Source of the DNA: an uncultured Pirellulaceae bacterium
GTDB taxonomy: Bacteria; Planctomycetota; Planctomycetia; Pirellulales; Pirellulaceae
DNA: 64,000 bases
Assembly (NCBI GenBank): GCA_937929805.1
Contig: CALFUT010000031.1
Location: 62,001-126,000 of the forward strand
Direction of reading: 5' to 3'
Shown here: one piece after another, positions 1-64,000 of the stretch
How the letters are laid out: each line of letters starts with the position of its first letter
How positions within the stretch are numbered: the first letter of the stretch is position 1
Program-made: the position numbers and the translations under genes
Notes under the pieces: generated by a model
The model's input: the letters and a program-made list of their open reading frames with translations, nothing else
Database searches by the model: none
What the model was told of the DNA's origin: nothing

Positions 1-120
1 TGGACCTCCAAAACCAACGCACTCGATCGAGTCATCGTGTTGTTTCAGCCGGCGTACGAGGTTGGAGCCGTGCAGATCACCGCTGGGTTCACCCACGGAA
101 AAAAAAATACGAACTGGCAC
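1..120 (-). CDS. lpxB: Lipid-A-disaccharide synthase, N-terminal fragment (cut by window edge)
   Basis: Read on the minus strand from a GTG at 120, the 40 codons give an N-terminus with MPVRIFFSVGEPSGDLHG followed by SNLVRRLK and ending in GFGGP at the edge. The GEPSGDLHG-x-NL and GFGGP segments are hallmarks of LpxB, the GT-B transferase that joins UDP-2,3-diacylglucosamine and lipid X in lipid A synthesis at the inner membrane. No strong ribosome binding site precedes the GTG, but the protein begins in register with the family. The rest lies outside the window. The gene follows, on the same strand, the cysteine-module protein ending at 219. Confidence 0.85.
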   Translation of the reverse strand, partial: MPVRIFFSVGEPSGDLHGSNLVRRLKQHDDSIECVGFGGP

Positions 121-218
121 GAGTGATTGTTTGGGGCGAAGAAGCAAGGAGAGTAAACGAAGGAATTCAGATTTAAGTTTTGTAGTGAGCCAAAACGGCG
201 ATCGATTATCGTCGGCGA

Positions 219-1118
219 CTACGGTTTTGGTTTTGAGGGTTCTGAGTCAGCATCAGCTTGGGCGGACGCCGGTTTGAACGCTTGACCAAATCGGGCTGGA
301 TCGAAAACCAGCTTGATCTTCTCGTTGTCCGTTTTCGCTTTTTCGATGGCGGCGGTGCACTTCTCGCAACAAAGCTGGACAGGCACCCCGCCGACAACCG
401 CAGCATGATTATCGGTGACAGGACCTCCCACCAACGGGCACGCAGTCTGAACATACTGCCCGGTTTGAACTAGCTGCCGGTTCGCAGCCGCCGCAAATTT
501 TTTCGTATCCTTTTCAAAAGCCTTCGCACAACTCTTGCAACAGAAAAACACCTTCCCACCTAAATGGTCGGCCGAGTACTCGCCTGAAACCTTTCGGTTT
601 GATTCGACCACACACATTGCTTTGGCAAGATCGATCTCCCGCACGGCGGCCTTGGCATCCGTTTCAACTTTAACGAAAGATTTTTTGAAAACATTGCTGC
701 CAAACACAAGTTCAGCCCGCTCCGCCAAGTCTTGCGTATCGTTAACTTTCTTCAAGCAACCTTGGCAGCAGAACGCGATGCTGGTTCCGCCGACGTTTGC
801 GGTGACCTCCGGATCGAAGTCGGTGTCATTGATCGGGCACTTCGATTGTCGATACTGCCCCGTCAGCACCAATTGATGGTTCGCTCGGGCAGCAAACTTT
901 TTGGGATCCTTTTCGAATTGCTTAACGCACTCCTTGCAACAAACGTAGACGCGGCCGCCTTGATATTCGATCGAAGCGTCGGCGGAAGCACTTTGGTCAC
1001 CGTTGACAACGCACTTGATTCCGCTCAAATCCTGCGCGTCAGAAGCGGCGACCACGGCAAACGTCACAACGCATGCAACAATCATCCCGGTCCAGGACGG
1101 GTTCTCTGTTCGAGTCAT
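219..1118 (-). CDS. Secreted protein with four C-n-CCxxC (TRASH/YHS-like) modules
   Basis: 299 residues with an N-terminal signal peptide (hydrophobic 11-26, SDAQ near the likely cleavage site). Sixteen cysteines fall in four equal modules: C36/CCKEC60-64, C94/CCQGC117-121, C169/CCKSC193-197 and C227/CCEKC250-254. The gap from lone Cys to CC is 24, 23, 24, 23 residues. Modules 1-2 and 3-4 form two tandem copies of about 130 residues, sharing KFAA-x-AN-x-QLV-x-TGQY. The pattern resembles TRASH/YHS metal-binding domains, so periplasmic or surface metal binding is inferred. The substrate is unknown. It lies upstream of lpxB on the same strand, with a 98 bp gap. Confidence 0.7.
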   Translation of the reverse strand: MTRTENPSWTGMIVACVVTFAVVAASDAQDLSGIKCVVNGDQSASADASIEYQGGRVYVCCKECVKQFEKDPKKFAARANHQLVLTGQYRQSKCPINDTDFDPEVTANVGGTSIAFCCQGCLKKVNDTQDLAERAELVFGSNVFKKSFVKVETDAKAAVREIDLAKAMCVVESNRKVSGEYSADHLGGKVFFCCKSCAKAFEKDTKKFAAAANRQLVQTGQYVQTACPLVGGPVTDNHAAVVGGVPVQLCCEKCTAAIEKAKTDNEKIKLVFDPARFGQAFKPASAQADADSEPSKPKP

Positions 1119-1314
1119 GGTCTGCTCTCTCTTTTTTGGCGGGGGACGGACGGATTTTTCGAATCAGCAGTCGACAAAAAACCGCCTGTCATGGCAAGGG
1201 CGATCGAAGTGACGGCATGCGTGAGTATGCTGAAATTTCAGATTAGTGATACTTTCCTCGCGCGTTAGCAAGATAAATTCCCCGAATTCGGCTCTCAGCA
1301 AAACCCACCAAAGA

Positions 1315-2409
1315 ATGAACACGCCAAAGGAACAACCTGACATCGCCAAACAACCACCAGCTGGCCAATTGGTTTCCGGGTTCTGGTTCGTGGCAAAGTT
1401 GTTCGTGACAGTTGGCGATGTGGTGGCCGTCTTCTTTGGAGCGATCGCGATCTTTGCCTTCGCGGCACGTTTCTCATGGGCGGCCGATCTTTGCTGCCAG
1501 TTTCGAGTCCAACTGTTGATGATTTTGGCGGTGGCAAACTTCGTCTACTGGATTTGGCGGCGTGGCGGCATCGCGTATTGGGTACTGATTTGCTTCATTG
1601 CCAACCTGCTGCCTTTGTCTCCGTATCTCATTCCGAACTCAAATCCAGCCGCAGACGTCACCGCAACCGCGCGGGTGACTCGGATCATGACATTTAATTT
1701 GCTGCAAGGAAATCAGCATCACGATGAAGTGGTCGACTACGTGACCGAGAATGCTCCCGACGTTTTTGTTGCGTTGGAATCGGATCAAGAATGGACTGAA
1801 GGCTTGAGGCCGCTCCATTCAATCTACCCCCATCGTCACATCATTGACGGCCGTGGCACCAGCAGCATTGCTGTTTATTCACGGCTCCCACTCGAATCCG
1901 TTGACGTCCACCTTTCCACACGCCGCCGACTTCCCTCCTTAGATTTGAACGTCACCGTGGGCGGGAATCCAATCCGAATCTTCGCGACACACCCCTACAT
2001 ACCGCTGACTCCTGAAAAGGCTCGCTTCAGAAACGAGCAGCTCGACGAGATTGAATCCATGCTGGATCATGCCGGACCACGAATTCTATTGGGCGATTTC
2101 AACTGTGTCCCTTGGTCGCCTCATTTTGCTGACTTGCTGACGAAAACCGACTTGCAGCCGGCCGGATACGGACGCGGCTTGCGACCAACTTGGTACCGAA
2201 GGGCTCGTGCGTATGGACCGCTTCGTCAGACGTGGATCTTTGCGTTGAAGCTGGATCACGTGTTGCTAAGTCCCGACCTGACGGTCATCGACCATCGAAT
2301 CGGACCGTGCCTAGGGTCTGACCATCGTCCCGTCACGGTGGACTTTGTTGTTGGCAGCACGAGCAATGCCCAGCAACCGAAAGGCCACTCACAAAACGCC
2401 AGCCAATAA
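1315..2409 (+). CDS. Membrane-anchored endonuclease/exonuclease/phosphatase (EEP) family protein
   Basis: 364 residues from the ATG at 1315 (start MNTPKEQ). A GTG at 1246 in frame is also possible but adds an unconvincing 23 residues. Three hydrophobic helices occupy roughly residues 24-100. An EEP domain follows, with MTFNLLQGN (Asn), VALESDQEW (catalytic Glu), LLGDFNCVPWSP (Asp/Asn) and a terminal GSDHRPV (Asp-His). This layout is common for bacterial EEP proteins of unknown substrate with a membrane-bound N-terminus and an extracytoplasmic domain. A phosphodiesterase or phosphatase activity is inferred from the intact catalytic residues. Confidence 0.85.
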   Translation: MNTPKEQPDIAKQPPAGQLVSGFWFVAKLFVTVGDVVAVFFGAIAIFAFAARFSWAADLCCQFRVQLLMILAVANFVYWIWRRGGIAYWVLICFIANLLPLSPYLIPNSNPAADVTATARVTRIMTFNLLQGNQHHDEVVDYVTENAPDVFVALESDQEWTEGLRPLHSIYPHRHIIDGRGTSSIAVYSRLPLESVDVHLSTRRRLPSLDLNVTVGGNPIRIFATHPYIPLTPEKARFRNEQLDEIESMLDHAGPRILLGDFNCVPWSPHFADLLTKTDLQPAGYGRGLRPTWYRRARAYGPLRQTWIFALKLDHVLLSPDLTVIDHRIGPCLGSDHRPVTVDFVVGSTSNAQQPKGHSQNASQ

Positions 2410-2447
2410 AAATCGCGCGTTGCAAACAGGACGAAATCGAACGAAAT

Positions 2448-3797
2448 TCAGTCGCTCGCGTTTCGGGCTTGTGTCGGTGAGGAGTGCCGCGGTTCGATCA
2501 AACCGAATGTAATGCACCAACCTGAAAATAAGCACGTGGCTCCGACCAAGAACACGAATTCGAAACTGATCTGATCGACCAGCCATCCCATCAAGACCGA
2601 CAGCAACATCGGAGGCGTCGCCACGCAAAGACCGAGGGTGCTTAGGTAGCGAGGCCGATCTGCTGGACCGCAAATCTCTAAGGTGTAGTTGTTCAACGTT
2701 CGGATCGTGACCGGAGCCAGCCCCAGCATCAAAAACACCGCATTGAACCAAACGCCGTCCACGGTCTGCGAACGCGACAAGAACAGGGCAAGCATTGGCA
2801 CGACGCAAAGCGAAAGCATTAGCGAATTCAAAACGCGTCGGTTGCCGAAACGATCGGCCGCCCACCCTGCGGGAATGCTGAACAGTGCCGTCCCCAAATT
2901 TTGAGCGATCACCCACGAGACCAACGACGTCAGGTCCAACGACAATCGCGATCGGGCCATCGACTGGTAATGCGGGAACAAAGTGACGCTCATGCCAAAC
3001 ATCATGCCGACAATCGCCAGCCGTCGAAAATTGTGATCATTTCGAAAAGTGGCCACCGCCGCCTGAAAAATTTTTACGCTCGATCGCCCATCTGATTGAA
3101 TTTCGTCCGGCACCTCAGCAAACACGCTTCCAAAAGCTGCCGCGATCGCGAACATCAGCCCGGTGAACAAAAAGATCATCGTGAAGTTGGGAGCCACCGT
3201 CTGCTGAACCGTTTGATCGGCACCCGATGTCGAGCCCAACCATCGAGTCAGCAACCACCAAGCGCAGGTGATCGCGACGGCCGATCCAACCACGTTGGAC
3301 ACCAAATCCAATAGCCCCCGACGCCGGACTCGGATCAGTTTCCCCTTCAAGGTATTCAAGAGCAGCATGTTGACGCCCGTCGCCGCGAAAAAAAACGCAT
3401 ATAAAGTCAGGAACACCAGCGGCAACCAACCTCCGGCCTGACCACCGGTCCACGCCCAAACCCCTGAGAGCGCCAGAAAGCAAACGCTCATGATTAACGT
3501 CATCGCGGTCAGCGTTCGTTTCTTGAGCGGCGTGCTGCGAATAAAACTAGAGGCGAGCATCGGCGGGACGCTTTGCCCGAAACGGTTCAGCATTGGCAGA
3601 AAGCCTCGCAGCCAACTTGCTCCGCCAATCACGTCCAGCACAGCCGGCATGATGATGGTCTCGGTTTTGAAGATCCAACCGGTTCGCATGGCAACCATGA
3701 ACGACGCCAGCAGACCGAAATTTCGCGTGTGGTGAGGCGGGTTATGATCGGTCATCGTTTTGGCGACCGAGGGTTTTGAAGCGGGCAACTGGTTCAT
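2448..3797 (-). CDS. Major facilitator superfamily transporter
   Basis: 449 residues with about twelve hydrophobic helices separated by short charged loops, such as GWAADRFGNRR near the middle of the second half, which matches the MFS loop signature G-x3-D-R-x-G-x-R-R. The N-terminal 25 residues are hydrophilic. A second in-frame Met (residue 15) could be the true start. Substrate cannot be told from sequence. It faces the EEP gene tail to tail, 38 bp apart, so the two are not co-transcribed. Confidence 0.8.
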   Translation of the reverse strand: MNQLPASKPSVAKTMTDHNPPHHTRNFGLLASFMVAMRTGWIFKTETIIMPAVLDVIGGASWLRGFLPMLNRFGQSVPPMLASSFIRSTPLKKRTLTAMTLIMSVCFLALSGVWAWTGGQAGGWLPLVFLTLYAFFFAATGVNMLLLNTLKGKLIRVRRRGLLDLVSNVVGSAVAITCAWWLLTRWLGSTSGADQTVQQTVAPNFTMIFLFTGLMFAIAAAFGSVFAEVPDEIQSDGRSSVKIFQAAVATFRNDHNFRRLAIVGMMFGMSVTLFPHYQSMARSRLSLDLTSLVSWVIAQNLGTALFSIPAGWAADRFGNRRVLNSLMLSLCVVPMLALFLSRSQTVDGVWFNAVFLMLGLAPVTIRTLNNYTLEICGPADRPRYLSTLGLCVATPPMLLSVLMGWLVDQISFEFVFLVGATCLFSGWCITFGLIEPRHSSPTQARNASD

Positions 3798-4187
3798 CGC
3801 CGCATCCTAGTTCAGATTCAGCAAGCGTTCGACCGGACCAAATGCCGCACGCGGCTGACGGTCAATGTGGAACGCACTTTAGAGTTTGATCGCATACTTT
3901 AACTGAACAGCGTTAGCTGCGCTGAATGCAGCCAATGTCCGGGAGGGTAAGGCTCCGTCCGCACCCCGGTTTAAGGCTCCGTCCGCACCCCGGTTTAAGG
4001 CTCCGTCCGCACCCCGGTTTAAGGCTCCGTCCACACCGCTTCAATGATTGAGCATTTTGCTCCGCAAGGCTCGGGCGGAGCCTCGCCCTCCCGGCGAAAA
4101 GTCCTCGTGGCAATACCTCCACGCCGGTGGCTGACGCCAACGGCATTTCTTAAGCCAGCCTCCGACCTAAAGCGAGTGCCCTTGGGC
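3798..4187. other. Gene-free spacer, about 390 bp, holding repeat A copy 1
   Basis: The stretch upstream of the MFS gene and downstream of the CYTH gene has no convincing open frame. Frames that span it are made of the 24 bp tandem repeat (translating to repeats such as CGRSLKPG). Its main content is the palindrome-flanked repeat at 3939-4094. I see no terminator or RNA gene. Confidence 0.6.
3939..4094 (+). repeat. Dispersed palindromic repeat family A, copy 1, with internal 24 bp tandem array
   Basis: The element starts CCGGGAGGGTAAGGCTCCGTC and ends GGCTCGGGCGGAGCCTCGCC plus CTCCCGG, so the ends are imperfect inverted repeats. Inside are three full copies and one partial copy of a 24 bp unit (AAGGCTCCGTCCGCACCCCG plus GTTT) from 3949 to about 4037. 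The same outer framework and a shared central TTGAGC-TTTT segment occur at 35533-35616 (reverse orientation) and 57973-58104. Confidence 0.85.
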
Positions 4188-4736
4188 TCACGACTGCTGC
4201 TGCAACAGGTCCAGATAGCTGGTGCGAATCGGGTCACTCAAACCAAGTCGCTCTGCAATCGTTTGAATCTGTTCCTTTGCCGTCGCGACGGCGGACTGAT
4301 CTTTCACGACCAGCTCAATTTCCGCAAACGCTCCAAGGCCTTCAACCTGATCCAGACAAAACTCAACCTTCGCACTGTCCACCATCAAGCAATAACGCTC
4401 ACGACTTTTTCGCACCGGAGCAAGTGGCCGAAACCCTGAACCGACAAGTATCTTCTGCATCACATCGGCGGCTTGAGCGTTTTCCAGCTTCACTTCGTGC
4501 TCTTCACGAATCTTGCCGACGGCGTCCTGATTGGGGCCTTTGTAGGTTAACCACGACGCCGAACCTGACTTGCGAACCCGGAACGCAATGTCTTTTTGGC
4601 GGAAGTCGTCGAGAAAATGATCGAAGTAGAGATCTTCTTGGTGAACCGTTTCAATGAACTCTGCGTTTAAGCGTTCCAGATCGGATTGCAGCGTTTTGAG
4701 CGAATTGACAGCATATTTGTATTCAACTTCGATCAT
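4188..4736 (-). CDS. CYTH domain protein (class IV adenylate cyclase / triphosphatase family)
   Basis: 182 residues from the ATG at 4736, chosen because the protein then opens with MIEVEYK, the ExExK motif that defines the CYTH (CyaB/thiamine triphosphatase) tunnel fold. Further family features are FRVRKSG and LTYKGPN in the first half and the REEHEVKLEN and FAEIELVV strands, which place Arg, Lys and Glu residues in the tunnel. Members bind triphosphates with divalent metal. Cyclase versus triphosphatase cannot be decided here. A longer frame to 4832 exists but overlaps the leader of the divergent DUF547 gene. Confidence 0.85.
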   Translation of the reverse strand: MIEVEYKYAVNSLKTLQSDLERLNAEFIETVHQEDLYFDHFLDDFRQKDIAFRVRKSGSASWLTYKGPNQDAVGKIREEHEVKLENAQAADVMQKILVGSGFRPLAPVRKSRERYCLMVDSAKVEFCLDQVEGLGAFAEIELVVKDQSAVATAKEQIQTIAERLGLSDPIRTSYLDLLQQQS

Positions 4737-4866
4737 AAATCGCTTCAGCCGGTTGTCGTCAGTAAGGAATCGTTGTCTAGGTTCGTCAATGAGTTGCTGG
4801 CAGGCATGCTTGCCGCAGAAGCGAAAATGCAACTCTCAAAAAAATTACAGAGAACAGGAAATTGAC

Positions 4867-5868
4867 ATGGCCAATATACACAACGGATGTGAAACGAGGT
4901 TTGGCAAAATGCGAAACGCTGTAACAAGCGGTATGGCGGTCGCGATTGCTCTGATCACAACACTGGCCGGAACCGCCACGGCCCAAGAGACCGCCGGGCG
5001 AGCGTGGCCTGCGGCACAGCAGGTCTCGATGGATCGAATCAATCACACGTCTTACGATCAATTGTTGCAAAAGTACGTCGACGAAAATGGCTTGGTTGCC
5101 TACAAAGCGTGGCACGCCAACGCTTCGGACCGGCAAGCACTTCAACAGTACTTGGCTCATTTGAGTCAGGCCTCTTTGAGCCAACCGGCATCGCGTGAAG
5201 CGCAACTGGCTTACTGGATCAACGCCTACAACGCCGTTACGCTTGAGGGCATCCTGCGAGTCTATCCAACGTCAAGCATTCGCAACCACACAGCAAAAGT
5301 CGTGGGTTACAACATCTGGAAAAACTTACTGCTGCACGCGGGCGACCAGAGGTTGTCGCTGGAAGACATCGAGCACAAAGTTTTGCGAAAAATGAATGAG
5401 CCCCGAATTCACTTTGCGATCGTCTGTGCCTCGATCGGATGCCCGCGACTGCTCAACCGAGCCTATTTCCCTCAGTCGCTCGGCGAGCAATTGGCCGTTA
5501 ACACGCAAGACTTTTTCTCGCGTCCTCAAAACCTGCAAGTTTCGGGCAACACGCTCAACATGAGCAAAATCATGGAGTGGTACGGCACGGATTTCGCTCA
5601 GTCACCGCAACAACAGGCACAGGTGCTGGCAAAGTACTTCCCCGGACCGGCACAACAACTCGTTGCCAGCGGGAACTTTCGCGTGGGCTACCTAGGCTAC
5701 GACTGGAACCTGAATGAGCGGGCAACGCCACCAAACGCCGCTGGATCAGCAAGCCGAGGCAGCGGTTCAGCAAGCCGAAGCAACGGATCGGCGACTCAAC
5801 GCAACGGTTCTGCAAACCGAAGTAACGGATCGGCAACCCAAAACAGCGGGTCCGGAACCCGGAATTGA
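4867..5868 (+). CDS. Secreted DUF547 protein with Ser/Gly/Asn-rich C-terminal tail
   Basis: 333 residues. The ATG at 4867 is preceded by AGGA at 4856-4859 (7 bp spacing), a good Shine-Dalgarno site for this genome. A second ATG at 4909 would also leave a signal peptide, which is clear (residues 15-40, ending TATAQ). The DUF547 domain is marked by QLAYWINAYNAVTLEGIL and by HFAIVCASIGCPRL with its paired Cys. Function of DUF547 is unknown. The last 45 or so residues are a degenerate repeat of NGSAT/NGSAN/GSASR units, unlike the rest, and look like a surface spacer or tail. Confidence 0.85.
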   Translation: MANIHNGCETRFGKMRNAVTSGMAVAIALITTLAGTATAQETAGRAWPAAQQVSMDRINHTSYDQLLQKYVDENGLVAYKAWHANASDRQALQQYLAHLSQASLSQPASREAQLAYWINAYNAVTLEGILRVYPTSSIRNHTAKVVGYNIWKNLLLHAGDQRLSLEDIEHKVLRKMNEPRIHFAIVCASIGCPRLLNRAYFPQSLGEQLAVNTQDFFSRPQNLQVSGNTLNMSKIMEWYGTDFAQSPQQQAQVLAKYFPGPAQQLVASGNFRVGYLGYDWNLNERATPPNAAGSASRGSGSASRSNGSATQRNGSANRSNGSATQNSGSGTRN

Positions 5869-5870
5869 CG

Positions 5871-5900
5871 GGTGCCATGCTCACGCTTGCGTGAGCATGC
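5871..5900. repeat. Perfect palindrome, repeat family C (possible terminator for convergent genes)
   Basis: ATGCTCACGC at 5877-5886 is followed by TT and its exact complement GCGTGAGCAT at 5889-5898. It sits between the convergent DUF547 and thiE genes. Related words occur near 1213-1232 and inside 29563-29672. It could act as a bidirectional stem, but there is no T-run, so a terminator role is only inferred. Confidence 0.65.
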
Positions 5901-5915
5901 TTGAAATCAACGGCC

Positions 5916-7013
5916 TTAGTCTTGTTGAGCCAGCAATTTAAGAAACTCCTCGGCAACTTGTCCGGGGTCTTTAGCTTCAATGACTGCGTTCTGAACGGCG
6001 ACGCGACTTTGACCGGCCTCGCAGATGTCGCGGACGTTATCCAAGTTGATTCCACCAATCGCAAACGCGGGCAACTGAATCTCCTTGGCGACAGCAGAAA
6101 CTAACTCCAGTCCCACGTGCGAATCGAACGACTTGGTCTGCGAAGGGAACACAGGGCCGATGCCGATGTAGTTCGCTCCGGCCAGCACTGCCTCGCGGGC
6201 TTGCTCGATCGAGTGCGTCGAAATGCCAATCAACCGGGCGGCACCCATGATCCGCCTAGCGTCTGCAATATCCAATTCGTCCTGCCCAAGATGAACGCCA
6301 TCCGCATTTGACGCCATCGCGAGATCAACGCGATCGTTCATGATGAATCGTGTGTCCGACAACTTTGTCGCATCAGCAATGACTCGACCGGCCGCGACCA
6401 AATGGCGATCCGTCAGCGACTTGTCTCGCAGTTGAATCACGTCGACTTTCGCATCGACTAACGTTTTCACCATCTGCCGCAGCTGCGAAAACGGATCGGC
6501 TTCATCGTTACCGCCGCCACTCAAGGCATCGATCAGCACGTACAGCCGGGCGTCACCAAGGTGTTTCAAGCTAACCATCGTCGTAAGAATGGCTTTCTCG
6601 ACGGTGTAGACTCGGTACCGCAACTGTTCGACTTGTTTGGCAATGTTTGGATCGAGCGTCTTGGAAAACTCTTCGATCGTTCGCAACGCTTGCTGAGCCC
6701 GCGCGAGGTTCGGCTGAACGACCGATTGAGCAACCGGGCCGTTGGCAACCGTCTTCCGCTGGTACTCGGCCGATGTCTCGATCGTTCGTCCGACATCACC
6801 CACACTGTCGCGAGCCGCCATGCGTTGCTGGGGGTCGACGCCCTTGGTCGCCGCGGTCAGATCATGCCGCAAATGCTTGAGCGTCCCCGCTAGATGAGCA
6901 TCGGACAGATCCATTCGCAGATAATCTTCGACCACCCGAAGCCCCTCGGAGGCTCGATTGATAGCAGCGTCCAGGATCCGGAACACGGAATTTTCAGATT
7001 TTTTTTCACTCAT
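5916..7013 (-). CDS. thiE: Thiamine-phosphate synthase with N-terminal ThiD2 domain
   Basis: 365 residues from the ATG at 7013 (MSEKKSEN). An 18-residue longer frame lacks support. Residues 1-150 carry INRASEGLRVVEDYLR, the signature of the ThiD2 domain found fused in front of ThiE in cyanobacteria and planctomycetes. Residues 160-365 are ThiE, a TIM barrel that couples HMP-PP and THZ-P to thiamine phosphate: VIQLRDKSLTDR, NDRVDLAMASNADGVHLGQ, ISTHS and YIGIGPVFPSQTK. I looked for a TPP riboswitch upstream and did not find one. Confidence 0.92.
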   Translation of the reverse strand: MSEKKSENSVFRILDAAINRASEGLRVVEDYLRMDLSDAHLAGTLKHLRHDLTAATKGVDPQQRMAARDSVGDVGRTIETSAEYQRKTVANGPVAQSVVQPNLARAQQALRTIEEFSKTLDPNIAKQVEQLRYRVYTVEKAILTTMVSLKHLGDARLYVLIDALSGGGNDEADPFSQLRQMVKTLVDAKVDVIQLRDKSLTDRHLVAAGRVIADATKLSDTRFIMNDRVDLAMASNADGVHLGQDELDIADARRIMGAARLIGISTHSIEQAREAVLAGANYIGIGPVFPSQTKSFDSHVGLELVSAVAKEIQLPAFAIGGINLDNVRDICEAGQSRVAVQNAVIEAKDPGQVAEEFLKLLAQQD

Positions 7014-7488
7014 CAAAGTCGCTACTCGTTCCCGGGTTTCTGACAGTCTGGCATGACGCAAGAGCAATAATTTTCACACAAACATTGTGGCAACCGGGAA
7101 AACTTCCGGCAAACAGGTTGGATAGCTTCCGGAACGCGCGTTGCACCAAGTCAACATTTCGACGGTGCCGCGTGACGACCGCTCTGTTTGAAACGGTTAA
7201 GTCTTCCCCAGCGGGTCGTGCAGGTTCGATTGAGATTGACGTAAAAGCAAGGGGTTCGGATACTCAAATCTACGAAGAGTGCGGCTGTGCAGGCAATCTG
7301 TCGGGAGAAATGGAAAATTCGCCCGTTTCAGCCAGCCAGCCGATCTCAGACTTGGAAACCCGGACGTTTCCAGTCGACAGGACGCGAAAAACGACGAAAG
7401 ATTAAACCGTGTCAAAGCCTATTGTTTTGGCGGCCGGTCGATTCGTTACTTGTTGGTCGTTCGCCGTTGGAACCAAGGAAAGGGACTC
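7014..7488. other. 475 bp spacer between divergent thiE and TPR gene, nothing recognised
   Basis: The stretch carries promoters for two divergent genes by position. One plus-strand frame of 106 codons (7085-7405) is open but its translation resembles nothing I know and shows no ribosome binding site, so I do not call it. No stem-loop with T-run and no RNA gene was seen. Confidence 0.4.
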
Positions 7489-8124
7489 ATGGATTGGGGC
7501 TCACGACTACTTTGCAGCTGGCCCGGTTTACCGGGCCTTTGGTATCGAGGACATTTCTCTTCGTTGTTGCTGGCGGTCGGATTCGCAATCGTCCTGAACT
7601 TGGCGCTGATTTCCAGTTTCGTTTGGCCACATTGTCTCGGGGAAACCTTTCCGGCGGTGGCTTGGCCGACGTTGCTGATTTTGTGGACGGTAGCGGCTTA
7701 TGTTTCTGTCAGCACGCTCCCTGACGTGATGTCAGTTGCTTCGACCGCCAAAGTGTCGGCTGACGAAACATCCGACACCTTGTTTATTCAAGCCCAACAC
7801 GAATACTTAAGCGGAGACTGGCAAGCGGCTGAATCGCTTTTGCGGCAGCGTCTAGGCCGGTTTCCAAGAGACGTCGAATCACGTTTGCTGTTGGCAACGT
7901 TGCTTCGACACGATCGCCGGCTTGAACAAGCAGGCGATCAATTGGATACGATGAAGAAGCTTGATGAGTCCCATGCGTGGGACTTTGAAATACGTCGCGA
8001 ACGCAAGTTGATCCAGCTAATCCTCGAACACGAGGCGGCCGAATCGGCAGGCGTTTTGGCAAAAACAGAATTACTTCCTGACAACAATGACGGATATGTT
8101 CATATCGATGTGACCGGCGACTGA
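7489..8124 (+). CDS. Membrane-anchored TPR-like protein
   Basis: 211 residues from the ATG at 7489. The upstream AAGGAAAGG gives an unusually good ribosome binding site and decides this start over a 70-residue longer frame. Two hydrophobic helices (about residues 28-47 and 58-77) are followed by a soluble domain with one to two TPR-like helix pairs (QHEYLSGDWQAAESLLRQRL, then SRLLLATLLRHDRRLEQAG). A protein-interaction role at the membrane is inferred. Partner unknown. It lies 91 bp ahead of clpC and may share its transcript. Confidence 0.65.
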   Translation: MDWGSRLLCSWPGLPGLWYRGHFSSLLLAVGFAIVLNLALISSFVWPHCLGETFPAVAWPTLLILWTVAAYVSVSTLPDVMSVASTAKVSADETSDTLFIQAQHEYLSGDWQAAESLLRQRLGRFPRDVESRLLLATLLRHDRRLEQAGDQLDTMKKLDESHAWDFEIRRERKLIQLILEHEAAESAGVLAKTELLPDNNDGYVHIDVTGD

Positions 8125-8215
8125 CGATTTCCTTGATTTCATGTTTATCGTCACCGCTTTGTCGCTCAATTAAACGACTCGGGCAACCAACGCTGCTCAA
8201 CCAGAGAGAACTCAA

Positions 8216-10804
<2,589 letters not shown>

Positions 10805-10846
10805 TCTCACTTTCAAATCCACGAAAAAAACCACGAAAAAAACCAC

Positions 10847-10877
10847 GAAAAGCCTCGGTTAGTCCGAGGCTTTTTTT
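10847..10877 (+). terminator. Rho-independent terminator of clpC
   Basis: AGCCTCGG (10851-10858), loop TTAGT, CCGAGGCT (10864-10871) and then a run of seven T. The A-run before the left arm could make it work on both strands. Just upstream, ACCACGAAAAAA-like 12 bp words repeat three times (about 10819-10850). Confidence 0.9.
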
Positions 10878-11071
10878 GTGTATCCGAATTTACTTGGATT
10901 TTTATGGATGCCACGGTGTTGATAGCCCAGCTTCATTTTGGCTTGGGGGATCGGCCCCGTTGATTGGTACTCGACTGCACGATTGTTGTTATGCTCTAGT
11001 GCCAGCGATCCATTTTTGTTTCAAAGGGCAGAAACGTTTTCAATTTTCCAAGCCACCTACGGAGAAATGTC

Positions 11072-12310
11072 GTGACCAATCCGAAGACAGGTTGGACTTC
11101 ATTCTGTGTCAAAAAACTATGGCGACCGGCTTCGGTTTTACTCGTGCTTTTCATGGTCGCGGGCTGTAGCCGTTCACCAGAGGTGGCCTCATCGTCAAAC
11201 GCCGAAACAAAGGCGGAACTCGACGCAAGTATCGCCGATGAACCAATCACCGATGAGCAAGCAACAAAGTTTGCCAACGAGTTGAGCAAAGCGATTGCCT
11301 CTAACAACTCGAAAGCAGTCGCCCAGTTGATTGCTTGGCCGGAAATTGTCGCTCGCGCGGTAGAAACCTACGACATGGCGGAACAAGACAAGGGTGACCT
11401 GATTCGAGACACCGTCAATGGCGCACCGAGTATCACCAAGGAGATTGCAAACACAGTCAAGCAAGGCGGCGTTTATCAACTGGTTCATGTAAAGCAACGA
11501 GGCAGCGACCCATTCGCGCTTTTTCGCTTGATTGCGGCCGATGGGACGCTCAACTACCACCTTGTTCGAATTCGAAGGATTCGAGAACGTGTCCGAGCAG
11601 ACCAATTCTTTAGTGCGGCCCAAGGCGGGGAAGTTAGCGACTCCATCCGACAAAAACTTGTTCAGGCCGCAAAGAACTTCATGGATTTCGAGAAAGTTTC
11701 GGAAGAACAGAAACGTTTCGTTGAAGATCTTGAAATCAAACAGCGATTGACTGACGCGGTTGCCTTTGGATTCGACGAACAGGCATTGCAAATCTATAAC
11801 GGGCTGCCAGACCGACTCAAAATGGGCCGGATACCAATGCTTTGTCGGATCAAGATCATCCCAATCGAAGAAACAACAAACTACGCTAACGCAGTCAAAC
11901 ACTATCTTGTGAAATTCCCGGACGATCCAGCCGGTGGGATGATTGCCCTTGATGCGGGTGCCACCGTCAAAGATGTTGAACTTTTGCAACAAGGTCACCG
12001 CGCCATAACAGAATGGTCCGGCGGCGACCCTTACCTAGATTTGCTTGTTGGAGCGGGCCTTTCGCAATTTGGCCGGACCGATCTGGCATTAGAAATGACC
12101 CAAGCAGTCGATCCGTCTAACGCTGGTATCTCGGGTGCTCATTCCCTCAAACTCAAGATCAGCTTGGCGGTCGATGACCATGCGGAAGCCTTGAATCAGT
12201 TGCGAATCCTGAAAGATAAGTATGGCATCAATCCCAAGCAACTGGAGGAAATCGAGCAATTCCAGAGCTTTGTTGAATCTCCCGAATACCAGCAGTGGAA
12301 AAACGACTGA
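11072..12310 (+). CDS. Predicted lipoprotein of unknown function
   Basis: 412 residues from a GTG at 11072, supported by GGAG at 11061-11064. The signal peptide ends in the lipobox VAGC (Cys32), predicting lipidation and attachment to a membrane. The mature part is mostly helical, with degenerate TPR-like stretches in the second half (QALQIYNGLPDRLKMG, YANAVKHYLVKFPDDPAG, RTDLALEMTQAVDPSNAG). I do not recognise a named family. It lies between the clpC terminator and tal and probably has its own promoter. Confidence 0.7.
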   Translation: MTNPKTGWTSFCVKKLWRPASVLLVLFMVAGCSRSPEVASSSNAETKAELDASIADEPITDEQATKFANELSKAIASNNSKAVAQLIAWPEIVARAVETYDMAEQDKGDLIRDTVNGAPSITKEIANTVKQGGVYQLVHVKQRGSDPFALFRLIAADGTLNYHLVRIRRIRERVRADQFFSAAQGGEVSDSIRQKLVQAAKNFMDFEKVSEEQKRFVEDLEIKQRLTDAVAFGFDEQALQIYNGLPDRLKMGRIPMLCRIKIIPIEETTNYANAVKHYLVKFPDDPAGGMIALDAGATVKDVELLQQGHRAITEWSGGDPYLDLLVGAGLSQFGRTDLALEMTQAVDPSNAGISGAHSLKLKISLAVDDHAEALNQLRILKDKYGINPKQLEEIEQFQSFVESPEYQQWKND

Positions 12311-12454
12311 ATGTTGGCTGGTCCCATTCAGCGACGGCATCGGTTAACTTATGAAAGCACATCTGTAGGGCGACATCGCTTCGAATTTTGCAATTTCGAA
12401 TTCTACGTGTTTGCCAAGTATTGTTTGAACTCTCAATTTCATGTGGAAACAACC

Positions 12455-13417
12455 ATGAACCAGCTAGACCAACTAAAGCAGTGGACCAAAGTCGTGGCCG
12501 ATACCGGCGACTTTCAGTCGATGGCGGAGTACACGCCTCAAGACGCAACGACCAACCCGTCATTGATTCTTGCCGCAACGAAGGATGAAAAATATCGACA
12601 CCTCGTTGACCAAGCCGTCAAAGAAACGGCCAGCAGTTCTTTGACCGGCGACGCGTTGGTCGAAGCAACGATCGACAAGGTTTTGATTCTGTTCGGCAAT
12701 GAGATTCTGAAGATCGTGCCCGGCCGAGTTTCCACCGAAGTCGACGCCCGACTGTCGTTCGACGTGGATGCCACCATCGCAAAAGCACGAGAACTGATCA
12801 AGCTGTACGAAGACTCGGGAACCAGTCGTGAACGCGTACTCATCAAGATCGCGTCGACTTGGGAAGGAATCAAGGCGGCCGAGATTCTTCAGAAGGAAGG
12901 CATCAACTGCAATCTGACACTGATGTTCTCGTTGGCTCAGGCCGTCGCTTGTGCTCAAGCCGACATCAAGCTGATCTCGCCGTTCGTAGGACGCATTTAC
13001 GATTGGTTCAAGAAAGATACGGGCCAAGAGTACACGGGGGCCGACGATCCGGGAGTTCAGTCGGTTACCGAAATCTTCCACTACTACAAAAAGTTCGGAC
13101 ACGACACGGAAGTCATGGGCGCCAGTTTCCGTAACGTCGGCCAAATCACGGAACTGGCTGGATGTGACTTGCTGACCATCAGCCCAAAACTCTTGGAAGA
13201 ACTGCAAAACTGTGAAGACCCGATTTCACTAAAACTGGATGCGAGCCAATCGGCCGCTCACGATATCGAGTCATTCGATTGCGACGAGAAAACGTTCCGC
13301 TGGATGATGAACGAAGACGCCATGGCAACTGAAAAAACGGCCGAAGGTATTCGTAAGTTCTCGGCAGATATCGTGACGCTGGAAAAGCTGATCCAAGAAT
13401 CGGTGGCTGTTGCCTAA
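12455..13417 (+). CDS. tal: Transaldolase
   Basis: 320 residues starting at [20 protein letters not shown], the usual start of TalB-type transaldolases. The open frame extends upstream to 12311 but that part is not conserved in character. Conserved blocks are [10 protein letters not shown] near residue 30, [15 protein letters not shown] with the Schiff-base lysine near 132, [18 protein letters not shown] and MGASFRN. It moves a dihydroxyacetone unit between sugar phosphates in the non-oxidative pentose phosphate pathway. Confidence 0.95.
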
Positions 13418-13463
13418 ACATTTCTGAGGCAGCGCCCTTTAACGTCCAGCAACAGATCAGGCC

Positions 13464-14093
13464 ATGAAAAAGTTTTCACTCGGTTCATTGGGCTCAGACC
13501 AAACCAATTCGGTCGGGGATGAGATCTCTGGTGTACTGACTTTCGTCGCCGTGATCTGGGTCGCGTTTTTCGCGGATTGGGCGTTGCCATTGAGTGAATG
13601 GTTCGCATTGATACCTCGTGATGTTGCTCGCTTGCCGGGTATCGTCGCGATGACGTTTCTGCACGGCAACTTTGGGCACCTTTTGTCCAACACCGTGCCG
13701 CTGATCATTCTCCTGACACTACTATCCGGATCACGGGCAAATTCATGGCAAACCGTGACGATGATTGTGGTAATTGGCGGCGCTTTGCTGTGGCTGTTCG
13801 GCCGCAACGGCACAGACTCGCACGTCGTCAGCCACATCGGCGCTAGCCTGCTGGTCTTTGGCCTTATCACTTTTTTCTTGGCCGCGGCTTGGTTTGAAAT
13901 GCGAGTCGTTTCGATCGTGATTGCGGTGCTGGTTGGAGTGCTTTACGGTTGGTCGTTGTTGTTCGGTGTCGTGCCCATGCAGCGCGGCGTCTCGTGGGAC
14001 GGACATCTCTGCGGCGCCGTCGCTGGCGTCATCGTGGCATTCGCACAATCTCGACTGACAAACCGTTCAATCTCCACGACTGCTAGCACTTAA
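13464..14093 (+). CDS. Rhomboid family intramembrane serine protease
   Basis: 209 residues with six hydrophobic helices. HGNFGHLLSN (67-76) supplies the conserved His/Asn of helix 2. SHIGASLLVFG places the catalytic serine at 128. WDGHLCGAVAG has the catalytic His181. The family motif after helix 4 is GxSG, and here the last position is Leu (GASL), so activity is likely but unproven. The start is MKKFSLG with AGG just upstream. It probably cleaves membrane proteins within the bilayer. Substrates unknown. Confidence 0.85.
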   Translation: MKKFSLGSLGSDQTNSVGDEISGVLTFVAVIWVAFFADWALPLSEWFALIPRDVARLPGIVAMTFLHGNFGHLLSNTVPLIILLTLLSGSRANSWQTVTMIVVIGGALLWLFGRNGTDSHVVSHIGASLLVFGLITFFLAAAWFEMRVVSIVIAVLVGVLYGWSLLFGVVPMQRGVSWDGHLCGAVAGVIVAFAQSRLTNRSISTTAST

Positions 14094-14218
14094 TCCCTGA
14101 TAAACTCGCCCTATCCGGCAAAGTTTATCAAGATCCGGTTGGCGGCCGTCGATGATAGAGTTGAATCTGTCTGGGGGGACACCGTCACTCAAGGTATGCG
14201 CGCAAGTGCATTTGAACC

Positions 14219-15094
14219 GTGTCATCCGCCAGTCCAATCCACGATCCATCGTATGTGCCACCCGTCGGCATTCTGGGAGGTTTCGTGGACCAAGTATGCC
14301 GCTGGGGCGAACTGGTTATCGATTCCATCACTGCGGTCGGTGATTTTACTCTGTTCATGATTCGCACCCTGCGATGGTTGCTGACCCGGTTGCCCCGGGG
14401 TGAGACGCTTTGGCCCAACTTCTATGAAGTGGGAGTCAAAAGCCTGCCAGTCGTTGCGTTGACGGGCACGTTCATCGGCATGGTCTTGGCCGTCCAAAGC
14501 TATTTTCAGTTTCGGCAGTTGGGGCTGGAGACTCGCTTGGGTGGCGTGATCAACATGACGCTGGTCCGAGAACTGGGACCGGTGCTGGCGGCCACGATGT
14601 TGGCCGGTCGAGTCGGTAGTGCGATGGCGGCCGAGCTTGGCACCATGCGCGTCACCGAGCAAATCGACGCGCTGTCCGCGATGGGAGCCAATCCGGTTCA
14701 CTATCTGGTGGTGCCGCGTTTTCTAGCATGCCTGTTCTTGATCCCCACGTTGACCATCATGGCCGACTTCATGGGTGTGGCCGGCGGACACTTCTACAGC
14801 GTCTACATTTTAGAAATCGACATTCATCACTATTGGCACAACAGCAAGATATTTGTCTCACAGTTCGATCTGTTTGTAGGTTTATTCAAAAGCATCTTCT
14901 TTGGTTCAGCCATTGCGATGGTCAGCTGCTATCAAGGCTTCAATTGCACCGCGGGTGCCGAAGGCGTTGGTCGTGCATCCACGTCAGCATTTGTGCACTC
15001 GTTTGTGATGATTTTGATCATCGACTTGTCTCTGGGAATCGTCCTAGATTGGGTATACTTCTTGATGTATCCCGAAGGAGTCGGACTTCTGTAA
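14219..15094 (+). CDS. mlaE: MlaE-family ABC transporter permease
   Basis: 291 residues from a GTG at 14219. MlaE signatures are LTGTFIGMVLAVQSYFQF, LVRELGPVLAATMLAGRVGS and AAELGTMRVTEQIDALSAMG, followed by helices ending in DWVYFLMYP. MlaE is the inner-membrane permease of the Mla phospholipid transporter. The ATPase gene starts 3 bp downstream and mlaD 4 bp beyond that, so the three are one operon. No mlaB or mlaC is nearby. Confidence 0.93.
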   Translation: MSSASPIHDPSYVPPVGILGGFVDQVCRWGELVIDSITAVGDFTLFMIRTLRWLLTRLPRGETLWPNFYEVGVKSLPVVALTGTFIGMVLAVQSYFQFRQLGLETRLGGVINMTLVRELGPVLAATMLAGRVGSAMAAELGTMRVTEQIDALSAMGANPVHYLVVPRFLACLFLIPTLTIMADFMGVAGGHFYSVYILEIDIHHYWHNSKIFVSQFDLFVGLFKSIFFGSAIAMVSCYQGFNCTAGAEGVGRASTSAFVHSFVMILIIDLSLGIVLDWVYFLMYPEGVGLL

Positions 15095-15097
15095 GCC

Positions 15098-15919
15098 ATG
15101 ATCGAAGCATTACTGGAACAACAAGAACCACTCGTTGAGGTCCATGATCTGCACGTGCAGTTTGGAGCGCAGAAGGTCTTGCGCGGGATCAATCTGACCA
15201 TTCCGGCTGGGCAGACATTGGTCTTGTTAGGCGAAAGCGGTTGCGGCAAAACGGTTTTAATGAAATCCATCATCGGCTTGGTGCAACCGACACGTGGTCA
15301 AGTCATTTTCGATCACGAAGACTTGGCGACGCTGGCCGAGCGTGAAATTAACTACCTTCGGCTTCGTTATGGCTTTGTCTTTCAAAATGCAGCATTGTTC
15401 GACAGCATGACGGTCGGACAAAACGTTGCTTTTCCATTGCGGCAACAAGGTCGTTTTTCTGACAATCAAGTTTACGAAATGGTTCTTTCCCGATTGTCAG
15501 AAGTCGGTCTGCCCGATTCCGTGGTGCACAAAAAACCGGCCGAGTTATCGGGAGGCATGAGAAAGCGAGTCGGACTGGCTCGAGCGTTGATCATGAACCC
15601 GGAAATGATCATGTATGACGAACCCACCACCGGTCTCGATCCAATCATGAGTGACGTTATCAACGAGTTGATCATTCGGACTCGACGCCGCAATCCGGTA
15701 ACCAGCGTCGTGGTGACTCACGACATGAATACTGCAAAAAAAGTGGCCGACCGGATCGTGATGCTGATGCCGCTGCCGCGCCTTGGAGAACAAGAAAGCC
15801 AAATCATCTTTGATGGAACGCCTGAAGAGCTAGTCAACTGCCGCGACCGACGTGTCCAGCAGTTTATCAATGGCGAAGCGGGTGAACGACTCATGGAACT
15901 TCGAGCCACAGGAGTTTAA
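15098..15919 (+). CDS. mlaF: MlaF-type ABC transporter ATP-binding protein
   Basis: 273 residues. Walker A is LGESGCGKT, the Q-loop region FVFQNAALFDSMT, the signature ELSGGMRKRVGLARAL, Walker B MIMYDEPTTGLDP, and the switch histidine VVVTHDM. The LSGGMRKR form and the FDSMTVGQNV segment are typical of Mla/retrograde-transport ATPases. It powers MlaE and MlaD. Only 3 bp separate it from mlaE, suggesting translational coupling. Confidence 0.93.
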   Translation: MIEALLEQQEPLVEVHDLHVQFGAQKVLRGINLTIPAGQTLVLLGESGCGKTVLMKSIIGLVQPTRGQVIFDHEDLATLAEREINYLRLRYGFVFQNAALFDSMTVGQNVAFPLRQQGRFSDNQVYEMVLSRLSEVGLPDSVVHKKPAELSGGMRKRVGLARALIMNPEMIMYDEPTTGLDPIMSDVINELIIRTRRRNPVTSVVVTHDMNTAKKVADRIVMLMPLPRLGEQESQIIFDGTPEELVNCRDRRVQQFINGEAGERLMELRATGV

Positions 15920-15923
15920 GGCC

Positions 15924-17117
15924 ATGAACGAACAAAGATTACAATTTCGTGTCGGACTGTTTGTCATTCTAGGAATGTTGATTCTTGGGATTCTGATCTT
16001 TCTGTTCAGCGAGGGCTGGTCCAACCAATACACTTTGTACATCAAGCCGTCGTCGGCTCCTGGAGTAACCGCTGGTACACCAATTCGGAAGAACGGAATC
16101 CTCATTGGTCGAGTAAAATCGGTCGAAAACGTGGACGACCATGTGCTGCTTGAACTTGGCATCAATGAGAACGAGCGAATTTTCAGTAACGAAGTCGTCT
16201 CGATTGGAACAGAATCATTTTTGGGCGATGCGGGCGTAGAGTTTCTTCCTCAATCACGTGAGACACGCGGCACGCTGGTCGGCAACAACGGTGTGATGGG
16301 CAAGGTTTCCATCCAACGCGACCCGATGGAAATCATCGATATCGCTTTGAACTTGGAAAAAGATGTCGCGGACACGCTGGCGGCAATTCGGACCGCAGGC
16401 AGTGCCGTGAACGAGGCGGGTGACGGAATCAAGCAGCTAACGACCTACGTAAGCGGAGCGTTTCAGGACGATGACAGCGACTTCCGCAAGCTGTTGGTCG
16501 ATTTCCGCGGCGTCAGTGTGAAGGCGCAGGCGGCTTTGGATAACTTCAATCGCATGTTTGAAAACATGAACACGATTGTGGGTGACCCAAAGCTGAAGGA
16601 GCAAATCACAGATGTGATGAGCACGTTGCCCGACATCTTTCAGGAAATGCGAGTCACCATCAGCGATACTCGCGAGACGATCAACGGCTTCCGCTCGGTC
16701 AGTAAAAAAGCCGGCAAGAATCTTGACAGCCTGCAGGGCTTCACTGATTCGCTCAACGACAACGGCCCCGAAATTCTATCGCAAGTCAAATCCAGTATCG
16801 GCAACATCAATGGCTTGGTGTCTCGCATCAGCCAGTTCACGCAGTCGCTGTCCAAACTGCAGAACTCTGAGGGCACGATTGGGAAATTGCTTAACGATAC
16901 CGAGCTGTACGACAGTGTGCTGCAAACTGCCGAAAATGTACGCCAGTTGAGTGTGCGGTTGGACCCGATGATCAGCGACTTGCGCATGTTCGCTGACGCA
17001 ATCGCTCGCGATCCCGGCTCAATCGGCGTTCGAGGCGCATTGGATCGCCGCCCCAGCAAAACCGGTTACAAAGGAAGCTTGATTCCTCGCGATGGTGAAT
17101 CGCCCCTGCGACGGTAG
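15924..17117 (+). CDS. mlaD: MlaD/MCE-domain substrate-binding protein
   Basis: 397 residues from the ATG at 15924 (MNEQRLQFRVGLFVILG). A longer frame to 15852 overlaps mlaF. One N-terminal transmembrane helix (about 9-28) is followed by an MCE domain (SAPGVTAGTPIRKNGILIG to FLGDAGVEFLP) and a long helical C-terminal region that could form the coiled tunnel seen in long MCE proteins. It should hand lipids between the membrane and a periplasmic partner. At nearly 400 residues it is about twice the length of E. coli MlaD. Confidence 0.9.
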   Translation: MNEQRLQFRVGLFVILGMLILGILIFLFSEGWSNQYTLYIKPSSAPGVTAGTPIRKNGILIGRVKSVENVDDHVLLELGINENERIFSNEVVSIGTESFLGDAGVEFLPQSRETRGTLVGNNGVMGKVSIQRDPMEIIDIALNLEKDVADTLAAIRTAGSAVNEAGDGIKQLTTYVSGAFQDDDSDFRKLLVDFRGVSVKAQAALDNFNRMFENMNTIVGDPKLKEQITDVMSTLPDIFQEMRVTISDTRETINGFRSVSKKAGKNLDSLQGFTDSLNDNGPEILSQVKSSIGNINGLVSRISQFTQSLSKLQNSEGTIGKLLNDTELYDSVLQTAENVRQLSVRLDPMISDLRMFADAIARDPGSIGVRGALDRRPSKTGYKGSLIPRDGESPLRR

Positions 17118-17139
17118 CTCCATTGAGTCGATCGTGCCA

Positions 17140-17430
17140 TCAGCGATCACGCCAAAAGCCAACCCTTCGCTTTGAGTGCGCGACCGCCACGACCAAAATA
17201 TGATTTCGTTCGCGGCGAAAAACAATTTGGCAAGGATACCTGCGAACGCTGCAGCTCTGGTGACGAGAATCAACTTTGATGAACCTATCGGGCGTCTCGA
17301 TAATCGAGCCTATCGCAAGATCGACGGCAACAATCAGTCCGCGAGCCGCGTTTTGACTTCTCTCGGAATACCACGCTACCGCGGCCTCAAGTTCTCCGAT
17401 GGCTTCTGGGTGGAATTCAATCCGCATCAT
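17140..17430 (-). CDS. RelE/ParE-family toxin
   Basis: 96 residues, with EFHPEAIGELEAAVAWY at the start and YPCQIVFRRERNHILVVAVAHSKRRVGFW at the end, the pattern of plasmid-stabilisation toxins of the ParE/RelE superfamily. Arg and His positions in the last strand are typical. It overlaps the antitoxin reading frame by 14 bp, the usual arrangement with the antitoxin first. The target (ribosome-bound mRNA or gyrase) cannot be told from sequence. Confidence 0.88.
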   Translation of the reverse strand: MMRIEFHPEAIGELEAAVAWYSERSQNAARGLIVAVDLAIGSIIETPDRFIKVDSRHQSCSVRRYPCQIVFRRERNHILVVAVAHSKRRVGFWRDR

Positions 17431-17659
17431 TCGTGCCGTATTGGTTCATCAGCTTTTCACGAATCATCGACCAGTCGTGTAGCTCCACCTCCCCCGAATC
17501 GATCTCGTCACTTCGGCGATTGATTTCGCTGATCCATTCGGCAGACAACGTTGGTGGCAGATCGTCCGGCACAGTGGATGCAAGTTCATCGATTAGTTTG
17601 ATCCGTTCGGAGACCGACAGTTGCATCGCATTCGCCAACAAATTTTGATACTCACACAT
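17417..17659 (-). CDS. Antitoxin of the addiction-module component family
   Basis: 80 residues from the ATG at 17659 (MCEYQNLL). A longer frame to 17734 adds an unlikely leader. The body ALQLS-type segment is MQLSVSERIKLIDELASTVP followed by a LSAEWISEINRRSDEIDSGE stretch, as in the putative addiction module component (Unstab_antitox) family that pairs with ParE/RelE toxins. The short acidic sequence is expected for a labile antitoxin. It probably represses its own operon, but I see no clear operator. Confidence 0.85.
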   Translation of the reverse strand: MCEYQNLLANAMQLSVSERIKLIDELASTVPDDLPPTLSAEWISEINRRSDEIDSGEVELHDWSMIREKLMNQYGTNDAD

Positions 17660-17763
17660 GAATGCAATTCGCAAATAAGAGCTAGGAGACAGACGGTTAC
17701 TCAAATTGTAAACTGTAGAAGCGGATAAAATCAAATATCTGAAACTTTCTTACCAGGTTCCAT

Positions 17764-18429
17764 TTGTCGAGCCCCACCATCCAATCCATCCAAATCGGAA
17801 TGCCTCGCCAGTTGGGTACCCCCGGCAGTGAAGAGCCGGACCAGCAGCCATGGTTCAGCGGCTTCATGAAAACGGCCGTTTCTGGACCGGTTGAAGTCAC
17901 ACTGACTGGCATCAAAGGTGACGGACAAGCTGACCTGAAAAACCATGGTGGCCCAGACAAAGCCATCCTTTGCTACAGCGCCGACCATTTCGCATTTTGG
18001 TCGAAAGAGTTGTCACGCAACGATGTATCGGGCGGCATGTTTGGTGAAAACTTGACGATCAACGGCCTCTCCGAAGACGTGGTCTGCATTGGAGATACGT
18101 TTGCCATCGGTGAAGTCGTCGTCCAAGTCACTCAGCCTCGTCAACCTTGTTGGAAACTGGGCCGGCGATGGAACGAGCCAACGCTTCCCAAGCAAGTTGT
18201 AAAAAATGGGTTCTGCGGCTGGTATCTTCGCGTGCTCACGCCCGGCACGATCGAGGCGGGGCAGGGCTGCCAGCAAATTGAACGCCCCAACCCGGAGTGG
18301 ACCGTGCGTCGAGCCCATGAAACGATGTACCGAAACAACGCCTCAAAAACCAACCTGCGCGATCTGGCCAATCTGCCCGAACTATCGGAAGCTTGGCGAA
18401 GTGAGCTTCGCAGGAAGTTGAAATCCTGA
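17764..18429 (+). CDS. MOSC domain protein (YiiM-like)
   Basis: 221 residues from a TTG at 17764. An ATG at 17800 is the alternative. The MOSC core is visible as GIKGDGQADLKNHGGPDKAI, then GGMFGENLTI, CIGDTFAIGEVVVQVTQPRQ and PCWKLGRRW with the conserved cysteine. YiiM-type MOSC proteins handle molybdenum-cofactor-linked reductions of N-hydroxylated compounds. The exact substrate is unknown. The next gene starts 1 bp after the stop, so they form an operon. Confidence 0.88.
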   Translation: MSSPTIQSIQIGMPRQLGTPGSEEPDQQPWFSGFMKTAVSGPVEVTLTGIKGDGQADLKNHGGPDKAILCYSADHFAFWSKELSRNDVSGGMFGENLTINGLSEDVVCIGDTFAIGEVVVQVTQPRQPCWKLGRRWNEPTLPKQVVKNGFCGWYLRVLTPGTIEAGQGCQQIERPNPEWTVRRAHETMYRNNASKTNLRDLANLPELSEAWRSELRRKLKS

Positions 18430-18430
18430 C

Positions 18431-19213
18431 ATGAAAAACATTCTCGCACGCCTAGCCGACCGCTTGGTGCTTCGGCCAACAACCAATCCGATCAATCCAG
18501 AAGATCGTCAGCGGATTCTGATCCCGTTCAACGGCGGTCACTTGGAGGCATGGAGCAACGAGGTCCATCAGGAAATCGGTTCGCCAAAACTGATCGCGCT
18601 GAAATTCCCGGGCACCGCAGGTCGAGCCGAACGGGCCGGTCCTCATCCGTGTGAACTTTGGCCCGAGTTCGCATCAAAAATCTGGACGATCAATCCGGCG
18701 GGCTATGGAGGCAGCGATGGCCACGCAACACTGCAGACGATGCCGGCTCAGGGCGATGCCGTGTTCAAATTCGTCCGGCAAGAATTGCCCGACCATCGAA
18801 TCTTGTTAGTCGGTAATAGCCTCGGTTGCCTATCGGCTCTCTATCTGGCCGCCCGCCACAAAGTTGTGGGCGTCTTCGTCCGAAACCCGCCGCCGCTGCG
18901 ACCGTTGATCGCCGAGCGACGCAAATACAACTGGTGGAACTTTGGAATGGCTCGATTCGTGGCCGAACAAATTCCGCCCGAGTTGGACGCGATCACCAAC
19001 GCCGCTCGATGCGAATGTCCAGCTTTCTTCCTTCGCAGTGAGAAAGACACCGTCGTTCCCGAGCCCTTTCAGCGCCGAATCCTTGATGCCTACAACGGAC
19101 CCAAGCAGGAGTTCGTCATCCCCGAAGCTGAGCACGATGATTTTGTGACGGAGGAGGATTTCGAGCGCTACCGAGCGGAGATGGCCAAGTTCAAGGAAAA
19201 ATGGACGGGCTGA
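18431..19213 (+). CDS. Alpha/beta hydrolase fold protein
   Basis: 260 residues. The nucleophile elbow is VGNSLGCL (Ser130), the acid is probably Asp206 in SEKDTVVP and the base His235 in EAEHDDF. NPAGYGGSDG near residue 90 matches the oxyanion-loop region. The protein lacks a signal peptide and is predicted cytoplasmic. It follows the MOSC gene by 1 bp, so co-expression is very likely. The substrate is not recognisable. Confidence 0.82.
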   Translation: MKNILARLADRLVLRPTTNPINPEDRQRILIPFNGGHLEAWSNEVHQEIGSPKLIALKFPGTAGRAERAGPHPCELWPEFASKIWTINPAGYGGSDGHATLQTMPAQGDAVFKFVRQELPDHRILLVGNSLGCLSALYLAARHKVVGVFVRNPPPLRPLIAERRKYNWWNFGMARFVAEQIPPELDAITNAARCECPAFFLRSEKDTVVPEPFQRRILDAYNGPKQEFVIPEAEHDDFVTEEDFERYRAEMAKFKEKWTG

Positions 19214-19309
19214 CAGGTAGAACTGACGCGCCCTCTCGTGGTCGCTGCCCGCACTGAGTCGGACAACCAACCTTTTGCCGAAGGAACGCGTAGCTTTTTC
19301 TATTCGGTG

Positions 19310-20965
19310 TCAGCTTACTTCAGTCAATCGTCGCAACTCTTCAACCAGCGATTCGTCGAACAGGCAAAAACTGTACTCACGTGAGTTCAAAACTCGGCTG
19401 GTTTCAATCTTCTCGCGAACTTCAGCCAACTCGCTTTCCAAAGTCTTGACATCATCTAAAACAAACAGCTGCAACATTCGATTGGCCGTTTCAATCTCGT
19501 GATGACGTTCCTTGCGATCGCTTGAAGCATCGGCAATGGCTTCCATTTTTTTGGAAATCCAACTTTCCACCTCGCTCGAATTAATCTCACTCGAATTAAT
19601 AAAGCGCTCCGGGTGAAACTTCCGCTGCCGAATCTGCTGACGAATCCGTGTCTGATCAGATTGTGTTACGACGGGAACATCAAACGGCAAGTGCATGGTG
19701 GCCGTCATGGTTGAAAACGGCGGCAGTGTCGCGCCGAAGAAATCGGCCGCGATCAAGTCCGTTAGCTGATCATATTTCGCTCCGCCAATTCCGTGCAAGA
19801 AAAGGTCACTCAATACTAAGCGAGTGTACAAAGTCGTGATCAACGCGCGGGGGCGGACGGCGATCTGTTGCTTGGCCAGTTCGGTCAGGGTTGCCGCCAG
19901 AGAAGCAGATTCCGTTGCCACTTTCCACCTTTCACGATCTGTCAGCGTGATCGTTCCATCAAACTCTTTCAAGAATAAACGTCTTCGCTGTGGCTGATCC
20001 TTGCTCCAGACCCAAAACGGTGCCTCCAACCAACTGCCATCTTGTTCAAGCTCCGGCACCGGATGCGAGCTGCTGCGAATTTTGTGAAGCTGCCTGTACT
20101 CAAGCAGCCGAACGTTATAAGAATCGTTGAACCGATCTTGTTCCTTCATGATCGCCGCCGCGAAATGACAGAACGTTTCCGTCTGAGCCACCGTACTGAC
20201 GGGAACTTCCAAAGTCTGCAGTCCAAAATCACACTCCAAACGGTGTCGACCGGCAGCCAAGATTGCTCCGAGCGGAGCATCGCGCCCAATTGAATTCCGG
20301 GCCGATTTCACATGCCGCCATAAACGCCGCACCAGCGGATCCGCCGTTTGGCCGAACGCACCGAAACAATTACTCACATGTTCAGTAGCTCGATTGGCAA
20401 ACGATGCGAACAGGCTTTCATCAACAATCGATCGCCTTTCGTACGGCAACGCGGACGCCGCCGCATCGATCTCAATCAAACCGGTCGAAGCTTTACCGTC
20501 TTTGAACGACGGACACTTGATCACGGCAGGTCCGCAAACGTCATTATCGACCACCAAGTTGACGCAGGTCGCCCCCACCGCCGAACCAATCGAAGACAAC
20601 GCAAAGTTTTTGAACCACACACCGGGATGAAACAGCAGCGGTTGATGGCCCGACATCACGATCGATTGGGCATTACGCTGGCTCAATTCGACATCGCGAT
20701 ACTGCGCCGAGTAACCCAATGCCAGTTCCAGCAGTTCGGGCCGGGCCTGCTGCTTGAGAGCCCCCAAAGGTTGACCGCCAACCTCGATCTCGTTTGACGG
20801 AAACGCCCGGTTGGTCCACCCGGAAACCGTCTGCGCCAAAGGAGGAATCTGCAGCGAGCAGCCTGATTCCGCTGGAGCCCGAAGCTGACGATAGTGCAGG
20901 CCCAATTCACCTGCCGCGTCACACAACTCGCCCTCACTGCGTGACCGTCGTTGGTCGCCGTTCAT
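19310..20965 (-). CDS. Conserved hypothetical protein, possibly distantly BshC-like
   Basis: 551 residues from the ATG at 20965, which overlaps the stop of the upstream glycosyltransferase gene in an ATGA arrangement. A 68-residue longer frame is only shadow of that gene. Recognisable segments are VMSGHQPLLFHPGVWFKN near 100, VNLVVDND near 130, FLHGIGGAKYDQLTD near 400, and a charged helical C-terminus likely to form a coiled coil. The SGHQP-GVWFK segment and the total length recall BshC, the cysteine-adding enzyme of bacillithiol synthesis, but that is a weak resemblance. A 15 bp duplication near 19580 gives NSSEINSSE. Confidence 0.55.
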   Translation of the reverse strand: MNGDQRRSRSEGELCDAAGELGLHYRQLRAPAESGCSLQIPPLAQTVSGWTNRAFPSNEIEVGGQPLGALKQQARPELLELALGYSAQYRDVELSQRNAQSIVMSGHQPLLFHPGVWFKNFALSSIGSAVGATCVNLVVDNDVCGPAVIKCPSFKDGKASTGLIEIDAAASALPYERRSIVDESLFASFANRATEHVSNCFGAFGQTADPLVRRLWRHVKSARNSIGRDAPLGAILAAGRHRLECDFGLQTLEVPVSTVAQTETFCHFAAAIMKEQDRFNDSYNVRLLEYRQLHKIRSSSHPVPELEQDGSWLEAPFWVWSKDQPQRRRLFLKEFDGTITLTDRERWKVATESASLAATLTELAKQQIAVRPRALITTLYTRLVLSDLFLHGIGGAKYDQLTDLIAADFFGATLPPFSTMTATMHLPFDVPVVTQSDQTRIRQQIRQRKFHPERFINSSEINSSEVESWISKKMEAIADASSDRKERHHEIETANRMLQLFVLDDVKTLESELAEVREKIETSRVLNSREYSFCLFDESLVEELRRLTEVS

Positions 20966-21711
20966 CCAAGACTTTCGCTTCCGGTCGATTTCAGCTTTTC
21001 GCAATCCGAGGGCAGCGCGGCGAAGGCTTTGTCCATCACTTCGCGATAGTGATTCAGTCGAATCTCCGCGTCGTCCAGTTTTCCGCCAAACGACCGGGAT
21101 TCGTCTAGGTAAATCCGCGGCACTGCGATTTCGCGAACCGACAGTTTTTGACAGGCCGCCTGCACCCACAGTTCCAATGGCATCGCATAGCCGGTCTCGG
21201 TCAAGTTCAACAACTTAAGCGACGCGACCCGATAGGCCTTGAACCCACAAAACGCATCCGACAACCGAAAATTCAATCGCTCATTCAAAGCCCGAGTCAC
21301 CTGAAAATTGATCGCGCGGCGTTCCTCGGGGGGCGGCGAGTCAGCTGCAAAGGATTCTAGGTAACGACTGCCTGAGACAATATCGACGCCCGATTCCTCG
21401 ATCACATCCACGAAATGCTCAATTCGCTGCGGTTCATGCTGGCCATCACAATCGATCGTGACAATGTATTTGAAATCATGAGCCAAGGCGTAGGCGAATG
21501 CCGTTCTAAGCGCCGCGCCGTAGCCACGATTGGTCGCATGACTCACGCGGTCGATGTCGTTCCTCTGAGTCAGCAGCTCGGACGTTCCATCCGTTGACCC
21601 GTCATCAACAACCAGAATGTTGGGTGAATACTGCTTTACCAAATCCAATACCGACGAAACCGTTTCGACTTCGTTGTAGACGGGCAGGGCAGTTAAGAAC
21701 GTTGGCTTCAT
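20962..21711 (-). CDS. Family 2 glycosyltransferase (polyprenyl-phosphate sugar transferase-like)
   Basis: 249 residues from the second Met (MKPTFLTALPVYNE). The first lies 15 bp upstream at 21726. GT-A motifs are LPVYNEVETV, LVVDDGSTDGT, NRGYGAALRTA and TIDCDGQHEP, with the metal-binding DCD. The fold and length match dolichyl-phosphate-mannose-synthase-like bacterial GT2 enzymes. The last four bases overlap the start of the next gene, so the two are translationally coupled. Confidence 0.88.
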   Translation of the reverse strand: MKPTFLTALPVYNEVETVSSVLDLVKQYSPNILVVDDGSTDGTSELLTQRNDIDRVSHATNRGYGAALRTAFAYALAHDFKYIVTIDCDGQHEPQRIEHFVDVIEESGVDIVSGSRYLESFAADSPPPEERRAINFQVTRALNERLNFRLSDAFCGFKAYRVASLKLLNLTETGYAMPLELWVQAACQKLSVREIAVPRIYLDESRSFGGKLDDAEIRLNHYREVMDKAFAALPSDCEKLKSTGSESLG

Positions 21712-21849
21712 GGATCTAATCCGCATCTAGTCGCAGGTCGTTATCGTTATCAGAGCATTTTTGATTCACATGACCAAAAATCAAACTTCTGCTCCACCGT
21801 TTTTCATTTTGGTTTCAATCGACAAACATAGCTGTACGATTCTCAGCCG

Positions 21850-22656
21850 CTACCACCAACCAATCGGATCCGACTCTTTGGTGCTGGCCCACACTTCCAT
21901 GCCGCCAAATTGAATCCCAAGACGTTTCGCAAGAGCCTCCACCGCAAACCGCTCGCTGTCATAGTGGCCGATCAAGACAAGGTTCACCTCGGCCGCTTGA
22001 GCCTCAAGGCAAGAATGAAACTGTGCCTCGCCCGTCACGAACGTGTCACATCCGCAGAAAATCGCATCACTCAAAAAGCTGCCGCCACTTCCGCACGCGA
22101 CCGCCACTTTCTTGACCACGCTCTCACGCTGACCGACAACCTTGATCGTCTGTTTCTCGAACGCTGATTTGACAGACTCGACGAACGAAGAAAAATTCTG
22201 ACCTTCTTCGGCCAGCTTACCGACTCGCCCTGCGCCAAGATTTTGCGGATCTTCTGGGATCAATTTGAGCGGTTTGATCTGCTGCAAACCAATCTTTTCT
22301 GCCAACGACTGGTTGATGCCCTCCAACGCCGAATCGAATCCGGTGTGCGGACTGTAGATCGCGATGTTGGCTCGGGCCAATTCCCACACCAATCGCGACG
22401 GCGTACTGTCGGTGGTCAATCGTTTGAGCGGACGGAAGGGCAGGGGATGATGAGACACAATCAAGTTCGCGCCGCGCTTAATGGCTTCGGCCGCACTGTC
22501 GGGCGTCACGGTCAAACAGGTCATGATCCGTTGGCATTGGGCCGCTCGGTTTCCGGTCAACAAACCGACGTTGTCCCAGTCCTCGGCCAACCGCGTCGGA
22601 GCAAACTGATCAAGATATTCGCAAACTTGCTGGATTTTTGTCACGCTGATTTCCAT
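21850..22656 (-). CDS. Nif3-like dinuclear metal centre protein (DUF34)
   Basis: 268 residues from the ATG at 22656 (MEISVTKI), preferred to a GTG three codons earlier. Motifs are LAEDWDNVGLLTG, IVSHHPLPFRPLK with the paired His ligands, SPHTGFDSALEGIN, and GHYDSE near the C-terminus. These residues bind two metal ions in the toroidal hexamer of the family. The function of Nif3/DUF34 proteins is still debated, and GTP cyclohydrolase annotations are unreliable. Monocistronic as far as can be seen. Confidence 0.92.
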   Translation of the reverse strand: MEISVTKIQQVCEYLDQFAPTRLAEDWDNVGLLTGNRAAQCQRIMTCLTVTPDSAAEAIKRGANLIVSHHPLPFRPLKRLTTDSTPSRLVWELARANIAIYSPHTGFDSALEGINQSLAEKIGLQQIKPLKLIPEDPQNLGAGRVGKLAEEGQNFSSFVESVKSAFEKQTIKVVGQRESVVKKVAVACGSGGSFLSDAIFCGCDTFVTGEAQFHSCLEAQAAEVNLVLIGHYDSERFAVEALAKRLGIQFGGMEVWASTKESDPIGWW

Positions 22657-22784
22657 TGATTCCACTCGGATCCCTCAAATGCGTCAGCGGGCCGCGTCAG
22701 TTGGTGGCGCAACCGTTGGTTTGAAGGTACGATAGCGATTGATCTTACCAATAATGTTCGTCTCTTTCGCCACCCGATTGCAAG

Positions 22785-23594
22785 ATGCTGAAGCTGAAAA
22801 CCTCAATCCGCCTTGAATCGCTTCGCCAACCGCTAAAAACGGCGCTCGTCACCGCTGCACGACTTGGCGCAAACGCGGTCGAAATCAATGGCCGCACGCA
22901 ACTTCGTCCGGCCGACATGTCTCGAACGGCCGTCCGGCATTTTCGCAAGTTGATTGGCGATTTGAACTTGAGCGTTTCTGCGATCCATTTCCCGACGCGT
23001 TTTGGCTATGACTCGACCGAACTGCTTGAGCAACGGATCGACGGCACGAAACAGGCGATGAACATGGCCTACGATTTAGGCTGCAACGTGGTGGTGAACA
23101 AAATTGGCCGCGTCCCCGAACAGACGGATGACCCACGTTGGCTCACGATGGTGCAAGCACTCTCCGATCTGGGCAATCACAGCCAGAAAGCCGGCGCTTG
23201 GCTAGCCGCCAGAACCGGCAGCGAGCCCGGCGAAACGCTCAAGGGCCTAATCGACTCGCTTCCGATGAACAGCCTTGCCATTGATTTCGACCCAGCTGAT
23301 TTTGTGATCAACGGATTTTCACCCTCCGATGCGATCACGACATTGGGCGAACATGTGATGAGCTTTCGGGCTCGTGATGCCGTGACAGACCTTTCGATCG
23401 GACGCGGCATCGAGGTCGAACTGGGCCGAGGCAGTGTCGACTGGGCAAAACTGCTGGGCACGTTGGAGGAGCATAATTACGCGGGCTTCATCACCGTCGA
23501 ACGAGAAACCGACGGCAACTCGATCGAGCAATGCGGCAACTCGATCGAGCAATGCGGCAACGCGATCGAATATTTGAACCAACTATTTGGGTGA
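22785..23594 (+). CDS. Sugar phosphate isomerase/epimerase-like TIM barrel protein
   Basis: 269 residues with the AP-endonuclease-2/xylose-isomerase-like barrel pattern: AARLGANAVEI, NLSVSAIHFPT, AYDLGCNVVVNKIGRV, SLAIDFDPADFV and a closing strand YAGFITVERETDG. Near the end a 27 bp unit is repeated in frame (GNSIEQC twice, then GNAIEY), a small recent expansion. Substrate unknown. The upstream gene is divergent. Confidence 0.75.
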   Translation: MLKLKTSIRLESLRQPLKTALVTAARLGANAVEINGRTQLRPADMSRTAVRHFRKLIGDLNLSVSAIHFPTRFGYDSTELLEQRIDGTKQAMNMAYDLGCNVVVNKIGRVPEQTDDPRWLTMVQALSDLGNHSQKAGAWLAARTGSEPGETLKGLIDSLPMNSLAIDFDPADFVINGFSPSDAITTLGEHVMSFRARDAVTDLSIGRGIEVELGRGSVDWAKLLGTLEEHNYAGFITVERETDGNSIEQCGNSIEQCGNAIEYLNQLFG

Positions 23595-23640
23595 AGAACA
23601 GTCTATAGGAAACGAACAGTCTACAGGAAACACATCTCCA

Positions 23641-24549
23641 CTATGCCACCTGTCCGATGGCTGCCGCCAAAATTGCGAGAGCGATCATCGCAAATGCGGG
23701 AATCAATACAGCAATTGCAACTCGCGTCTTGGTTGTCTCATGAACTTCAGCCAAGCCAATGATGTAGATTGCAATCATCCAGATACCCAGCGGAATCGCA
23801 ACGATAACACCAAGGAAGGGAATTATAGTGACCAGCGTGATCGGCCACGCAGCGAAGTACATGTAGCTGACACATCTCGCCGTCGCCGAGTAATCATATT
23901 TTTTCGCCCCGACCAACATCAACATCAGATGAAGAAAACCAGCTCCCATTAAAGCGCCAATCGGAAACAGAACTGCGTACATCAAAGGGAGCAGAATCAG
24001 CGCCCCGGCAGCCACCCCCATCATCACGCCAGCAGGAGGCGCTCCACCGTTTCCGTTGTTCGCTCCACTCGCTGCCATAAAAGTGATCATCAGAACAGCC
24101 AACCCTCCAAATAGCAGTCCCGTAACTGCTCCAACAATGGCTCCATAAGTCATTGGCCGCCCCAATCCAGCATCGGGAATCAGATTCCCAAACGTTTCTT
24201 TTGGCTTGGTAAGAACCTCGATGGAAGTTTTGAAAAACGAGCCAATCGAGGGCTTTGCATCCCACGACGGAGCACCCAAGCGATGATGGCCGGTACGCTC
24301 CATCGCCCCAGAAAAATCAGTCGTGGAAGGAGCAGCAAACGGGTTGTCGCCGACCGCTGGCGGCACTTCCGTGAATGGCTGCGGAGCGGGGCTAGCCACG
24401 TTGGCAACTGGAACCGATGTTGCAACTGCCGCCGCCGCGGGAATCCGAGTAATTGCTGAACAGGCTGGACAGCGAGCCTTTTTGCCTTCGGTCCCATCAG
24501 GGGCTTTCATCTTCTTTTGACATGTGCTGCAAGAAAATTGGATCGACAT
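23641..24549 (-). CDS. Zinc-ribbon and Yip1-domain membrane protein
   Basis: 302 residues. The N-terminus is a zinc ribbon with CSTCQKKMKAPDG and RCPACSAITRIP. A Pro/Ala-rich linker follows (about 40-100), then PSIGSFFKTSIEVLTKPKET, which opens the Yip1 domain, and five hydrophobic helices to the end. Proteins of this build are common in planctomycetes. Their function is unknown. It faces the isomerase gene tail to tail, 46 bp apart. Confidence 0.8.
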   Translation of the reverse strand: MSIQFSCSTCQKKMKAPDGTEGKKARCPACSAITRIPAAAAVATSVPVANVASPAPQPFTEVPPAVGDNPFAAPSTTDFSGAMERTGHHRLGAPSWDAKPSIGSFFKTSIEVLTKPKETFGNLIPDAGLGRPMTYGAIVGAVTGLLFGGLAVLMITFMAASGANNGNGGAPPAGVMMGVAAGALILLPLMYAVLFPIGALMGAGFLHLMLMLVGAKKYDYSATARCVSYMYFAAWPITLVTIIPFLGVIVAIPLGIWMIAIYIIGLAEVHETTKTRVAIAVLIPAFAMIALAILAAAIGQVA

Positions 24550-24672
24550 CTAGGTTCTTTCGTTCAGGAAGTGAATCGATTGACGTCCGCCGATCATAAA
24601 CGATGTCCCAGCAAGATGCAAAAAATCCTGCTGACTTAGCGACGAAGCACTCCACCAACCTGCAGCCACAAA

Positions 24673-25713
24673 CTAACCCAAAATCGTTTTGTTTGGCTGA
24701 CCGGCAATCTCCTGCACGTATCTGGGCACTGCATAGCCCGGCAAACGGGCACGAATCGCAGCGATCAACTGCCGCCCGTGCTCAATCGGAACTTCAAAAT
24801 GAGCCGCCCCGATCACCGGATCAAGTTGATGTAGGTAATAAGGCAATACGCCAGCATCCAGCAAGCGTTGGCTTAAGTCGACCAAAGCATCGGCCGAATC
24901 ATTGACACCTTTCAGCAGAACCGATTGGTTCAACATCTGCGTGCCGGAAGTATCAAGCCGTTGAAGCGAACTGATCACATCGTTGTCAATCTCATTCGCG
25001 TGATTCGAGTGAACGACAATCACTTTCTGTAGACGACTTGAGCTCAATCGTTCGACCAGCGACTGAGTCACGCGTTGAGGAATCACGATTGGCAATCGCG
25101 TGTGAATGCGCAACCGCTTGATGTGAGCCGCCGCCTCGATGGTGTCCACCAGCGAACTCAACGCCTCGTCGACCAACGTCAGTGGGTCACCACCACTGAG
25201 AATCACTTCGTCAAGCGTTTCATCTTTCGCCAATGCGGCAGCCAATTGCTCACGCAAAGCTCCTCCACCCGGCCCATCGCTGTAGGGAAAATGTCGCCGG
25301 AAACAATATCGGCAGTGGATCGCACAGGCTCCCGTTGCGACGACAAGCAACCGCCCGTGATACTTCTGCAACAGTCCCGGCTGAAGGGTTGCCGCGTCTT
25401 CGCCCAACGGATCGATCGAAAAATGAGGTGGGGATTGGTCCTCTGCATTGATGGGCAAAACCTGCCTCAGCAGCGGGTCGGCCGGATTTTCTGGTCGAAT
25501 TCGCTGCAAATAGGGCAACGGAGCAAAAACGGGAAACTTCGCAGAGGCCGCTGCCCCAAACGTCGAATGGCGACTCAATTTCAAATAATCCAGCAATTCG
25601 GGAACCGTCCGAATCGCGGTTTTCATCATCTGCTGCCACGTTTCGCTTGTTGCTTTTCCAGAAGGCCCCAAACCCGCGCCGACAGAACCATTCGAAGTCG
25701 TTAAAATCTCCAT
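24673..25713 (-). CDS. epmB: EF-P beta-lysylation protein EpmB (lysine 2,3-aminomutase family)
   Basis: 346 residues. The radical-SAM cluster motif is CAIHCRYCFRRHFPY. DEVILSGGDPLTLVDEAL, HTRLPIVIPQRV, HSNHANEI and LLKGVNDSADAL are the conserved blocks shared with KamA. The protein ends soon after the PLP-binding region, without the long C-terminal extension of clostridial lysine 2,3-aminomutase, matching EpmB. It converts (S)-alpha-lysine to (R)-beta-lysine for EF-P modification. It is divergent from efp, with only 125 bp between, which supports the assignment. No epmA is in the window. Confidence 0.9.
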   Translation of the reverse strand: MEILTTSNGSVGAGLGPSGKATSETWQQMMKTAIRTVPELLDYLKLSRHSTFGAAASAKFPVFAPLPYLQRIRPENPADPLLRQVLPINAEDQSPPHFSIDPLGEDAATLQPGLLQKYHGRLLVVATGACAIHCRYCFRRHFPYSDGPGGGALREQLAAALAKDETLDEVILSGGDPLTLVDEALSSLVDTIEAAAHIKRLRIHTRLPIVIPQRVTQSLVERLSSSRLQKVIVVHSNHANEIDNDVISSLQRLDTSGTQMLNQSVLLKGVNDSADALVDLSQRLLDAGVLPYYLHQLDPVIGAAHFEVPIEHGRQLIAAIRARLPGYAVPRYVQEIAGQPNKTILG

Positions 25714-25838
25714 CCAGATAACATAACCGGTTTTCGCGTCCGTTTCGACGACGGCGTTTCAATCGTTGCGGATTCGCAAATCAATCTTGGCGATTCGAAG
25801 ACCGGCGTCCTTCACTCCAACCATAGCAGGATCAACCC

Positions 25839-26405
25839 GTGGCGTACAAAGCACAAGACTTTCGCAAAGGCTTGAAAGTTCAAATCAATGGCGAGCCCTA
25901 TATCATGACCTCGATGGAGTTCAAGAAGCCGGGCAAAGGCAACGCGATGTACATTTGCAAGCTGAAAAATCTGCTGCGGGGCACCTCGCTTGATCGCACC
26001 TTTAAGGGAAACGATACGCTTGATGAAGCGGATATCATGGAAACGAACGTCCAGTTCCTCTACCGACAGGGCGATGCGTTTGTATTCATGGACAGAGAAA
26101 CTTACGAGCAGTCCGAGTTGACCGCCGAGCAGATTGGTGATGACTGGAAGTACCTGAAAGACAACATGGACTGCCAGATGACTTTCTTCGACGGCAAGCC
26201 GATCATCGTGACGCCGCCAAACCATGTGGACTTGGTCGTGACCTACTGCGAACCGGGTGCCAAAGGCGATACCTCGACGAACGTTCGCAAGCCCGTCAAA
26301 ACGGAAACGGGGGGCGAGTTCCAGACGCCGATCTTCATCAACGAAGGCGATATCGTTCGCATTGATACTCGAACCGGCGAGTACCTAGAACGAGTCAAAA
26401 GCTAG
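25839..26405 (+). CDS. efp: Translation elongation factor P
   Basis: 188 residues from a GTG at 25839 (MAYKAQDFRKG). The three EF-P domains are seen in order: KOW-like with MEFKKPGKGNA, where Lys33 is the lysine normally modified, then OB domain 2 and OB domain 3 ending GDIVRIDTRTGEYLERV. EF-P relieves ribosome stalling at polyproline. The KPGKGNA loop and the neighbouring epmB suggest beta-lysylation. The promoter must lie in the 125 bp shared with epmB. Confidence 0.96.
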   Translation: MAYKAQDFRKGLKVQINGEPYIMTSMEFKKPGKGNAMYICKLKNLLRGTSLDRTFKGNDTLDEADIMETNVQFLYRQGDAFVFMDRETYEQSELTAEQIGDDWKYLKDNMDCQMTFFDGKPIIVTPPNHVDLVVTYCEPGAKGDTSTNVRKPVKTETGGEFQTPIFINEGDIVRIDTRTGEYLERVKS

Positions 26406-26410
26406 TGGCT

Positions 26411-26570
26411 CAGTAGTCATCACACTCTGAGTGAGGCTCGAAGTGATGGCGACTAACGGTAAGTAGTCATCACACTCCGTGTGATGAACTCCTGCAAACA
26501 CTGAACCACGCTCCGAGCGATCCAACCCCCAAACCGAACATCACTCGGAGAGTGATGACCACCTACCGAG
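26411..26570. repeat. Dispersed palindromic repeat family B, copy 1 (composite)
   Basis: Two similar starts occur, CAGTAGTCATCACACTCTGA at 26411 and AAGTAGTCATCACACTCCGT at 26461, and the region closes with ACTCGGAGAGTGATGACCAC near 26561. The arms TAGTCATCAC and GTGATGACCAC pair. It fills the gap between efp and the beta-CASP gene. A second copy lies at 35424-35487. Confidence 0.8.
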
Positions 26571-26576
26571 AACCAT

Positions 26577-28001
26577 ATGAAAGTTCAATTTTGGGGCGCG
26601 GCCCAAACTGTTACGGGATCCATGCACTTGGTTCATCACCAAGGAAAACAAATCCTGCTCGATTGCGGGCTGTATCAAGGCAAACGCAAAGTCGCTTTCC
26701 AAAAGAATCGTGAACTCCCGTTCGCAGGTGACAAAATTGATGCCGTGATCCTTTCACATGCTCACATTGACCACAGCGGCAACCTGCCTTCGTTGATCAA
26801 GTCTGGTTTTAAAGGACCGATTTTCTCAACGTCAGCCACCCGTGACCTCGCATCGGTCATGCTTCTCGATAGCGCGAAGATTCAGAAGTACGACGTCCGA
26901 TACGTGAACAAAAAGCGGAAACTGAACGGGCAAACGCTCTTCGAACCGCTCTACAAACAACAGCACGCCGTTCAGACACTCAGGCGGTTTCGCACGATTG
27001 AGTACGATCATTTGTTTGACGTTTTGCCGGGAGTGCAAGCTCGTTTTCACTTTGCTGGACACATGCTGGGTGCCGCTGTTGTCGAGCTAAACCTAGCCAA
27101 CGAAAACGATTCGTCCGCCAAACCGACGCGACTGGTCTTTAGCGGCGACATCGGCCGCGATGGCATGCCGATCCTGCGCGATCCCCAAACCGTCGAAGGC
27201 GCGGACTACGTGATCATGGAAGCCACTTACGGCAACCGACACCATGAAGAACGGGCCGACGCTCGCCAATCACTCAAAGAGTTAACGCACCAAGCCTTCA
27301 ACGAAGGCGGCAAACTGATCATCCCGGCGTTCTCGGTCGGGCGAACGCAAGAGATCGTTTATCGATTGAACCAGCTGGCCGAAGCCGGCGAGCTTCCCGA
27401 AATTGACGTTTTCATCGATAGCCCGCTGGCCGTGAATGCGACCGACATCTTTCGCGAGCATGTCGAGTGCTACGACGATGAAATGATTGATGCGATCTTG
27501 ACCGAAGATGATGAGGATCCGCTATCGTTTGAGCGAATCAATTACGTGCGATCCATTGATGGTTCGAAAGCACTCAACCATCGCAAGAAGCCATGCGTCA
27601 TCATCAGTGCCTCGGGCATGTGCGAGGGCGGTCGCATCCTTCATCACTTGAAGAACAACATTGAAAACCCAACCACCACCATTTTGTTTGCTGGCTACCA
27701 AGCGCCGCACACGCTGGGGCGAATTTTGCTGGATGGCAACCTAGAAAAAGTTCGCATCTACGGTGAAGAGTACACCGTCCGAGCCAAGGTTAGTAAGCTT
27801 GAAGGCAGCAGCGGGCACGGCGACCAAGGGGATCTACTTGAGTGGGCTGCTGAAACCTGCAAGCGTGGCAATGTCAAAGGCATCGCGCTGGTGCACTGCG
27901 AAGAGGATAGTGCCACAGCGTTTGCTGCCGAACTGAAAAAACGCAAGCTCGGCCCCGTGCTGATCCCCGCCCCGGGCGATGAGATGGCGATGGACGGGTA
28001 G
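26577..28001 (+). CDS. Metallo-beta-lactamase/beta-CASP/RMMBL RNA-processing nuclease
   Basis: 474 residues. The MBL metal motif is SHAHIDHSGNLP, followed by FHFAGHMLGA and RLVFSGDIGRDGMPIL. The beta-CASP insert holds IIPAFSVGRTQEIVYRL and IISASGMCEGGRILHHL, and the RMMBL end carries SSGHGDQGDLLEW. This combination defines the Ysh1/CPSF-like exonuclease-endonuclease family in bacteria. It is predicted to cut or trim RNA in the cytoplasm. It starts only a few bases after repeat B, so its promoter or leader includes that repeat. Confidence 0.92.
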   Translation: MKVQFWGAAQTVTGSMHLVHHQGKQILLDCGLYQGKRKVAFQKNRELPFAGDKIDAVILSHAHIDHSGNLPSLIKSGFKGPIFSTSATRDLASVMLLDSAKIQKYDVRYVNKKRKLNGQTLFEPLYKQQHAVQTLRRFRTIEYDHLFDVLPGVQARFHFAGHMLGAAVVELNLANENDSSAKPTRLVFSGDIGRDGMPILRDPQTVEGADYVIMEATYGNRHHEERADARQSLKELTHQAFNEGGKLIIPAFSVGRTQEIVYRLNQLAEAGELPEIDVFIDSPLAVNATDIFREHVECYDDEMIDAILTEDDEDPLSFERINYVRSIDGSKALNHRKKPCVIISASGMCEGGRILHHLKNNIENPTTTILFAGYQAPHTLGRILLDGNLEKVRIYGEEYTVRAKVSKLEGSSGHGDQGDLLEWAAETCKRGNVKGIALVHCEEDSATAFAAELKKRKLGPVLIPAPGDEMAMDG

Positions 28002-28091
28002 CTCTACCCACAGGTACTCGCCCTCCCAAAGGTATTCAAAGACCGAGTGGCATCGCTGTTTTTTGTGACGCCGAAAGCAAGCATCTTTCGC

Positions 28092-28180
28092 CGGCCCCAT
28101 CCGGGGCGGAAATATGCAATGGACTTCCGCCTCGGGGCTTCCACCCCGAGCTACCAAAGTCGGCCCCGTCCGGGGCGATC
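28092..28180. repeat. GC-rich palindromic repeat family F, left element
   Basis: Contains CGGCCCCATCCGGGGCGG, CTCGGGGCTTCCACCCCGAG and CGGCCCCGTCCGGGGCGA. Each word is itself self-complementary. The element at 28497-28575 carries the same words inverted (CTCGGGGCGGGAGCCCCGAG, CGCCCCGGATGGGGCCG). Confidence 0.75.
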
Positions 28181-28240
28181 CTCCGAACACAACAAAGCAG
28201 CTTCCATCCGGGCGATTTACCAGACATGCTTATGGAGTCG

Positions 28241-28492
28241 AACCGACATGCTGGTCGGCCAGACAGAAGTGTTGGGGTTTGAACAGGCGTGTTGGCTGGT
28301 CAAGCGAGGTTGAACCAGCATGTTGGGGGCTTGGACGGACACGCTAGTCGGTCGAACAGACATGCTGGTCGGTTGAACGACCGTGTTGGCTGGCCGAGCG
28401 AACGTGCTGGTTGGTTTAACGGGCGTGTTGATCGGTCGGACGTGTTAGGGGTTGAACGGACGTGTTGGCTGGCTGAACAGAAATGGCTCCGG
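28241..28492. repeat. Degenerate minisatellite, unit about 21 bp, roughly twelve copies
   Basis: The unit approximates GAACGGACATGCTGGTCGGT, with variants such as GAACAGACATGCTGGTCGGT, GAACGACCGTGTTGGCTGGC and GAACGGACGTGTTGGCTGGC. Some copies are shortened or extended by up to 10 bp. The array lies between the two inverted family-F elements. Confidence 0.75.
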
Positions 28493-28496
28493 AGGA

Positions 28497-28575
28497 GTCC
28501 GCGTCGGTAGCTCGGGGCGGGAGCCCCGAGAAACTGTTCCCCACCTTCCACACCGCCCCGGATGGGGCCGACGAG
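28497..28575. repeat. GC-rich palindromic repeat family F, right element (inverted relative to left)
   Basis: Contains GCTCGGGGCGGGAGCCCCGA and CGCCCCGGATGGGGCCG, which are the reverse complement counterparts of words in 28092-28180. With the left element it brackets the minisatellite. Confidence 0.7.
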
Positions 28576-28841
28576 AAGAGGAGCATGTCACATCTCCCGA
28601 ACGCTGGGCATCCCAATCGTCATTGAAATCTGGATCAAGCCGCAGCATGCTGTGCCATGCCTGCCTAACGCAGCCTCGGGGAAAATCTCCACAAAGAGCA
28701 TTGCTTTCCAATTCGGTCTTGCATGATCAGAAAAGAAGCACCGGAACCATAATTCGGTGCCACAAGTTGCAATCGTATCAAGTCGAATTCACGATGCAAG
28801 AATAATTTCCCTGCAATCTCAAATTTGTTATTCTTTCCAGC

Positions 28842-29546
28842 ATGAAGAAAATAATCGTCTTAACCGGTGCCGGGGTCAGTGCCGAAAGTGGCATCCGCAC
28901 GTTTCGCGACAGCAATGGCTTGTGGGAAGACCACGAAGTCATGGACGTCGCCAGCCCCGAAGGCTGGGCGCGTGATCCGGAACTGGTGCTGCGTTTCTAC
29001 AACGCTCGACGGGCACAACTAAAAGAAGTCGAACCCAATGCGGCTCATGTCGCGATCCGGGAACTCGAATCGGCTTTCGAAGTTCATGTGATCACGCAAA
29101 ACGTCGACGACTTGCACGAACGGGCGGGCTCCAACAACGTGTTGCATCTGCACGGCGAACTAACCAAAGCCCGATCAACAGTCGATGAATCGCTGATCTA
29201 TGCTTGGACCGGTGACATTAACCTTGGTGATTTGTGCGAAGACGGGCATCAACTACGACCGCACATTGTCTGGTTTGGCGAATCCGTTCCGGCACTCGAC
29301 CAAGCCGCTCGGATTACCTCGACCGCCGATATTGTTTTGATCGTCGGCACCAGTTTGCAGGTCTACCCGGCGGCAGGGCTGGTTGGTTGTGCACCACCCG
29401 ATGCTGACGTTTACTACATCGATCCGAATCCAGCCTCCAATCACGAAACAACGGAACGTGGGGACAGGCTGACCGTCATCGCGGATACGGCCGCCAACGC
29501 CTTGCCGACGTTAACCGGCCAACTACTGGACGATGCTCGCAAATGA
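28842..29546 (+). CDS. cobB: NAD-dependent protein deacylase (sirtuin, class III-like), no zinc cysteines
   Basis: 234 residues. Motifs are LTGAGVSAESGIRTFRD at the start, TQNVDDLHERAG, LHLHGEL with the catalytic His, RPHIVWFGE and VGTSLQVYP. The tyrosine and arginine of class III (desuccinylase) sirtuins appear in FYNARRAQL. The four-cysteine zinc site that normally follows the catalytic His is absent: only one Cys (GDLCEDG) lies in that loop. This zinc-less form is known from other bacteria. It removes acyl groups from lysines using NAD. Confidence 0.93.
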   Translation: MKKIIVLTGAGVSAESGIRTFRDSNGLWEDHEVMDVASPEGWARDPELVLRFYNARRAQLKEVEPNAAHVAIRELESAFEVHVITQNVDDLHERAGSNNVLHLHGELTKARSTVDESLIYAWTGDINLGDLCEDGHQLRPHIVWFGESVPALDQAARITSTADIVLIVGTSLQVYPAAGLVGCAPPDADVYYIDPNPASNHETTERGDRLTVIADTAANALPTLTGQLLDDARK

Positions 29547-29562
29547 TTTGTTTGAACGGAAT

Positions 29563-29672
29563 TGATGGGTGCTATGCTCACGCCAACTGTGTTGGTTTCT
29601 TTCAAACGCGACAATCGAAACATGCTCACACAGCCCTTAACCATTGACTCAACGATCGCATGAGCATGCCGA
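29563..29672. repeat. Composite palindromic repeat related to family C
   Basis: Begins GATGGGTGCTATGCTCACGC and ends ATCGCATGAGCATGCCGATC, matching the arms of the perfect palindrome at 5871-5900, which starts GGGTGCCATGCTCACGC. About 70 bp is inserted between the arms, including the small palindrome CCAACTGTGTTGG. Confidence 0.6.
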
Positions 29673-29699
29673 TCCCCGCTGCGGTTGCACGTCATTTGT

Positions 29700-29765
29700 G
29701 TAGCCGGAGTCGCCAGCTTTCGGGAATCGACGAACGGGCAACCGAACTCTGGCGAGTCCGGCTAC
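29700..29765. repeat. Inverted repeat, GTAGCCGGAGTCGCCAG type (family D)
   Basis: The left arm GTAGCCGGAGTCGCCAG (29700-29716) pairs with CTGGCGAGTCCGGCTAC (29749-29765) with one mismatch. The spacer is about 32 bp. Similar elements are common between planctomycete genes, from general knowledge. Confidence 0.75.
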
Positions 29766-29844
29766 GGTTTTGGGACAAAGCCTAGTCAGTTGCCAATCGA
29801 TTTCTAAGCCGCTCGGATGTCAAAACGCAAACGGGAACGGTTTG

Positions 29845-30056
29845 CCGAGAACATTCGGGCCGAAGGCCCTGTCCTATGTAAGCCCAAGGCATCGCCTTGG
29901 GGAAACTGAACACCAAAATTGTCGGGCCAAAGGTTCAGCCCTAGTCGGACGACTAGGTGCTCAAATTTAGAACTGGACCTTCGGCCCGATTGATCAGCAG
30001 GGGACTCGAACAACCCGGGCGTTGCCCATGGCTAACATAGCGTTGGACCTTCGGCC
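29845..30056. repeat. GGGCCGAAGGCC-type repeat cluster (family E)
   Basis: Words such as CGGGCCGAAGGCCCTG, CCAAGGCATCGCCTTGG, GTCGGACGAC, ACCTTCGGCCCGAT and ACCTTCGGCCC recur over 210 bp in both orientations, each locally palindromic. Confidence 0.65.
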
Positions 30057-30082
30057 CTTTAAAACTCAGATCAGCAAACTCT

Positions 30083-30571
30083 CTATTGCAACGGAGCGGT
30101 CACAGTCCCTCGCTGGACGTCGCCTCGAAGTCCGTTGGCCCGATCGAGCAACAGGTTCTCTTGAACTTCTGTCTTGGGCTCCATTTGAAATTCCAACAAA
30201 CGCTCGTCGCGAATTTCTCGAGGCGAAAAGTTTTCCGAGAAAAAGCTGATGGGAAACTTGGCGTACCAAGGTGCGCGGACACGTTGCTGAACTTTGACCG
30301 TTTTGAAACCGTCTTTTTCGAGCTGAATATCTCGTGTTCCATAGTAAGTAAATGGAACGGAAACTGGCGTGTGGCCAATCTGTTGTCCATCGATCTTAAC
30401 GAATGCTCCTTCGGGCTGGCTTCGAACAATCAGTCGCCGCTGGACACAACCGCAGCAAAGCAATGCGAAAATTGCTACACCCAACGCACCCCACCCCAAA
30501 ACAGGCAACTGCCGCAAGCGACCGCTCAACGCAGGCCGTCTTCTGTCACAAAATGGTACATTCTTTCGCAT
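30083..30571 (-). CDS. PEGA-domain lipoprotein
   Basis: 162 residues. The N-terminus (about 24-42) is hydrophobic and ends CCGC, giving a lipobox at Cys42. A PEGA domain follows: LIVRSQPEGAFVKIDGQQIG, then TPVSVPFTYYGTRDIQLEKD and GFKTV. PEGA domains are small surface-exposed beta domains of unclear function. The remaining 60 residues (WYAKFPISFFSENFSPREIR onward) are typical of the planctomycete version. It is convergent with cobB. Confidence 0.82.
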   Translation of the reverse strand: MRKNVPFCDRRRPALSGRLRQLPVLGWGALGVAIFALLCCGCVQRRLIVRSQPEGAFVKIDGQQIGHTPVSVPFTYYGTRDIQLEKDGFKTVKVQQRVRAPWYAKFPISFFSENFSPREIRDERLLEFQMEPKTEVQENLLLDRANGLRGDVQRGTVTAPLQ

Positions 30572-30754
30572 CGGGCAGTTTTTTCTTGATCAGCTTGGTC
30601 ATTCGCTTCAGAATGGTGGCCTACAAACGCGGCGGAGAGTAGCAAACTGCCCCCAACGGCGACAGACCGATTCTCAAACCGACGTTTTGCCCTAAGCCAA
30701 ACCAAGCTAAGATACTGTGATTACCCCTGCCAATTACTGGTCAACGAAAACCGC

Positions 30755-32053
30755 ATGAGCGAAAGCCTCACGAATTGGGACAACTATCTGGCCGTTGCTT
30801 CTTTGAGCGACGTCGGCATGAGGCGATCCAACAATCAGGACAACATGTCCATCATGCTGGCAGGCAGCATGGAACAGTGGCAACGCAAGGGCCACGTGTT
30901 TGTCGTCGCTGATGGCATGGGAGCACATGCGGCAGGCGAGCTTGCCAGCAAGCTGGCAATCGAGCACGTTCCCCATCTGTACTCAAAATACAACGACGCT
31001 TCGGCTCCGGAAGAGTTGCGAAAGTCGGTCATCGGGGCAAATTCAGAAATTCACCGCCGAGGCCAAGCCAACGAAGAGTTCTACAACATGGGCACAACGT
31101 GCTGTGCCATGACGCTGCTGCCTCAAGGAGCCGTGATCGCGCACATCGGTGACAGCCGAGTGTACCGACTTAGTAAAAACCGGCTTGAGCAATTGACCTT
31201 CGATCACTCGCTGGTTTGGGAAATGAAAGCGGCCGGGCAACTGACAAAAGCCGAGGAAAAATCCGGCAAGATTCCAAAAAACGTAATCACTCGCTCTCTG
31301 GGGCCTTATCCGGATTGTAAAGTCGATTTGGAAGGCCCGTTTCCGCTTGCTCCCAACGATACGTTTCTGATGTGCAGCGACGGGCTGACTGGAGTTGTCT
31401 CGGATCCAGAAATCGCATCGATCCTTGCTAACATGACCCCCGACGAAGCCGTCCGTGTCCTTGTCGACCTAGCGAACCTTCGCGGTGGCCCAGACAACAT
31501 CACCGTGATCGTCGTCAAGGTAACGCATCCGAAGATGGCAACCAGTTCGGACACTCCTCCGCTGGTGCTGAACTCAAATAAATCAAATTTTGAGATTCCC
31601 ATGTTCGTGTGGGCACTGTTCGGTGCGTCGCTGCTGTTCGCGCTGATCTTTTTACTTTGGATGAATATTGTGACCGCTGCATTGCCCGGCTTAGCCGCGA
31701 TCGGCAGTGGAATCTATATCCTTGTGCAGGTCATTCGCTCGCGCTCCAGCGGCCAGACCATGACAAAAACTCAGCGATTTGGGAAAGCGCCATATACCCG
31801 AGTCGCGTGTGCCTCTCCTCCAAAGTTCACCGAACAGTTGGCCGGAATTTGGGGCCAGCTGGTGAAAGCGGCCGAGCAAAACGACTGGAGCGTGGATCAG
31901 GCTCAGCTGACCTCGATGTCTCAGGAAGCGGAACAACTAACCAAAAAGCCCGACTTTCCCTCCGCGATCCGAGCCTACGGCAAAGCCATCAGTCAGCTGA
32001 TGGAGTCACTCCGAAATCACGTCGGCGACAGCGACTCATCGTTGGATCTGTAG
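30755..32053 (+). CDS. PP2C-family serine/threonine phosphatase with C-terminal membrane region
   Basis: 432 residues. The PP2C domain (about 1-255) shows SDVGMRRSNNQDN, VFVVADGMGAHAAGELAS, IAHIGDSRVYRLSKNRLEQL, FLMCSDGLTGVVSD and GGPDNITVIVV, with the metal-binding aspartates intact. Two hydrophobic helices (about 285-325) follow, then a soluble helical tail of about 100 residues. It should dephosphorylate proteins at the membrane, a counterpart of the Ser/Thr kinases abundant in planctomycetes, although no kinase gene is in the window. Confidence 0.9.
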   Translation: MSESLTNWDNYLAVASLSDVGMRRSNNQDNMSIMLAGSMEQWQRKGHVFVVADGMGAHAAGELASKLAIEHVPHLYSKYNDASAPEELRKSVIGANSEIHRRGQANEEFYNMGTTCCAMTLLPQGAVIAHIGDSRVYRLSKNRLEQLTFDHSLVWEMKAAGQLTKAEEKSGKIPKNVITRSLGPYPDCKVDLEGPFPLAPNDTFLMCSDGLTGVVSDPEIASILANMTPDEAVRVLVDLANLRGGPDNITVIVVKVTHPKMATSSDTPPLVLNSNKSNFEIPMFVWALFGASLLFALIFLLWMNIVTAALPGLAAIGSGIYILVQVIRSRSSGQTMTKTQRFGKAPYTRVACASPPKFTEQLAGIWGQLVKAAEQNDWSVDQAQLTSMSQEAEQLTKKPDFPSAIRAYGKAISQLMESLRNHVGDSDSSLDL

Positions 32054-32398
32054 CCCCCAAACCGCGAATCCTACCGATGCTTGCTCCGGCTGCCAGCACT
32101 GTTGATTCCACTTCTGAGCGTTATTTTTCATTCGTTACCGTCTGGGTTCCGACGGGAATTCTCTCACCTGAATTCTTTGCAAACTGGCGTGTGAAATGAC
32201 ATTGCTCCCTCCAACGCTCCTCTGTACCGTTGGCCGACTTTGATAATTCTTCAAAGTTTCGCTCAAGCGTTCGCGAGGAAATAAGTAACGGATTCAAGTG
32301 ATCGAAACTCGTGTGTTTCGACGCCCGATCTTTTCACAGTTCCGTTGATTATCGTTTCGCGAGTGCAAAGTCATTTCACGTTGCCAAGGAGCCAGCCC
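32054..32398. other. 345 bp spacer before the histidine kinase, nothing recognised
   Basis: The stretch after the phosphatase gene shows no convincing frame, terminator or repeat family. It must hold the promoter of the kinase-regulator operon. Confidence 0.4.
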
Positions 32399-34027
32399 TT
32401 GTTCGCGATGCGCCGAATCCGATCTCGAATGTACTTCGGGGTAGCACTGCTATTTATTAGTGTTACCGTGCTGGCGATCGCTGGATTCCAAGGCGCCTGG
32501 CGATTCCGGCACCTGACGAAAAACATTCAGGTCCGATCCACCGAGCTTCCGCTTGCTGCCGAATTGGGCCAACGGATTAGCGACCTGCGCTCTTTCCTGT
32601 GGCAAGTCGAAACCGAATCAAGCGCCAACGAAACGGATTTTCAGCCCGTGGTCGCAGACGGTCAAATGTCTCGCATCAAGTTTGTCGAGAAGCTCAAAGA
32701 CATCGAACGCACCTTGGACAAGTACGAGTATCAGCTCCAACAGGGAACTCGTTACGATTCCACGGTCACCGATGACCGCCCCGAACTGGCGTTTGTCGAG
32801 TCTTTCGGGAGGTACTTGGACGGCATCGACGAAGTCGTCGAAAACAACGATTGGTTTCTCGGCCGAGATGACTTGGTGCAATCACTCCGCGAGGAATTGG
32901 AAGGATTGCAACTGGAGGCCAGTCAACTTCCTGTTTTCCTGCAACAGCGAATGGCCGAGTTCGCCAGTGACGCTCGCAAACAATACTACGCGTGGATGTG
33001 GGCCAGTTTGCTACTGACGATTCTGGCAATCAGCATTATTAGCCTGTTGATGATCCACTTCCGCAACCGAATCTTTCGCCCGCTTTCGAAATTACTGGAA
33101 GGCTCACGGCAAGTCGCCAAAGGAAATTACAACTATCGAGTTCAATTGAACTCCGACGACGAGCTTGCCGAACTGGCCGAAGCTCTCAACGCGATGACGT
33201 CGGGCTTCCAAACGATTCGAAAAGACCTGAACAAAAAGGTCCAGCAACGAACTCGAGAAGTCGTCCGCAGCGAGAAAATGGCAAGCGTCGGCTTTCTTGC
33301 GGCAGGCGTCGCCCATGAAATCAATAACCCTCTGGCAACGATCGCATGGGCTGCCGAATCCTTAGAATCTCGCGTTCACGATCTGCTCGATCCAGAGTTC
33401 GAGTGCGATGACGATTCCCGAGAAGCCGACATTGCTCAGATGAAAAAGTATCTGCGACAGATGCAGGACGAAGCCTTCCGGTGCAAAGGGATCACGGCAG
33501 GACTGTTGGATTTTGCTCGCATGGGCGACATGAAGAAGGTCAGCACCAATCTTTCGCAGGTCGTTGACTCGGTTATCGAAATGGTCAAACCGCTTAGCAA
33601 GTACCGCGATCGCACGATCCATTTCAACGCCGACCGAAGCATCGTCGCAGTCGTCAACGCGCAGGAAATTAAACAGGTCGCTTTGAACTTGATTACCAAC
33701 GCGCTCAGTTGTGTGCCCGAAGGTGGAACCGTCAACGTCACGCTGAAACGATCCGGGGCCAAAGCCGAACTGCAAGTGGTCGACGACGGCTGCGGAATGA
33801 CGGACGAAGTCATGCTGCACCTGTTCGAGCCATTTTTCACACGTCGACGAAACGGGCAGGGCACCGGCCTTGGCCTTTCAATCACCTATCAAATCATTGA
33901 AGACCACGGCGGCAAAATCATGCCGTTTAGTGACGGGCCCGGCAAGGGCTCCACCTTTGTCGTTACTTTGCCTCTGCACGCGAGCGAATCTCATGAAATC
34001 AAAAAAGTCCACCAAAAAGCGGCCTGA
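32399..34027 (+). CDS. Sensor histidine kinase
   Basis: 542 residues from a TTG at 32399, chosen because AAGGAG (32386-32391) sits 7 bp ahead. An ATG at 32408 and a TTG at 32345 are alternatives. Transmembrane helices near 10-32 and 200-225 enclose an extracytoplasmic sensor domain. A HAMP region (about 220-275) is followed by the H-box GVAHEINNPLATIAW (His near 309), the N-box NLITNALSCVPEGG, DDGCGMTD, and GTGLGLSITYQIIEDHGG. The 3' end overlaps the response regulator gene by 35 bp, so the two form one two-component system. The signal is unknown. Confidence 0.92.
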   Translation: MFAMRRIRSRMYFGVALLFISVTVLAIAGFQGAWRFRHLTKNIQVRSTELPLAAELGQRISDLRSFLWQVETESSANETDFQPVVADGQMSRIKFVEKLKDIERTLDKYEYQLQQGTRYDSTVTDDRPELAFVESFGRYLDGIDEVVENNDWFLGRDDLVQSLREELEGLQLEASQLPVFLQQRMAEFASDARKQYYAWMWASLLLTILAISIISLLMIHFRNRIFRPLSKLLEGSRQVAKGNYNYRVQLNSDDELAELAEALNAMTSGFQTIRKDLNKKVQQRTREVVRSEKMASVGFLAAGVAHEINNPLATIAWAAESLESRVHDLLDPEFECDDDSREADIAQMKKYLRQMQDEAFRCKGITAGLLDFARMGDMKKVSTNLSQVVDSVIEMVKPLSKYRDRTIHFNADRSIVAVVNAQEIKQVALNLITNALSCVPEGGTVNVTLKRSGAKAELQVVDDGCGMTDEVMLHLFEPFFTRRRNGQGTGLGLSITYQIIEDHGGKIMPFSDGPGKGSTFVVTLPLHASESHEIKKVHQKAA

Positions 34028-35399
34028 GCAAAAATCGCTCAACGTGCTGTTTGCCGATGACGAGATCAACTTGCAGGAGCTATTGGCTGCTGAGTTGCCT
34101 CGCATGGGGCATACGGTCACAGTCTGCGGCAACGGCTTAGACGCTGTCGAAGCGCTTGAAAACCATAACTTTGATTGCGCGATCCTCGACTTGGACATGC
34201 CAAAACTGGGTGGCATCGGTGTCATTGAGAAAATTCGCGAGATCTCGCCCACAACCGAAGCCGTCGTCCTGACGGGGAAGGGCTCGACCGAATCTGCGAT
34301 CGCCGCACTCCGCTTGGGAGCCTTTGACTATCTGCAAAAGCCATGCAAGCTGGTCGACTTAAAGGGACTACTGCAACGTGTCGCTAAACGGCGTGAGTTA
34401 ACCAACAAAATCGAATCGCTCAAGCGTCGGTTAACTCGCGTTGAGGGCACTCCGGACATGATCGGCGACAACCGAGCCATGCAACGAGTCCGCGCGTTGA
34501 TCAAAAAAGTGGCTCCAACCGAGTCGGCCGTGTTGGTTCTTGGCGAGACGGGAACTGGCAAAGAATTGGCCGCTCGAGCCGTTCATCAACATAGCGACCG
34601 AGCCGACAAACCATTCGTTGCCATCAACTGCGGCGCTCTTCCCGAGAACTTAATCGAGAGTGAACTTTTTGGTCACCGAAAAGGTGCCTTCACCGGCGCA
34701 GACGAGCACCGTCAAGGATTGTTTGAAGTCGCAACCGGCGGAACGCTGTTTTTAGACGAAATCGGCGAACTGCCAATGGCCACTCAATCGACGCTTTTGC
34801 GCGTGCTAGAATGCGGAGAAATCCGCCGTGTGGGTGACAACGAACCATTCAACGTGAATGTCCGCATCGTCTGCGCAACGCACCGCGACCTGACGACAAT
34901 GGTTGCCGCAGGAGAGTTTCGTCAGGACCTGATGTACCGCATCAACACCTTCGAAGTCCGTCTGCCACCGCTGCGTGAACGGGCAGAAGACATCCCGGCC
35001 CTCGCGCGACATTTGTTGGCTCGACATCGCCCGGAACTCGGAGGTCGCCTCCCCGCCATGGAACAATGCTTAGATCACTCGGCACTGAAACTGCTAACCG
35101 CCCACGCGTGGCCGGGCAATATTCGAGAGCTTGCCAATGTGATCGAGTATGCGGCAATCCTGAGCGACGGCCTGCCCATCAAAGCCAGCGACCTTCCCGG
35201 TCACTTGGGATCGGCGGCATTGCTTCCCACGCCCTCGGCTGCCGGTGGCAAGTCGTTGCGCGAGGTTGAAATGCAAACGATCCACGCAACGCTTGATAAG
35301 TGCCACGGCAACAAGACTGCGGCGGCACAGTTGCTGGGGATTAGCTTGAAGACGTTGTATAACAAACTGAACAGCGAAACGCTCCGCAAAGCGGCGTAG
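33993..35399 (+). CDS. Sigma-54-dependent response regulator (NtrC family)
   Basis: 468 residues from the ATG at 33993 inside the end of the kinase gene. The receiver domain has ADDE (21-24), phospho-acceptor Asp66 in ILDLDMP, VLTGKGS and YLQKP. The AAA+ domain has GETGTGKELAARAVH, ESELFGHRKGAFTGAD with the sigma-54-contacting GAFTGA loop, and TLFLDEIGELP. The C-terminus holds a Fis-type helix-turn-helix (GNKTAAAQLLGISLKTLYNK). It should activate sigma-54 promoters on phosphorylation. No clear sigma-54 promoter was found nearby. Confidence 0.95.
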   Translation: MKSKKSTKKRPEQKSLNVLFADDEINLQELLAAELPRMGHTVTVCGNGLDAVEALENHNFDCAILDLDMPKLGGIGVIEKIREISPTTEAVVLTGKGSTESAIAALRLGAFDYLQKPCKLVDLKGLLQRVAKRRELTNKIESLKRRLTRVEGTPDMIGDNRAMQRVRALIKKVAPTESAVLVLGETGTGKELAARAVHQHSDRADKPFVAINCGALPENLIESELFGHRKGAFTGADEHRQGLFEVATGGTLFLDEIGELPMATQSTLLRVLECGEIRRVGDNEPFNVNVRIVCATHRDLTTMVAAGEFRQDLMYRINTFEVRLPPLRERAEDIPALARHLLARHRPELGGRLPAMEQCLDHSALKLLTAHAWPGNIRELANVIEYAAILSDGLPIKASDLPGHLGSAALLPTPSAAGGKSLREVEMQTIHATLDKCHGNKTAAAQLLGISLKTLYNKLNSETLRKAA

Positions 35400-35423
35400 C
35401 GGCTTCTACCGGCCGCCGCGTGT

Positions 35424-35487
35424 AAGTAGCCATCACACTCCGTGTGATGATCCAGCCAACATCACATGAAATGTGATGACTACTTGG
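35424..35487. repeat. Dispersed palindromic repeat family B, copy 2
   Basis: Opens AAGTAGCCATCACACTCCGT and closes AATGTGATGACTACTT, so the outer arms AAGTAG-CATCACA and TGTGATGACTACTT pair. The first 24 bases differ from those at 26461 by one base. Confidence 0.85.
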
Positions 35488-35532
35488 AAAGCGCCAGTTT
35501 TTCAATTTCGCCGCCGTGTTTGCGGTGTGTGT

Positions 35533-35616
35533 CGGGAGGGCGAAGCTCCGCCCGAGCCATGCGGATCAAAAACGCTCAACCACCGAAGCGGGGCGGACGG
35601 AGCCTTCCCCTCCCGA
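35533..35616 (-). repeat. Dispersed palindromic repeat family A, copy 2 (reverse orientation, no tandem array)
   Basis: Starts CGGGAGGGCGAAGCTCCGCC and ends GGAGCCTTCCCCTCCCGA. Its reverse complement aligns end to end with the copies at 3939 and 57973, but it lacks the internal tandem units, and so shows the minimal form of about 84 bp. Confidence 0.85.
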
Positions 35617-36178
35617 ACAGCAGTTTCTTTCAGCGAAAGTACCGCTGTCCAACTACTTCCCTAGCGAACCCATTCTTGAAGGATCAAATTGGGCGTTGGC
35701 CGCGAAAAACTGGCGATGCCGAGTATTGAATCGGTCATGGTCCCATCGTCTGGATGGTTGTGCCTTAGATTCGCGGGTGTGTCCCTTCTCCCAAATGAAC
35801 TTCCCTGATTCGCCCTCAAAAGATCGCTTCTCGGTGTCCGTCATCGAACGGCTATTTTAGTGATCAAATTTGTATCGCCGGGCCGGACAGACAACTGAAG
35901 CGGCGTGGTTACCGCATTGATTGGTAAATTCGTGTCTGGTTTTGGCCGAGCCATACTTGCGACCGCGTTGGCGGTCGAATTCGAGTTGATCAGCTGACGT
36001 TAGTTGATCAGCCGAGATGACTTATGCAGCTGCTATGCCAATGCGATTAAAAATGAGCGAAAGGCATCACTCTAATCCGTCATCCTCGTAAAACGCTTGA
36101 AAAGAGCGAGCAGAATCTTTCTCAACTGACAGCAGACAAGTGCAAGCAGGAACGCCAAGGCAACCAACCGTGTAACAC

Positions 36179-36610
36179 TTACATGCTTTGCAACAGACTG
36201 GTTGTCATCGCTTGAAACACTAATTCCATTTTTGCGAATTCACGATCCTCTGCTTGATACCAAGCCAGCAGGCGATATTTATCCGTTTGAAACACTTGCA
36301 AGCGTGCTCGAACCAGAAAATCGAGACAATAAAACAAGGCTTCGTTCCCTTCGATCGATTTCTCGATGGAAGACTCGTCCAATCCCGACAGTTCCAGATC
36401 CGGGTAGGTTTCCTGAAGTGACTCGATCGTCTGACTCAATAGCTGATCTGGTTGAGTGCCGTCCGGATAGAGGTGGACGGACCACATGGCGGCGCCGTCG
36501 GGAGAATCCACGGTGATCTCGTGCGGCACCGAGTCGTCTGCCGAGTCAGTCAGCTTCCAGTTCTCAGGGTACATAAAATTAAGTCCCTGCTTGTCGTAAA
36601 CGGCGGTCAT
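36179..36610 (-). CDS. Conserved hypothetical protein, PsbP/DcrB-like pattern
   Basis: 143 residues from the ATG at 36610 (MTAVYDKQGLNFMYPENWKL). A 14-residue longer frame to 36652 exists. The segment F-x-YPENWKLTD followed by a beta-rich body, a conserved EGNEALFYCLDF strand and a closing amphipathic helix resembles the PsbP/DcrB-like fold. That is inference from pattern only. No signal peptide. Confidence 0.5.
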   Translation of the reverse strand: MTAVYDKQGLNFMYPENWKLTDSADDSVPHEITVDSPDGAAMWSVHLYPDGTQPDQLLSQTIESLQETYPDLELSGLDESSIEKSIEGNEALFYCLDFLVRARLQVFQTDKYRLLAWYQAEDREFAKMELVFQAMTTSLLQSM

Positions 36611-36930
36611 TGGTGCTGGTCTTCTGGTGTTTGGGTTGGCTGAGCAAATCAAGCGGTTTGGGAAAACGAGTCTTGAAAGCTTACCAGAACGGAAGCGGCT
36701 CAGAAATCGCCACGTACCACTGACGCCGGGTCGTCAAACTCAAGCAGCCAGAAGGAGTCAGATCCCGTCGATGGCACTGGCCTGACGACCGACGTTTCGC
36801 CCCTCTCTTTGCGGGGGATAAGGCGATCTTTAGCAGACCAAACGCAGTCATAGGCAGGAAAAACAGTCATTTCGGCGTGGCATCGCGGTCGATGGATTGC
36901 TACAGTCTCCGGGAACAGGACCGCCCGAAA

Positions 36931-37935
36931 ATGGCTCGGGCGAGAAGCTGTTCTCGCCTCAGCTTTCTGGAGTTTCTTCCGCTGTCGTTTTCCGCTCGCC
37001 CATCTTGTTACGCCGCTGCATGCCTTGCTCTGCTGGCCATGACTGTTGGCTGCCAAACGCTTCATCCGTTTCGCACCTCGGTGCACCAAAAGACATCGGT
37101 ACTGCGCGAGTGGACTCATTCTGGTCTCGACGCGATGCAGAACGGAAAGCTTGCTCAGGCGCGATCACTCTTTAATCGAGCCGCCAACCAATCGCCTCAA
37201 GATGTCATCGCCCGAGTCAACCTAGCGCGTGCCGACGCACGACTTGGAAACTTGCAAGAAGCAACCGAGCACATGCGGTCCGCAATCGAACTGGATCCGG
37301 CGGAATCGGATTTGCATGTCGAGCTGGGCGAACTTTGCTTTCAGGCTTCGCAACCTGCCGAAGCAACTGCCTGCGTCGCGCGGGCTTTGGAGATCAGTCC
37401 ACGATCCGCAAAAGCTTGGGGCTTGAAAGGAAAACTGTCTCACGGGGCGGGTAACCTCCAACAAGCGCTGTCTGAATACCAACGGTCACTGAGTTACTCG
37501 TCCACTCACGGCATTCACGATGACGAAACCCAAATGTTGATGGCGCAGGTTTATCAACAGCTGGGAAAGCCTACGCGATCCCTTTCCACGGTCGAGCAGC
37601 TTTTAAGCCGCTATCCGCGAGATCGACAGCCGGAGAACGCATTGCTGGCCAAGGGCAAAACATTGATGCAGCTTGACCAGCTGGGACCGGCGATGGACGT
37701 TTTGGCCATCGCGTGTGAGCGGCCGGATGCGTCGCTCGAATCGCACCTTCGTTTGGGCGAAGCTCAATTGCTTAGCGGACACCGCGCGCAGGCCCGGCAG
37801 ACTATCGCGCAGGCCAGACAGCAGTACCCAGACGAACCGCTACTAGCGGAACTGCAGACTCAGCTGAGTGGCCAAGACCGAACCGTCATCGCCGGGCGAG
37901 AATCGATCGACGTCGATGGGCCAATCGTTCGCTGA
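36931..37935 (+). CDS. TPR-repeat lipoprotein
   Basis: 334 residues from the ATG at 36931. A GTG at 36877 would add 18 residues. The hydrophobic segment ends LLAMTVGC, a lipobox with Cys near 41. At least five TPR-like repeats follow (for example GLDAMQNGKLAQARSLFNRA, DARLGNLQEATEHMRSAIEL, ELCFQASQPAEATACVARAL and GNLQQALSEYQRSL). A scaffold role at the cell surface or periplasm is inferred. The upstream gene is divergent. Confidence 0.78.
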   Translation: MARARSCSRLSFLEFLPLSFSARPSCYAAACLALLAMTVGCQTLHPFRTSVHQKTSVLREWTHSGLDAMQNGKLAQARSLFNRAANQSPQDVIARVNLARADARLGNLQEATEHMRSAIELDPAESDLHVELGELCFQASQPAEATACVARALEISPRSAKAWGLKGKLSHGAGNLQQALSEYQRSLSYSSTHGIHDDETQMLMAQVYQQLGKPTRSLSTVEQLLSRYPRDRQPENALLAKGKTLMQLDQLGPAMDVLAIACERPDASLESHLRLGEAQLLSGHRAQARQTIAQARQQYPDEPLLAELQTQLSGQDRTVIAGRESIDVDGPIVR

Positions 37936-38272
37936 CGCGGTCTAGTTCCAACCATTCCGACTCCACCAAAAGTAGTGGCTGACTGAAAATTCGAATTCGA
38001 TTCCCAGCCACAAATTCGGTCTAATTGGCGCAACCGGAATCCGGTCAGAGCAACCACGCGATCCAGCAACTCGTTTTCTCAGTTCTTACGACTCATATGC
38101 GACGAAGCTGCAGTATTCGGGCCGAATTTTTCGATAACTCGTCGGTGACATGGCTAACTGCAACCTATTCTTCGATGGCTGCCTCAACGAGCGTCAACTG
38201 CCCGAGAATCAACAGCCATGTCTTTTGCATGACTCAGCGGAAGCTGAGAGTTTTCAACCTAACGAGTGTCCT
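37936..38272. other. 337 bp spacer with a small hairpin at its end
   Basis: No gene seen. A frame from 38150 runs into the next gene but its first 41 codons look non-coding. The only structure noted is the hairpin at 38233-38248. Confidence 0.4.
38233..38248 (+). promoter_or_regulatory. Stem-loop just upstream of the 82-residue gene
   Basis: CTCAGC, loop GGAA, GCTGAG form a perfect 6 bp stem, followed by AGTTTTC. It lies 24 bp before the ATG at 38273, so it would be in the mRNA leader. It could be an attenuator or a stability element. The role is speculative. Confidence 0.35.
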
Positions 38273-38521
38273 ATGACCGTCGAAAACAAAACTTTTGGAA
38301 CCAGTGCCAACGCCAAATTTATGGACCGCCGCGATCCAGACGCGAGCAACACGTCTCCGGGTTTTGAGCGTCGTCAGTTTTCCGACAGCCACGCAAGTCT
38401 GTCTGAAGAAGCGGCCGAGCTGGGAAAAGCCATCGACCAGTACAAGTTGATGAATCGCCGCAGATACATTTCGTACGAAGAAATGCTGAACATCGTGAAA
38501 TCGCTTGGTTACAGCAAGTAG
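38273..38521 (+). CDS. Small conserved planctomycete protein, unknown function
   Basis: 82 residues from the ATG at 38273. The second half is highly patterned: SLSEEAAELGKAIDQYKLMN, then RRRYISYEEMLNIVKSLGY. From memory, similar short proteins with an ELG-AID-YK and RR-x-ISYEEML-x-SLGY core recur in Pirellulaceae. The N-terminus is polar and probably disordered. It resembles no known DNA-binding fold that I can name. Confidence 0.7.
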   Translation: MTVENKTFGTSANAKFMDRRDPDASNTSPGFERRQFSDSHASLSEEAAELGKAIDQYKLMNRRRYISYEEMLNIVKSLGYSK

Positions 38522-38593
38522 TTAACGCAAGGAGTCCGCGAACGCTCGCTCAGTCTTGAACCGGCTTTCGCCTCACTGCTATCTCTCTCACTG

Positions 38594-39580
38594 CTATCTC
38601 TTCAACGATCCCAACCGCCCCTTTAGCAACGGGTCTGTCAGCTGATCGATCGATAGCAAGCCGACAGTTTTGCTATCCGACCCAACCACCAAAGCAAGCG
38701 TTTGACGGCTGGCTTGCATCTGCATGATCGCCTCGCCAAACAACTCTTCGGCGGGAATCTTCATGAGTGGCTCGACTTTGCGAGCCGAAATCTTTCGCTT
38801 GGCATCAATCACCAGTTCGACCGTTCGGATGTGACCGATCAGGTTGTTCTTCGTACGCTCAAACACGGGGATGTCCGGCAGCTTTTTCGATCGAGCGAGC
38901 TTCAACGCCTTTTCGCGAGTTGTACCGACCTTGATCGCGTTCACGCGAGCGATGGGCGTGCACACTTCTTTGACGGGCTTGGATGCCACGACGAAAAAGT
39001 TCTGGCTTAGCTCTCGTTGCGTCGGATGCAGGATTCCGGCTTCCGTTCCTTCGTCAATTGCTTCGACCAAATCCGTTCGAGCCATTTCCGACCGAGTTCG
39101 CTGCGGTGCCGCTCCAACCACTTTTTCGAGCACTCGGTTCAAACCCCAGAGAACAATAGAGATTGGAAAAACGATCACGGTGAACAGCAATACCAGCGGC
39201 GATGCCAGCCGAAGCATGTAATTGGGCGCGTGGTAAAACAAATTCTTTGGCAACAGTTCGCCATAGATAAACAAACCAGGCGCCAGCAGAACCGGGGCCA
39301 ACATCTCGGCCGTTTGGGAATGCGTAAATTCCTGTGCCAACAACACGATGGCAAGTGACGTCATGTAGTTGGCCAAATTGTTACCAATCAACATCGTCGC
39401 CACGAACAACGAAGGCTGGTTAATCAATTTCAACAGGTAGCTTGAGATGCGATCGCCATCCAACGCCGCCATGACCAAGCGAACACGGCTGGCGCGGTAG
39501 AAACCCGTCTCACTGCCACTGAAACTGGCACTTAAAAAGACGCCAACGACCAAGAGAACCAGAGCCACCATCAAGATCAT
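38594..39580 (-). CDS. CNNM (DUF21) domain protein with CBS domains
   Basis: 328 residues. The DUF21/CNNM membrane domain (about 1-190) shows SASFSGSETGFYRASRVRL, LLIGNNLANYMTSLA and GELLPKNLFYHAPN. A CBS pair follows (VCTPIARVNAIKVGTTREKA to VGLLSIDQLTDPLL). The C-terminal CorC_HlyC domain is missing. CNNM proteins transport or sense Mg2+. It starts inside the last codons of the paralogue upstream (4 bp overlap), so the pair is one operon and may act as a heteromer. Confidence 0.88.
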   Translation of the reverse strand: MILMVALVLLVVGVFLSASFSGSETGFYRASRVRLVMAALDGDRISSYLLKLINQPSLFVATMLIGNNLANYMTSLAIVLLAQEFTHSQTAEMLAPVLLAPGLFIYGELLPKNLFYHAPNYMLRLASPLVLLFTVIVFPISIVLWGLNRVLEKVVGAAPQRTRSEMARTDLVEAIDEGTEAGILHPTQRELSQNFFVVASKPVKEVCTPIARVNAIKVGTTREKALKLARSKKLPDIPVFERTKNNLIGHIRTVELVIDAKRKISARKVEPLMKIPAEELFGEAIMQMQASRQTLALVVGSDSKTVGLLSIDQLTDPLLKGRLGSLKR

Positions 39581-40857
39581 CGCCGGTCCTCCGATGAAGG
39601 CCGTTCCACCAGAGTCACTTCCACCAGCAAATCGCCCCGTTGAGGCGCATCAATGACCTTCAGCAGTAAGGGCCCCCACTCGCACGAGTCGCCCCTTTTC
39701 GCCAACCGCTGAAGTTCTTCTTGAATCACGCCGCGAACGGTCACGCTGTCAGTTTCAGGAAGCTCGATCTGAAATCGACGCGACAGCTGGCGAAGACTCA
39801 TGATGCCAGCCACTCGCCAACGGTTTGGCTCGACTTCCTCGACAGGCGGTAGGTCCAGCAATCGATTGGCTCGGCTGGGCGAGTAAACGAAAACCGTTTC
39901 CAGAATGTCTTCGATCGTCAAAATTCCAATTGTTTCGCCATGCTCATTGACCACGACCGTTACTTCGCGGTCGCGATAGGTCATCTTCTCCAAGGCGTCG
40001 GCCACCGTGGCACACCACGGAAGATACAGAACCGGCGTTGCCAGTTTTTCAAGATTTCGATCGGGAAGTTCATACTGGTTGTCCAGCCGAATCGCTTTTT
40101 CAATATTATCGCTATCGACTTCAGTGACCAACAAATAGCCACTGGCAGGAATTTTTCTGTTTAGATCCGCAAGATTCACGGGAGGCTGATAATGATTGAA
40201 CTGCGTCCTCGGCCGCATCCATTCCTCGACCAAAATGTTTGACAGTTGAACGACATTTTGAAGCACGGCTTGCTCTTGCCGAATCAAGTTCGGGTCGGCA
40301 CCCGAATGCTCGATCGCTCGCTCAAGATCCGAAACGTCGATTTCAGCTTCCGCTTCAAAGCCGGGCCAGATCAGTCGCGTTGAAATTAAGTTAATCGACT
40401 GCAACAACGGCATGATGGGATCCACCAATCGCACTGCCAAAGACAAGGGAAAGCTAACCGTCTGAGCCAGCAGCGCCGGTTTGAGCACGGCAAAACTTTT
40501 TGGCAACATCTCGCTGAACAAGATGATCGCCAGCAACGAGGCCACCGCAAACCCAACCGCAGCAGACTGACCGAACGCAGCGTTTCGCTCAATCTGGATC
40601 GCGCAAATTGAGCTGATAGAAAAGTAGGCGATATTGATCACCAAATTCCAGAACAGCACCGCCGAAAGCAGACGCTCGGGCGTCTCCAGCAACGCTGCTG
40701 CCATTCGCTGTGCCGGATTGCCTGACGCGAGGACTCGCCGGTCCCTTGGTTGCAGAAAAAACAGGGCTGCTTCGCTGGCGGAAAAGAACGCGGAACAAAC
40801 CAGCAGCACCGCCATGGTCACCAACCAAGGCAACAACATCGGAAGCAAGTCATCCAT
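39577..40857 (-). CDS. HlyC/CorC family CNNM transporter
   Basis: 426 residues. DUF21 (about 1-190) has ACSAFFSASEAALFFLQPRD and FSEMLPKSFAVLKP. CBS domains follow (EEWMRPRTQFNHYQPP; VVNEHGETIGILTIEDILE), then the CorC_HlyC domain near the end with RWRVAGIMSLRQL. The complete domain set suggests a Mg2+/Co2+ efflux protein. It overlaps the preceding ABC permease gene by 8 bp and the next CNNM gene by 4 bp. Confidence 0.9.
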   Translation of the reverse strand: MDDLLPMLLPWLVTMAVLLVCSAFFSASEAALFFLQPRDRRVLASGNPAQRMAAALLETPERLLSAVLFWNLVINIAYFSISSICAIQIERNAAFGQSAAVGFAVASLLAIILFSEMLPKSFAVLKPALLAQTVSFPLSLAVRLVDPIMPLLQSINLISTRLIWPGFEAEAEIDVSDLERAIEHSGADPNLIRQEQAVLQNVVQLSNILVEEWMRPRTQFNHYQPPVNLADLNRKIPASGYLLVTEVDSDNIEKAIRLDNQYELPDRNLEKLATPVLYLPWCATVADALEKMTYRDREVTVVVNEHGETIGILTIEDILETVFVYSPSRANRLLDLPPVEEVEPNRWRVAGIMSLRQLSRRFQIELPETDSVTVRGVIQEELQRLAKRGDSCEWGPLLLKVIDAPQRGDLLVEVTLVERPSSEDRR

Positions 40858-42823
40858 TTTGCGTCGCTTTGGACTGCCCGGAGTAAACCAAGAATTCGCT
40901 CAATCGCGGAATCACGATCGCCGTCGTGGCAAATCCATACGCGAACGTGACCGCCAGCAGCGCACCGAGATAGCGTTCCAGCAACAGACTGGTGATGCAA
41001 TAGAACATCGTGATCGGTAACACCAGCGATGCCAACGCTAAAGCGGACGACTGCATGTTCCAACCGAGCGCAACGTACAATCCGATCGCTCCACCAACGA
41101 TGCAAGCCAAAAACGGAGCTAATTGCGCTTCCACATTTCCTGTGAACGAGACCATCATGACCATGCTGGTCACAACCCCCAAGAACAAAAAGAAAACCGT
41201 TCCTAGGCTGACTGCAATCGCTTGTCGGCTGGTGGCGTTGGACATTCCCGCATGAATCCCTAGTGCAGAAACGAACAACCCAATGACAGAAAAACCAATG
41301 CCCAAATAAACAAGGTTCTCAAGCGAAACGACTCGGTGGAACCACAAATACACACACATCAATAACGGTAGCAGCAACATGTCCAGCGACACGAACAAGA
41401 TCCCCAGCCACTTGCCAAACAGAAACTCAGTGGGAGAAATATCGGTCACTCGCAGTAGATCTAACGCTCGTCCATCTCGTTCGGAAGTGATCGAGGTCAC
41501 CGCCAACGCATTAACCATGACTAGGCTGACGAACATCAAAGGAGCCAATGGCTTGGCAATGGCCGGGATTTTGACTCCTTCGTCCAGCGTCGTCCGAGTC
41601 GCAGCGCCCGAATCGACCATCGACCATAGAGCCACGAAAACGGCGATCGCCATCAACCAATAAACGGCTCGAATAAACAAGATCTTGCGACCGTAGGCCC
41701 AAGTGCAGGTTTCCCGCCATAAAACCGGGTTGTCCCAGACACGCCGACTATTCTGACCGACTTTTCGTGACCGATCATCGATATGGGTTCCGCCGACCAT
41801 CGCGCGGCCAACGATTTTTGGGTCGTCAGTCGCATTATCTTCCAGTGAGACTTTGCCGGTGAAAACGTCGACTCCCTGAGTTGCCTCAACCTGCTGTCCA
41901 AGCCGAACCTCCCGATTCGGGTTCCAGCGACGGACTCGAACGATCGCAATCGCGGACAGTAAAACCGAAACCGCGCCGGCAACGATCAGAAACGGAGCGA
42001 CCGTTTGCGGCCAAGTAGAGTGAATGGTCGAGTCACAGGCGGCCAGCACGGCTCGCAATGGATTGGTCGCCGAGGCAATCTGATTTCCAGTAAATCCCGC
42101 AACGCCTTGGCCGGTGAGACCAACGCCCTCAAAGAAGCCAATCCAGATCACGATGGCCAGCAGAACCAACGCCAGCGTTTGAAATGTTTTCTCTCGCCAT
42201 AACGCGATGGTGGCACCAAGGGCTCCAGCAGCAATCGCGGCGGCAATGGTAACGGCAAACGTCCAACCGACTTGCTCAAACGAGGTGCCTCCAAACAAAA
42301 CGATCAGCATGAAGATCGGCAGGCTGGTCAACAGCATCACGCCAATGTTCAACAGACTGGCGAACAGTTTTCCTAGGACCAGCTCGCTATTGGTCAAACG
42401 ACTCATCAGCAACAGGATCAACGTCTGACGATCCTTCTCGATCGCGATGTTGCTGGCCGATTGGACGGCAGACAAAAACATGATCAATGCCAGTTGCAAC
42501 GGAGCCAGAATTTGGAACAACACGGTTCCAAACCGAGCCATGTCTCCAACGTTTCGAATCTGCTGCGTTCCCGCCAAGATCATCCACAACGTGCAAGTAA
42601 TCAGCAATAGAAACAGACCGTAGACGGTCCTCATCACGTAATGTCGCACTCGGCGCGGGGCGACGGCTGCTTCGCGAGAAAATACTGGACCAATGAGCAC
42701 GGTTGGAGCGATACAAAAAAAGAAACGGAAACTCTGCCACCTATTATGACTGGGCCCGGTCGGACGTTCCACCGGTAAGGCGGAAGGCCAGATGAAACCT
42801 ATTTGTGGATGCCGCTGAAACAT
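40850..42823 (-). CDS. Large ABC-2-type transporter permease
   Basis: 657 residues with about twelve transmembrane helices in two similar halves. Each half has an exporter-type motif, SNIAIEKDRQTLILLLMSRL in the first and SITSERDGRALDLLRVTDIS in the second, followed by the GK-(W/L)-hydrophobic segment (LGKLFASL, FGKWLGIL). These E-(K/R)-(D/E)-x-LL-x-S/T segments are the coupling helices of ABC-2 permeases. No ATPase gene is adjacent. The first 60 residues before VFSREAAVAPRR may not be translated. The two CNNM genes follow with overlaps. Confidence 0.85.
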   Translation of the reverse strand: MFQRHPQIGFIWPSALPVERPTGPSHNRWQSFRFFFCIAPTVLIGPVFSREAAVAPRRVRHYVMRTVYGLFLLLITCTLWMILAGTQQIRNVGDMARFGTVLFQILAPLQLALIMFLSAVQSASNIAIEKDRQTLILLLMSRLTNSELVLGKLFASLLNIGVMLLTSLPIFMLIVLFGGTSFEQVGWTFAVTIAAAIAAGALGATIALWREKTFQTLALVLLAIVIWIGFFEGVGLTGQGVAGFTGNQIASATNPLRAVLAACDSTIHSTWPQTVAPFLIVAGAVSVLLSAIAIVRVRRWNPNREVRLGQQVEATQGVDVFTGKVSLEDNATDDPKIVGRAMVGGTHIDDRSRKVGQNSRRVWDNPVLWRETCTWAYGRKILFIRAVYWLMAIAVFVALWSMVDSGAATRTTLDEGVKIPAIAKPLAPLMFVSLVMVNALAVTSITSERDGRALDLLRVTDISPTEFLFGKWLGILFVSLDMLLLPLLMCVYLWFHRVVSLENLVYLGIGFSVIGLFVSALGIHAGMSNATSRQAIAVSLGTVFFLFLGVVTSMVMMVSFTGNVEAQLAPFLACIVGGAIGLYVALGWNMQSSALALASLVLPITMFYCITSLLLERYLGALLAVTFAYGFATTAIVIPRLSEFLVYSGQSKATQNG

Positions 42824-43142
42824 TGACGCATTCTATCTGCACGCGGGCATATTCCATTTCGCGTCTAATCTAAAGGCTTTTAGTCGATAACTTCAGGCCG
42901 CAAGATCGTTACGAGCCTGACAGGTCACGGGTTCTGTCGGATCGATTATATTGGAGCGTCTGTTTGCGGGACAATCTGACGCTGGCGGACGATAAAGCGT
43001 GGGTGGCGGCGACGTCGGCCACGGACGAACAGTTTCAAAGTTCGATCAATCCGATCGCTGGTCACCAACCTATCTAACGCAACCTCATTCCTGTCCAACC
43101 CTCCCTGCAGAAAACGCCAAACGGCGCCACGATAAACCGCTT
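42824..43142. other. 319 bp spacer between divergent permease and GTPase genes
   Basis: Contains divergent promoters by position. An in-frame extension of the GTPase gene back to 42999 is open but begins GGGDVGHGR, which does not look like the family, so I treat it as non-coding. No repeat or hairpin with T-run seen. Confidence 0.4.
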
Positions 43143-44696
43143 ATGAAACTTGGCAAAACATTTTCGGGTCTGATGATCGTCGTACTGGCGGCCGCAATCG
43201 GAATGGCACTGATCTACCTGCCAAACTTGATCATCAGCAACTACGTTGTCGTGACAGGACTTGGCGGCATTTGGGCAACACTGTACCTAGTCGCGATCGG
43301 ACTGGGAGTATTGCTGCTACTGGCCAGTGCAGGGTGGACAGTCTGGAAGATGTGGGGCGCTTCGATTACGAAAAGCCGCCGGCGCGCCCGCCGCAACCTA
43401 AATCCGAGCGAACTTTCATCGGGCCAACGCGATCGGGAGATCGAAGAAAACATCGACGAGGTTGAACGCCTTCGTGCCGAGGCGCTCAATGAGGAAGGGT
43501 TGCAATCCGAACTTGATCCATTGTTGCACGAGATTGAAGCCAAGCGTGAACAGCAAACGCTTGAGATCGTCGCGTTTGGGACGATCAGTAGCGGGAAGTC
43601 GTCTGTCTTGAACTTATTGGCCGGTCGAGACGTTTTCAAGACGGATGTGCGCGGTGGAACGACGGTGACGCGAAACGAAATCCCGTGGAGCGGAATGGAC
43701 AAAGTGACTCTGGTCGACACGCCCGGCATTGGTGAAGTCGATGGCGAAGTTCACGTTAGCGTGGCCGCGGAGTCGGCACTCGACGCGGACATCGTGTTGG
43801 TCGTCGTCGACGGGCCGCTTCGCGAAAGTGAGCATGAGTTAATCGAGCGTCTTGGGCAGATGGAGAAACGAGTCCTAATCTGTTTGAACAAAGCGGATTG
43901 GTATTCGTCGGACGATCAAGACAAGCTAACCAATCAAATTTCGGGGCAAACCGCTGGCATTGTGAAGCCGGTTGACGTCGTGGTCATTCAAGCTCAAGAA
44001 GGATCCCGGATTCGCAAGAAAATTTTGGCCGACGGAACCGAAAAAGAAGAAACGGTCGTCATCGAGGCGGACATCGATCCGCTGGCCGAACGCCTGATTG
44101 AAACGGTCAAGCGTGATGGCAAGGAACTGCTGATGGCCAACGTGCTACTTCGCTCGCGCGGGCTGGTCGAAAAGGCTCGCGCACGAGTGAAAGATTCGCT
44201 CGATCGACAGTCGTGGAACATTGTTGATAAATACATGTGGGGCGCGGGTGGCGTTGCCGCGCTCAGCCCATTTCCCGTGGTTGATCTGCTGGCGGGGTCC
44301 GCGATCTCGACCAAGATGATTCTGGACCTTGCGGAGGTGTATCAACAGAAGGTTGATTTAAACACCGCGTCGAAGTGGCTGGGTGAAATGGGCAAAAACC
44401 TGATCGGCGTACTGGGGGCTCAAGGAGCCGCCGTCGCAACCAGCGCCGTCGTGGCCTCGCTGATCAAAACGATTCCCTTTGCAGGGACCGTTGCGGGAGG
44501 TGTCCTCCAAGGTGCCGTTCAAGCGTTGATCACCAAATGGATTGGTGCGGTGTTCATCGAATACTTCCGCGACGAAATGCAAACACCCGAGGGTGGTCTG
44601 GCCGGGCTGGCACGACGACAATGGGAAGCCGTGACGACCGTCGACGAATTGCGTAAACTGGTTCAGACCGCACGCGGTAAACTGGCCGACGACTAA
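43143..44696 (+). CDS. Membrane GTPase, YcjF/DUF697-like, first of pair
   Basis: 517 residues from the ATG at 43143. Two N-terminal transmembrane helices (about 10-32 and 43-65) and a basic/coiled segment (80-140) precede a GTPase domain: G1 GTISSGKSS (146-154), G2 Thr in GGTTVTRNE, G3 DTPG (192-195), G4 NKAD (249-252). A DUF697-like tail follows with small hydrophobic and glycine-rich helices (SPFPVVDLLAGSAISTKMIL, IKTIPFAGTVAGGVLQG). The second GTPase gene starts 6 bp after the stop. A dynamin-like or Era-like membrane role is inferred. Confidence 0.85.
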   Translation: MKLGKTFSGLMIVVLAAAIGMALIYLPNLIISNYVVVTGLGGIWATLYLVAIGLGVLLLLASAGWTVWKMWGASITKSRRRARRNLNPSELSSGQRDREIEENIDEVERLRAEALNEEGLQSELDPLLHEIEAKREQQTLEIVAFGTISSGKSSVLNLLAGRDVFKTDVRGGTTVTRNEIPWSGMDKVTLVDTPGIGEVDGEVHVSVAAESALDADIVLVVVDGPLRESEHELIERLGQMEKRVLICLNKADWYSSDDQDKLTNQISGQTAGIVKPVDVVVIQAQEGSRIRKKILADGTEKEETVVIEADIDPLAERLIETVKRDGKELLMANVLLRSRGLVEKARARVKDSLDRQSWNIVDKYMWGAGGVAALSPFPVVDLLAGSAISTKMILDLAEVYQQKVDLNTASKWLGEMGKNLIGVLGAQGAAVATSAVVASLIKTIPFAGTVAGGVLQGAVQALITKWIGAVFIEYFRDEMQTPEGGLAGLARRQWEAVTTVDELRKLVQTARGKLADD

Positions 44697-44702
44697 CAAG
44701 CT

Positions 44703-46061
44703 ATGGAATCATTACCCGTGAACGAAACTTCGTCCGCTTCGTCGGTTGACGACCCTCATTACCGCGACGCCGTAAAAGCCGTCGAGGAGACTCTGGCCAA
44801 ACTACAAGGTTGCCCCGAAGCCGAGCGTGATCGGCTGCAATCGGACATCGATCAATTGAACTCGATGTACGAAAAGATCACCAGCGGCAGCATCGAAATT
44901 GTCATCTTTGGTGAGATCAGCACCGGCAAATCCGCGATGGTCAACGCGCTCATCGGACGCGCCGTCGCCGAAGTCGATGTGCAAGGCGGTTGGACCAAAC
45001 AAATCTGGGGCACTCAATGGGAAGGCTCTGGGCACCGGATTGCGGGCCTTGAATCTTCCGAAGTCGTGATCGTTGACACGCCCGGCATCAATGAAGTCGA
45101 CGGAGCCGATCGAGCCGAGCTGGCTGAAATTACTGCTCGACGAGCCGACCTAATTCTATTCGTGACCGATTCAGACTTGAACGAGATCGAATACGCGGCG
45201 TTGGTCGAGCTGGTCGCCGTTCAAAAACCGATCATCCTTGTGTTCAACAAAACGGATCTGTATCCGCAAGACGAACGTGAAAAATTGGTCGCCATGCTGA
45301 CCGAACGAATCAAGGACATCATCCCGGCCGACCACTTGGTGCTGACTTGCGCCGATCCTCGCGAAGTCGAGTACGTGATCGAGCAACCCGATGGTTCCGA
45401 AGTGACTGAGTGGCGAAAGCCCGATCCGGATATCGAACAACTGAAAACGTTGATCCTTGAGACATTGGAAAACGAAGGCTTGGGCCTGATCGCGCTCAAC
45501 GCCGCGATGTATGCCGCCGACAAAAGCGATCGCATCGCTGCACTGCGCATCGAAATGAGAAACCGGCAAGCCGATCACGTGATCTGGACGATGGCCGCCA
45601 CCAAGGCGATGGTCGTGGCGCTTAATGTCGTTCCGGTGCTGGACGTCGTGGGCGGTTTCGCAGTCGACGCGTTGATGATCGTGACGCTTTCCAAAGTCTA
45701 TGGCTTGAATTTTTCGATGACTCAAGCACGCGGGCTGGCCAAGTCCATCGGCGCGGCGGGGGGGATTTATGCCTTGGGTGAATTGACCAACTACGGAGCC
45801 AGTTTATTCAAGGCACTCACGGTCACGTTCGGCACCGCGCTGACGATCATTCCTCAGGGAGCCGCCGCAGGATTCACGTCTTACATTATCGGTCAGGCAG
45901 CCAAGAAATACTTCGAGCAAGGCGGATCGTGGGGCAATGGATCGGCCAAGTCGGTCGTGTCCGAAATTCTCGCGCAGACCGATAAAGATTCGGTGGTCGA
46001 TCACTTAAAAGAAGAGATCCGCGCGAAGCTAATCTGGAATCGACACGCGGACCAATCTTGA
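44703..46061 (+). CDS. GTPase with DUF697-like tail, second of pair
   Basis: 452 residues. An N-terminal helical arm (15-60) leads into G1 GEISTGKSA (70-78), G3 DTPG (125-128) and G4 NKTD (182-185). The C-terminal half repeats the pattern of its neighbour, with hydrophobic helices (VVPVLDVVGGFAVDALMI, GAAGGIYALGELT, IIPQGAAAGFTSYIIGQAAK). Unlike the first GTPase it has no N-terminal transmembrane helices. The two are paralogues and likely partners. The next gene begins 1 bp after the stop. Confidence 0.85.
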   Translation: MESLPVNETSSASSVDDPHYRDAVKAVEETLAKLQGCPEAERDRLQSDIDQLNSMYEKITSGSIEIVIFGEISTGKSAMVNALIGRAVAEVDVQGGWTKQIWGTQWEGSGHRIAGLESSEVVIVDTPGINEVDGADRAELAEITARRADLILFVTDSDLNEIEYAALVELVAVQKPIILVFNKTDLYPQDEREKLVAMLTERIKDIIPADHLVLTCADPREVEYVIEQPDGSEVTEWRKPDPDIEQLKTLILETLENEGLGLIALNAAMYAADKSDRIAALRIEMRNRQADHVIWTMAATKAMVVALNVVPVLDVVGGFAVDALMIVTLSKVYGLNFSMTQARGLAKSIGAAGGIYALGELTNYGASLFKALTVTFGTALTIIPQGAAAGFTSYIIGQAAKKYFEQGGSWGNGSAKSVVSEILAQTDKDSVVDHLKEEIRAKLIWNRHADQS

Positions 46062-46062
46062 A

Positions 46063-46533
46063 ATGAGCGATAAAAAATCCATCCTGTTCGTCTGCTTAGG
46101 GAACATCTGTCGCTCGCCCACCGGCGATGGCGTGATGCAACACTTGGTGGAAGAGCGTGGCCTCGAATCGCAAGTTGAAATCGACTCGGCCGGCACGATC
46201 GGCTACCACACCGGCCACGCAGCCGACGACCGGATGCAGGCGGCCGCAAGGAAGCGAGGGTACGATCTGACCAGCCGATCGCGAAAGATCACACCGCGCG
46301 ATCTTGAGACGTTCGATCTGGTGATCGCGATGGACCGCGAAAATTATCAGGACATTCAGCACGTGCATGAATCGCCAACCGCCACAGTCAAATTGCTTAG
46401 CGACTGGCTGGGTGACGAGTGGCCCAGCGACGTGCCGGATCCCTATTATGGCGGAGCCGAAGGGTTCGAGTACGTGCTGGACATGATCGAAGCCGCGTGT
46501 CCGTTGATCTTGGACGAATTGGTCAGCCAATAA
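46063..46533 (+). CDS. Low-molecular-weight protein tyrosine phosphatase
   Basis: 156 residues. The P-loop is VCLGNICRSP near residue 8 (C-x5-R-S), and the acid loop is DPYYGG near 125. It is full length with the nucleophilic Cys and general-acid Asp. Family members remove phosphate from phosphotyrosine, and LMW-PTP-A type enzymes are also known to act on ribulosamine 5-phosphates on glycated proteins. The next gene on this strand is a fructosamine-kinase homologue, which points to the second role. Confidence 0.93.
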   Translation: MSDKKSILFVCLGNICRSPTGDGVMQHLVEERGLESQVEIDSAGTIGYHTGHAADDRMQAAARKRGYDLTSRSRKITPRDLETFDLVIAMDRENYQDIQHVHESPTATVKLLSDWLGDEWPSDVPDPYYGGAEGFEYVLDMIEAACPLILDELVSQ

Positions 46534-46534
46534 T

Positions 46535-46604
46535 TTGACAGAATGAACAAGATCAACATGATTTGGTACAGAACATCCTGTTCATCATGCAAATCCTGTC
46601 AAAA
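46535..46604. repeat. Dispersed inverted repeat family H, copy 1
   Basis: TTGACAGAATGAACAAGATC at one end and TCATGCAAATCCTGTCAAAA at the other form the arms around AACATGATTTGGTACAGAAC. A related element lies at 49663-49720 (GACATGATCAACAGGAT to ATGTTCATCTTGTCAAAA). It separates the phosphatase and kinase genes. Confidence 0.75.
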
Positions 46605-46628
46605 GAAGTGGCCTTGCCGCTCTCTGTG

Positions 46629-47531
46629 ATGCACAACCTCGAACTCCTTTCTTCGGTAGCGCGACAAATAAATAGCGTTACGGGTGAGTCCATCGCGGCT
46701 GAATCCTGTCGATCCGTTTCGGGTGGGTGCATCAATGATGCTTGGATTGTCTCGGCGGCCAGCGGAGCCAATTACTTCGTTAAGTTCAATCGCGACGCAC
46801 CCGCCGCCATGTTCTCCGCTGAAGCGGACGGTTTGAACTCGATGCGAGCAACCGGCGCAATCCGAGTGCCGGAAGTGATCACGTTCGGGGAACTCGATTC
46901 GGGAGGCTCGTTTCTGGTACTCGATTCAATCCAAACTGGCAGCCGCAGCAACCAACCCCGCGACTATTTCGAAACCTTTGGCCGAAGCCTTGCCGAAATG
47001 CATCGCCTTGGAACGAGCGAACGCTTTGGCTTCGAATCAGACAACTGGCTCGGCTCTAGCGTGCAGCTTAATCCGTGGATAGACGATTGGAGCAAGTTCT
47101 GGATTGAGGCTCGGCTGATCCCGCAGTTGAAAATGGCTCGCGACACGGGGCACTCCGACCAGCGACTTCAAACACTTGGGGATCGACTGATCAATCGGAT
47201 CGGTCAAATTTTTGGAACCGACGCCAAGCCGCCTGCTCTGATTCACGGGGACTTGTGGAGCGGAAATTATCTGGCAGATGAAAACGGCAAACCGGCGATC
47301 TTCGATCCAGCGTGCTATTACGCGAATCGTGAAGCGGAATTCGGGATGACAAAACTATTTGGTGGTTTCCCGCAGGCGTTTTACGATGCCTATCACGAGG
47401 CGTGGCCACTGTCTGAGGGCTGGGAAACGCGAGTGGAACTCTATACGCTTTATCATCTGCTCAATCATCTAAACTTGTTCGGCCGCAGCTATCTTGGCAG
47501 TTGTTTGGACATACTCGAAAGGCACACGTGA
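46629..47531 (+). CDS. Fructosamine/ketosamine kinase family protein
   Basis: 300 residues from the ATG at 46629. The open frame extends back to 46563 but that part is repeat H. Motifs are VSGGCINDAWIV and NYFVKFN near the start (ATP site), LIHGDLWSGN (catalytic Asp) and FDPACYYANREAEFGMTKLF (metal Asp), the Fructosamin_kin signature. Bacterial members phosphorylate ribulosamines and erythrulosamines on glycated proteins. The partner phosphatase lies 95 bp upstream. The stop overlaps the next start by one base (TGATG). Confidence 0.92.
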   Translation: MHNLELLSSVARQINSVTGESIAAESCRSVSGGCINDAWIVSAASGANYFVKFNRDAPAAMFSAEADGLNSMRATGAIRVPEVITFGELDSGGSFLVLDSIQTGSRSNQPRDYFETFGRSLAEMHRLGTSERFGFESDNWLGSSVQLNPWIDDWSKFWIEARLIPQLKMARDTGHSDQRLQTLGDRLINRIGQIFGTDAKPPALIHGDLWSGNYLADENGKPAIFDPACYYANREAEFGMTKLFGGFPQAFYDAYHEAWPLSEGWETRVELYTLYHLLNHLNLFGRSYLGSCLDILERHT

Positions 47532-48727
47532 TGAATGCTCGATCCTTTTTTTGGTCATTGGTTCTGGTTGGCACGTTGACAATCGCGGCGGGCAATCCGG
47601 CAGGGGCTCAGGTTCCCGCACATGACTCAACCGATACGGTTCGGTTCGCCTCGTTCAACGTCGCAATGAATCGTCGCAACACGGGTGACTTGAAAAAGGA
47701 ACTGATCAGTGGCGAATCGCCCAAGACCCAGAAAATTGCAGAGATCATCCAACGAGTTCGTCCTGACGTGCTGTTGATCAACGAGTTCGATTACGACGAG
47801 GCGGGCGAGGGACTGAAAGCGTTTCAGGAAAAGTTTCTTGGTGTTTCCCAAAACGATCAGAAGCCGATCGAGTACCCGCACGTTCGGGCATGGCCTGTCA
47901 ACACTGGCGAGGACAGCGGCATCGACTTAAACCTAGACGGCAAACATCGGTTGCCGCGAGACGGTTTCGGCTTCGGTTATTTTCCCGGCCAGTACGCCAT
48001 GGCTGTCCTTTCGAAGTATCCGATTGACGAGGCGAAGACACGGACCTTCCAGAAGTTTTTGTGGAAGGACATGCCCGATGCGAAACTTCCAATCGACCCC
48101 GCTTCGAAAGAATCTTACTATCCCAAACACGTAATGGAGGTCTTTCGACTTTCGTCAAAGAACCACGTCGATGTCCCAATTTCCGTCGGTGACAAAACGA
48201 TCCATTTCCTTATCTCTCATCCGACACCGCCGGTGTTTGACGGCAAAGAAGATTCCAATGGCTGCCGAAACCATGATGAAATCCGGTTGTTCGCCGATTA
48301 TGTTTCTGGAAAAGCCGACTACCTTTACGACGACGCGGGAAACAAAGGCGGTTTGCCTGACGGCTCGCATTTTGTGATCGCGGGTGATCTAAACGCCGAC
48401 CCGCTGGACGGCGCATCGCGTGACAATGCAGCACGTTTACTGACCGAAAACCCGCTGATCAACGACACCAAGCCAAGCAGCGAAGGTGGCACTCACTATG
48501 CCAAGGAGCAAGGCCAAGCGAATACGGATCACCAAGGTGATCCCTCCAACGACACGGGGGATTTTGGAGACAAAGACGTCGGCAACATGCGGATCGACTA
48601 TTGCCTGCCCTCAAAAAACTTAACTGTTTCCGGCACAGGTGTGTTCTGGCCCAAGCCTGATCAACCGGGCGGCGATTTGGTTGAAGCATCCGATCATCGA
48701 CTGATTTGGGTTGATTTGAAGAAGTAA
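47531..48727 (+). CDS. Secreted endonuclease/exonuclease/phosphatase family protein
   Basis: 398 residues from the ATG at 47531, sharing one base with the preceding stop. The signal peptide (about 1-25) ends in GAQ. EEP motifs are FASFNVAMNR (Asn), LLINEFDYDEAG (Glu), HFLISHPTPPVFDG (His), FVIAGDLNADPLDG (Asp/Asn) and EASDHRLIWVDL at the C-terminus. It is an exported phosphoesterase of unknown substrate. A short duplicate of its last eleven or so codons lies downstream at 48839-48886. Confidence 0.88.
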   Translation: MNARSFFWSLVLVGTLTIAAGNPAGAQVPAHDSTDTVRFASFNVAMNRRNTGDLKKELISGESPKTQKIAEIIQRVRPDVLLINEFDYDEAGEGLKAFQEKFLGVSQNDQKPIEYPHVRAWPVNTGEDSGIDLNLDGKHRLPRDGFGFGYFPGQYAMAVLSKYPIDEAKTRTFQKFLWKDMPDAKLPIDPASKESYYPKHVMEVFRLSSKNHVDVPISVGDKTIHFLISHPTPPVFDGKEDSNGCRNHDEIRLFADYVSGKADYLYDDAGNKGGLPDGSHFVIAGDLNADPLDGASRDNAARLLTENPLINDTKPSSEGGTHYAKEQGQANTDHQGDPSNDTGDFGDKDVGNMRIDYCLPSKNLTVSGTGVFWPKPDQPGGDLVEASDHRLIWVDLKK

Positions 48728-48753
48728 ACTGGCCCTAGATTCCGCAGTTCTCC

Positions 48754-48831
48754 AGCCACCAATTTTCACCGATCGCCACGGATGTCCTTAGCGCCATCTG
48801 TGAAAATCCGTGCTCATCGGTGGCTAAAAAA
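48754..48831 (+). repeat. Dispersed repeat family G, copy 1
   Basis: CACGGATGTCCTTAGCGCCA, then TCTGTGAAAATCCGTGCTCA and TCGGTGGCTAAAA. The outer words AGCCACC and GGTGGCT pair. The copy at 49564-49630 shares the CACGGATGTCCT, TCTGTGAAAATCCGTGCTCA and GGCTAAAA words in the same orientation. Confidence 0.85.
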
Positions 48832-48838
48832 TCGTGCT

Positions 48839-48886
48839 TGGATGCGCCCCAATCACCGTTTAGTTTGGGTGGATTTGCAGAAATAG
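48839..48886 (+). pseudogene. C-terminal remnant of a duplicated EEP nuclease gene
   Basis: In one plus frame the sequence reads NHRLVWVDLQK then stop at 48884-48886. The complete EEP gene ends DHRLIWVDLKK then stop at 48727. DNA shared by the two ends includes TTTGGGT-GATTTG-AGAA. Repeat G copy 1 lies between the gene and the remnant, so a tandem copy appears to have been deleted or overwritten. Confidence 0.6.
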
Positions 48887-48981
48887 AGCAAGGTTTTGCT
48901 CGTTCTGTGCCGTTCTTAGACGCTATAATGTACAGGTTGCCGTGACGCGGGTTACTAAATGAATACTATTAGAATTTCGAC

Positions 48982-49563
48982 ATGTCTTCCGTACCTAAAA
49001 CTCTGCTGACACCCGAGCAGTATCTGCACCGTGACCGGGAAGCGGATTTCAAGAGCGAGTTCTATCGTGGCGAAATGTTCGCCATGGCTGGAGCATCCGC
49101 CAAGCACAACTTGATTGTGCTCAACTGCGGCGCGGTTCTTCGTGAGCAACTGAAGCAACGCCCTTGCCTCGTCTATCCAAGCGACCTGCGCGTACAAGTT
49201 CAAGCGACAGGTTTGTTTACTTACCCTGACCTCTCAATCGTCTGCGACGATCCTCAATTTGAGTACGATCAAGGCGATGTGCTTGTAAACCCAAATGTCA
49301 TTGTCGAAGTTCTATCGGAATCCACCGAAGCGTACGACCGAGGCAAAAAGTTCGAGCACTACCGGCAGATTCCGTCGCTCAACCACTACGTTTTGATTTC
49401 TCAGGATCGTCATTCGGTAGAAGTTTTCACTCGCACCGGCGAAGGTGAATGGACTTTGCGTGCCGAGCAATCGCCTGACGCATCGGTTGAACTGGCTGCT
49501 ATCGAGTGCTCGCTGCCACTGGCGGAAGTCTACGACAAGGTTAATTTGGAATCTAAAGAGTAG
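48982..49563 (+). CDS. Uma2-family endonuclease-like protein
   Basis: 193 residues. The Uma2 (DUF820) restriction-endonuclease-like core is clear: FKSEFYRGEMFAMAGAS, LVYPSDLRVQ, YPDLSIVCDDPQ, then VIVEVLSESTEAYDRGKKFE and HYRQIPSLNHYVLI. Its PD-(D/E)xK-type residues are the Asp of PDLSI and the Glu/Lys of VEVLSEST. Members are often scattered in mobile or repeat-rich DNA and their function is not established. Copies of repeat G lie on both sides (48754 and 49564). Confidence 0.9.
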   Translation: MSSVPKTLLTPEQYLHRDREADFKSEFYRGEMFAMAGASAKHNLIVLNCGAVLREQLKQRPCLVYPSDLRVQVQATGLFTYPDLSIVCDDPQFEYDQGDVLVNPNVIVEVLSESTEAYDRGKKFEHYRQIPSLNHYVLISQDRHSVEVFTRTGEGEWTLRAEQSPDASVELAAIECSLPLAEVYDKVNLESKE

Positions 49564-49630
49564 CTCACCGGATAAACACGGATGTCCTGATCGCTATCTG
49601 TGAAAATCCGTGCTCATCCGTGGCTAAAAT
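49564..49630 (+). repeat. Dispersed repeat family G, copy 2
   Basis: ACACGGATGTCCTGATCGCT, TCTGTGAAAATCCGTGCTCA and TCCGTGGCTAAAA in the same order and orientation as 48754-48831. It begins directly after the Uma2 stop. Confidence 0.85.
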
Positions 49631-49662
49631 TCACGTCGCGATTCGTTAGCCGTCAGTGCTCG

Positions 49663-49720
49663 CGACATGATCAACAGGATGCCGCGCGCAAATCATGTCC
49701 ATCATGTTCATCTTGTCAAA
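49663..49720. repeat. Dispersed inverted repeat family H, copy 2
   Basis: GCGACATGATCAACAGGATG and AATCATGTCCATCATGTTC plus ATCTTGTCAAAA form the imperfect arms. It lies between the Uma2 gene and the convergent dnaE2 and matches 46535-46604 in layout. Confidence 0.7.
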
Positions 49721-49726
49721 ACCAGC

Positions 49727-52700
49727 TTACCGAAAATTTCTTGACTTGAGTTTCAGCCGGCCGACCGTATCCGATAAATCCTCGATGCGATTGATTAACA
49801 CATGAGTCACATTGCTGCGGCGTTCAAGTTTTCCATGCGCGATCCAAGCCGAGCTTCGTTGAGTGATTTTGTAGTAACGTTCGCGAATGGATGGTTTGAC
49901 CACCAGATTCGCCGATCCGGTTTCGTCTTCCAAAGTCACAAACATGATGCCCTTGGCCGTCGCCGGGCGTTGCCGCAACGTCACCAAGCCCGCGACTCGT
50001 AAGTGCTGACCATCACGGCGGTTTTCCAGCTGGTCGATCGGAGTGACTCGAAGTTCATCCAAGTGCTCGCGATGAAAAGAAATCGGATGTGCCTTTAGCG
50101 ACAAACCCACCGTGCGATAATCCTCGAACACCTGCTCCTGCATCGGCAGTTCCGGCAGCAAATTCGCTTGATCGTCTGCCACTTCAAGATTGGCAAACAA
50201 TGGTTGATCGAGCGGCCGTTTCTCTTGTGCCAACGCCTGCCACAACGCGGCTCGTCGATCCTGCCCAACTGAGGCAAACGCGTCCGCCTCGCTCAGCAAC
50301 GAAATGGTCGCTTGGCCTAGCTCGGTTCGACGCGTGAAATCAACAATGCTCTCAAAACAACCGGCTCGCCGAGCGTCCATAATCGCCTGAGCGTACGGCT
50401 GCCTGAGCCCGCCAATCAACCGCATGCCCAGCCGAATCGCCAGCGAATCTTCGGCAGCCTCCAACGTGCTGTCCCAATCGCTGCGGTTCACGTCGGGCGG
50501 AAGAACGGTCACGCCATGCTCTTTCGCGTCGGCGACCAGTTGAGCCGGAGTGTAAAAACCCATCGGCTGGCTATTGAGAACCGCCACGCAAAACGCAGCC
50601 GGATAATGACACTTCATCCACGAGGAAACGTAAGCTAGATGAGCAAAGCTGGCGGCGTGAGACTCGGGGAATCCATACTCGCCAAAGCCGCGAATCTGAT
50701 GAAACACTTGGTCGGCAAACTCTTGATTCAAACCCCGCGCTTTCATGCCCTCGTAAAGTTTGTGCCGAAATTTTTCGATCGTCCCCGACTTTCGCCATGC
50801 CCCCATCGCTCGCCGAAGCTGATCAGCTTCCCCCGGAGTAAAACCGGCCGCCACCACCGCCAACTTCATTGCTTGCTCTTGAAAAATTGGTACGCCCATC
50901 GTTCGCTCCAACACTGCGCGGATTTCGTCGTTGGGATAGTTCGGTTTGAGTTCACCATTGCGGCTACGCAAAAACGGATGCACCATGTTTCCTTGAATCG
51001 GACCGGGGCGCACGATCGCGACTTGAATCACTAGGTCGTACCATGTGCGTGGCTTAAGCCGAGGCAACATGCTCATCTGGGCACGGCTTTCAATCTGAAA
51101 CACGCCCACCGTGTCAGCCTTGCAGATCATGTCATAGACCAACGGATCTTCTTTTGGCACGGTTGCTAGATCAAACTTCTGATCGTGATGATCTTCGATC
51201 AAGTGAAAACCTTTCCGCAGCGCGGTCAGCATGCCTAGGCACAAACAGTCGACTTTCAGCAGCCCCATTTCCTCAAGATCATTCTTGTCCCACTGGATCA
51301 CAGTTCGATCTTCCATCGCCGCGTTCTCGATCGGAACCAATTCGTCAAGGCGACCTTCGGTCATCACCATCCCGCCCACGTGCTGAGACAAATGACGAGG
51401 AAACCCGACCAGCTCATGAGTCAAATGCAGCAATTGCTGGCCGATGGCGGATTCCGGATCGACTCCAGATTCCGGCATTCGTTCTTTCAGCTTGCAGTCG
51501 TCTTTGAATGACTCGGAATACCAAACGCTGACCGTTTTCGCCAACGCGTCGACTCGATCAAGCGATAACCCCAACGCTTTGCCAACATCGCGGACGGCAC
51601 TGCGAGAACGATACGTCACCACCGTCGCGGCTAGACCGGCCCGATGCCGACCATACTTTTCGTACAAGTACTGAAGCACCTCTTCGCGCCGTTCGTGCTC
51701 GAAATCAACATCGATGTCGGGAGCCTCGTCGCGTTCCTTGCTGATGAAACGCTCGAACAGCAAGTCTGTCGTGTCCGGATCGACCGCCGTCACGCCCAAG
51801 CAATAACAAACGGCCGAGTTCGCTGCGGATCCCCGCCCTTGGCACAGAATGTCGCGACTTCGAGCGTATCGAACTAAGTCCCAAACAGTCAAAAAGTAGG
51901 CCTCGTACCGCAATTCGTCGATCAGTTTCAGTTCGTGTTCAATCTGATGCTTCACTTTCGCCGAGACACCATTTGGGTAACGCTGGCGAGCTCCTTCCCA
52001 CGTCAATTTGGTCAGGTATTCGAGCGGCGTCTGATCGGCCGACGCAAACTCGCGAGGGTATTCGTATCGCAACTCGCTAAGACAGAACGAACAGCGATCG
52101 GCGACTTCACGCGTTCGTTCAATCGCTTCCGGAAAGTCCTTAAACACGGTTTGATAGTGAGGAATCGTTTTCAGATGCCGTTGCGCGTTTGGCAATAACA
52201 AATCACCGGCGGCAATGACATTCGTTTTGTGCTTGGTGGCGGTCAACACATCGTGCAGCGGCATTCGAGCGGCCGAGTGATACAGCACATCACCGGCGGC
52301 CAGCATTGGCAGGCCCGTTTGTTGTGAAAGTTGAGCCAATTGCTGCAACCGCCACGCATCGTCAACTCCTTGGTAAAGCGACGCCAACAAGTACGCGCGA
52401 TCGCCGAAAACATCCCGCCAGTCGTGCAGGTTATGTTTCCAGCCAGAGCCCGGCGTTCTTGATCGGTCTCCCGGCAGGTGCGGAATGGCTCCGGCCAGCA
52501 GACCCTCCGAAAATTCAACGACATCTTCAAACCGTATCCGGCATTCGCCTTTGGCTGCTCGTTTTCGACCGACGGTTAGCAGACGCGAAAGCCGTCCGTA
52601 CGCTTTACGGTCACTCGCCCACAAAACAATCGGCGGCGCGTCTTCTGGTATTACCTCAGCGCCGATGATCAGTTTCAGGTCTGTTTTTCGAGCCGCACCG

Positions 52701-52849
52701 AACGCTTTGACGACGCCGGCCAGCGTGTTTTCATCCGTGATCGCCAGCGCGTGGTACCCCAGTTCAATCGCGCGAGTCACCAGCTCGTCCGCGTGCGATG
52801 CCCCGGACAGAAAAGAGAAGTTCGTTTTGCAATGAAGTTCGGAAAACAT
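49727..52849 (-). CDS. dnaE2: Error-prone DNA polymerase III alpha subunit
   Basis: 1040 residues, the length of DnaE2 rather than DnaE1. A PHP domain opens the protein (FSELHCKTNFSFLSGASHA). The catalytic polymerase core shows CQGRGSAANSAVCYCLGV and EAPDIDVDFEHERREE with the metal-binding aspartates, then the thumb/fingers blocks QWDKNDLEEMGLLKVDCLCL and FQESAM-like FQEQAMKLAV. An OB domain (LRVAGLVTLRQRPATAKGIM) closes it. It works with ImuA and ImuB in translesion synthesis. A repeat of about 80 bp separates it from imuB on the same strand. Confidence 0.95.
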   Translation of the reverse strand: MFSELHCKTNFSFLSGASHADELVTRAIELGYHALAITDENTLAGVVKAFGAARKTDLKLIIGAEVIPEDAPPIVLWASDRKAYGRLSRLLTVGRKRAAKGECRIRFEDVVEFSEGLLAGAIPHLPGDRSRTPGSGWKHNLHDWRDVFGDRAYLLASLYQGVDDAWRLQQLAQLSQQTGLPMLAAGDVLYHSAARMPLHDVLTATKHKTNVIAAGDLLLPNAQRHLKTIPHYQTVFKDFPEAIERTREVADRCSFCLSELRYEYPREFASADQTPLEYLTKLTWEGARQRYPNGVSAKVKHQIEHELKLIDELRYEAYFLTVWDLVRYARSRDILCQGRGSAANSAVCYCLGVTAVDPDTTDLLFERFISKERDEAPDIDVDFEHERREEVLQYLYEKYGRHRAGLAATVVTYRSRSAVRDVGKALGLSLDRVDALAKTVSVWYSESFKDDCKLKERMPESGVDPESAIGQQLLHLTHELVGFPRHLSQHVGGMVMTEGRLDELVPIENAAMEDRTVIQWDKNDLEEMGLLKVDCLCLGMLTALRKGFHLIEDHHDQKFDLATVPKEDPLVYDMICKADTVGVFQIESRAQMSMLPRLKPRTWYDLVIQVAIVRPGPIQGNMVHPFLRSRNGELKPNYPNDEIRAVLERTMGVPIFQEQAMKLAVVAAGFTPGEADQLRRAMGAWRKSGTIEKFRHKLYEGMKARGLNQEFADQVFHQIRGFGEYGFPESHAASFAHLAYVSSWMKCHYPAAFCVAVLNSQPMGFYTPAQLVADAKEHGVTVLPPDVNRSDWDSTLEAAEDSLAIRLGMRLIGGLRQPYAQAIMDARRAGCFESIVDFTRRTELGQATISLLSEADAFASVGQDRRAALWQALAQEKRPLDQPLFANLEVADDQANLLPELPMQEQVFEDYRTVGLSLKAHPISFHREHLDELRVTPIDQLENRRDGQHLRVAGLVTLRQRPATAKGIMFVTLEDETGSANLVVKPSIRERYYKITQRSSAWIAHGKLERRSNVTHVLINRIEDLSDTVGRLKLKSRNFR

Positions 52850-52861
52850 AAAGAATCAATG

Positions 52862-52936
52862 AGGAGTGCGGAATGCGGAATGTGGAATGCGGAGTACAGA
52901 AAAAATTCCGCATTCCCCATTCCGAATTCCGCATTG
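52862..52936. repeat. GCGGAAT-type inverted repeat between imuB and dnaE2
   Basis: AGTGCGGAATGCGGAATGTG and GAATGCGGAGTAC on one side, ATTCCGCATTCCCCATTCCG and AATTCCGCATTGC on the other. The 6-8 bp words repeat in tandem within each arm. It lies in the transcribed gap between the two genes. Confidence 0.75.
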
Positions 52937-52938
52937 CT

Positions 52939-54792
52939 TCAAAACTCTCCCTGCACAAACCATTTTCGTTTGCGCAAGTCACGGAAGACCCAAAAATGAT
53001 TCCCGCCTTCCGTTTCGACGCGCCAATAGTCGCGGCAGGTGGTGCGACCACGCCACCACCCCGTTTCGATTCGCTCCGGGCCCCAAGTGCGAGTCACTTT
53101 TTCCGGCGACGTTGATACCAAAGCACCATCGGCCGCCGAAACGGCGGGCTCGTAAACCAGCAGGGCAGGGGGGCGGGAAATACTCGTGCCGGGAAACGAT
53201 TCGTCGGCTGAAAGCGTTGAATAGATTCGCAGTTCTCGCGGTGGGTGAAACAATCGCAATGGACGAGCAAACAAATGCGAATGTTTTTTGGCAGAAATCG
53301 AGCGACGCTGACGCACCTCCACCAGCGGCCTCAAACGAAACGAGTACTCGGGCTGAGCGTTCGCTTGCAGGCTGGCGCACACCACGTTGCTGGCTCCCAT
53401 CCGACTGGTTAGCCGATTGACCAACGCCGTCATCGCTTGCGGATCGGCGTGTGGATTTTCGTCAAACAAACGACGTTGGTGCTGAGCCAACAGGGCACTG
53501 GATGCGACCTCGACCGTGATGTCTTGAATGTCGATGCTCATCGTGCGAATTACTTGTACGGAAGAGGTTGGTGTGAGGTGTTCGGTGTTCGGTGCGAGGT
53601 TTTTAGAATTCGATAAGTTCGGCCTTCGATTACGAACTCGCTTTTTACGCGACCGCAAGGTATGCGGCTGCAGGGCTTGCTCAAGATGCATCGACAACAG
53701 CGGCAGGACGTCCGCAGGAGTCGCCGTCGCGCAAAACAAACGGATCGTGAACTCGATCGATTCGCCTTCGACCTGATCGAGCACAAATCGCCACTGCAAA
53801 GCACCTCGCTGGCAGGATCGCAACTGCTGACAAAGATCCTGCACCAGACGCACGGCAATCGTTTCGATCGTTTCGCGATGACGAGTCGGAAAGTCCAACG
53901 ATTGATGAAGTTGAAATTCGGGCGGCAGCCGACGAGCGATCACGGGATCGTCAACAATCCCGTTCAACTGGTCCAATCGTAAACCGATCGCGTGTCCGAA
54001 TCGCATCGCCAGCTCGGCACGAGGCAATCGTTCCAGCTGACCGACTGTGCGAATACCTAACTGGTCAAGTGTGCCAAGTATTTCGGTCGGCAATCGCAAC
54101 GATTCGATCGGCAAGCCAGTCATTGCATTCTGACTTTGCTCAGACGGTAACACGTGAGGAGATTTCTGATCCCCGTATCGAGCCAACGCCCAAGCCAAGC
54201 TAGACGTGCGGGCAATCGCGATGCTCACTAGGTAACCGGCCTGCTGACAATGAGCGGCCGCCAATTCTGCCAGCCGCTGTTCATCGCCAAACAAATGAGC
54301 CAACCCGGTCACGTCCATGAAGATGCTCTCTGGCGAGTTCTTTTTTTCTGACCAGAGCTCATCAAACGATTCAATGCCAACGATCGGGCTGTAGCTTTCG
54401 AGCGAATCGGCCAGCGTCTCCAACGCAGCACGATCTTCGTCTGGTTGGTGTGGTAGGAAATGACTGGGACTGGAAGGCCCAGCCACGACGCAATTGGGGC
54501 TGGAAGCCCCCGCCAAGACGTGACTGGGTCTTCCAGCCCCAGCCTTCCCCTCAGTTTCATTTTTTCCGTAAGCTCTGGCTCTCCTCACCAGCAAGGATTT
54601 TGCTTCCACCAACGGCATCGCAACCGACACGCCGGCACGCATTGCCAGCGGACTGGCGGCCGCAACCAATTGGCCTCGCCGGGCGTCGCGTTCAACTAAA
54701 ACAACCTGCTGCTTTCGCAGTTCAGGCTGGCTGACGACTCGCCGCTGGATTGGCCAATTGGGGAACCACAGGCAAGCGATTCGTTGACTCAT
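52939..54792 (-). CDS. imuB: ImuB-like Y-family DNA polymerase homologue with two in-frame insertions
   Basis: 617 residues, longer than the usual 450-550. The N-terminus RIACLWFPNWPIQRR is typical ImuB. Y-family catalytic acids are not obvious, as expected for the non-catalytic ImuB. VSIAIARTSSLAWALARYGD, PTEILGTLDQLGIRTVGQLE and LPRAELAMRFG are the family blocks (HhH region). The C-terminus (DYWRVETEGGNHFWVFRDLR) is the usual ImuB end. About 38 residues near 79-117 and a short stretch near 397-408 are low-complexity and correspond to repeat DNA. The gene overlaps imuA by 71 bp. Confidence 0.9.
   Translation of the reverse strand: MSQRIACLWFPNWPIQRRVVSQPELRKQQVVLVERDARRGQLVAAASPLAMRAGVSVAMPLVEAKSLLVRRARAYGKNETEGKAGAGRPSHVLAGASSPNCVVAGPSSPSHFLPHQPDEDRAALETLADSLESYSPIVGIESFDELWSEKKNSPESIFMDVTGLAHLFGDEQRLAELAAAHCQQAGYLVSIAIARTSSLAWALARYGDQKSPHVLPSEQSQNAMTGLPIESLRLPTEILGTLDQLGIRTVGQLERLPRAELAMRFGHAIGLRLDQLNGIVDDPVIARRLPPEFQLHQSLDFPTRHRETIETIAVRLVQDLCQQLRSCQRGALQWRFVLDQVEGESIEFTIRLFCATATPADVLPLLSMHLEQALQPHTLRSRKKRVRNRRPNLSNSKNLAPNTEHLTPTSSVQVIRTMSIDIQDITVEVASSALLAQHQRRLFDENPHADPQAMTALVNRLTSRMGASNVVCASLQANAQPEYSFRLRPLVEVRQRRSISAKKHSHLFARPLRLFHPPRELRIYSTLSADESFPGTSISRPPALLVYEPAVSAADGALVSTSPEKVTRTWGPERIETGWWRGRTTCRDYWRVETEGGNHFWVFRDLRKRKWFVQGEF
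53571..53600. repeat. GTGTTCGGTG-type repeat embedded in imuB
   Basis: GTGTGAGGTGTTCGGTGTTC followed by GGTGCGAGGT is a tandem of a 7-8 bp word. In imuB it encodes APNTEHLTPT near residue 400. Such TGTTCGGTGTTCGG-like strings are normally found between genes in planctomycetes, from general knowledge. Confidence 0.6.
54452..54545. repeat. CTGGAAG/CCCAGCC repeat block embedded in imuB
   Basis: Three near copies of GACTGGG-CTGGAAG-CCCAGCC, such as GACTGGGACTGGAAGGCCCA, TTGGGGCTGGAAGCCCCCG and GACTGGGTCTTCCAGCCCCA, each partly self-complementary. They encode Gly/Ser/Pro-rich residues about 83-111 with the word SSPN/SSPS repeated, which looks like an insertion. Confidence 0.65.
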
Positions 54793-55549
54793 GTTGGAAC
54801 CTCGCTTCTTGCGTGTTACCGGTGACGGTGTTAATCCCTAGACAAACTGTTTTTCCGGCAAACGTGCCGCGGCAACGATTGAGCGTCAATCGCACCAACT
54901 GCTCATTGCGACCCGGCGAGCGTAAAGATCGATCGGTCGAATTCAAACCTTCCACTTGCCATTGCACATCGGCCCAAGTGGGTGCCGAAGCAGCCGACAG
55001 CGGTTGCACAAACAAGCCTAGGCAGCCGCTAGATTCTGCCGAAAGTTGAAAACGCCGAAACCAACGCGCGTCAATCGTTTCCATCGGTCCCCAAACCGCA
55101 GCGACCGCCGGGCAACGCAGCGCTTGATCGATAGACCAGAGAAAATCGTTGTCCTCAAGTGACTCGGTCATGAAATCGGGCGTGGAAGATGAGTGAACAG
55201 ATCGAGTCGATTGATTCGTTTGGTCTCGCAGGATAATGGTTCGCTCAAGCGGCACTCCCATCACGGCAGCCGCCGGAGGATAAAACTGATTCGCAGGGTC
55301 AATCACGACCAACGAACCACCGTTGCGGCAGGCTTCTATCGCGGTCAGCAGCGACAGGTAGTCGGCCCCGCTTCCTCCGGCGGTGATCCATTGCACCAGC
55401 GATCCTCGTTGGTAGCCGCTGACGGGCAGCAGGCCATCCAATGCCACGCACCCACTGGAAATTGTCTGTTCGGATCCGGCTCGCGATCCGGATTCAACAC
55501 TGCGAATGCGGTTCTGCAGTTTCTGTATCAGTTGAGTTTTCTGTTCCAT
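54722..55549 (-). CDS. imuA: ImuA (RecA-like accessory protein of the mutasome)
   Basis: 275 residues from the ATG at 55549 (MEQKTQLIQKLQNRI). An 8-residue longer frame reaches 55573. SSGCVALDGLLPVSGYQRGS, then TAGGSGADYLSLLTAI in place of a canonical Walker A, and GSLVVIDPANQFYPPAAA are the ImuA signature. It is a RecA-fold protein without a full P-loop, located upstream of imuB (71 bp overlap) and dnaE2. The trio forms an SOS-type mutagenesis cassette. Confidence 0.9.
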   Translation of the reverse strand: MEQKTQLIQKLQNRIRSVESGSRAGSEQTISSGCVALDGLLPVSGYQRGSLVQWITAGGSGADYLSLLTAIEACRNGGSLVVIDPANQFYPPAAAVMGVPLERTIILRDQTNQSTRSVHSSSTPDFMTESLEDNDFLWSIDQALRCPAVAAVWGPMETIDARWFRRFQLSAESSGCLGLFVQPLSAASAPTWADVQWQVEGLNSTDRSLRSPGRNEQLVRLTLNRCRGTFAGKTVCLGINTVTGNTQEARFQHESTNRLPVVPQLANPAASRQPA

Positions 55550-55938
55550 CGCCTGTCCCTGGTGCTTTGTCACACCTTAATTTTTGGGTTGCCCGGTAAT
55601 CGTTAGCATTGTGATCAAATAGTTTTTGCTGAAGGCCAACCCAAATTTTTAGTAGTCACAAAGCACTGGTGAATCCCTGAAACGTCTGTCGGCCTAGTTT
55701 GCAGACGCTCTGGACACCTCTGGTCCCACAAAACCAGAAAAATGAAACAATGTTCATTAGTGTACGCATATACATTTAATTCCTCACAACCCAACATGCA
55801 AGCAACTGCACAGAAAATGGCTGGAATCGTTAGAAATCAACGATTCCACAAGAGAAACAGCTTCCGGCGCGAGCAGGAAGATTCGGGACAGCACAACGGC
55901 GGCGGTGGAAAAGCTGTCAAGAAGACAGTGGCTGGGGC
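55550..55938. other. 390 bp spacer upstream of imuA, probable promoter region
   Basis: Located between imuA and the HNH gene, both on the minus strand. It is AT-rich in parts (55735-55795) and contains two candidate operator palindromes. No gene recognised. Confidence 0.45.
55741..55758. promoter_or_regulatory. Candidate operator (palindrome AATGAA-N6-TTCATT) upstream of imuA
   Basis: AATGAAACAATGTTCATT has perfect 6 bp arms. A further imperfect palindrome TGTACGCATATACA lies 5 bp after it. They lie about 190 bp upstream of imuA, where a damage-response (LexA-like) operator would be expected. Neither matches the E. coli or B. subtilis LexA box, so this is only a candidate. Confidence 0.3.
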
Positions 55939-56373
55939 TTATTCTTCCGGTGGAAACAGACCAAACAATTGCTCAGCCTGACGAATCTTCTGACGACGTT
56001 GCGTATTAAGACACAACGCCTCAATGGTCGCTTTTCCACAGACCGTTTTCCCAATCAGAGAATAATCATCCCAGTCAAAATGCTCTGCCCATAAGTTTAA
56101 CCGTGGATTAAAAAGAGCGACGATATCAGACGAGCCACTCCACCCAACGTTGACTCGATCTGACTTATGCAGATTGCAGCTGGGGCAAGCCCATGCCAGA
56201 TTCGTCACATCATCGGTTCCTCCCGCAGAACGAGGAACAATGTGCTCGACATGAAATGTTGCTCCCTGCAGCGAATCGTGCATTCGGCAATACTCGCAAC
56301 GAGCGCCTGCTCGCGCGATGACCAATCGTCTGGTTTCAGCAGTGACCACGATGCTAAGCTGGTTTGCGGCCAA
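55939..56373 (-). CDS. HNH endonuclease
   Basis: 144 residues. The HNH region is ARCEYCRMHDSLQGATFHVE, then HIVPRSAGGTDDVTNLAWAC and PSCNLHKSDRV. The pairs CEYC and CPSC bind structural zinc, and HVEH, N and H form the nuclease centre. The short C-terminal helix continues to FGLFPPEE. It overlaps the 3' end of the 74-residue gene upstream by 20 bp, an arrangement repeated in other genomes from memory. Function unknown. Confidence 0.9.
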   Translation of the reverse strand: MAANQLSIVVTAETRRLVIARAGARCEYCRMHDSLQGATFHVEHIVPRSAGGTDDVTNLAWACPSCNLHKSDRVNVGWSGSSDIVALFNPRLNLWAEHFDWDDYSLIGKTVCGKATIEALCLNTQRRQKIRQAEQLFGLFPPEE

Positions 56374-56578
56374 GAAGGTGCAACGCCTCGGCTCGGACCA
56401 ACGCCAAACGCTCGCTCAATTCCGCAAGCGCGGACAAATCAGCAAGCTCCTGTTCCGTCAGCGTCCCTTCGTTGTTTCGATCCATCAGATCCTGCAAGCG
56501 TTTATCAGCGCGGTCAGGCAATCGCAGCATCGTAATACTTTCCACCCATTGCAAAGGTGCGTCTACCGATGATTCCAT
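56354..56578 (-). CDS. Small helical protein coupled to the HNH endonuclease
   Basis: 74 residues. MESSVDAPLQWVESI leads to a helix with LPDRADKRLQDLMDRNNEGT, then LTEQELADLSALAELSERLA and LVRAEALHLLGRK. The amphipathic helices suggest a coiled coil or a small partner or antitoxin-like protein. It overlaps the HNH gene by 20 bp and is probably its co-expressed partner. Confidence 0.75.
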   Translation of the reverse strand: MESSVDAPLQWVESITMLRLPDRADKRLQDLMDRNNEGTLTEQELADLSALAELSERLALVRAEALHLLGRKPA

Positions 56579-56717
56579 TGTTTCATGATCCTAGGGCGAA
56601 GATACCTAATACGACGCAATTATACCCAACACTAAACCGACCTGCGTAGCTCAGATTGTTTTGAACCGAAAAACTCGACTCAAAATAAACGTGGGAAAGA
56701 AGCCAGGACCGTCTGCT

Positions 56718-57794
56718 CTACCGAGCGTTCCAGCTTTCGGGATAGATCACCACTTCGATGCGGCGATTCGGATTCACGCCACCGACGGTGCCAGCAGGGT
56801 GCCGAGGCCGATTGCTGGCCATCGCCATGGTGAACATTTGCCGGCGAGGCAATCCGCTGCTGACCAATTGGTCGAACATCGCCAGCGATTGAGTGGCCGT
56901 CAACTGATGGTCGGAAGTTCCGGCGGGTGACAACGGTGTGCCGTCCCAGTGAGCTTCGATTCCGACAATCTGATTCGGGAACGTTTGCTCGATCGTACCG
57001 ACAAGATTGCGCAACATGGGCTGGCGTGAAGGTTGAATCCGGTAGGTGCCCGGCACGAATACTTGGTCGGATGGAAACTCAATGCGGATCACATCGCCAT
57101 CCATCCGAGCCTCGCCACCGGGAATTTGAATTCTCGACAAACTATTCATTAAACTGTTGTTGGCGCGGATGGTCGCACCGCCAGCCAGACGAGTGTTAGA
57201 TCCCGATGCTGAAGAAAAACCAGCCAGTTGACCACGAGCTTGATTCACGTTGGATTGAGCAGCCAATCGCTGCTGATTCTGATTGGCTTGATCTAGCTGC
57301 AAACGCATTGAGGCGAGTTGCTGAAGAGCGGATTGTCGTTCGTTCTGAGCCAACCGGATCTGGTCAGCCGTATCGCCCAACTGATCTTTTAGCGTTTGGC
57401 TGTATTGATTGGCCAGCTGAATTTTTTGATTCGAAGCAGCAAGCTCTGTGTTCAATTGCTGGTTATCCGCGTCGTACGCCGCCAACCGCTGATTGGCGAT
57501 TCGCAATTGCTCGGCCATCGCAGAGAATTGCTGATACTGTTCTTGAGTCGAGGTTTGAATACCGACCGTGTTTCGGTTTGAGGAGCCCGCTTGGTTGTTG
57601 GCCAAGCCTCCGAATAAACCCCCGTTTTGATTGCCAGTCGTTTGGCTACCGCCAAAGTTAAACAGCGTCGGCCGAGGGCTCTGATTAACACCGAACAAGC
57701 CGCTGGCCGCCGGCTGTCGACAACCGATCGACATGCTCGATACGGTCACCAAAACGGCTCCGATCAAAAATCGATAAAGTGGCAAATGGTTCAT
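56718..57794 (-). CDS. OmpA-like lipoprotein with coiled coil
   Basis: 358 residues. The signal peptide ends MSIGC, a lipobox at Cys25. Residues 30-80 are Gly/Asn-rich. A long coiled coil (about 85-170) contains QLRIANQRLAAYDADNQQLN and similar heptads. The C-terminus is an OmpA-type domain (TEQTFPNQIVGIEAHWDGTP-like strands, VGGVNPNRRIEVVI). It probably links the outer membrane to the cell wall or a scaffold. It follows, on the same strand, no close neighbour. Confidence 0.8.
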   Translation of the reverse strand: MNHLPLYRFLIGAVLVTVSSMSIGCRQPAASGLFGVNQSPRPTLFNFGGSQTTGNQNGGLFGGLANNQAGSSNRNTVGIQTSTQEQYQQFSAMAEQLRIANQRLAAYDADNQQLNTELAASNQKIQLANQYSQTLKDQLGDTADQIRLAQNERQSALQQLASMRLQLDQANQNQQRLAAQSNVNQARGQLAGFSSASGSNTRLAGGATIRANNSLMNSLSRIQIPGGEARMDGDVIRIEFPSDQVFVPGTYRIQPSRQPMLRNLVGTIEQTFPNQIVGIEAHWDGTPLSPAGTSDHQLTATQSLAMFDQLVSSGLPRRQMFTMAMASNRPRHPAGTVGGVNPNRRIEVVIYPESWNAR

Positions 57795-57972
57795 GTTTTG
57801 GTCGCAATGTCAGAACAAAATCCGCGCCGCGGACGAGCGAACTTGTCGAACCTTAGCAATCGCCCAAACCCGCGTAAATATGAATCCACTTAATCCGATT
57901 TCGACTGAAACCGGGACTCGCTAGCAGTGTTTTTAGGCAACGTTATTTTTTGCTGGCTAGAGCGGCGGCTAG

Positions 57973-58104
57973 CCCGGCAGGGGAAGGCTCCGTCCGCCCC
58001 CATTCACAAAGCGCCGTCCACCCCGGTTTGCAAAACACCGTCCGCCCCTTCAGGTGGCTGAGCTTTTCAACCCGCATGGCTCGGGCGGAGCCTCACTCTC
58101 CCGC
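57973..58104 (+). repeat. Dispersed palindromic repeat family A, copy 3
   Basis: Opens GGCAGGGGAAGGCTCCGTCC and closes GGCTCGGGCGGAGCCTCACT plus CTCCCG. Internal units (CACAAAGCGCCGTCCACCCC, GCAAAACACCGTCCGCCCCT) are a second, independently diverged tandem expansion. Same orientation as 3939-4094. Confidence 0.82.
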
Positions 58105-58223
58105 GTTCTTTTCGCACCGGCTGGCACTGAATTTCTCTTGAGCCTGCGATTCGCTTCTTCTACGATCCGCGTGAAAACTCATTCGCCTACCGGTTCGTGT
58201 CAAACCCGGCACACAACGAGATC

Positions 58224-59909
58224 ATGACGACCATGAACGACATCAAACCGCACGATACCCAACAGCCAGCCCAAGCCAACGACCTCGTCTCTGTGCGGCC
58301 TCGATTCGATGCACTTGATTGGTCCAACATCGCCCGTTTCATCTGCCTGAGCATCAGCGCGGCTTGTCTGAGTGGATGTTCGGGCTTCGGAACCGACAGT
58401 TTTTCAGGCGATGCGTTATCGAGCCGTCCGATTCTTCCACCGGAACCTTCATCGGTCATGCAAGCCGAACCAGATCCCGGTATCGCCCTAGATGACGATC
58501 ACAAAGCAATCGACCAACTAGCTCAAATGGTCGGAGCCACCGCCAAGAACCCAGCCGACGTTTTGGCCGACGCCGCAGCCAGAACTAGTTCGCAGGAAGT
58601 GCGTACTCCGGCGTTCCGCTTCACCACGGAAATGCCCGTTGAGCCCGATTTTGATAATGACTTTCCGGCCGCCGAGTTAGCGGCACCGGTGATCCACAAG
58701 GACGCAGAATTCATTGAAGCTGCCGCCAGCGACTCAACCAGCTTAACCCACTTAACTGAGGCTGGAGTAATGTTGGTTGCCGCGACTGAACCGATCGCTG
58801 AACGAATCGCTGAACCGATCGGCGCGGGGATCGCGATTGAGCCAAACTCAATATCAAGCTCCGTTCCCACGGAACCGGAACTGACTCCGCAGCCACTCAA
58901 ACCAATTGTTGACTCCCTAACTCAACCCAAATCAGAAACTGAGCCTGAGCCAACATCCCTCGAAGACGTTACTGTCACGGTTGATCTACCTCCACTTTCT
59001 GCCGCGGACATGCACGAGCTGACCCAATCGTTTGTCGCGGCACCGTCACTGGCTTCTCATCAATCGGTTGACCTGTCAAAATTGGAACTCGAGTCCAACT
59101 TGGCGGCAAAGCCAACCCCGCCCGCTCCACAACCTCAAGAGAAAGCGCTGACGCCGGCCGAGCATTTGTCTGAAACGATCCGGCTGATCGAAGAAACCGT
59201 TGCCGAAACGAGTGTCTCGGGCGAACACCACGGTGCGGAACCCGGCGTGCGTTTGTTGCAAATCCTTCGTGAAAAAATGGACCAAGTTTCGCCTTCTAAT
59301 TGGCGACTGTCCAACCAAGAGCACCAATACTGGCAGCAGCAACTGGAGGCCGTTTCAGTGATGTTTGAATCTGAATCAATCGACACACCCGATGGCAATC
59401 GTGAACCGCAACGTCACACCGCAACTCGGGCGATCGAGCACCTTGAAAGGGCCGCCCAACACCTTCGATCGATGGCAGGCCTGAGGTTACACGGTGGACA
59501 ACTGTGCTCACAGATTCTTGGTTTTGGAAAATTTGAAGAACTCGAATCAAATCGGTTTCAGCCGGGCGATCGCGCCTTGATCTACGTCGAGGTCGAAAAC
59601 CATTCTTCACAGATGGTCTCGAGTGATTCATCGTCTACGTCGGAGAACAGTGCGACTTTCCAGACGCGACTACAAGCCAGCTACGTCGTCCATGACTTGG
59701 CAGGGAAGATTGTCCATGAAGAAACTTATCCGGCCATCGAAGATCTGGCTCGTCGACATCGGCGCGACTTTTACCTTCACTTGCCCATCACGATCTTCGA
59801 GCTTTCGCCGGGCGAATACCAAATCACAGTTTCTATTAAGGACCTTGCTAACGCGAGCGAAGCGACGCTGCCCGCGATCGACTTCTTGGTCGTTCAGCCA
59901 ACCGATTAA
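58224..59909 (+). CDS. Large lipoprotein-like protein of unknown function
   Basis: 561 residues from the ATG at 58224. A GTG at 58197 and an ATG at 58233 are alternatives. A hydrophobic segment with the lipobox CLSGC starts about 36 residues in, late for a lipoprotein. The middle (about 70-300) is acidic and repetitive (IAERIAEPIG and Glu/Pro-rich), probably disordered. The last 200 residues are compact: GVRLLQILREKMDQVSPSNW, then a beta-rich C-terminus with RALIYVEVENHSSQMVS and GEYQITVSIKDLANA. I do not recognise the family. A scaffold or anchoring role is only inferred. Confidence 0.6.
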   Translation: MTTMNDIKPHDTQQPAQANDLVSVRPRFDALDWSNIARFICLSISAACLSGCSGFGTDSFSGDALSSRPILPPEPSSVMQAEPDPGIALDDDHKAIDQLAQMVGATAKNPADVLADAAARTSSQEVRTPAFRFTTEMPVEPDFDNDFPAAELAAPVIHKDAEFIEAAASDSTSLTHLTEAGVMLVAATEPIAERIAEPIGAGIAIEPNSISSSVPTEPELTPQPLKPIVDSLTQPKSETEPEPTSLEDVTVTVDLPPLSAADMHELTQSFVAAPSLASHQSVDLSKLELESNLAAKPTPPAPQPQEKALTPAEHLSETIRLIEETVAETSVSGEHHGAEPGVRLLQILREKMDQVSPSNWRLSNQEHQYWQQQLEAVSVMFESESIDTPDGNREPQRHTATRAIEHLERAAQHLRSMAGLRLHGGQLCSQILGFGKFEELESNRFQPGDRALIYVEVENHSSQMVSSDSSSTSENSATFQTRLQASYVVHDLAGKIVHEETYPAIEDLARRHRRDFYLHLPITIFELSPGEYQITVSIKDLANASEATLPAIDFLVVQPTD

Positions 59910-60113
59910 AGAACGCCGAAACGTGACACCTGAAAATTTTCGGATAACACCGGATGTAGGGTTTGGCGAAATTTGATCCGGCAGATGTTTTCAAACGTCG
60001 ATATACGAGATACAAGAACTCCCACGCGGGTTCCACGTCCTCTGGCCAACGGATTCTGAAGATTCCTCAGACGGCCATTTCTTCGCGTTTGAATTGTCGT
60101 TGAGAACCTTGCG

Positions 60114-61571
60114 ATGGAGTTAATCTCACTGCTGTTGGTAATCTCGGTGGTTATCTGGGCATTGGTAATCTGGCGGCACTTCAACGACAAACTGAGACTG
60201 TTCCATCCCATCCCGGTCATTGGAACTTTGATCGTGCTGACTGGCAGCGTCATCAGCAGTGACTTCTGGTCTTTGAAGCTCGGACCGTTACCCATCACAA
60301 TCGATCGACTGCTGGTCGGATTGCTAGTCTGCGTTTATGTCGTTCGGTACGTGGCCCGGTTTGAGGACCGGCGGCAGGTCAACCGGCTTGATGTGGCCAT
60401 TGGGCTGATGGTCTTTGTGCTGACCGTCAGCACATTTGCTCATGACATCACGATCCTAGAGAATCTGCCAATATCCCGGCTGTTGTTTTTCTACTTGGTG
60501 CCACTGGCTGTGTACGGCGTGGTCCGTAGCGGGGTGCTGGGCACCAACGACCTGAAGTTGATTTCAGTCAGCTTCATTGGCTTGGGAATATATTTGGCTC
60601 TCACGGCGATTTTTGAAACTCGCGGCTTAACCGCACTGGTCTTTCCCTCCTACATCATGACATCGGAATTCACCGAATTCCTTGGACGCGGTCGCGGCCC
60701 GTTTCTGAACCCAGTCTCTAATGGCCTGTTCATGATCACCGGCTTCTGTTGCGCGTTGATGTGGTGGACATCGGCGGACCGATTTGGAAAGGCCGCCATC
60801 GCAGGCATCACGCTGTTATTAGCAATTGGAGTCTACAGCACGTTTACTCGAAGTATCTGGTTGGCACTGATCGTGGCATGCGGCTGGTTCATCTGGTTTC
60901 CTGCATCACGTCGAATGAAAGTTGTCATGGCAATGTGGGGGCTACTGGCATTGCTCGCGTTGCTGCCCGTCTACGGCGACAAACTATTTTCGTTCAAACG
61001 CGACAAAGAAGTGACTCAGAATCAGATGGAGAAATCAGCGCAGATGCGCCCGATGTTCGCGATCGTTGCGATGAACATGTTCAAAGATCGCCCGTTCATC
61101 GGATGTGGGTTTGGGCAGTATCCGCGAGCAAAGTATCCATACTTGAAAAATCCGCATACCGACCAGCCATTAACGTCCACACGAACGTTGATGCAGCACA
61201 ACATCTTTCTAGCATACTTGACCGAAACCGGTTTAATTGGCTTGATGAGTCTGCTGCTGGTCATTGCGATGCTGGTTAGAGCCAGCTTGATTGTTTGGTT
61301 CAATCAAGAACTACCGTTCTGGCCACGGCACTTCGGATTACTTTCATTGACCTTCCTAAGTTGCGACGTTCTTAATGGGATGTTCCACGATGTGGCAATT
61401 ATCCCGATGGGCAACATGCTGTTATTCTTCTTGGCAGGCATCACCAACAACATCGTGTCAGGGCAGTGGCAGTTTGAACGTGAAACTGAATTTGCCGCAG
61501 CTCAGCAACCAACCACCACGCACTCGATGGCACTTCCGCAGGACAATTACACAAGCTCGGGGCTAACCTAA
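60114..61571 (+). CDS. O-antigen ligase/polymerase-like membrane protein
   Basis: 485 residues with about ten to twelve transmembrane helices. The Wzy_C signature region contains LGRGRGPFLNPVSNGLFM, YSTFTRSIWLALIVACGWF, and after a long loop IGCGFGQYP with MQHNIFLAYLTETGLIGL, the H-N-x-L-x-x-E pattern of O-antigen ligases. It probably transfers or polymerises polysaccharide at the periplasmic face of the inner membrane. No polysaccharide genes are adjacent. The downstream CPBP gene is convergent. Confidence 0.87.
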   Translation: MELISLLLVISVVIWALVIWRHFNDKLRLFHPIPVIGTLIVLTGSVISSDFWSLKLGPLPITIDRLLVGLLVCVYVVRYVARFEDRRQVNRLDVAIGLMVFVLTVSTFAHDITILENLPISRLLFFYLVPLAVYGVVRSGVLGTNDLKLISVSFIGLGIYLALTAIFETRGLTALVFPSYIMTSEFTEFLGRGRGPFLNPVSNGLFMITGFCCALMWWTSADRFGKAAIAGITLLLAIGVYSTFTRSIWLALIVACGWFIWFPASRRMKVVMAMWGLLALLALLPVYGDKLFSFKRDKEVTQNQMEKSAQMRPMFAIVAMNMFKDRPFIGCGFGQYPRAKYPYLKNPHTDQPLTSTRTLMQHNIFLAYLTETGLIGLMSLLLVIAMLVRASLIVWFNQELPFWPRHFGLLSLTFLSCDVLNGMFHDVAIIPMGNMLLFFLAGITNNIVSGQWQFERETEFAAAQQPTTTHSMALPQDNYTSSGLT

Positions 61572-61619
61572 TCCGCTTCACTTGCTTGTTCGTGCCCGCC
61601 GCGCGAGACTCTACCGCGT

Positions 61620-62402
61620 CTACCACAAGTGCCACGCACCGACCGCGATCACGTAGATACCTAATAGGAAATTGGTGACCGCATGAGCAACCACGCAATC
61701 CCATAGGTTACCGGTCCGATGCATCAGCCACGTTACCAGTGAGAACCAAGCGATTGCAGCAAACGCTTCGCCCGGATGTGTCAACACGCCATAAACCGAT
61801 GCGGCAGCCAACGCGCGGAAGCCGAGCTCCGTTAGGCGAACGAGTTGCCAGTCGTCGTTCTCAAGCCACCGCACCAGCCAACCGCGAATAAAAAGCTCCT
61901 CCACGATCGGAACGATGATCGCCAACAGGATAAAGCGGATACCCAAAAAGAACGCAAGGAAGGCACGGTCATTGAACTCTTCGAACGGATTGAACGACGG
62001 GCGATTGGGATACCAATCGCCCATGCCGATCGAAGTCAGCAGCTGCTTTTCCAATTGAGCTTCGCACAATGCGACCCAAATCACGACGCCGACCACACCG
62101 ACCACGACCGAAAGCCAGCTGAATTTCAAAGGGAAATGTCGCAGGTGCGTTTTGTGAAAGTACGTTAGCAGTCCCGCCGCGACGAGCACTTGGACGCCGA
62201 TCATCACCACGTAAGCTTTTGCTTGAGCTGAAACTCCAGTACCGTCAGCGGTTGAATCGGTAAAGTCCGGGTAGAAACTGGCGATTACCAGAAACATGAT
62301 CAGTGGTAAAATAAAGGCCAGCGTGGCGTGAATGGAGTCGGGAGCCCAGTCCGCCACCGAGTCTTTTTGTGGCGACCGGTAAGGGTTTTCAGAATCGGAC
62401 AT
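61620..62402 (-). CDS. CPBP family intramembrane metalloprotease
   Basis: 260 residues with six to eight helices. The catalytic motifs are VEELFIRGWLVRW (EE-x3-R), YGVLTHPGEAFAAI with His, and CVVAHAVTNFL (H-x3-N), the CPBP/CAAX-protease set. These are predicted membrane-embedded glutamate metalloproteases, often linked to prenylated or bacteriocin-related proteins. Its C-terminus lies 48 bp from the convergent O-antigen gene. Confidence 0.9.
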   Translation of the reverse strand: MSDSENPYRSPQKDSVADWAPDSIHATLAFILPLIMFLVIASFYPDFTDSTADGTGVSAQAKAYVVMIGVQVLVAAGLLTYFHKTHLRHFPLKFSWLSVVVGVVGVVIWVALCEAQLEKQLLTSIGMGDWYPNRPSFNPFEEFNDRAFLAFFLGIRFILLAIIVPIVEELFIRGWLVRWLENDDWQLVRLTELGFRALAAASVYGVLTHPGEAFAAIAWFSLVTWLMHRTGNLWDCVVAHAVTNFLLGIYVIAVGAWHLW

Positions 62403-62516
62403 TGAATTGCCTGAGAAAGCGTTCGTAAGTTGCAGGAAGCAAATTTACTCGCAATGGTTACTCGAAGCGATGCCGTTCGTCCTGTCCAGAAGACAAAAGT
62501 GGAAGAGAATGAAGCC

Positions 62517-63887
62517 ATGAACGGTGCCAACGCGAACGAGACGCAGCAAAAACGACAAACAATGACCAGCCTAGGATTGATCCAGCAATTCTCATCAACG
62601 TTGTTCCGCCGCAGAGGCTTCGGCCTGTTGATGATTGGTGTGTTGGCGTGCCTGTTTTTCGGACCTGCCTCAAGCACCAACGCGCAGTCGGACGCCCAAT
62701 GGCAACGCCAGCGGCAGAGAATGGTCGACGTGGCGGTACGAGCTGCCGGAGTCACCGACCCGCAGGTTCTAAAATCGATGTCGGATACGCGGCGTCATGA
62801 GTTTGTGCCGCGAAAATTTCGCGAGCGGTCGTACTTAGACGCGGGCGTGCCTATCGGCAATAAGCAAACGATCTCGTCGCCATTCATTGTCGCTTACATG
62901 ACGCAGTCGCTAGACCCGAAGCCAACCGACAAGGTTTTGGAAATCGGCACCGGCAGCGGCTACCAAGCCGCAATCCTTTCGCCGTTGGTAAAAGAAGTTT
63001 ACTCGATCGAGATCGTCGAATCGCTCGGCAAACGCGCGGCGAAGGTTTTGAAAAAGCTGAACTACAAAAACGTGTTCACCAAAATTGGCGATGGCTATCA
63101 AGGCTGGGCGGAACACGCTCCCTTTGACAAGATCATTGTGACGTGTTCACCAGAGGACATACCAAAGCCGTTGATCGAACAATTGGCCGAGGGAGGTCGG
63201 ATCGTCGTGCCCATCGGTGAAAGACACCAGCAAACTTTGTATCTGGTTGAAAAAGTTGATGGCAAAATGCAACCTCAGGCTTTGCGCCCCACCCTTTTCG
63301 TTCCGATGACGGGCAAGGCCGAAGACGAACGAGAACAGCTCCCCGACCCAACCAATCCAAAAATTCTCAACGGCGACTTTGAAGAAGGAGTCGATGAGAA
63401 AGGTTTTGTCAAAGGTTGGTACTATCAGCGGAACCTAACGTGGAAATCTTCAGACGCCTCGGAATCAGGACCAAACAATAGTGTGGCCGAAAACTCAAAA
63501 GACAACGATACAGACGGTAACCATTTCGTCGAGTTCAACAATCAAGTTCCCGGCCAGCACGCTCATCTGATGCAACGATTCTCCATCGATGGACGAGAAG
63601 TTCCTCGGCTTCGTTTCACGGCGAAGGTTGCGTGCCGAAATACAAGCGAAGGTTTGTACCCTGGCGATCTGCCCGATGTCGCACTCTGGTTTTACGATGA
63701 GAAACTTCACGAGGTCGGCCGGACCGTGAAGCTCGGACCGTTCCGCGAGAACGAATCATGGCACGAGCGAAAGCGGGAGATCCGCGTCCCGATTGCAGCT
63801 CGGACCGCGATCGTCCGGATTGGCCTGTTCGGAGGCACCGGTACAGCTCAATTTGACGACGTACGCGTCGAAAAAATCGGCGAATAG
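62517..63887 (+). CDS. pcm: Exported protein-L-isoaspartate O-methyltransferase with extra C-terminal domain
   Basis: 456 residues from the ATG at 62517 (GGAAGAG upstream). A signal peptide (LLMIGVLACLFFGPASSTNA) indicates export. The PCMT core (about 50-250) has FVPRKFRERSYLDAG, GNKQTISSPFIVAYMTQ, EIGTGSGYQAAILSPLV and KIGDGYQGWAEHAPFDKIIV. The remaining roughly 190 residues (ILNGDFEEGVDEKGFVKGWY to GTAQFDDVRVEKI) look like a carbohydrate-binding-module jelly roll, absent from usual 210-residue PCMTs. It should repair isoaspartyl residues in exported proteins, using SAM from an unclear source. Confidence 0.85.
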   Translation: MNGANANETQQKRQTMTSLGLIQQFSSTLFRRRGFGLLMIGVLACLFFGPASSTNAQSDAQWQRQRQRMVDVAVRAAGVTDPQVLKSMSDTRRHEFVPRKFRERSYLDAGVPIGNKQTISSPFIVAYMTQSLDPKPTDKVLEIGTGSGYQAAILSPLVKEVYSIEIVESLGKRAAKVLKKLNYKNVFTKIGDGYQGWAEHAPFDKIIVTCSPEDIPKPLIEQLAEGGRIVVPIGERHQQTLYLVEKVDGKMQPQALRPTLFVPMTGKAEDEREQLPDPTNPKILNGDFEEGVDEKGFVKGWYYQRNLTWKSSDASESGPNNSVAENSKDNDTDGNHFVEFNNQVPGQHAHLMQRFSIDGREVPRLRFTAKVACRNTSEGLYPGDLPDVALWFYDEKLHEVGRTVKLGPFRENESWHERKREIRVPIAARTAIVRIGLFGGTGTAQFDDVRVEKIGE

Positions 63888-64000
63888 ACGATCGAACCTT
63901 TCGGAATCGATCCCTCCTGAATCCCGCAGGCCGCTAATTCAACCTGTGCGCCCAAAACCTCCCAACTGGCTTGTTTTCCCAGATGTTGTTGGTATTCTGG

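Follow-up and report, generated by a model that had tools for sequence, protein, structure and literature searches.

The window analysed here, a stretch of 64,000 nucleotides of Pirellulaceae DNA, contains two adjacent GTPase genes, A and B, which sequence comparison well supports as a unit: an obligate pair kept together across a group of planctomycetes. With somewhat better than even confidence, we propose that the two proteins act as the obligate halves of a dynamin-like, heterotypic GTPase system located on the inner side of the cytoplasmic membrane, and that the LMW protein-tyrosine-phosphatase (LMW-PTP) encoded next to them is no component of it. This proposal draws on the paralogy of the two proteins, their intact GTPase motifs, a conserved asymmetry in membrane anchoring and the architecture modelled for B, and on the fact that the genes almost always occur together and are both retained where they have become unlinked.

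Gene A (43143..44696, + strand) was delimited by its open reading frame, Pfam matches and a family alignment, and encodes a membrane-anchored DUF697 GTPase of 517 amino acids. A GTG at 42999 could also serve as the start of the frame; the family alignment begins at the ATG at 43143. Kyte-Doolittle hydropathy places a hydrophobic hairpin at the N terminus of A (43179..43325, +; approximately residues 13-31 and 43-61), with a strongly basic stretch behind it. Motif search and family alignment locate the G1/P-loop GTISSGKS at 43578..43601, the G3 motif DTPG at 43716..43727 and the G4 motif NKAD at 43887..43898, and the DUF697 domain follows at 44151..44615 (residues 337-491), all on the + strand. 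Beginning 6 bp downstream of A, gene B (44703..46061, +; same three lines of evidence) encodes a DUF697 GTPase of 452 amino acids without N-terminal membrane helices, with G1/P-loop GEISTGKS at 44910..44933, G3 DTPG at 45075..45086, G4 NKTD at 45246..45257 and DUF697 at 45510..45983 (residues 270-427), again all on the + strand.

DUF697 (PF05128) scores 93.2 bits in A and 98.3 bits in B against a Pfam cut-off of 27.7, and MMR_HSR1 also exceeds its cut-off in both. Dynamin_N matches both as well (46.9 and 48.1 bits, cut-off 27), a model that is not specific, as it has matches in 12 of 14 control genomes. The two proteins share 30% identity over 371 amino acids, and comparison of their profiles gives a match over 391 columns with a probability of 100. 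The G1 (GxxxxGKS), G3 (DxxG) and G4 (NKxD) motifs are all intact in both window proteins, which argues that neither is an inactive partner; the P-loop lysines are K152 in A and K76 in B. A and B are thus intact paralogous GTPases related by a distant duplication. No other DUF697 match occurs in the source genome, and since the pair also recurs in many related genomes, its occurrence is not due to chance. A scan for promoters and terminators returned nothing decisive, and there is no tRNA in positions 40000-50000 of the window.

The asymmetry between the two N termini held in all rows that could be scored. Kyte-Doolittle analysis of 44 relatives of each protein found at least two hydrophobic segments before the P-loop in all 42 scorable A rows (2 of the 44 were unscored), and none in any of the 44 B rows. 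The initial annotation had described adjacent, paralogous DUF697 GTPases of which one is anchored, and its coordinates, frames and gaps were exact; hydrophobic N-terminal segments indeed occur only in A. Its further statement that the proteins differ mainly by these helices is right as to the helices but incomplete, as each subfamily also carries its own fixed signatures: GGTT, DTPG[LI][GA]E and mostly NKxDW[YF] in A, and GGWT, DTPG[IL]NE and mostly NKxDLY in B. Among the 44 + 44 relatives, the motif patterns applied failed to match G1 in two A proteins, G2 in one B protein, G3 in one A protein, and G4 in one A and four B proteins.

A match was present in 73 of 296 sampled Pirellulales genomes, and 72 of these 73 encode both genes; the remaining genome has a fragment of B at a contig edge. 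As far as A and B are concerned, the neighborhood thus recurs beyond this genome, contrary to what would have refuted the initial annotation; the patchy spread of the pair within its own order argues against a core function. Locus L120, from the cultured relative Blastopirellula marina, carries A as well as B. Of 80 named A loci, 73 have B downstream in the same orientation, with a gap of 100 or less in 64 and a four-base overlap (gap -4) in 15. Five of the seven A loci lacking a downstream B have B elsewhere in the genome; B was not found in the genomes of the other two, L145 and L118, the latter locus being cut off by the end of its contig. Both genes are retained yet unlinked in G059, G374, G444, L109/G408, L102 and L138, which, if the drafts are correct, occupy at least four distinct positions in the tree. 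In that tree A and B separate as two clades (SH-aLRT 98 and 99), with Phycisphaeraceae loci and G278, whose genome belongs to another class, also included. Distance matrices for A and B correlate at r=0.835 over 43 pairs, against a permutation maximum of 0.285, though shared species history alone would also give a high r. Plasmid searches gave distant, partial matches only: 31 records in one, with 29% identity over 42% of B among the matches listed, and a single record in the other.

Structure prediction suggests an architecture resembling that of mitofusins and bacterial dynamins. The B model (pLDDT 80) recovers in Foldseek, among other structures, 5owv (the dynamin pair of Campylobacter jejuni) as well as BDLP, mitofusins and IRGs, at low query TM-scores of 0.26-0.34. 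In VIA-align, the model superposes on Fzo1 (Z 17.9, 253 residues, rmsd 5.2, model residues 10-288) and Mfn1 (Z 17.8, 249 residues, rmsd 5.3) past the G domain in each case, and the Fzo1 and Mfn1 rows overall cover approximately model residues 8-288, with 249-255 residues at rmsd 5.2-5.6. Equal scores (Z ~18) are reached by G domains from outside the dynamins, Era and YsxC among them, and the BDLP and SynDLP rows superpose poorly (rmsd 22-24); a G domain by itself is therefore not diagnostic of a dynamin. Because VIA-align rows span mainly model residues 17-270 and barely cover the DUF697 part, the lack of structural matches for DUF697 is uninformative. None of the PDB sequence matches listed (the best 60 of 86 and of 72) falls in that part. 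Helices flank the G domain in both predicted models, that of B and that of an A-B read-through. The read-through fold, made from 17 paired rows, had a pLDDT of 70.8, a pTM of 0.47 and no interpretable interface. An alignment enlarged with A-only and B-only rows was left out of folding, as its A-only rows were 26-34% identical to the window and probably placed on the B half.

Bacterial dynamin pairs (Cj-DLP1/Cj-DLP2, LeoA, IniA, Streptomyces DynA/DynB) are among the known systems most similar to A and B. Most bacterial dynamins are encoded side by side as operon pairs, and GTP hydrolysis by the C. jejuni pair requires both subunits, according to the available text of PMC6104087. Like these, A and B are co-occurring paralogs encoded side by side, with a predicted helix-G domain-helix order and a Dynamin_N match; Cj-DLP1 and Cj-DLP2 are 24% identical to each other, as compared with 30% for A and B, and the Foldseek matches include 5owv, IniA and LeoA. 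A role in anti-phage defence was considered and set aside: a PADLOC scan of A, B and the LMW-PTP matched LeoA/LeoBC models across the GTPase portion (at best 53.9 and 46.1 bits), along with some models of lower score. Unlike the bacterial dynamins, A and B are much shorter (452-517 amino acids), end in DUF697 rather than a recognized trunk or paddle, and have an N-terminal membrane hairpin in A and in no scored row of B; the LeoA/HP0731 model (NF041922) scores just 18.3 and 24.2 bits against a cut-off of 325. Resemblance to IRGs and mitofusins lies in the predicted helices on either side of the G domain, with IRGs ranking high in Foldseek for both models and the mitofusin alignments extending past the G domain. 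They differ in that the anchor of A is N-terminal and that the immunity-related GTPase model PF05049 (IIGP) stays below its cut-off of 24 (A 20.2, B 13.9 bits).

Homology to the cyanobacterial slr1306 family (NF049994, slr1306_fam) spans both the GTPase and DUF697, over approximately 400 residues, and is the best full-length family match of either protein (A 183 bits, B 150.7 bits), but these scores are far under the family cut-off of 490. Disruption of slr1306 in Synechocystis reportedly impairs inorganic-carbon acquisition. In Escherichia coli, YcjF is a DUF697 protein with N-terminal membrane helices whose gene lies beside that of a second GTPase-like protein, YcjX. The likeness to A and B is one of a helix-bearing DUF697 protein adjoining a GTPase-like gene; here, unlike there, both proteins combine a GTPase with DUF697, and no YcjX-type family is among the Pfam matches of B. 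TIGR01620 (hyp_HI0043 subfamily), a YcjF-like model, scores 19.4 bits in A against a cut-off of 160 and has no match listed for B. Of the two likenesses suggested initially, the dynamin-like one is supported at the level of architecture, and YcjX/YcjF is only a loose parallel.

In the mechanism we favor, A would be held at the membrane by its N-terminal two-helix hairpin, both ends of which should be cytoplasmic by the positive-inside rule, and B would be recruited from the cytoplasm, probably by contact between the GTPase domains of A and B. In each protein, helices would precede the G domain and one long helix would follow it, an arrangement like the neck/HD1 of bacterial dynamins and mitofusins, with DUF697 as a hydrophobic, glycine-rich helical tail behind them. 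GTP would bring about pairing of the A and B G domains, hydrolysis would move the helices, and DUF697 would pack against or insert into lipid or a membrane client. The physical A-B complex, its GTP cycle, the action on lipid, the client and membrane remodelling by the pair are inferred.

The gene following B encodes an LMW-PTP family protein of 156 amino acids (46063..46533, +; LMWPc 144 bits), which we judge to lie outside the GTPase unit. The next gene (46626..47531, +; PF03881, 316 bits; start codon uncertain) encodes a fructosamine-3-kinase family protein, its likely partner. The initial annotation reported the 1 bp gap between B and the LMW-PTP correctly, and had suggested on this basis that phosphorylation might be involved; in such a reading the phosphatase belongs to the module and tyrosine phosphorylation regulates A and B. 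Proximity speaks for this reading: the phosphatase follows B in 17 of the 24 loci of one genus-like group, 15 bp away in one of these, L094, and the gap is 1 bp both in the window and in L067, its nearest relative (92% identity in A and 90% in B). Yet the gap is usually 490-740 bp, those 17 loci account for all but one of the 18 (among 73 named A-B loci) with this arrangement, and of the 39 other loci whose flank after B spans 2.5 kb or more, a single one has the phosphatase there. The phosphatase instead tracks the kinase. Among 60 relatives, 25 encode this PTP class (126-144 bits in PF01451), and the kinase is present in 23 of these 25 and in none of the other 35; the two genes lie within 300 nt in 19 of 23 genomes, and in G015, G016 and G035 they share a contig without A or B. 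Conversely, A and B are present without this PTP class in 12 of the 60 relatives. A regulatory phosphatase is therefore very improbable, and the LMW-PTP most likely belongs, on these distributions, with the fructosamine kinase in deglycation. Earlier work by Gemayel reportedly describes an operon of such a kinase with an LMW-PTP, and ribulosamine 3-kinase and 5-phosphatase enzymology. The window has the same gene pair as that bacterial ribulosamine deglycation system, co-occurring across relatives, and differs in its position directly after the GTPases, which is nearly confined to this genus. The activity of bacterial fructosamine kinase homologs is the title subject of Gemayel 2007 (cited in PMC13223202); the available text of PMC6539852, PMC7041631 and PMC13223202 does not mention LMW-PTP.

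Clustering of neighbors found no third conserved partner, that is, no gene recurring in most of the 80 named loci. In the 56 loci outside the genus-like group of 24, the recurring genes encode a DUF1501 protein (16 loci) and a DUF1549/DUF1553 protein (13 loci), a cassette common across planctomycetes, as well as an ECF sigma factor (7 loci), a DUF1559 pseudopilin-like protein (5 loci) and two unnamed families (6 and 5 loci); an alcohol dehydrogenase and a BatA/VWA-type protein are among the smaller groups, found in three to four loci. We retain one neighbor as a candidate client, an ABC-2-type permease encoded divergently, upstream of A, both in the window and in 17 of the 80 loci, 9 of them outside the genus-like group. 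Its recurrence makes a transporter client possible, and would suit a pair that does not remodel membranes but switches a membrane transporter or uptake complex as a regulatory GTPase system. That reading extrapolates from slr1306, the best full-length match and a distant homolog that the title of a 2008 paper (cited in PMC5472144) calls a putative component of the CO2-concentrating mechanism. We consider it unlikely, given how far A and B fall below the slr1306 cut-off, and given a permease gene that is found in 15 of the 73 loci with at least 3 kb before A, points in the opposite direction and lies 220 to 4765 bp off where it is whole. It is also improbable that A and B are subfunctionalized, co-regulated GTPases that act separately as homodimers, without a complex, and are co-retained for pathway reasons. 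Their deep divergence, at 30% identity, the fixed, differing switch signatures of the two clades and the intact motifs of both proteins would fit such a division of labor, but overlapping or tight spacing in most loci, the near absence of solo genes and retention after unlinking are better suited to partners of fixed stoichiometry, as in the heterotypic system proposed here.

Literature on DUF697 GTPases, slr1306, YcjX/YcjF, and bacterial and planctomycete dynamins, mostly open-access papers, yielded no description of the A-B pair, and the available text of PMC10104851 mentions neither slr1306 nor DUF697. Tentatively, and as a possibility we rate well short of even, A and B may represent an undescribed class of two-subunit dynamin-like machine, one subunit anchored and one soluble, with DUF697 as a membrane-active tail, that shapes or repairs the unusual inner membranes of planctomycetes. 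If so, the same DUF697 machinery would have further branches in the slr1306-type and YcjF-type proteins, and a function would be gained for DUF697, to which Pfam assigns none. The phosphatase result corrects a guilt-by-association that neighborhood-based annotation would make. Obligately paired and consistently asymmetric in their anchoring, A and B offer a clean system for testing with soluble constructs, through their heterotypic interface, GTPase activity and behavior on liposomes. Such a machine would join slr1306, YcjF and the planctomycete proteins in one frame, as a small and simple relative of the bacterial dynamin pairs.

Genes A (43143-44696) and B (44703-46061) lie 6 bp apart in the window, whose contig (C31) belongs to a 4.2 Mb draft genome, and B is separated by 1 bp from the start of an LMW protein-tyrosine-phosphatase (PTP) gene. 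Both products combine a Ras-like G domain with a C-terminal DUF697 domain. They are 30% identical over 371 residues and align profile to profile over 391 columns, bearing out the initial annotation of adjacent paralogous DUF697 GTPases. The host genome encodes no DUF697 proteins other than A and B, and its Dynamin_N matches are A, B and one 476-codon frame on contig C70. Among the best 80 of 132 A loci, the closest named relatives are uncultured Pirellulaceae and Mariniblastus MAGs, which makes the host very probably a Pirellulaceae planctomycete.

In a structure model of B (pLDDT 80.2, alignment of 45 rows), N-terminal helices are followed by the G domain, a beta hairpin, a 63-residue helix and the DUF697 helices. 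In a fused A-B model, the part corresponding to A has the same order with membrane helices in front, in agreement with the parallel domain order first proposed. The N-terminus of A contains hydrophobic segments, strongest at approximately residues 13-31 and 43-61, and then a very basic stretch, from which the positive-inside rule predicts a hairpin with both ends cytoplasmic. We scored a diverse sample, 44 proteins each of A and B, leaving aside two A rows without the P-loop pattern. At least two hydrophobic segments precede the P-loop in all 42 A rows where it is recognisable, and no such segment was found in any of the 44 B rows, as expected if one protein is membrane-anchored and the other is not. 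G1, G3 and G4 are retained in nearly all rows of both kinds. The view that the paralogues differ mainly by their N-terminal helices was right about the helices but incomplete, as fixed signatures also distinguish the subfamilies: GGTT and DTPG[LI][GA]E in A, with G4 mostly NKxDW[YF], and GGWT and DTPG[IL]NE in B, with G4 mostly NKxDLY.

A and B occur together in many genomes besides their own. Within a set of 60 relatives (own genome included; A and B called by DUF697 score and frame length), 36 carry both, and 45 have any DUF697 match, those beyond the 36 being of a different kind. An order-wide sample of 296 genomes was searched with the A model at E<=1e-15, B being told by its score band. 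Matches occurred in 73 genomes. In 72 of them a single A-type match (580-880 bits) is accompanied by one or more of B type; the other, G517 (76% complete), holds a fragment of B whose start is base 5 of a contig. Applying both models separated the proteins cleanly (A, 580-787 vs at most 207 bits; B, 546-732 vs at most 217 bits). Stops fall inside a few matched stretches of this sample (A in G448; B in G542, G475 and G509). The profile of slr1306, a distant Synechocystis homologue, matched 133 of 294 phylum-sample genomes, own genome counted. Strong full-length matches were confined to 4, the rest being weak; each of the 4 has two neighbouring matches, and one (G278) represents another class.

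B lies downstream of A on the same strand at 73 of the 80 named loci surveyed (the best 80 of 132 that passed), with a gap of -4 in 15 pairs, no more than 100 in 64 and more than 215 in two. The gap at L107 is among the latter because A itself is broken there; in this MAG, A occupies two frames (L107:4515-6062), through a frameshift or an assembly error. Three of the seven loci without B after A stop less than 300 bases past A. For five of the seven loci (L095, L102, L109, L136 and L138), B lies in another part of the genome; it was not found in the genomes of L118, which is at a contig end, and L145. A and B are at least 60 kb apart on the same contig in G059, G374 and G444, and at least 6.9 kb past A is free of B at L109 (genome G408), L102 and L138. 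On a tree built by a quick method, in which G444 was not placed, G059 and G374 are sisters, and L102, L109 and L138 fall elsewhere, two of them beside linked relatives. Provided that the draft assemblies are correct, the two genes have thus come apart at least four times, with both kept each time. The A and B clades each form one side of a branch (SH-aLRT 98 and 99), the root being unsure because the outgroup rows are very long. Their distance matrices correlate at r=0.835 over 43 pairs (maximum of 2000 permutations, 0.285), much of which shared species descent yields, and the nearest neighbour is identical in A and B for 21 of the 43. Given the co-occurrence, the linkage, the retained unlinked copies and the tree, we read A and B as an obligate pair from an old duplication, and of the pairing we are highly confident.

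The initial annotation had joined the phosphatase to the GTPases, with phosphorylation perhaps involved. The PTP gene and a fructosamine-3-kinase family gene occupy 46063-47531. A PTP relative follows B in 18 of the 73 pairs (best 80 of 132 loci), 17 of them within a genus-like group of 24 loci defined by identity to A, and one (L089) outside. Where at least 2.5 kb extends past B, the fraction is 16 of 58 loci, and 1 of 39 outside the genus-like group. A 1 bp gap is confined to the window and its nearest relative; the others are 15, 109 and 2322 bp, at single loci, and 493-741 bp at the remaining 14. A high-scoring PTP class (126-144 bits; next match 109) is present in 25 of the 60 relatives. 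The kinase is present in 23, all among these 25 (G004 and G009 have the PTP without it), and in none of the 35 others. A and B occur in 24 of the 25 and in 12 genomes without this class. PTP and kinase lie less than 300 nt apart in 19 of the 23 genomes, are far apart in G025 and G033, on different contigs in G010, and both touch contig ends in G012. The two sit together on a contig without A/B in G015, G016 and G035, and likewise in G003, but there the A/B contig stops 437 bases past B. Being so rare beyond the genus-like group, and tracking the kinase, the PTP cannot be upheld as a partner of the GTPases. Numerous bacterial members of this kinase family are reportedly ribulosamine/erythrulosamine 3-kinases, some said to share an operon with an LMW-PTP that serves as ribulosamine 5-phosphatase. 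The simplest reading of the gene content is that two genes working together, probably in protein deglycation, happen to lie after A/B in the genus.

An ABC-2-type permease gene (40850-42823), upstream of A and divergent from it, has relatives on the same side and strand at 17 of the best 80 of 132 loci. Of the 17, 9 fall outside the genus-like group; whole copies of the gene stand 220 to 4765 bp from A. Leaving aside a cassette widespread in planctomycetes, it is the commonest neighbour at these loci. As it is present at only 15 of the 73 loci whose sequence reaches 3 kb or more ahead of A, it is no fixed partner; it may be a long-standing neighbour of the GTPases or their client. A BatA/VWA-type membrane protein recurs upstream of A at L109, L144 and L146, and a large GATase1-like protein at these loci and L131. 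On the minus strand, 49727-55573 encodes a DnaE-type polymerase (1040 aa), an ImuB-like protein and a third gene, presumably resembling the imuA-imuB-dnaE2 mutagenesis cassette, as judged from the sequence; relatives of these genes lie near the pair in some genomes.

Foldseek, with low TM-scores, placed Der-type GTPases, IRGs, mitofusin, IniA and LeoA near the top for the fused model, and listed the C. jejuni dynamin pair, BDLP, mitofusins and IRGs for B alone. By VIA-align Z for the G domain, Era, YsxC and others equal the dynamin-side matches. Alignments to Fzo1 and Mfn1 span 249-255 residues; they begin in the N-terminal helices and extend into the long helix, and this reach past the G domain favours the dynamin side. 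Bacterial dynamins are mostly encoded as side-by-side pairs, and both subunits of the C. jejuni pair are needed for GTP hydrolysis (PMC6104087); A and B are likewise two genes side by side. From these alignments and precedents we propose, with slightly more confidence than doubt, that anchored A and soluble B would assemble heterotypically, with DUF697 as the membrane-active end. Alternatively, A and B may control a membrane client instead of remodelling the membrane.

Three genomes of the family or order contain another GTPase pair that differs strongly from A/B (L062:9148-11906; L063:9243-12055; L065:8935-11920), in which a DUF697 GTPase of ~400 aa is encoded next to a GTPase of 516-662 aa. 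The two genes overlap in L063, where the start is unsure, and the larger L065 protein has hydrophobic helices at its start and a weak, sub-threshold PspM/Rv2743c match. This pair seems to repeat the anchored/soluble theme. Among known systems are DUF697 GTPases, slr1306 and bacterial dynamin pairs. In family profile scans, A and B fall below the cut-offs of slr1306_fam, LeoA and IIGP; A is also below that of TIGR01620, for which B has no match. A search of limited coverage in the literature on DUF697, slr1306 and dynamin-like GTPases found no description of the A/B pair.
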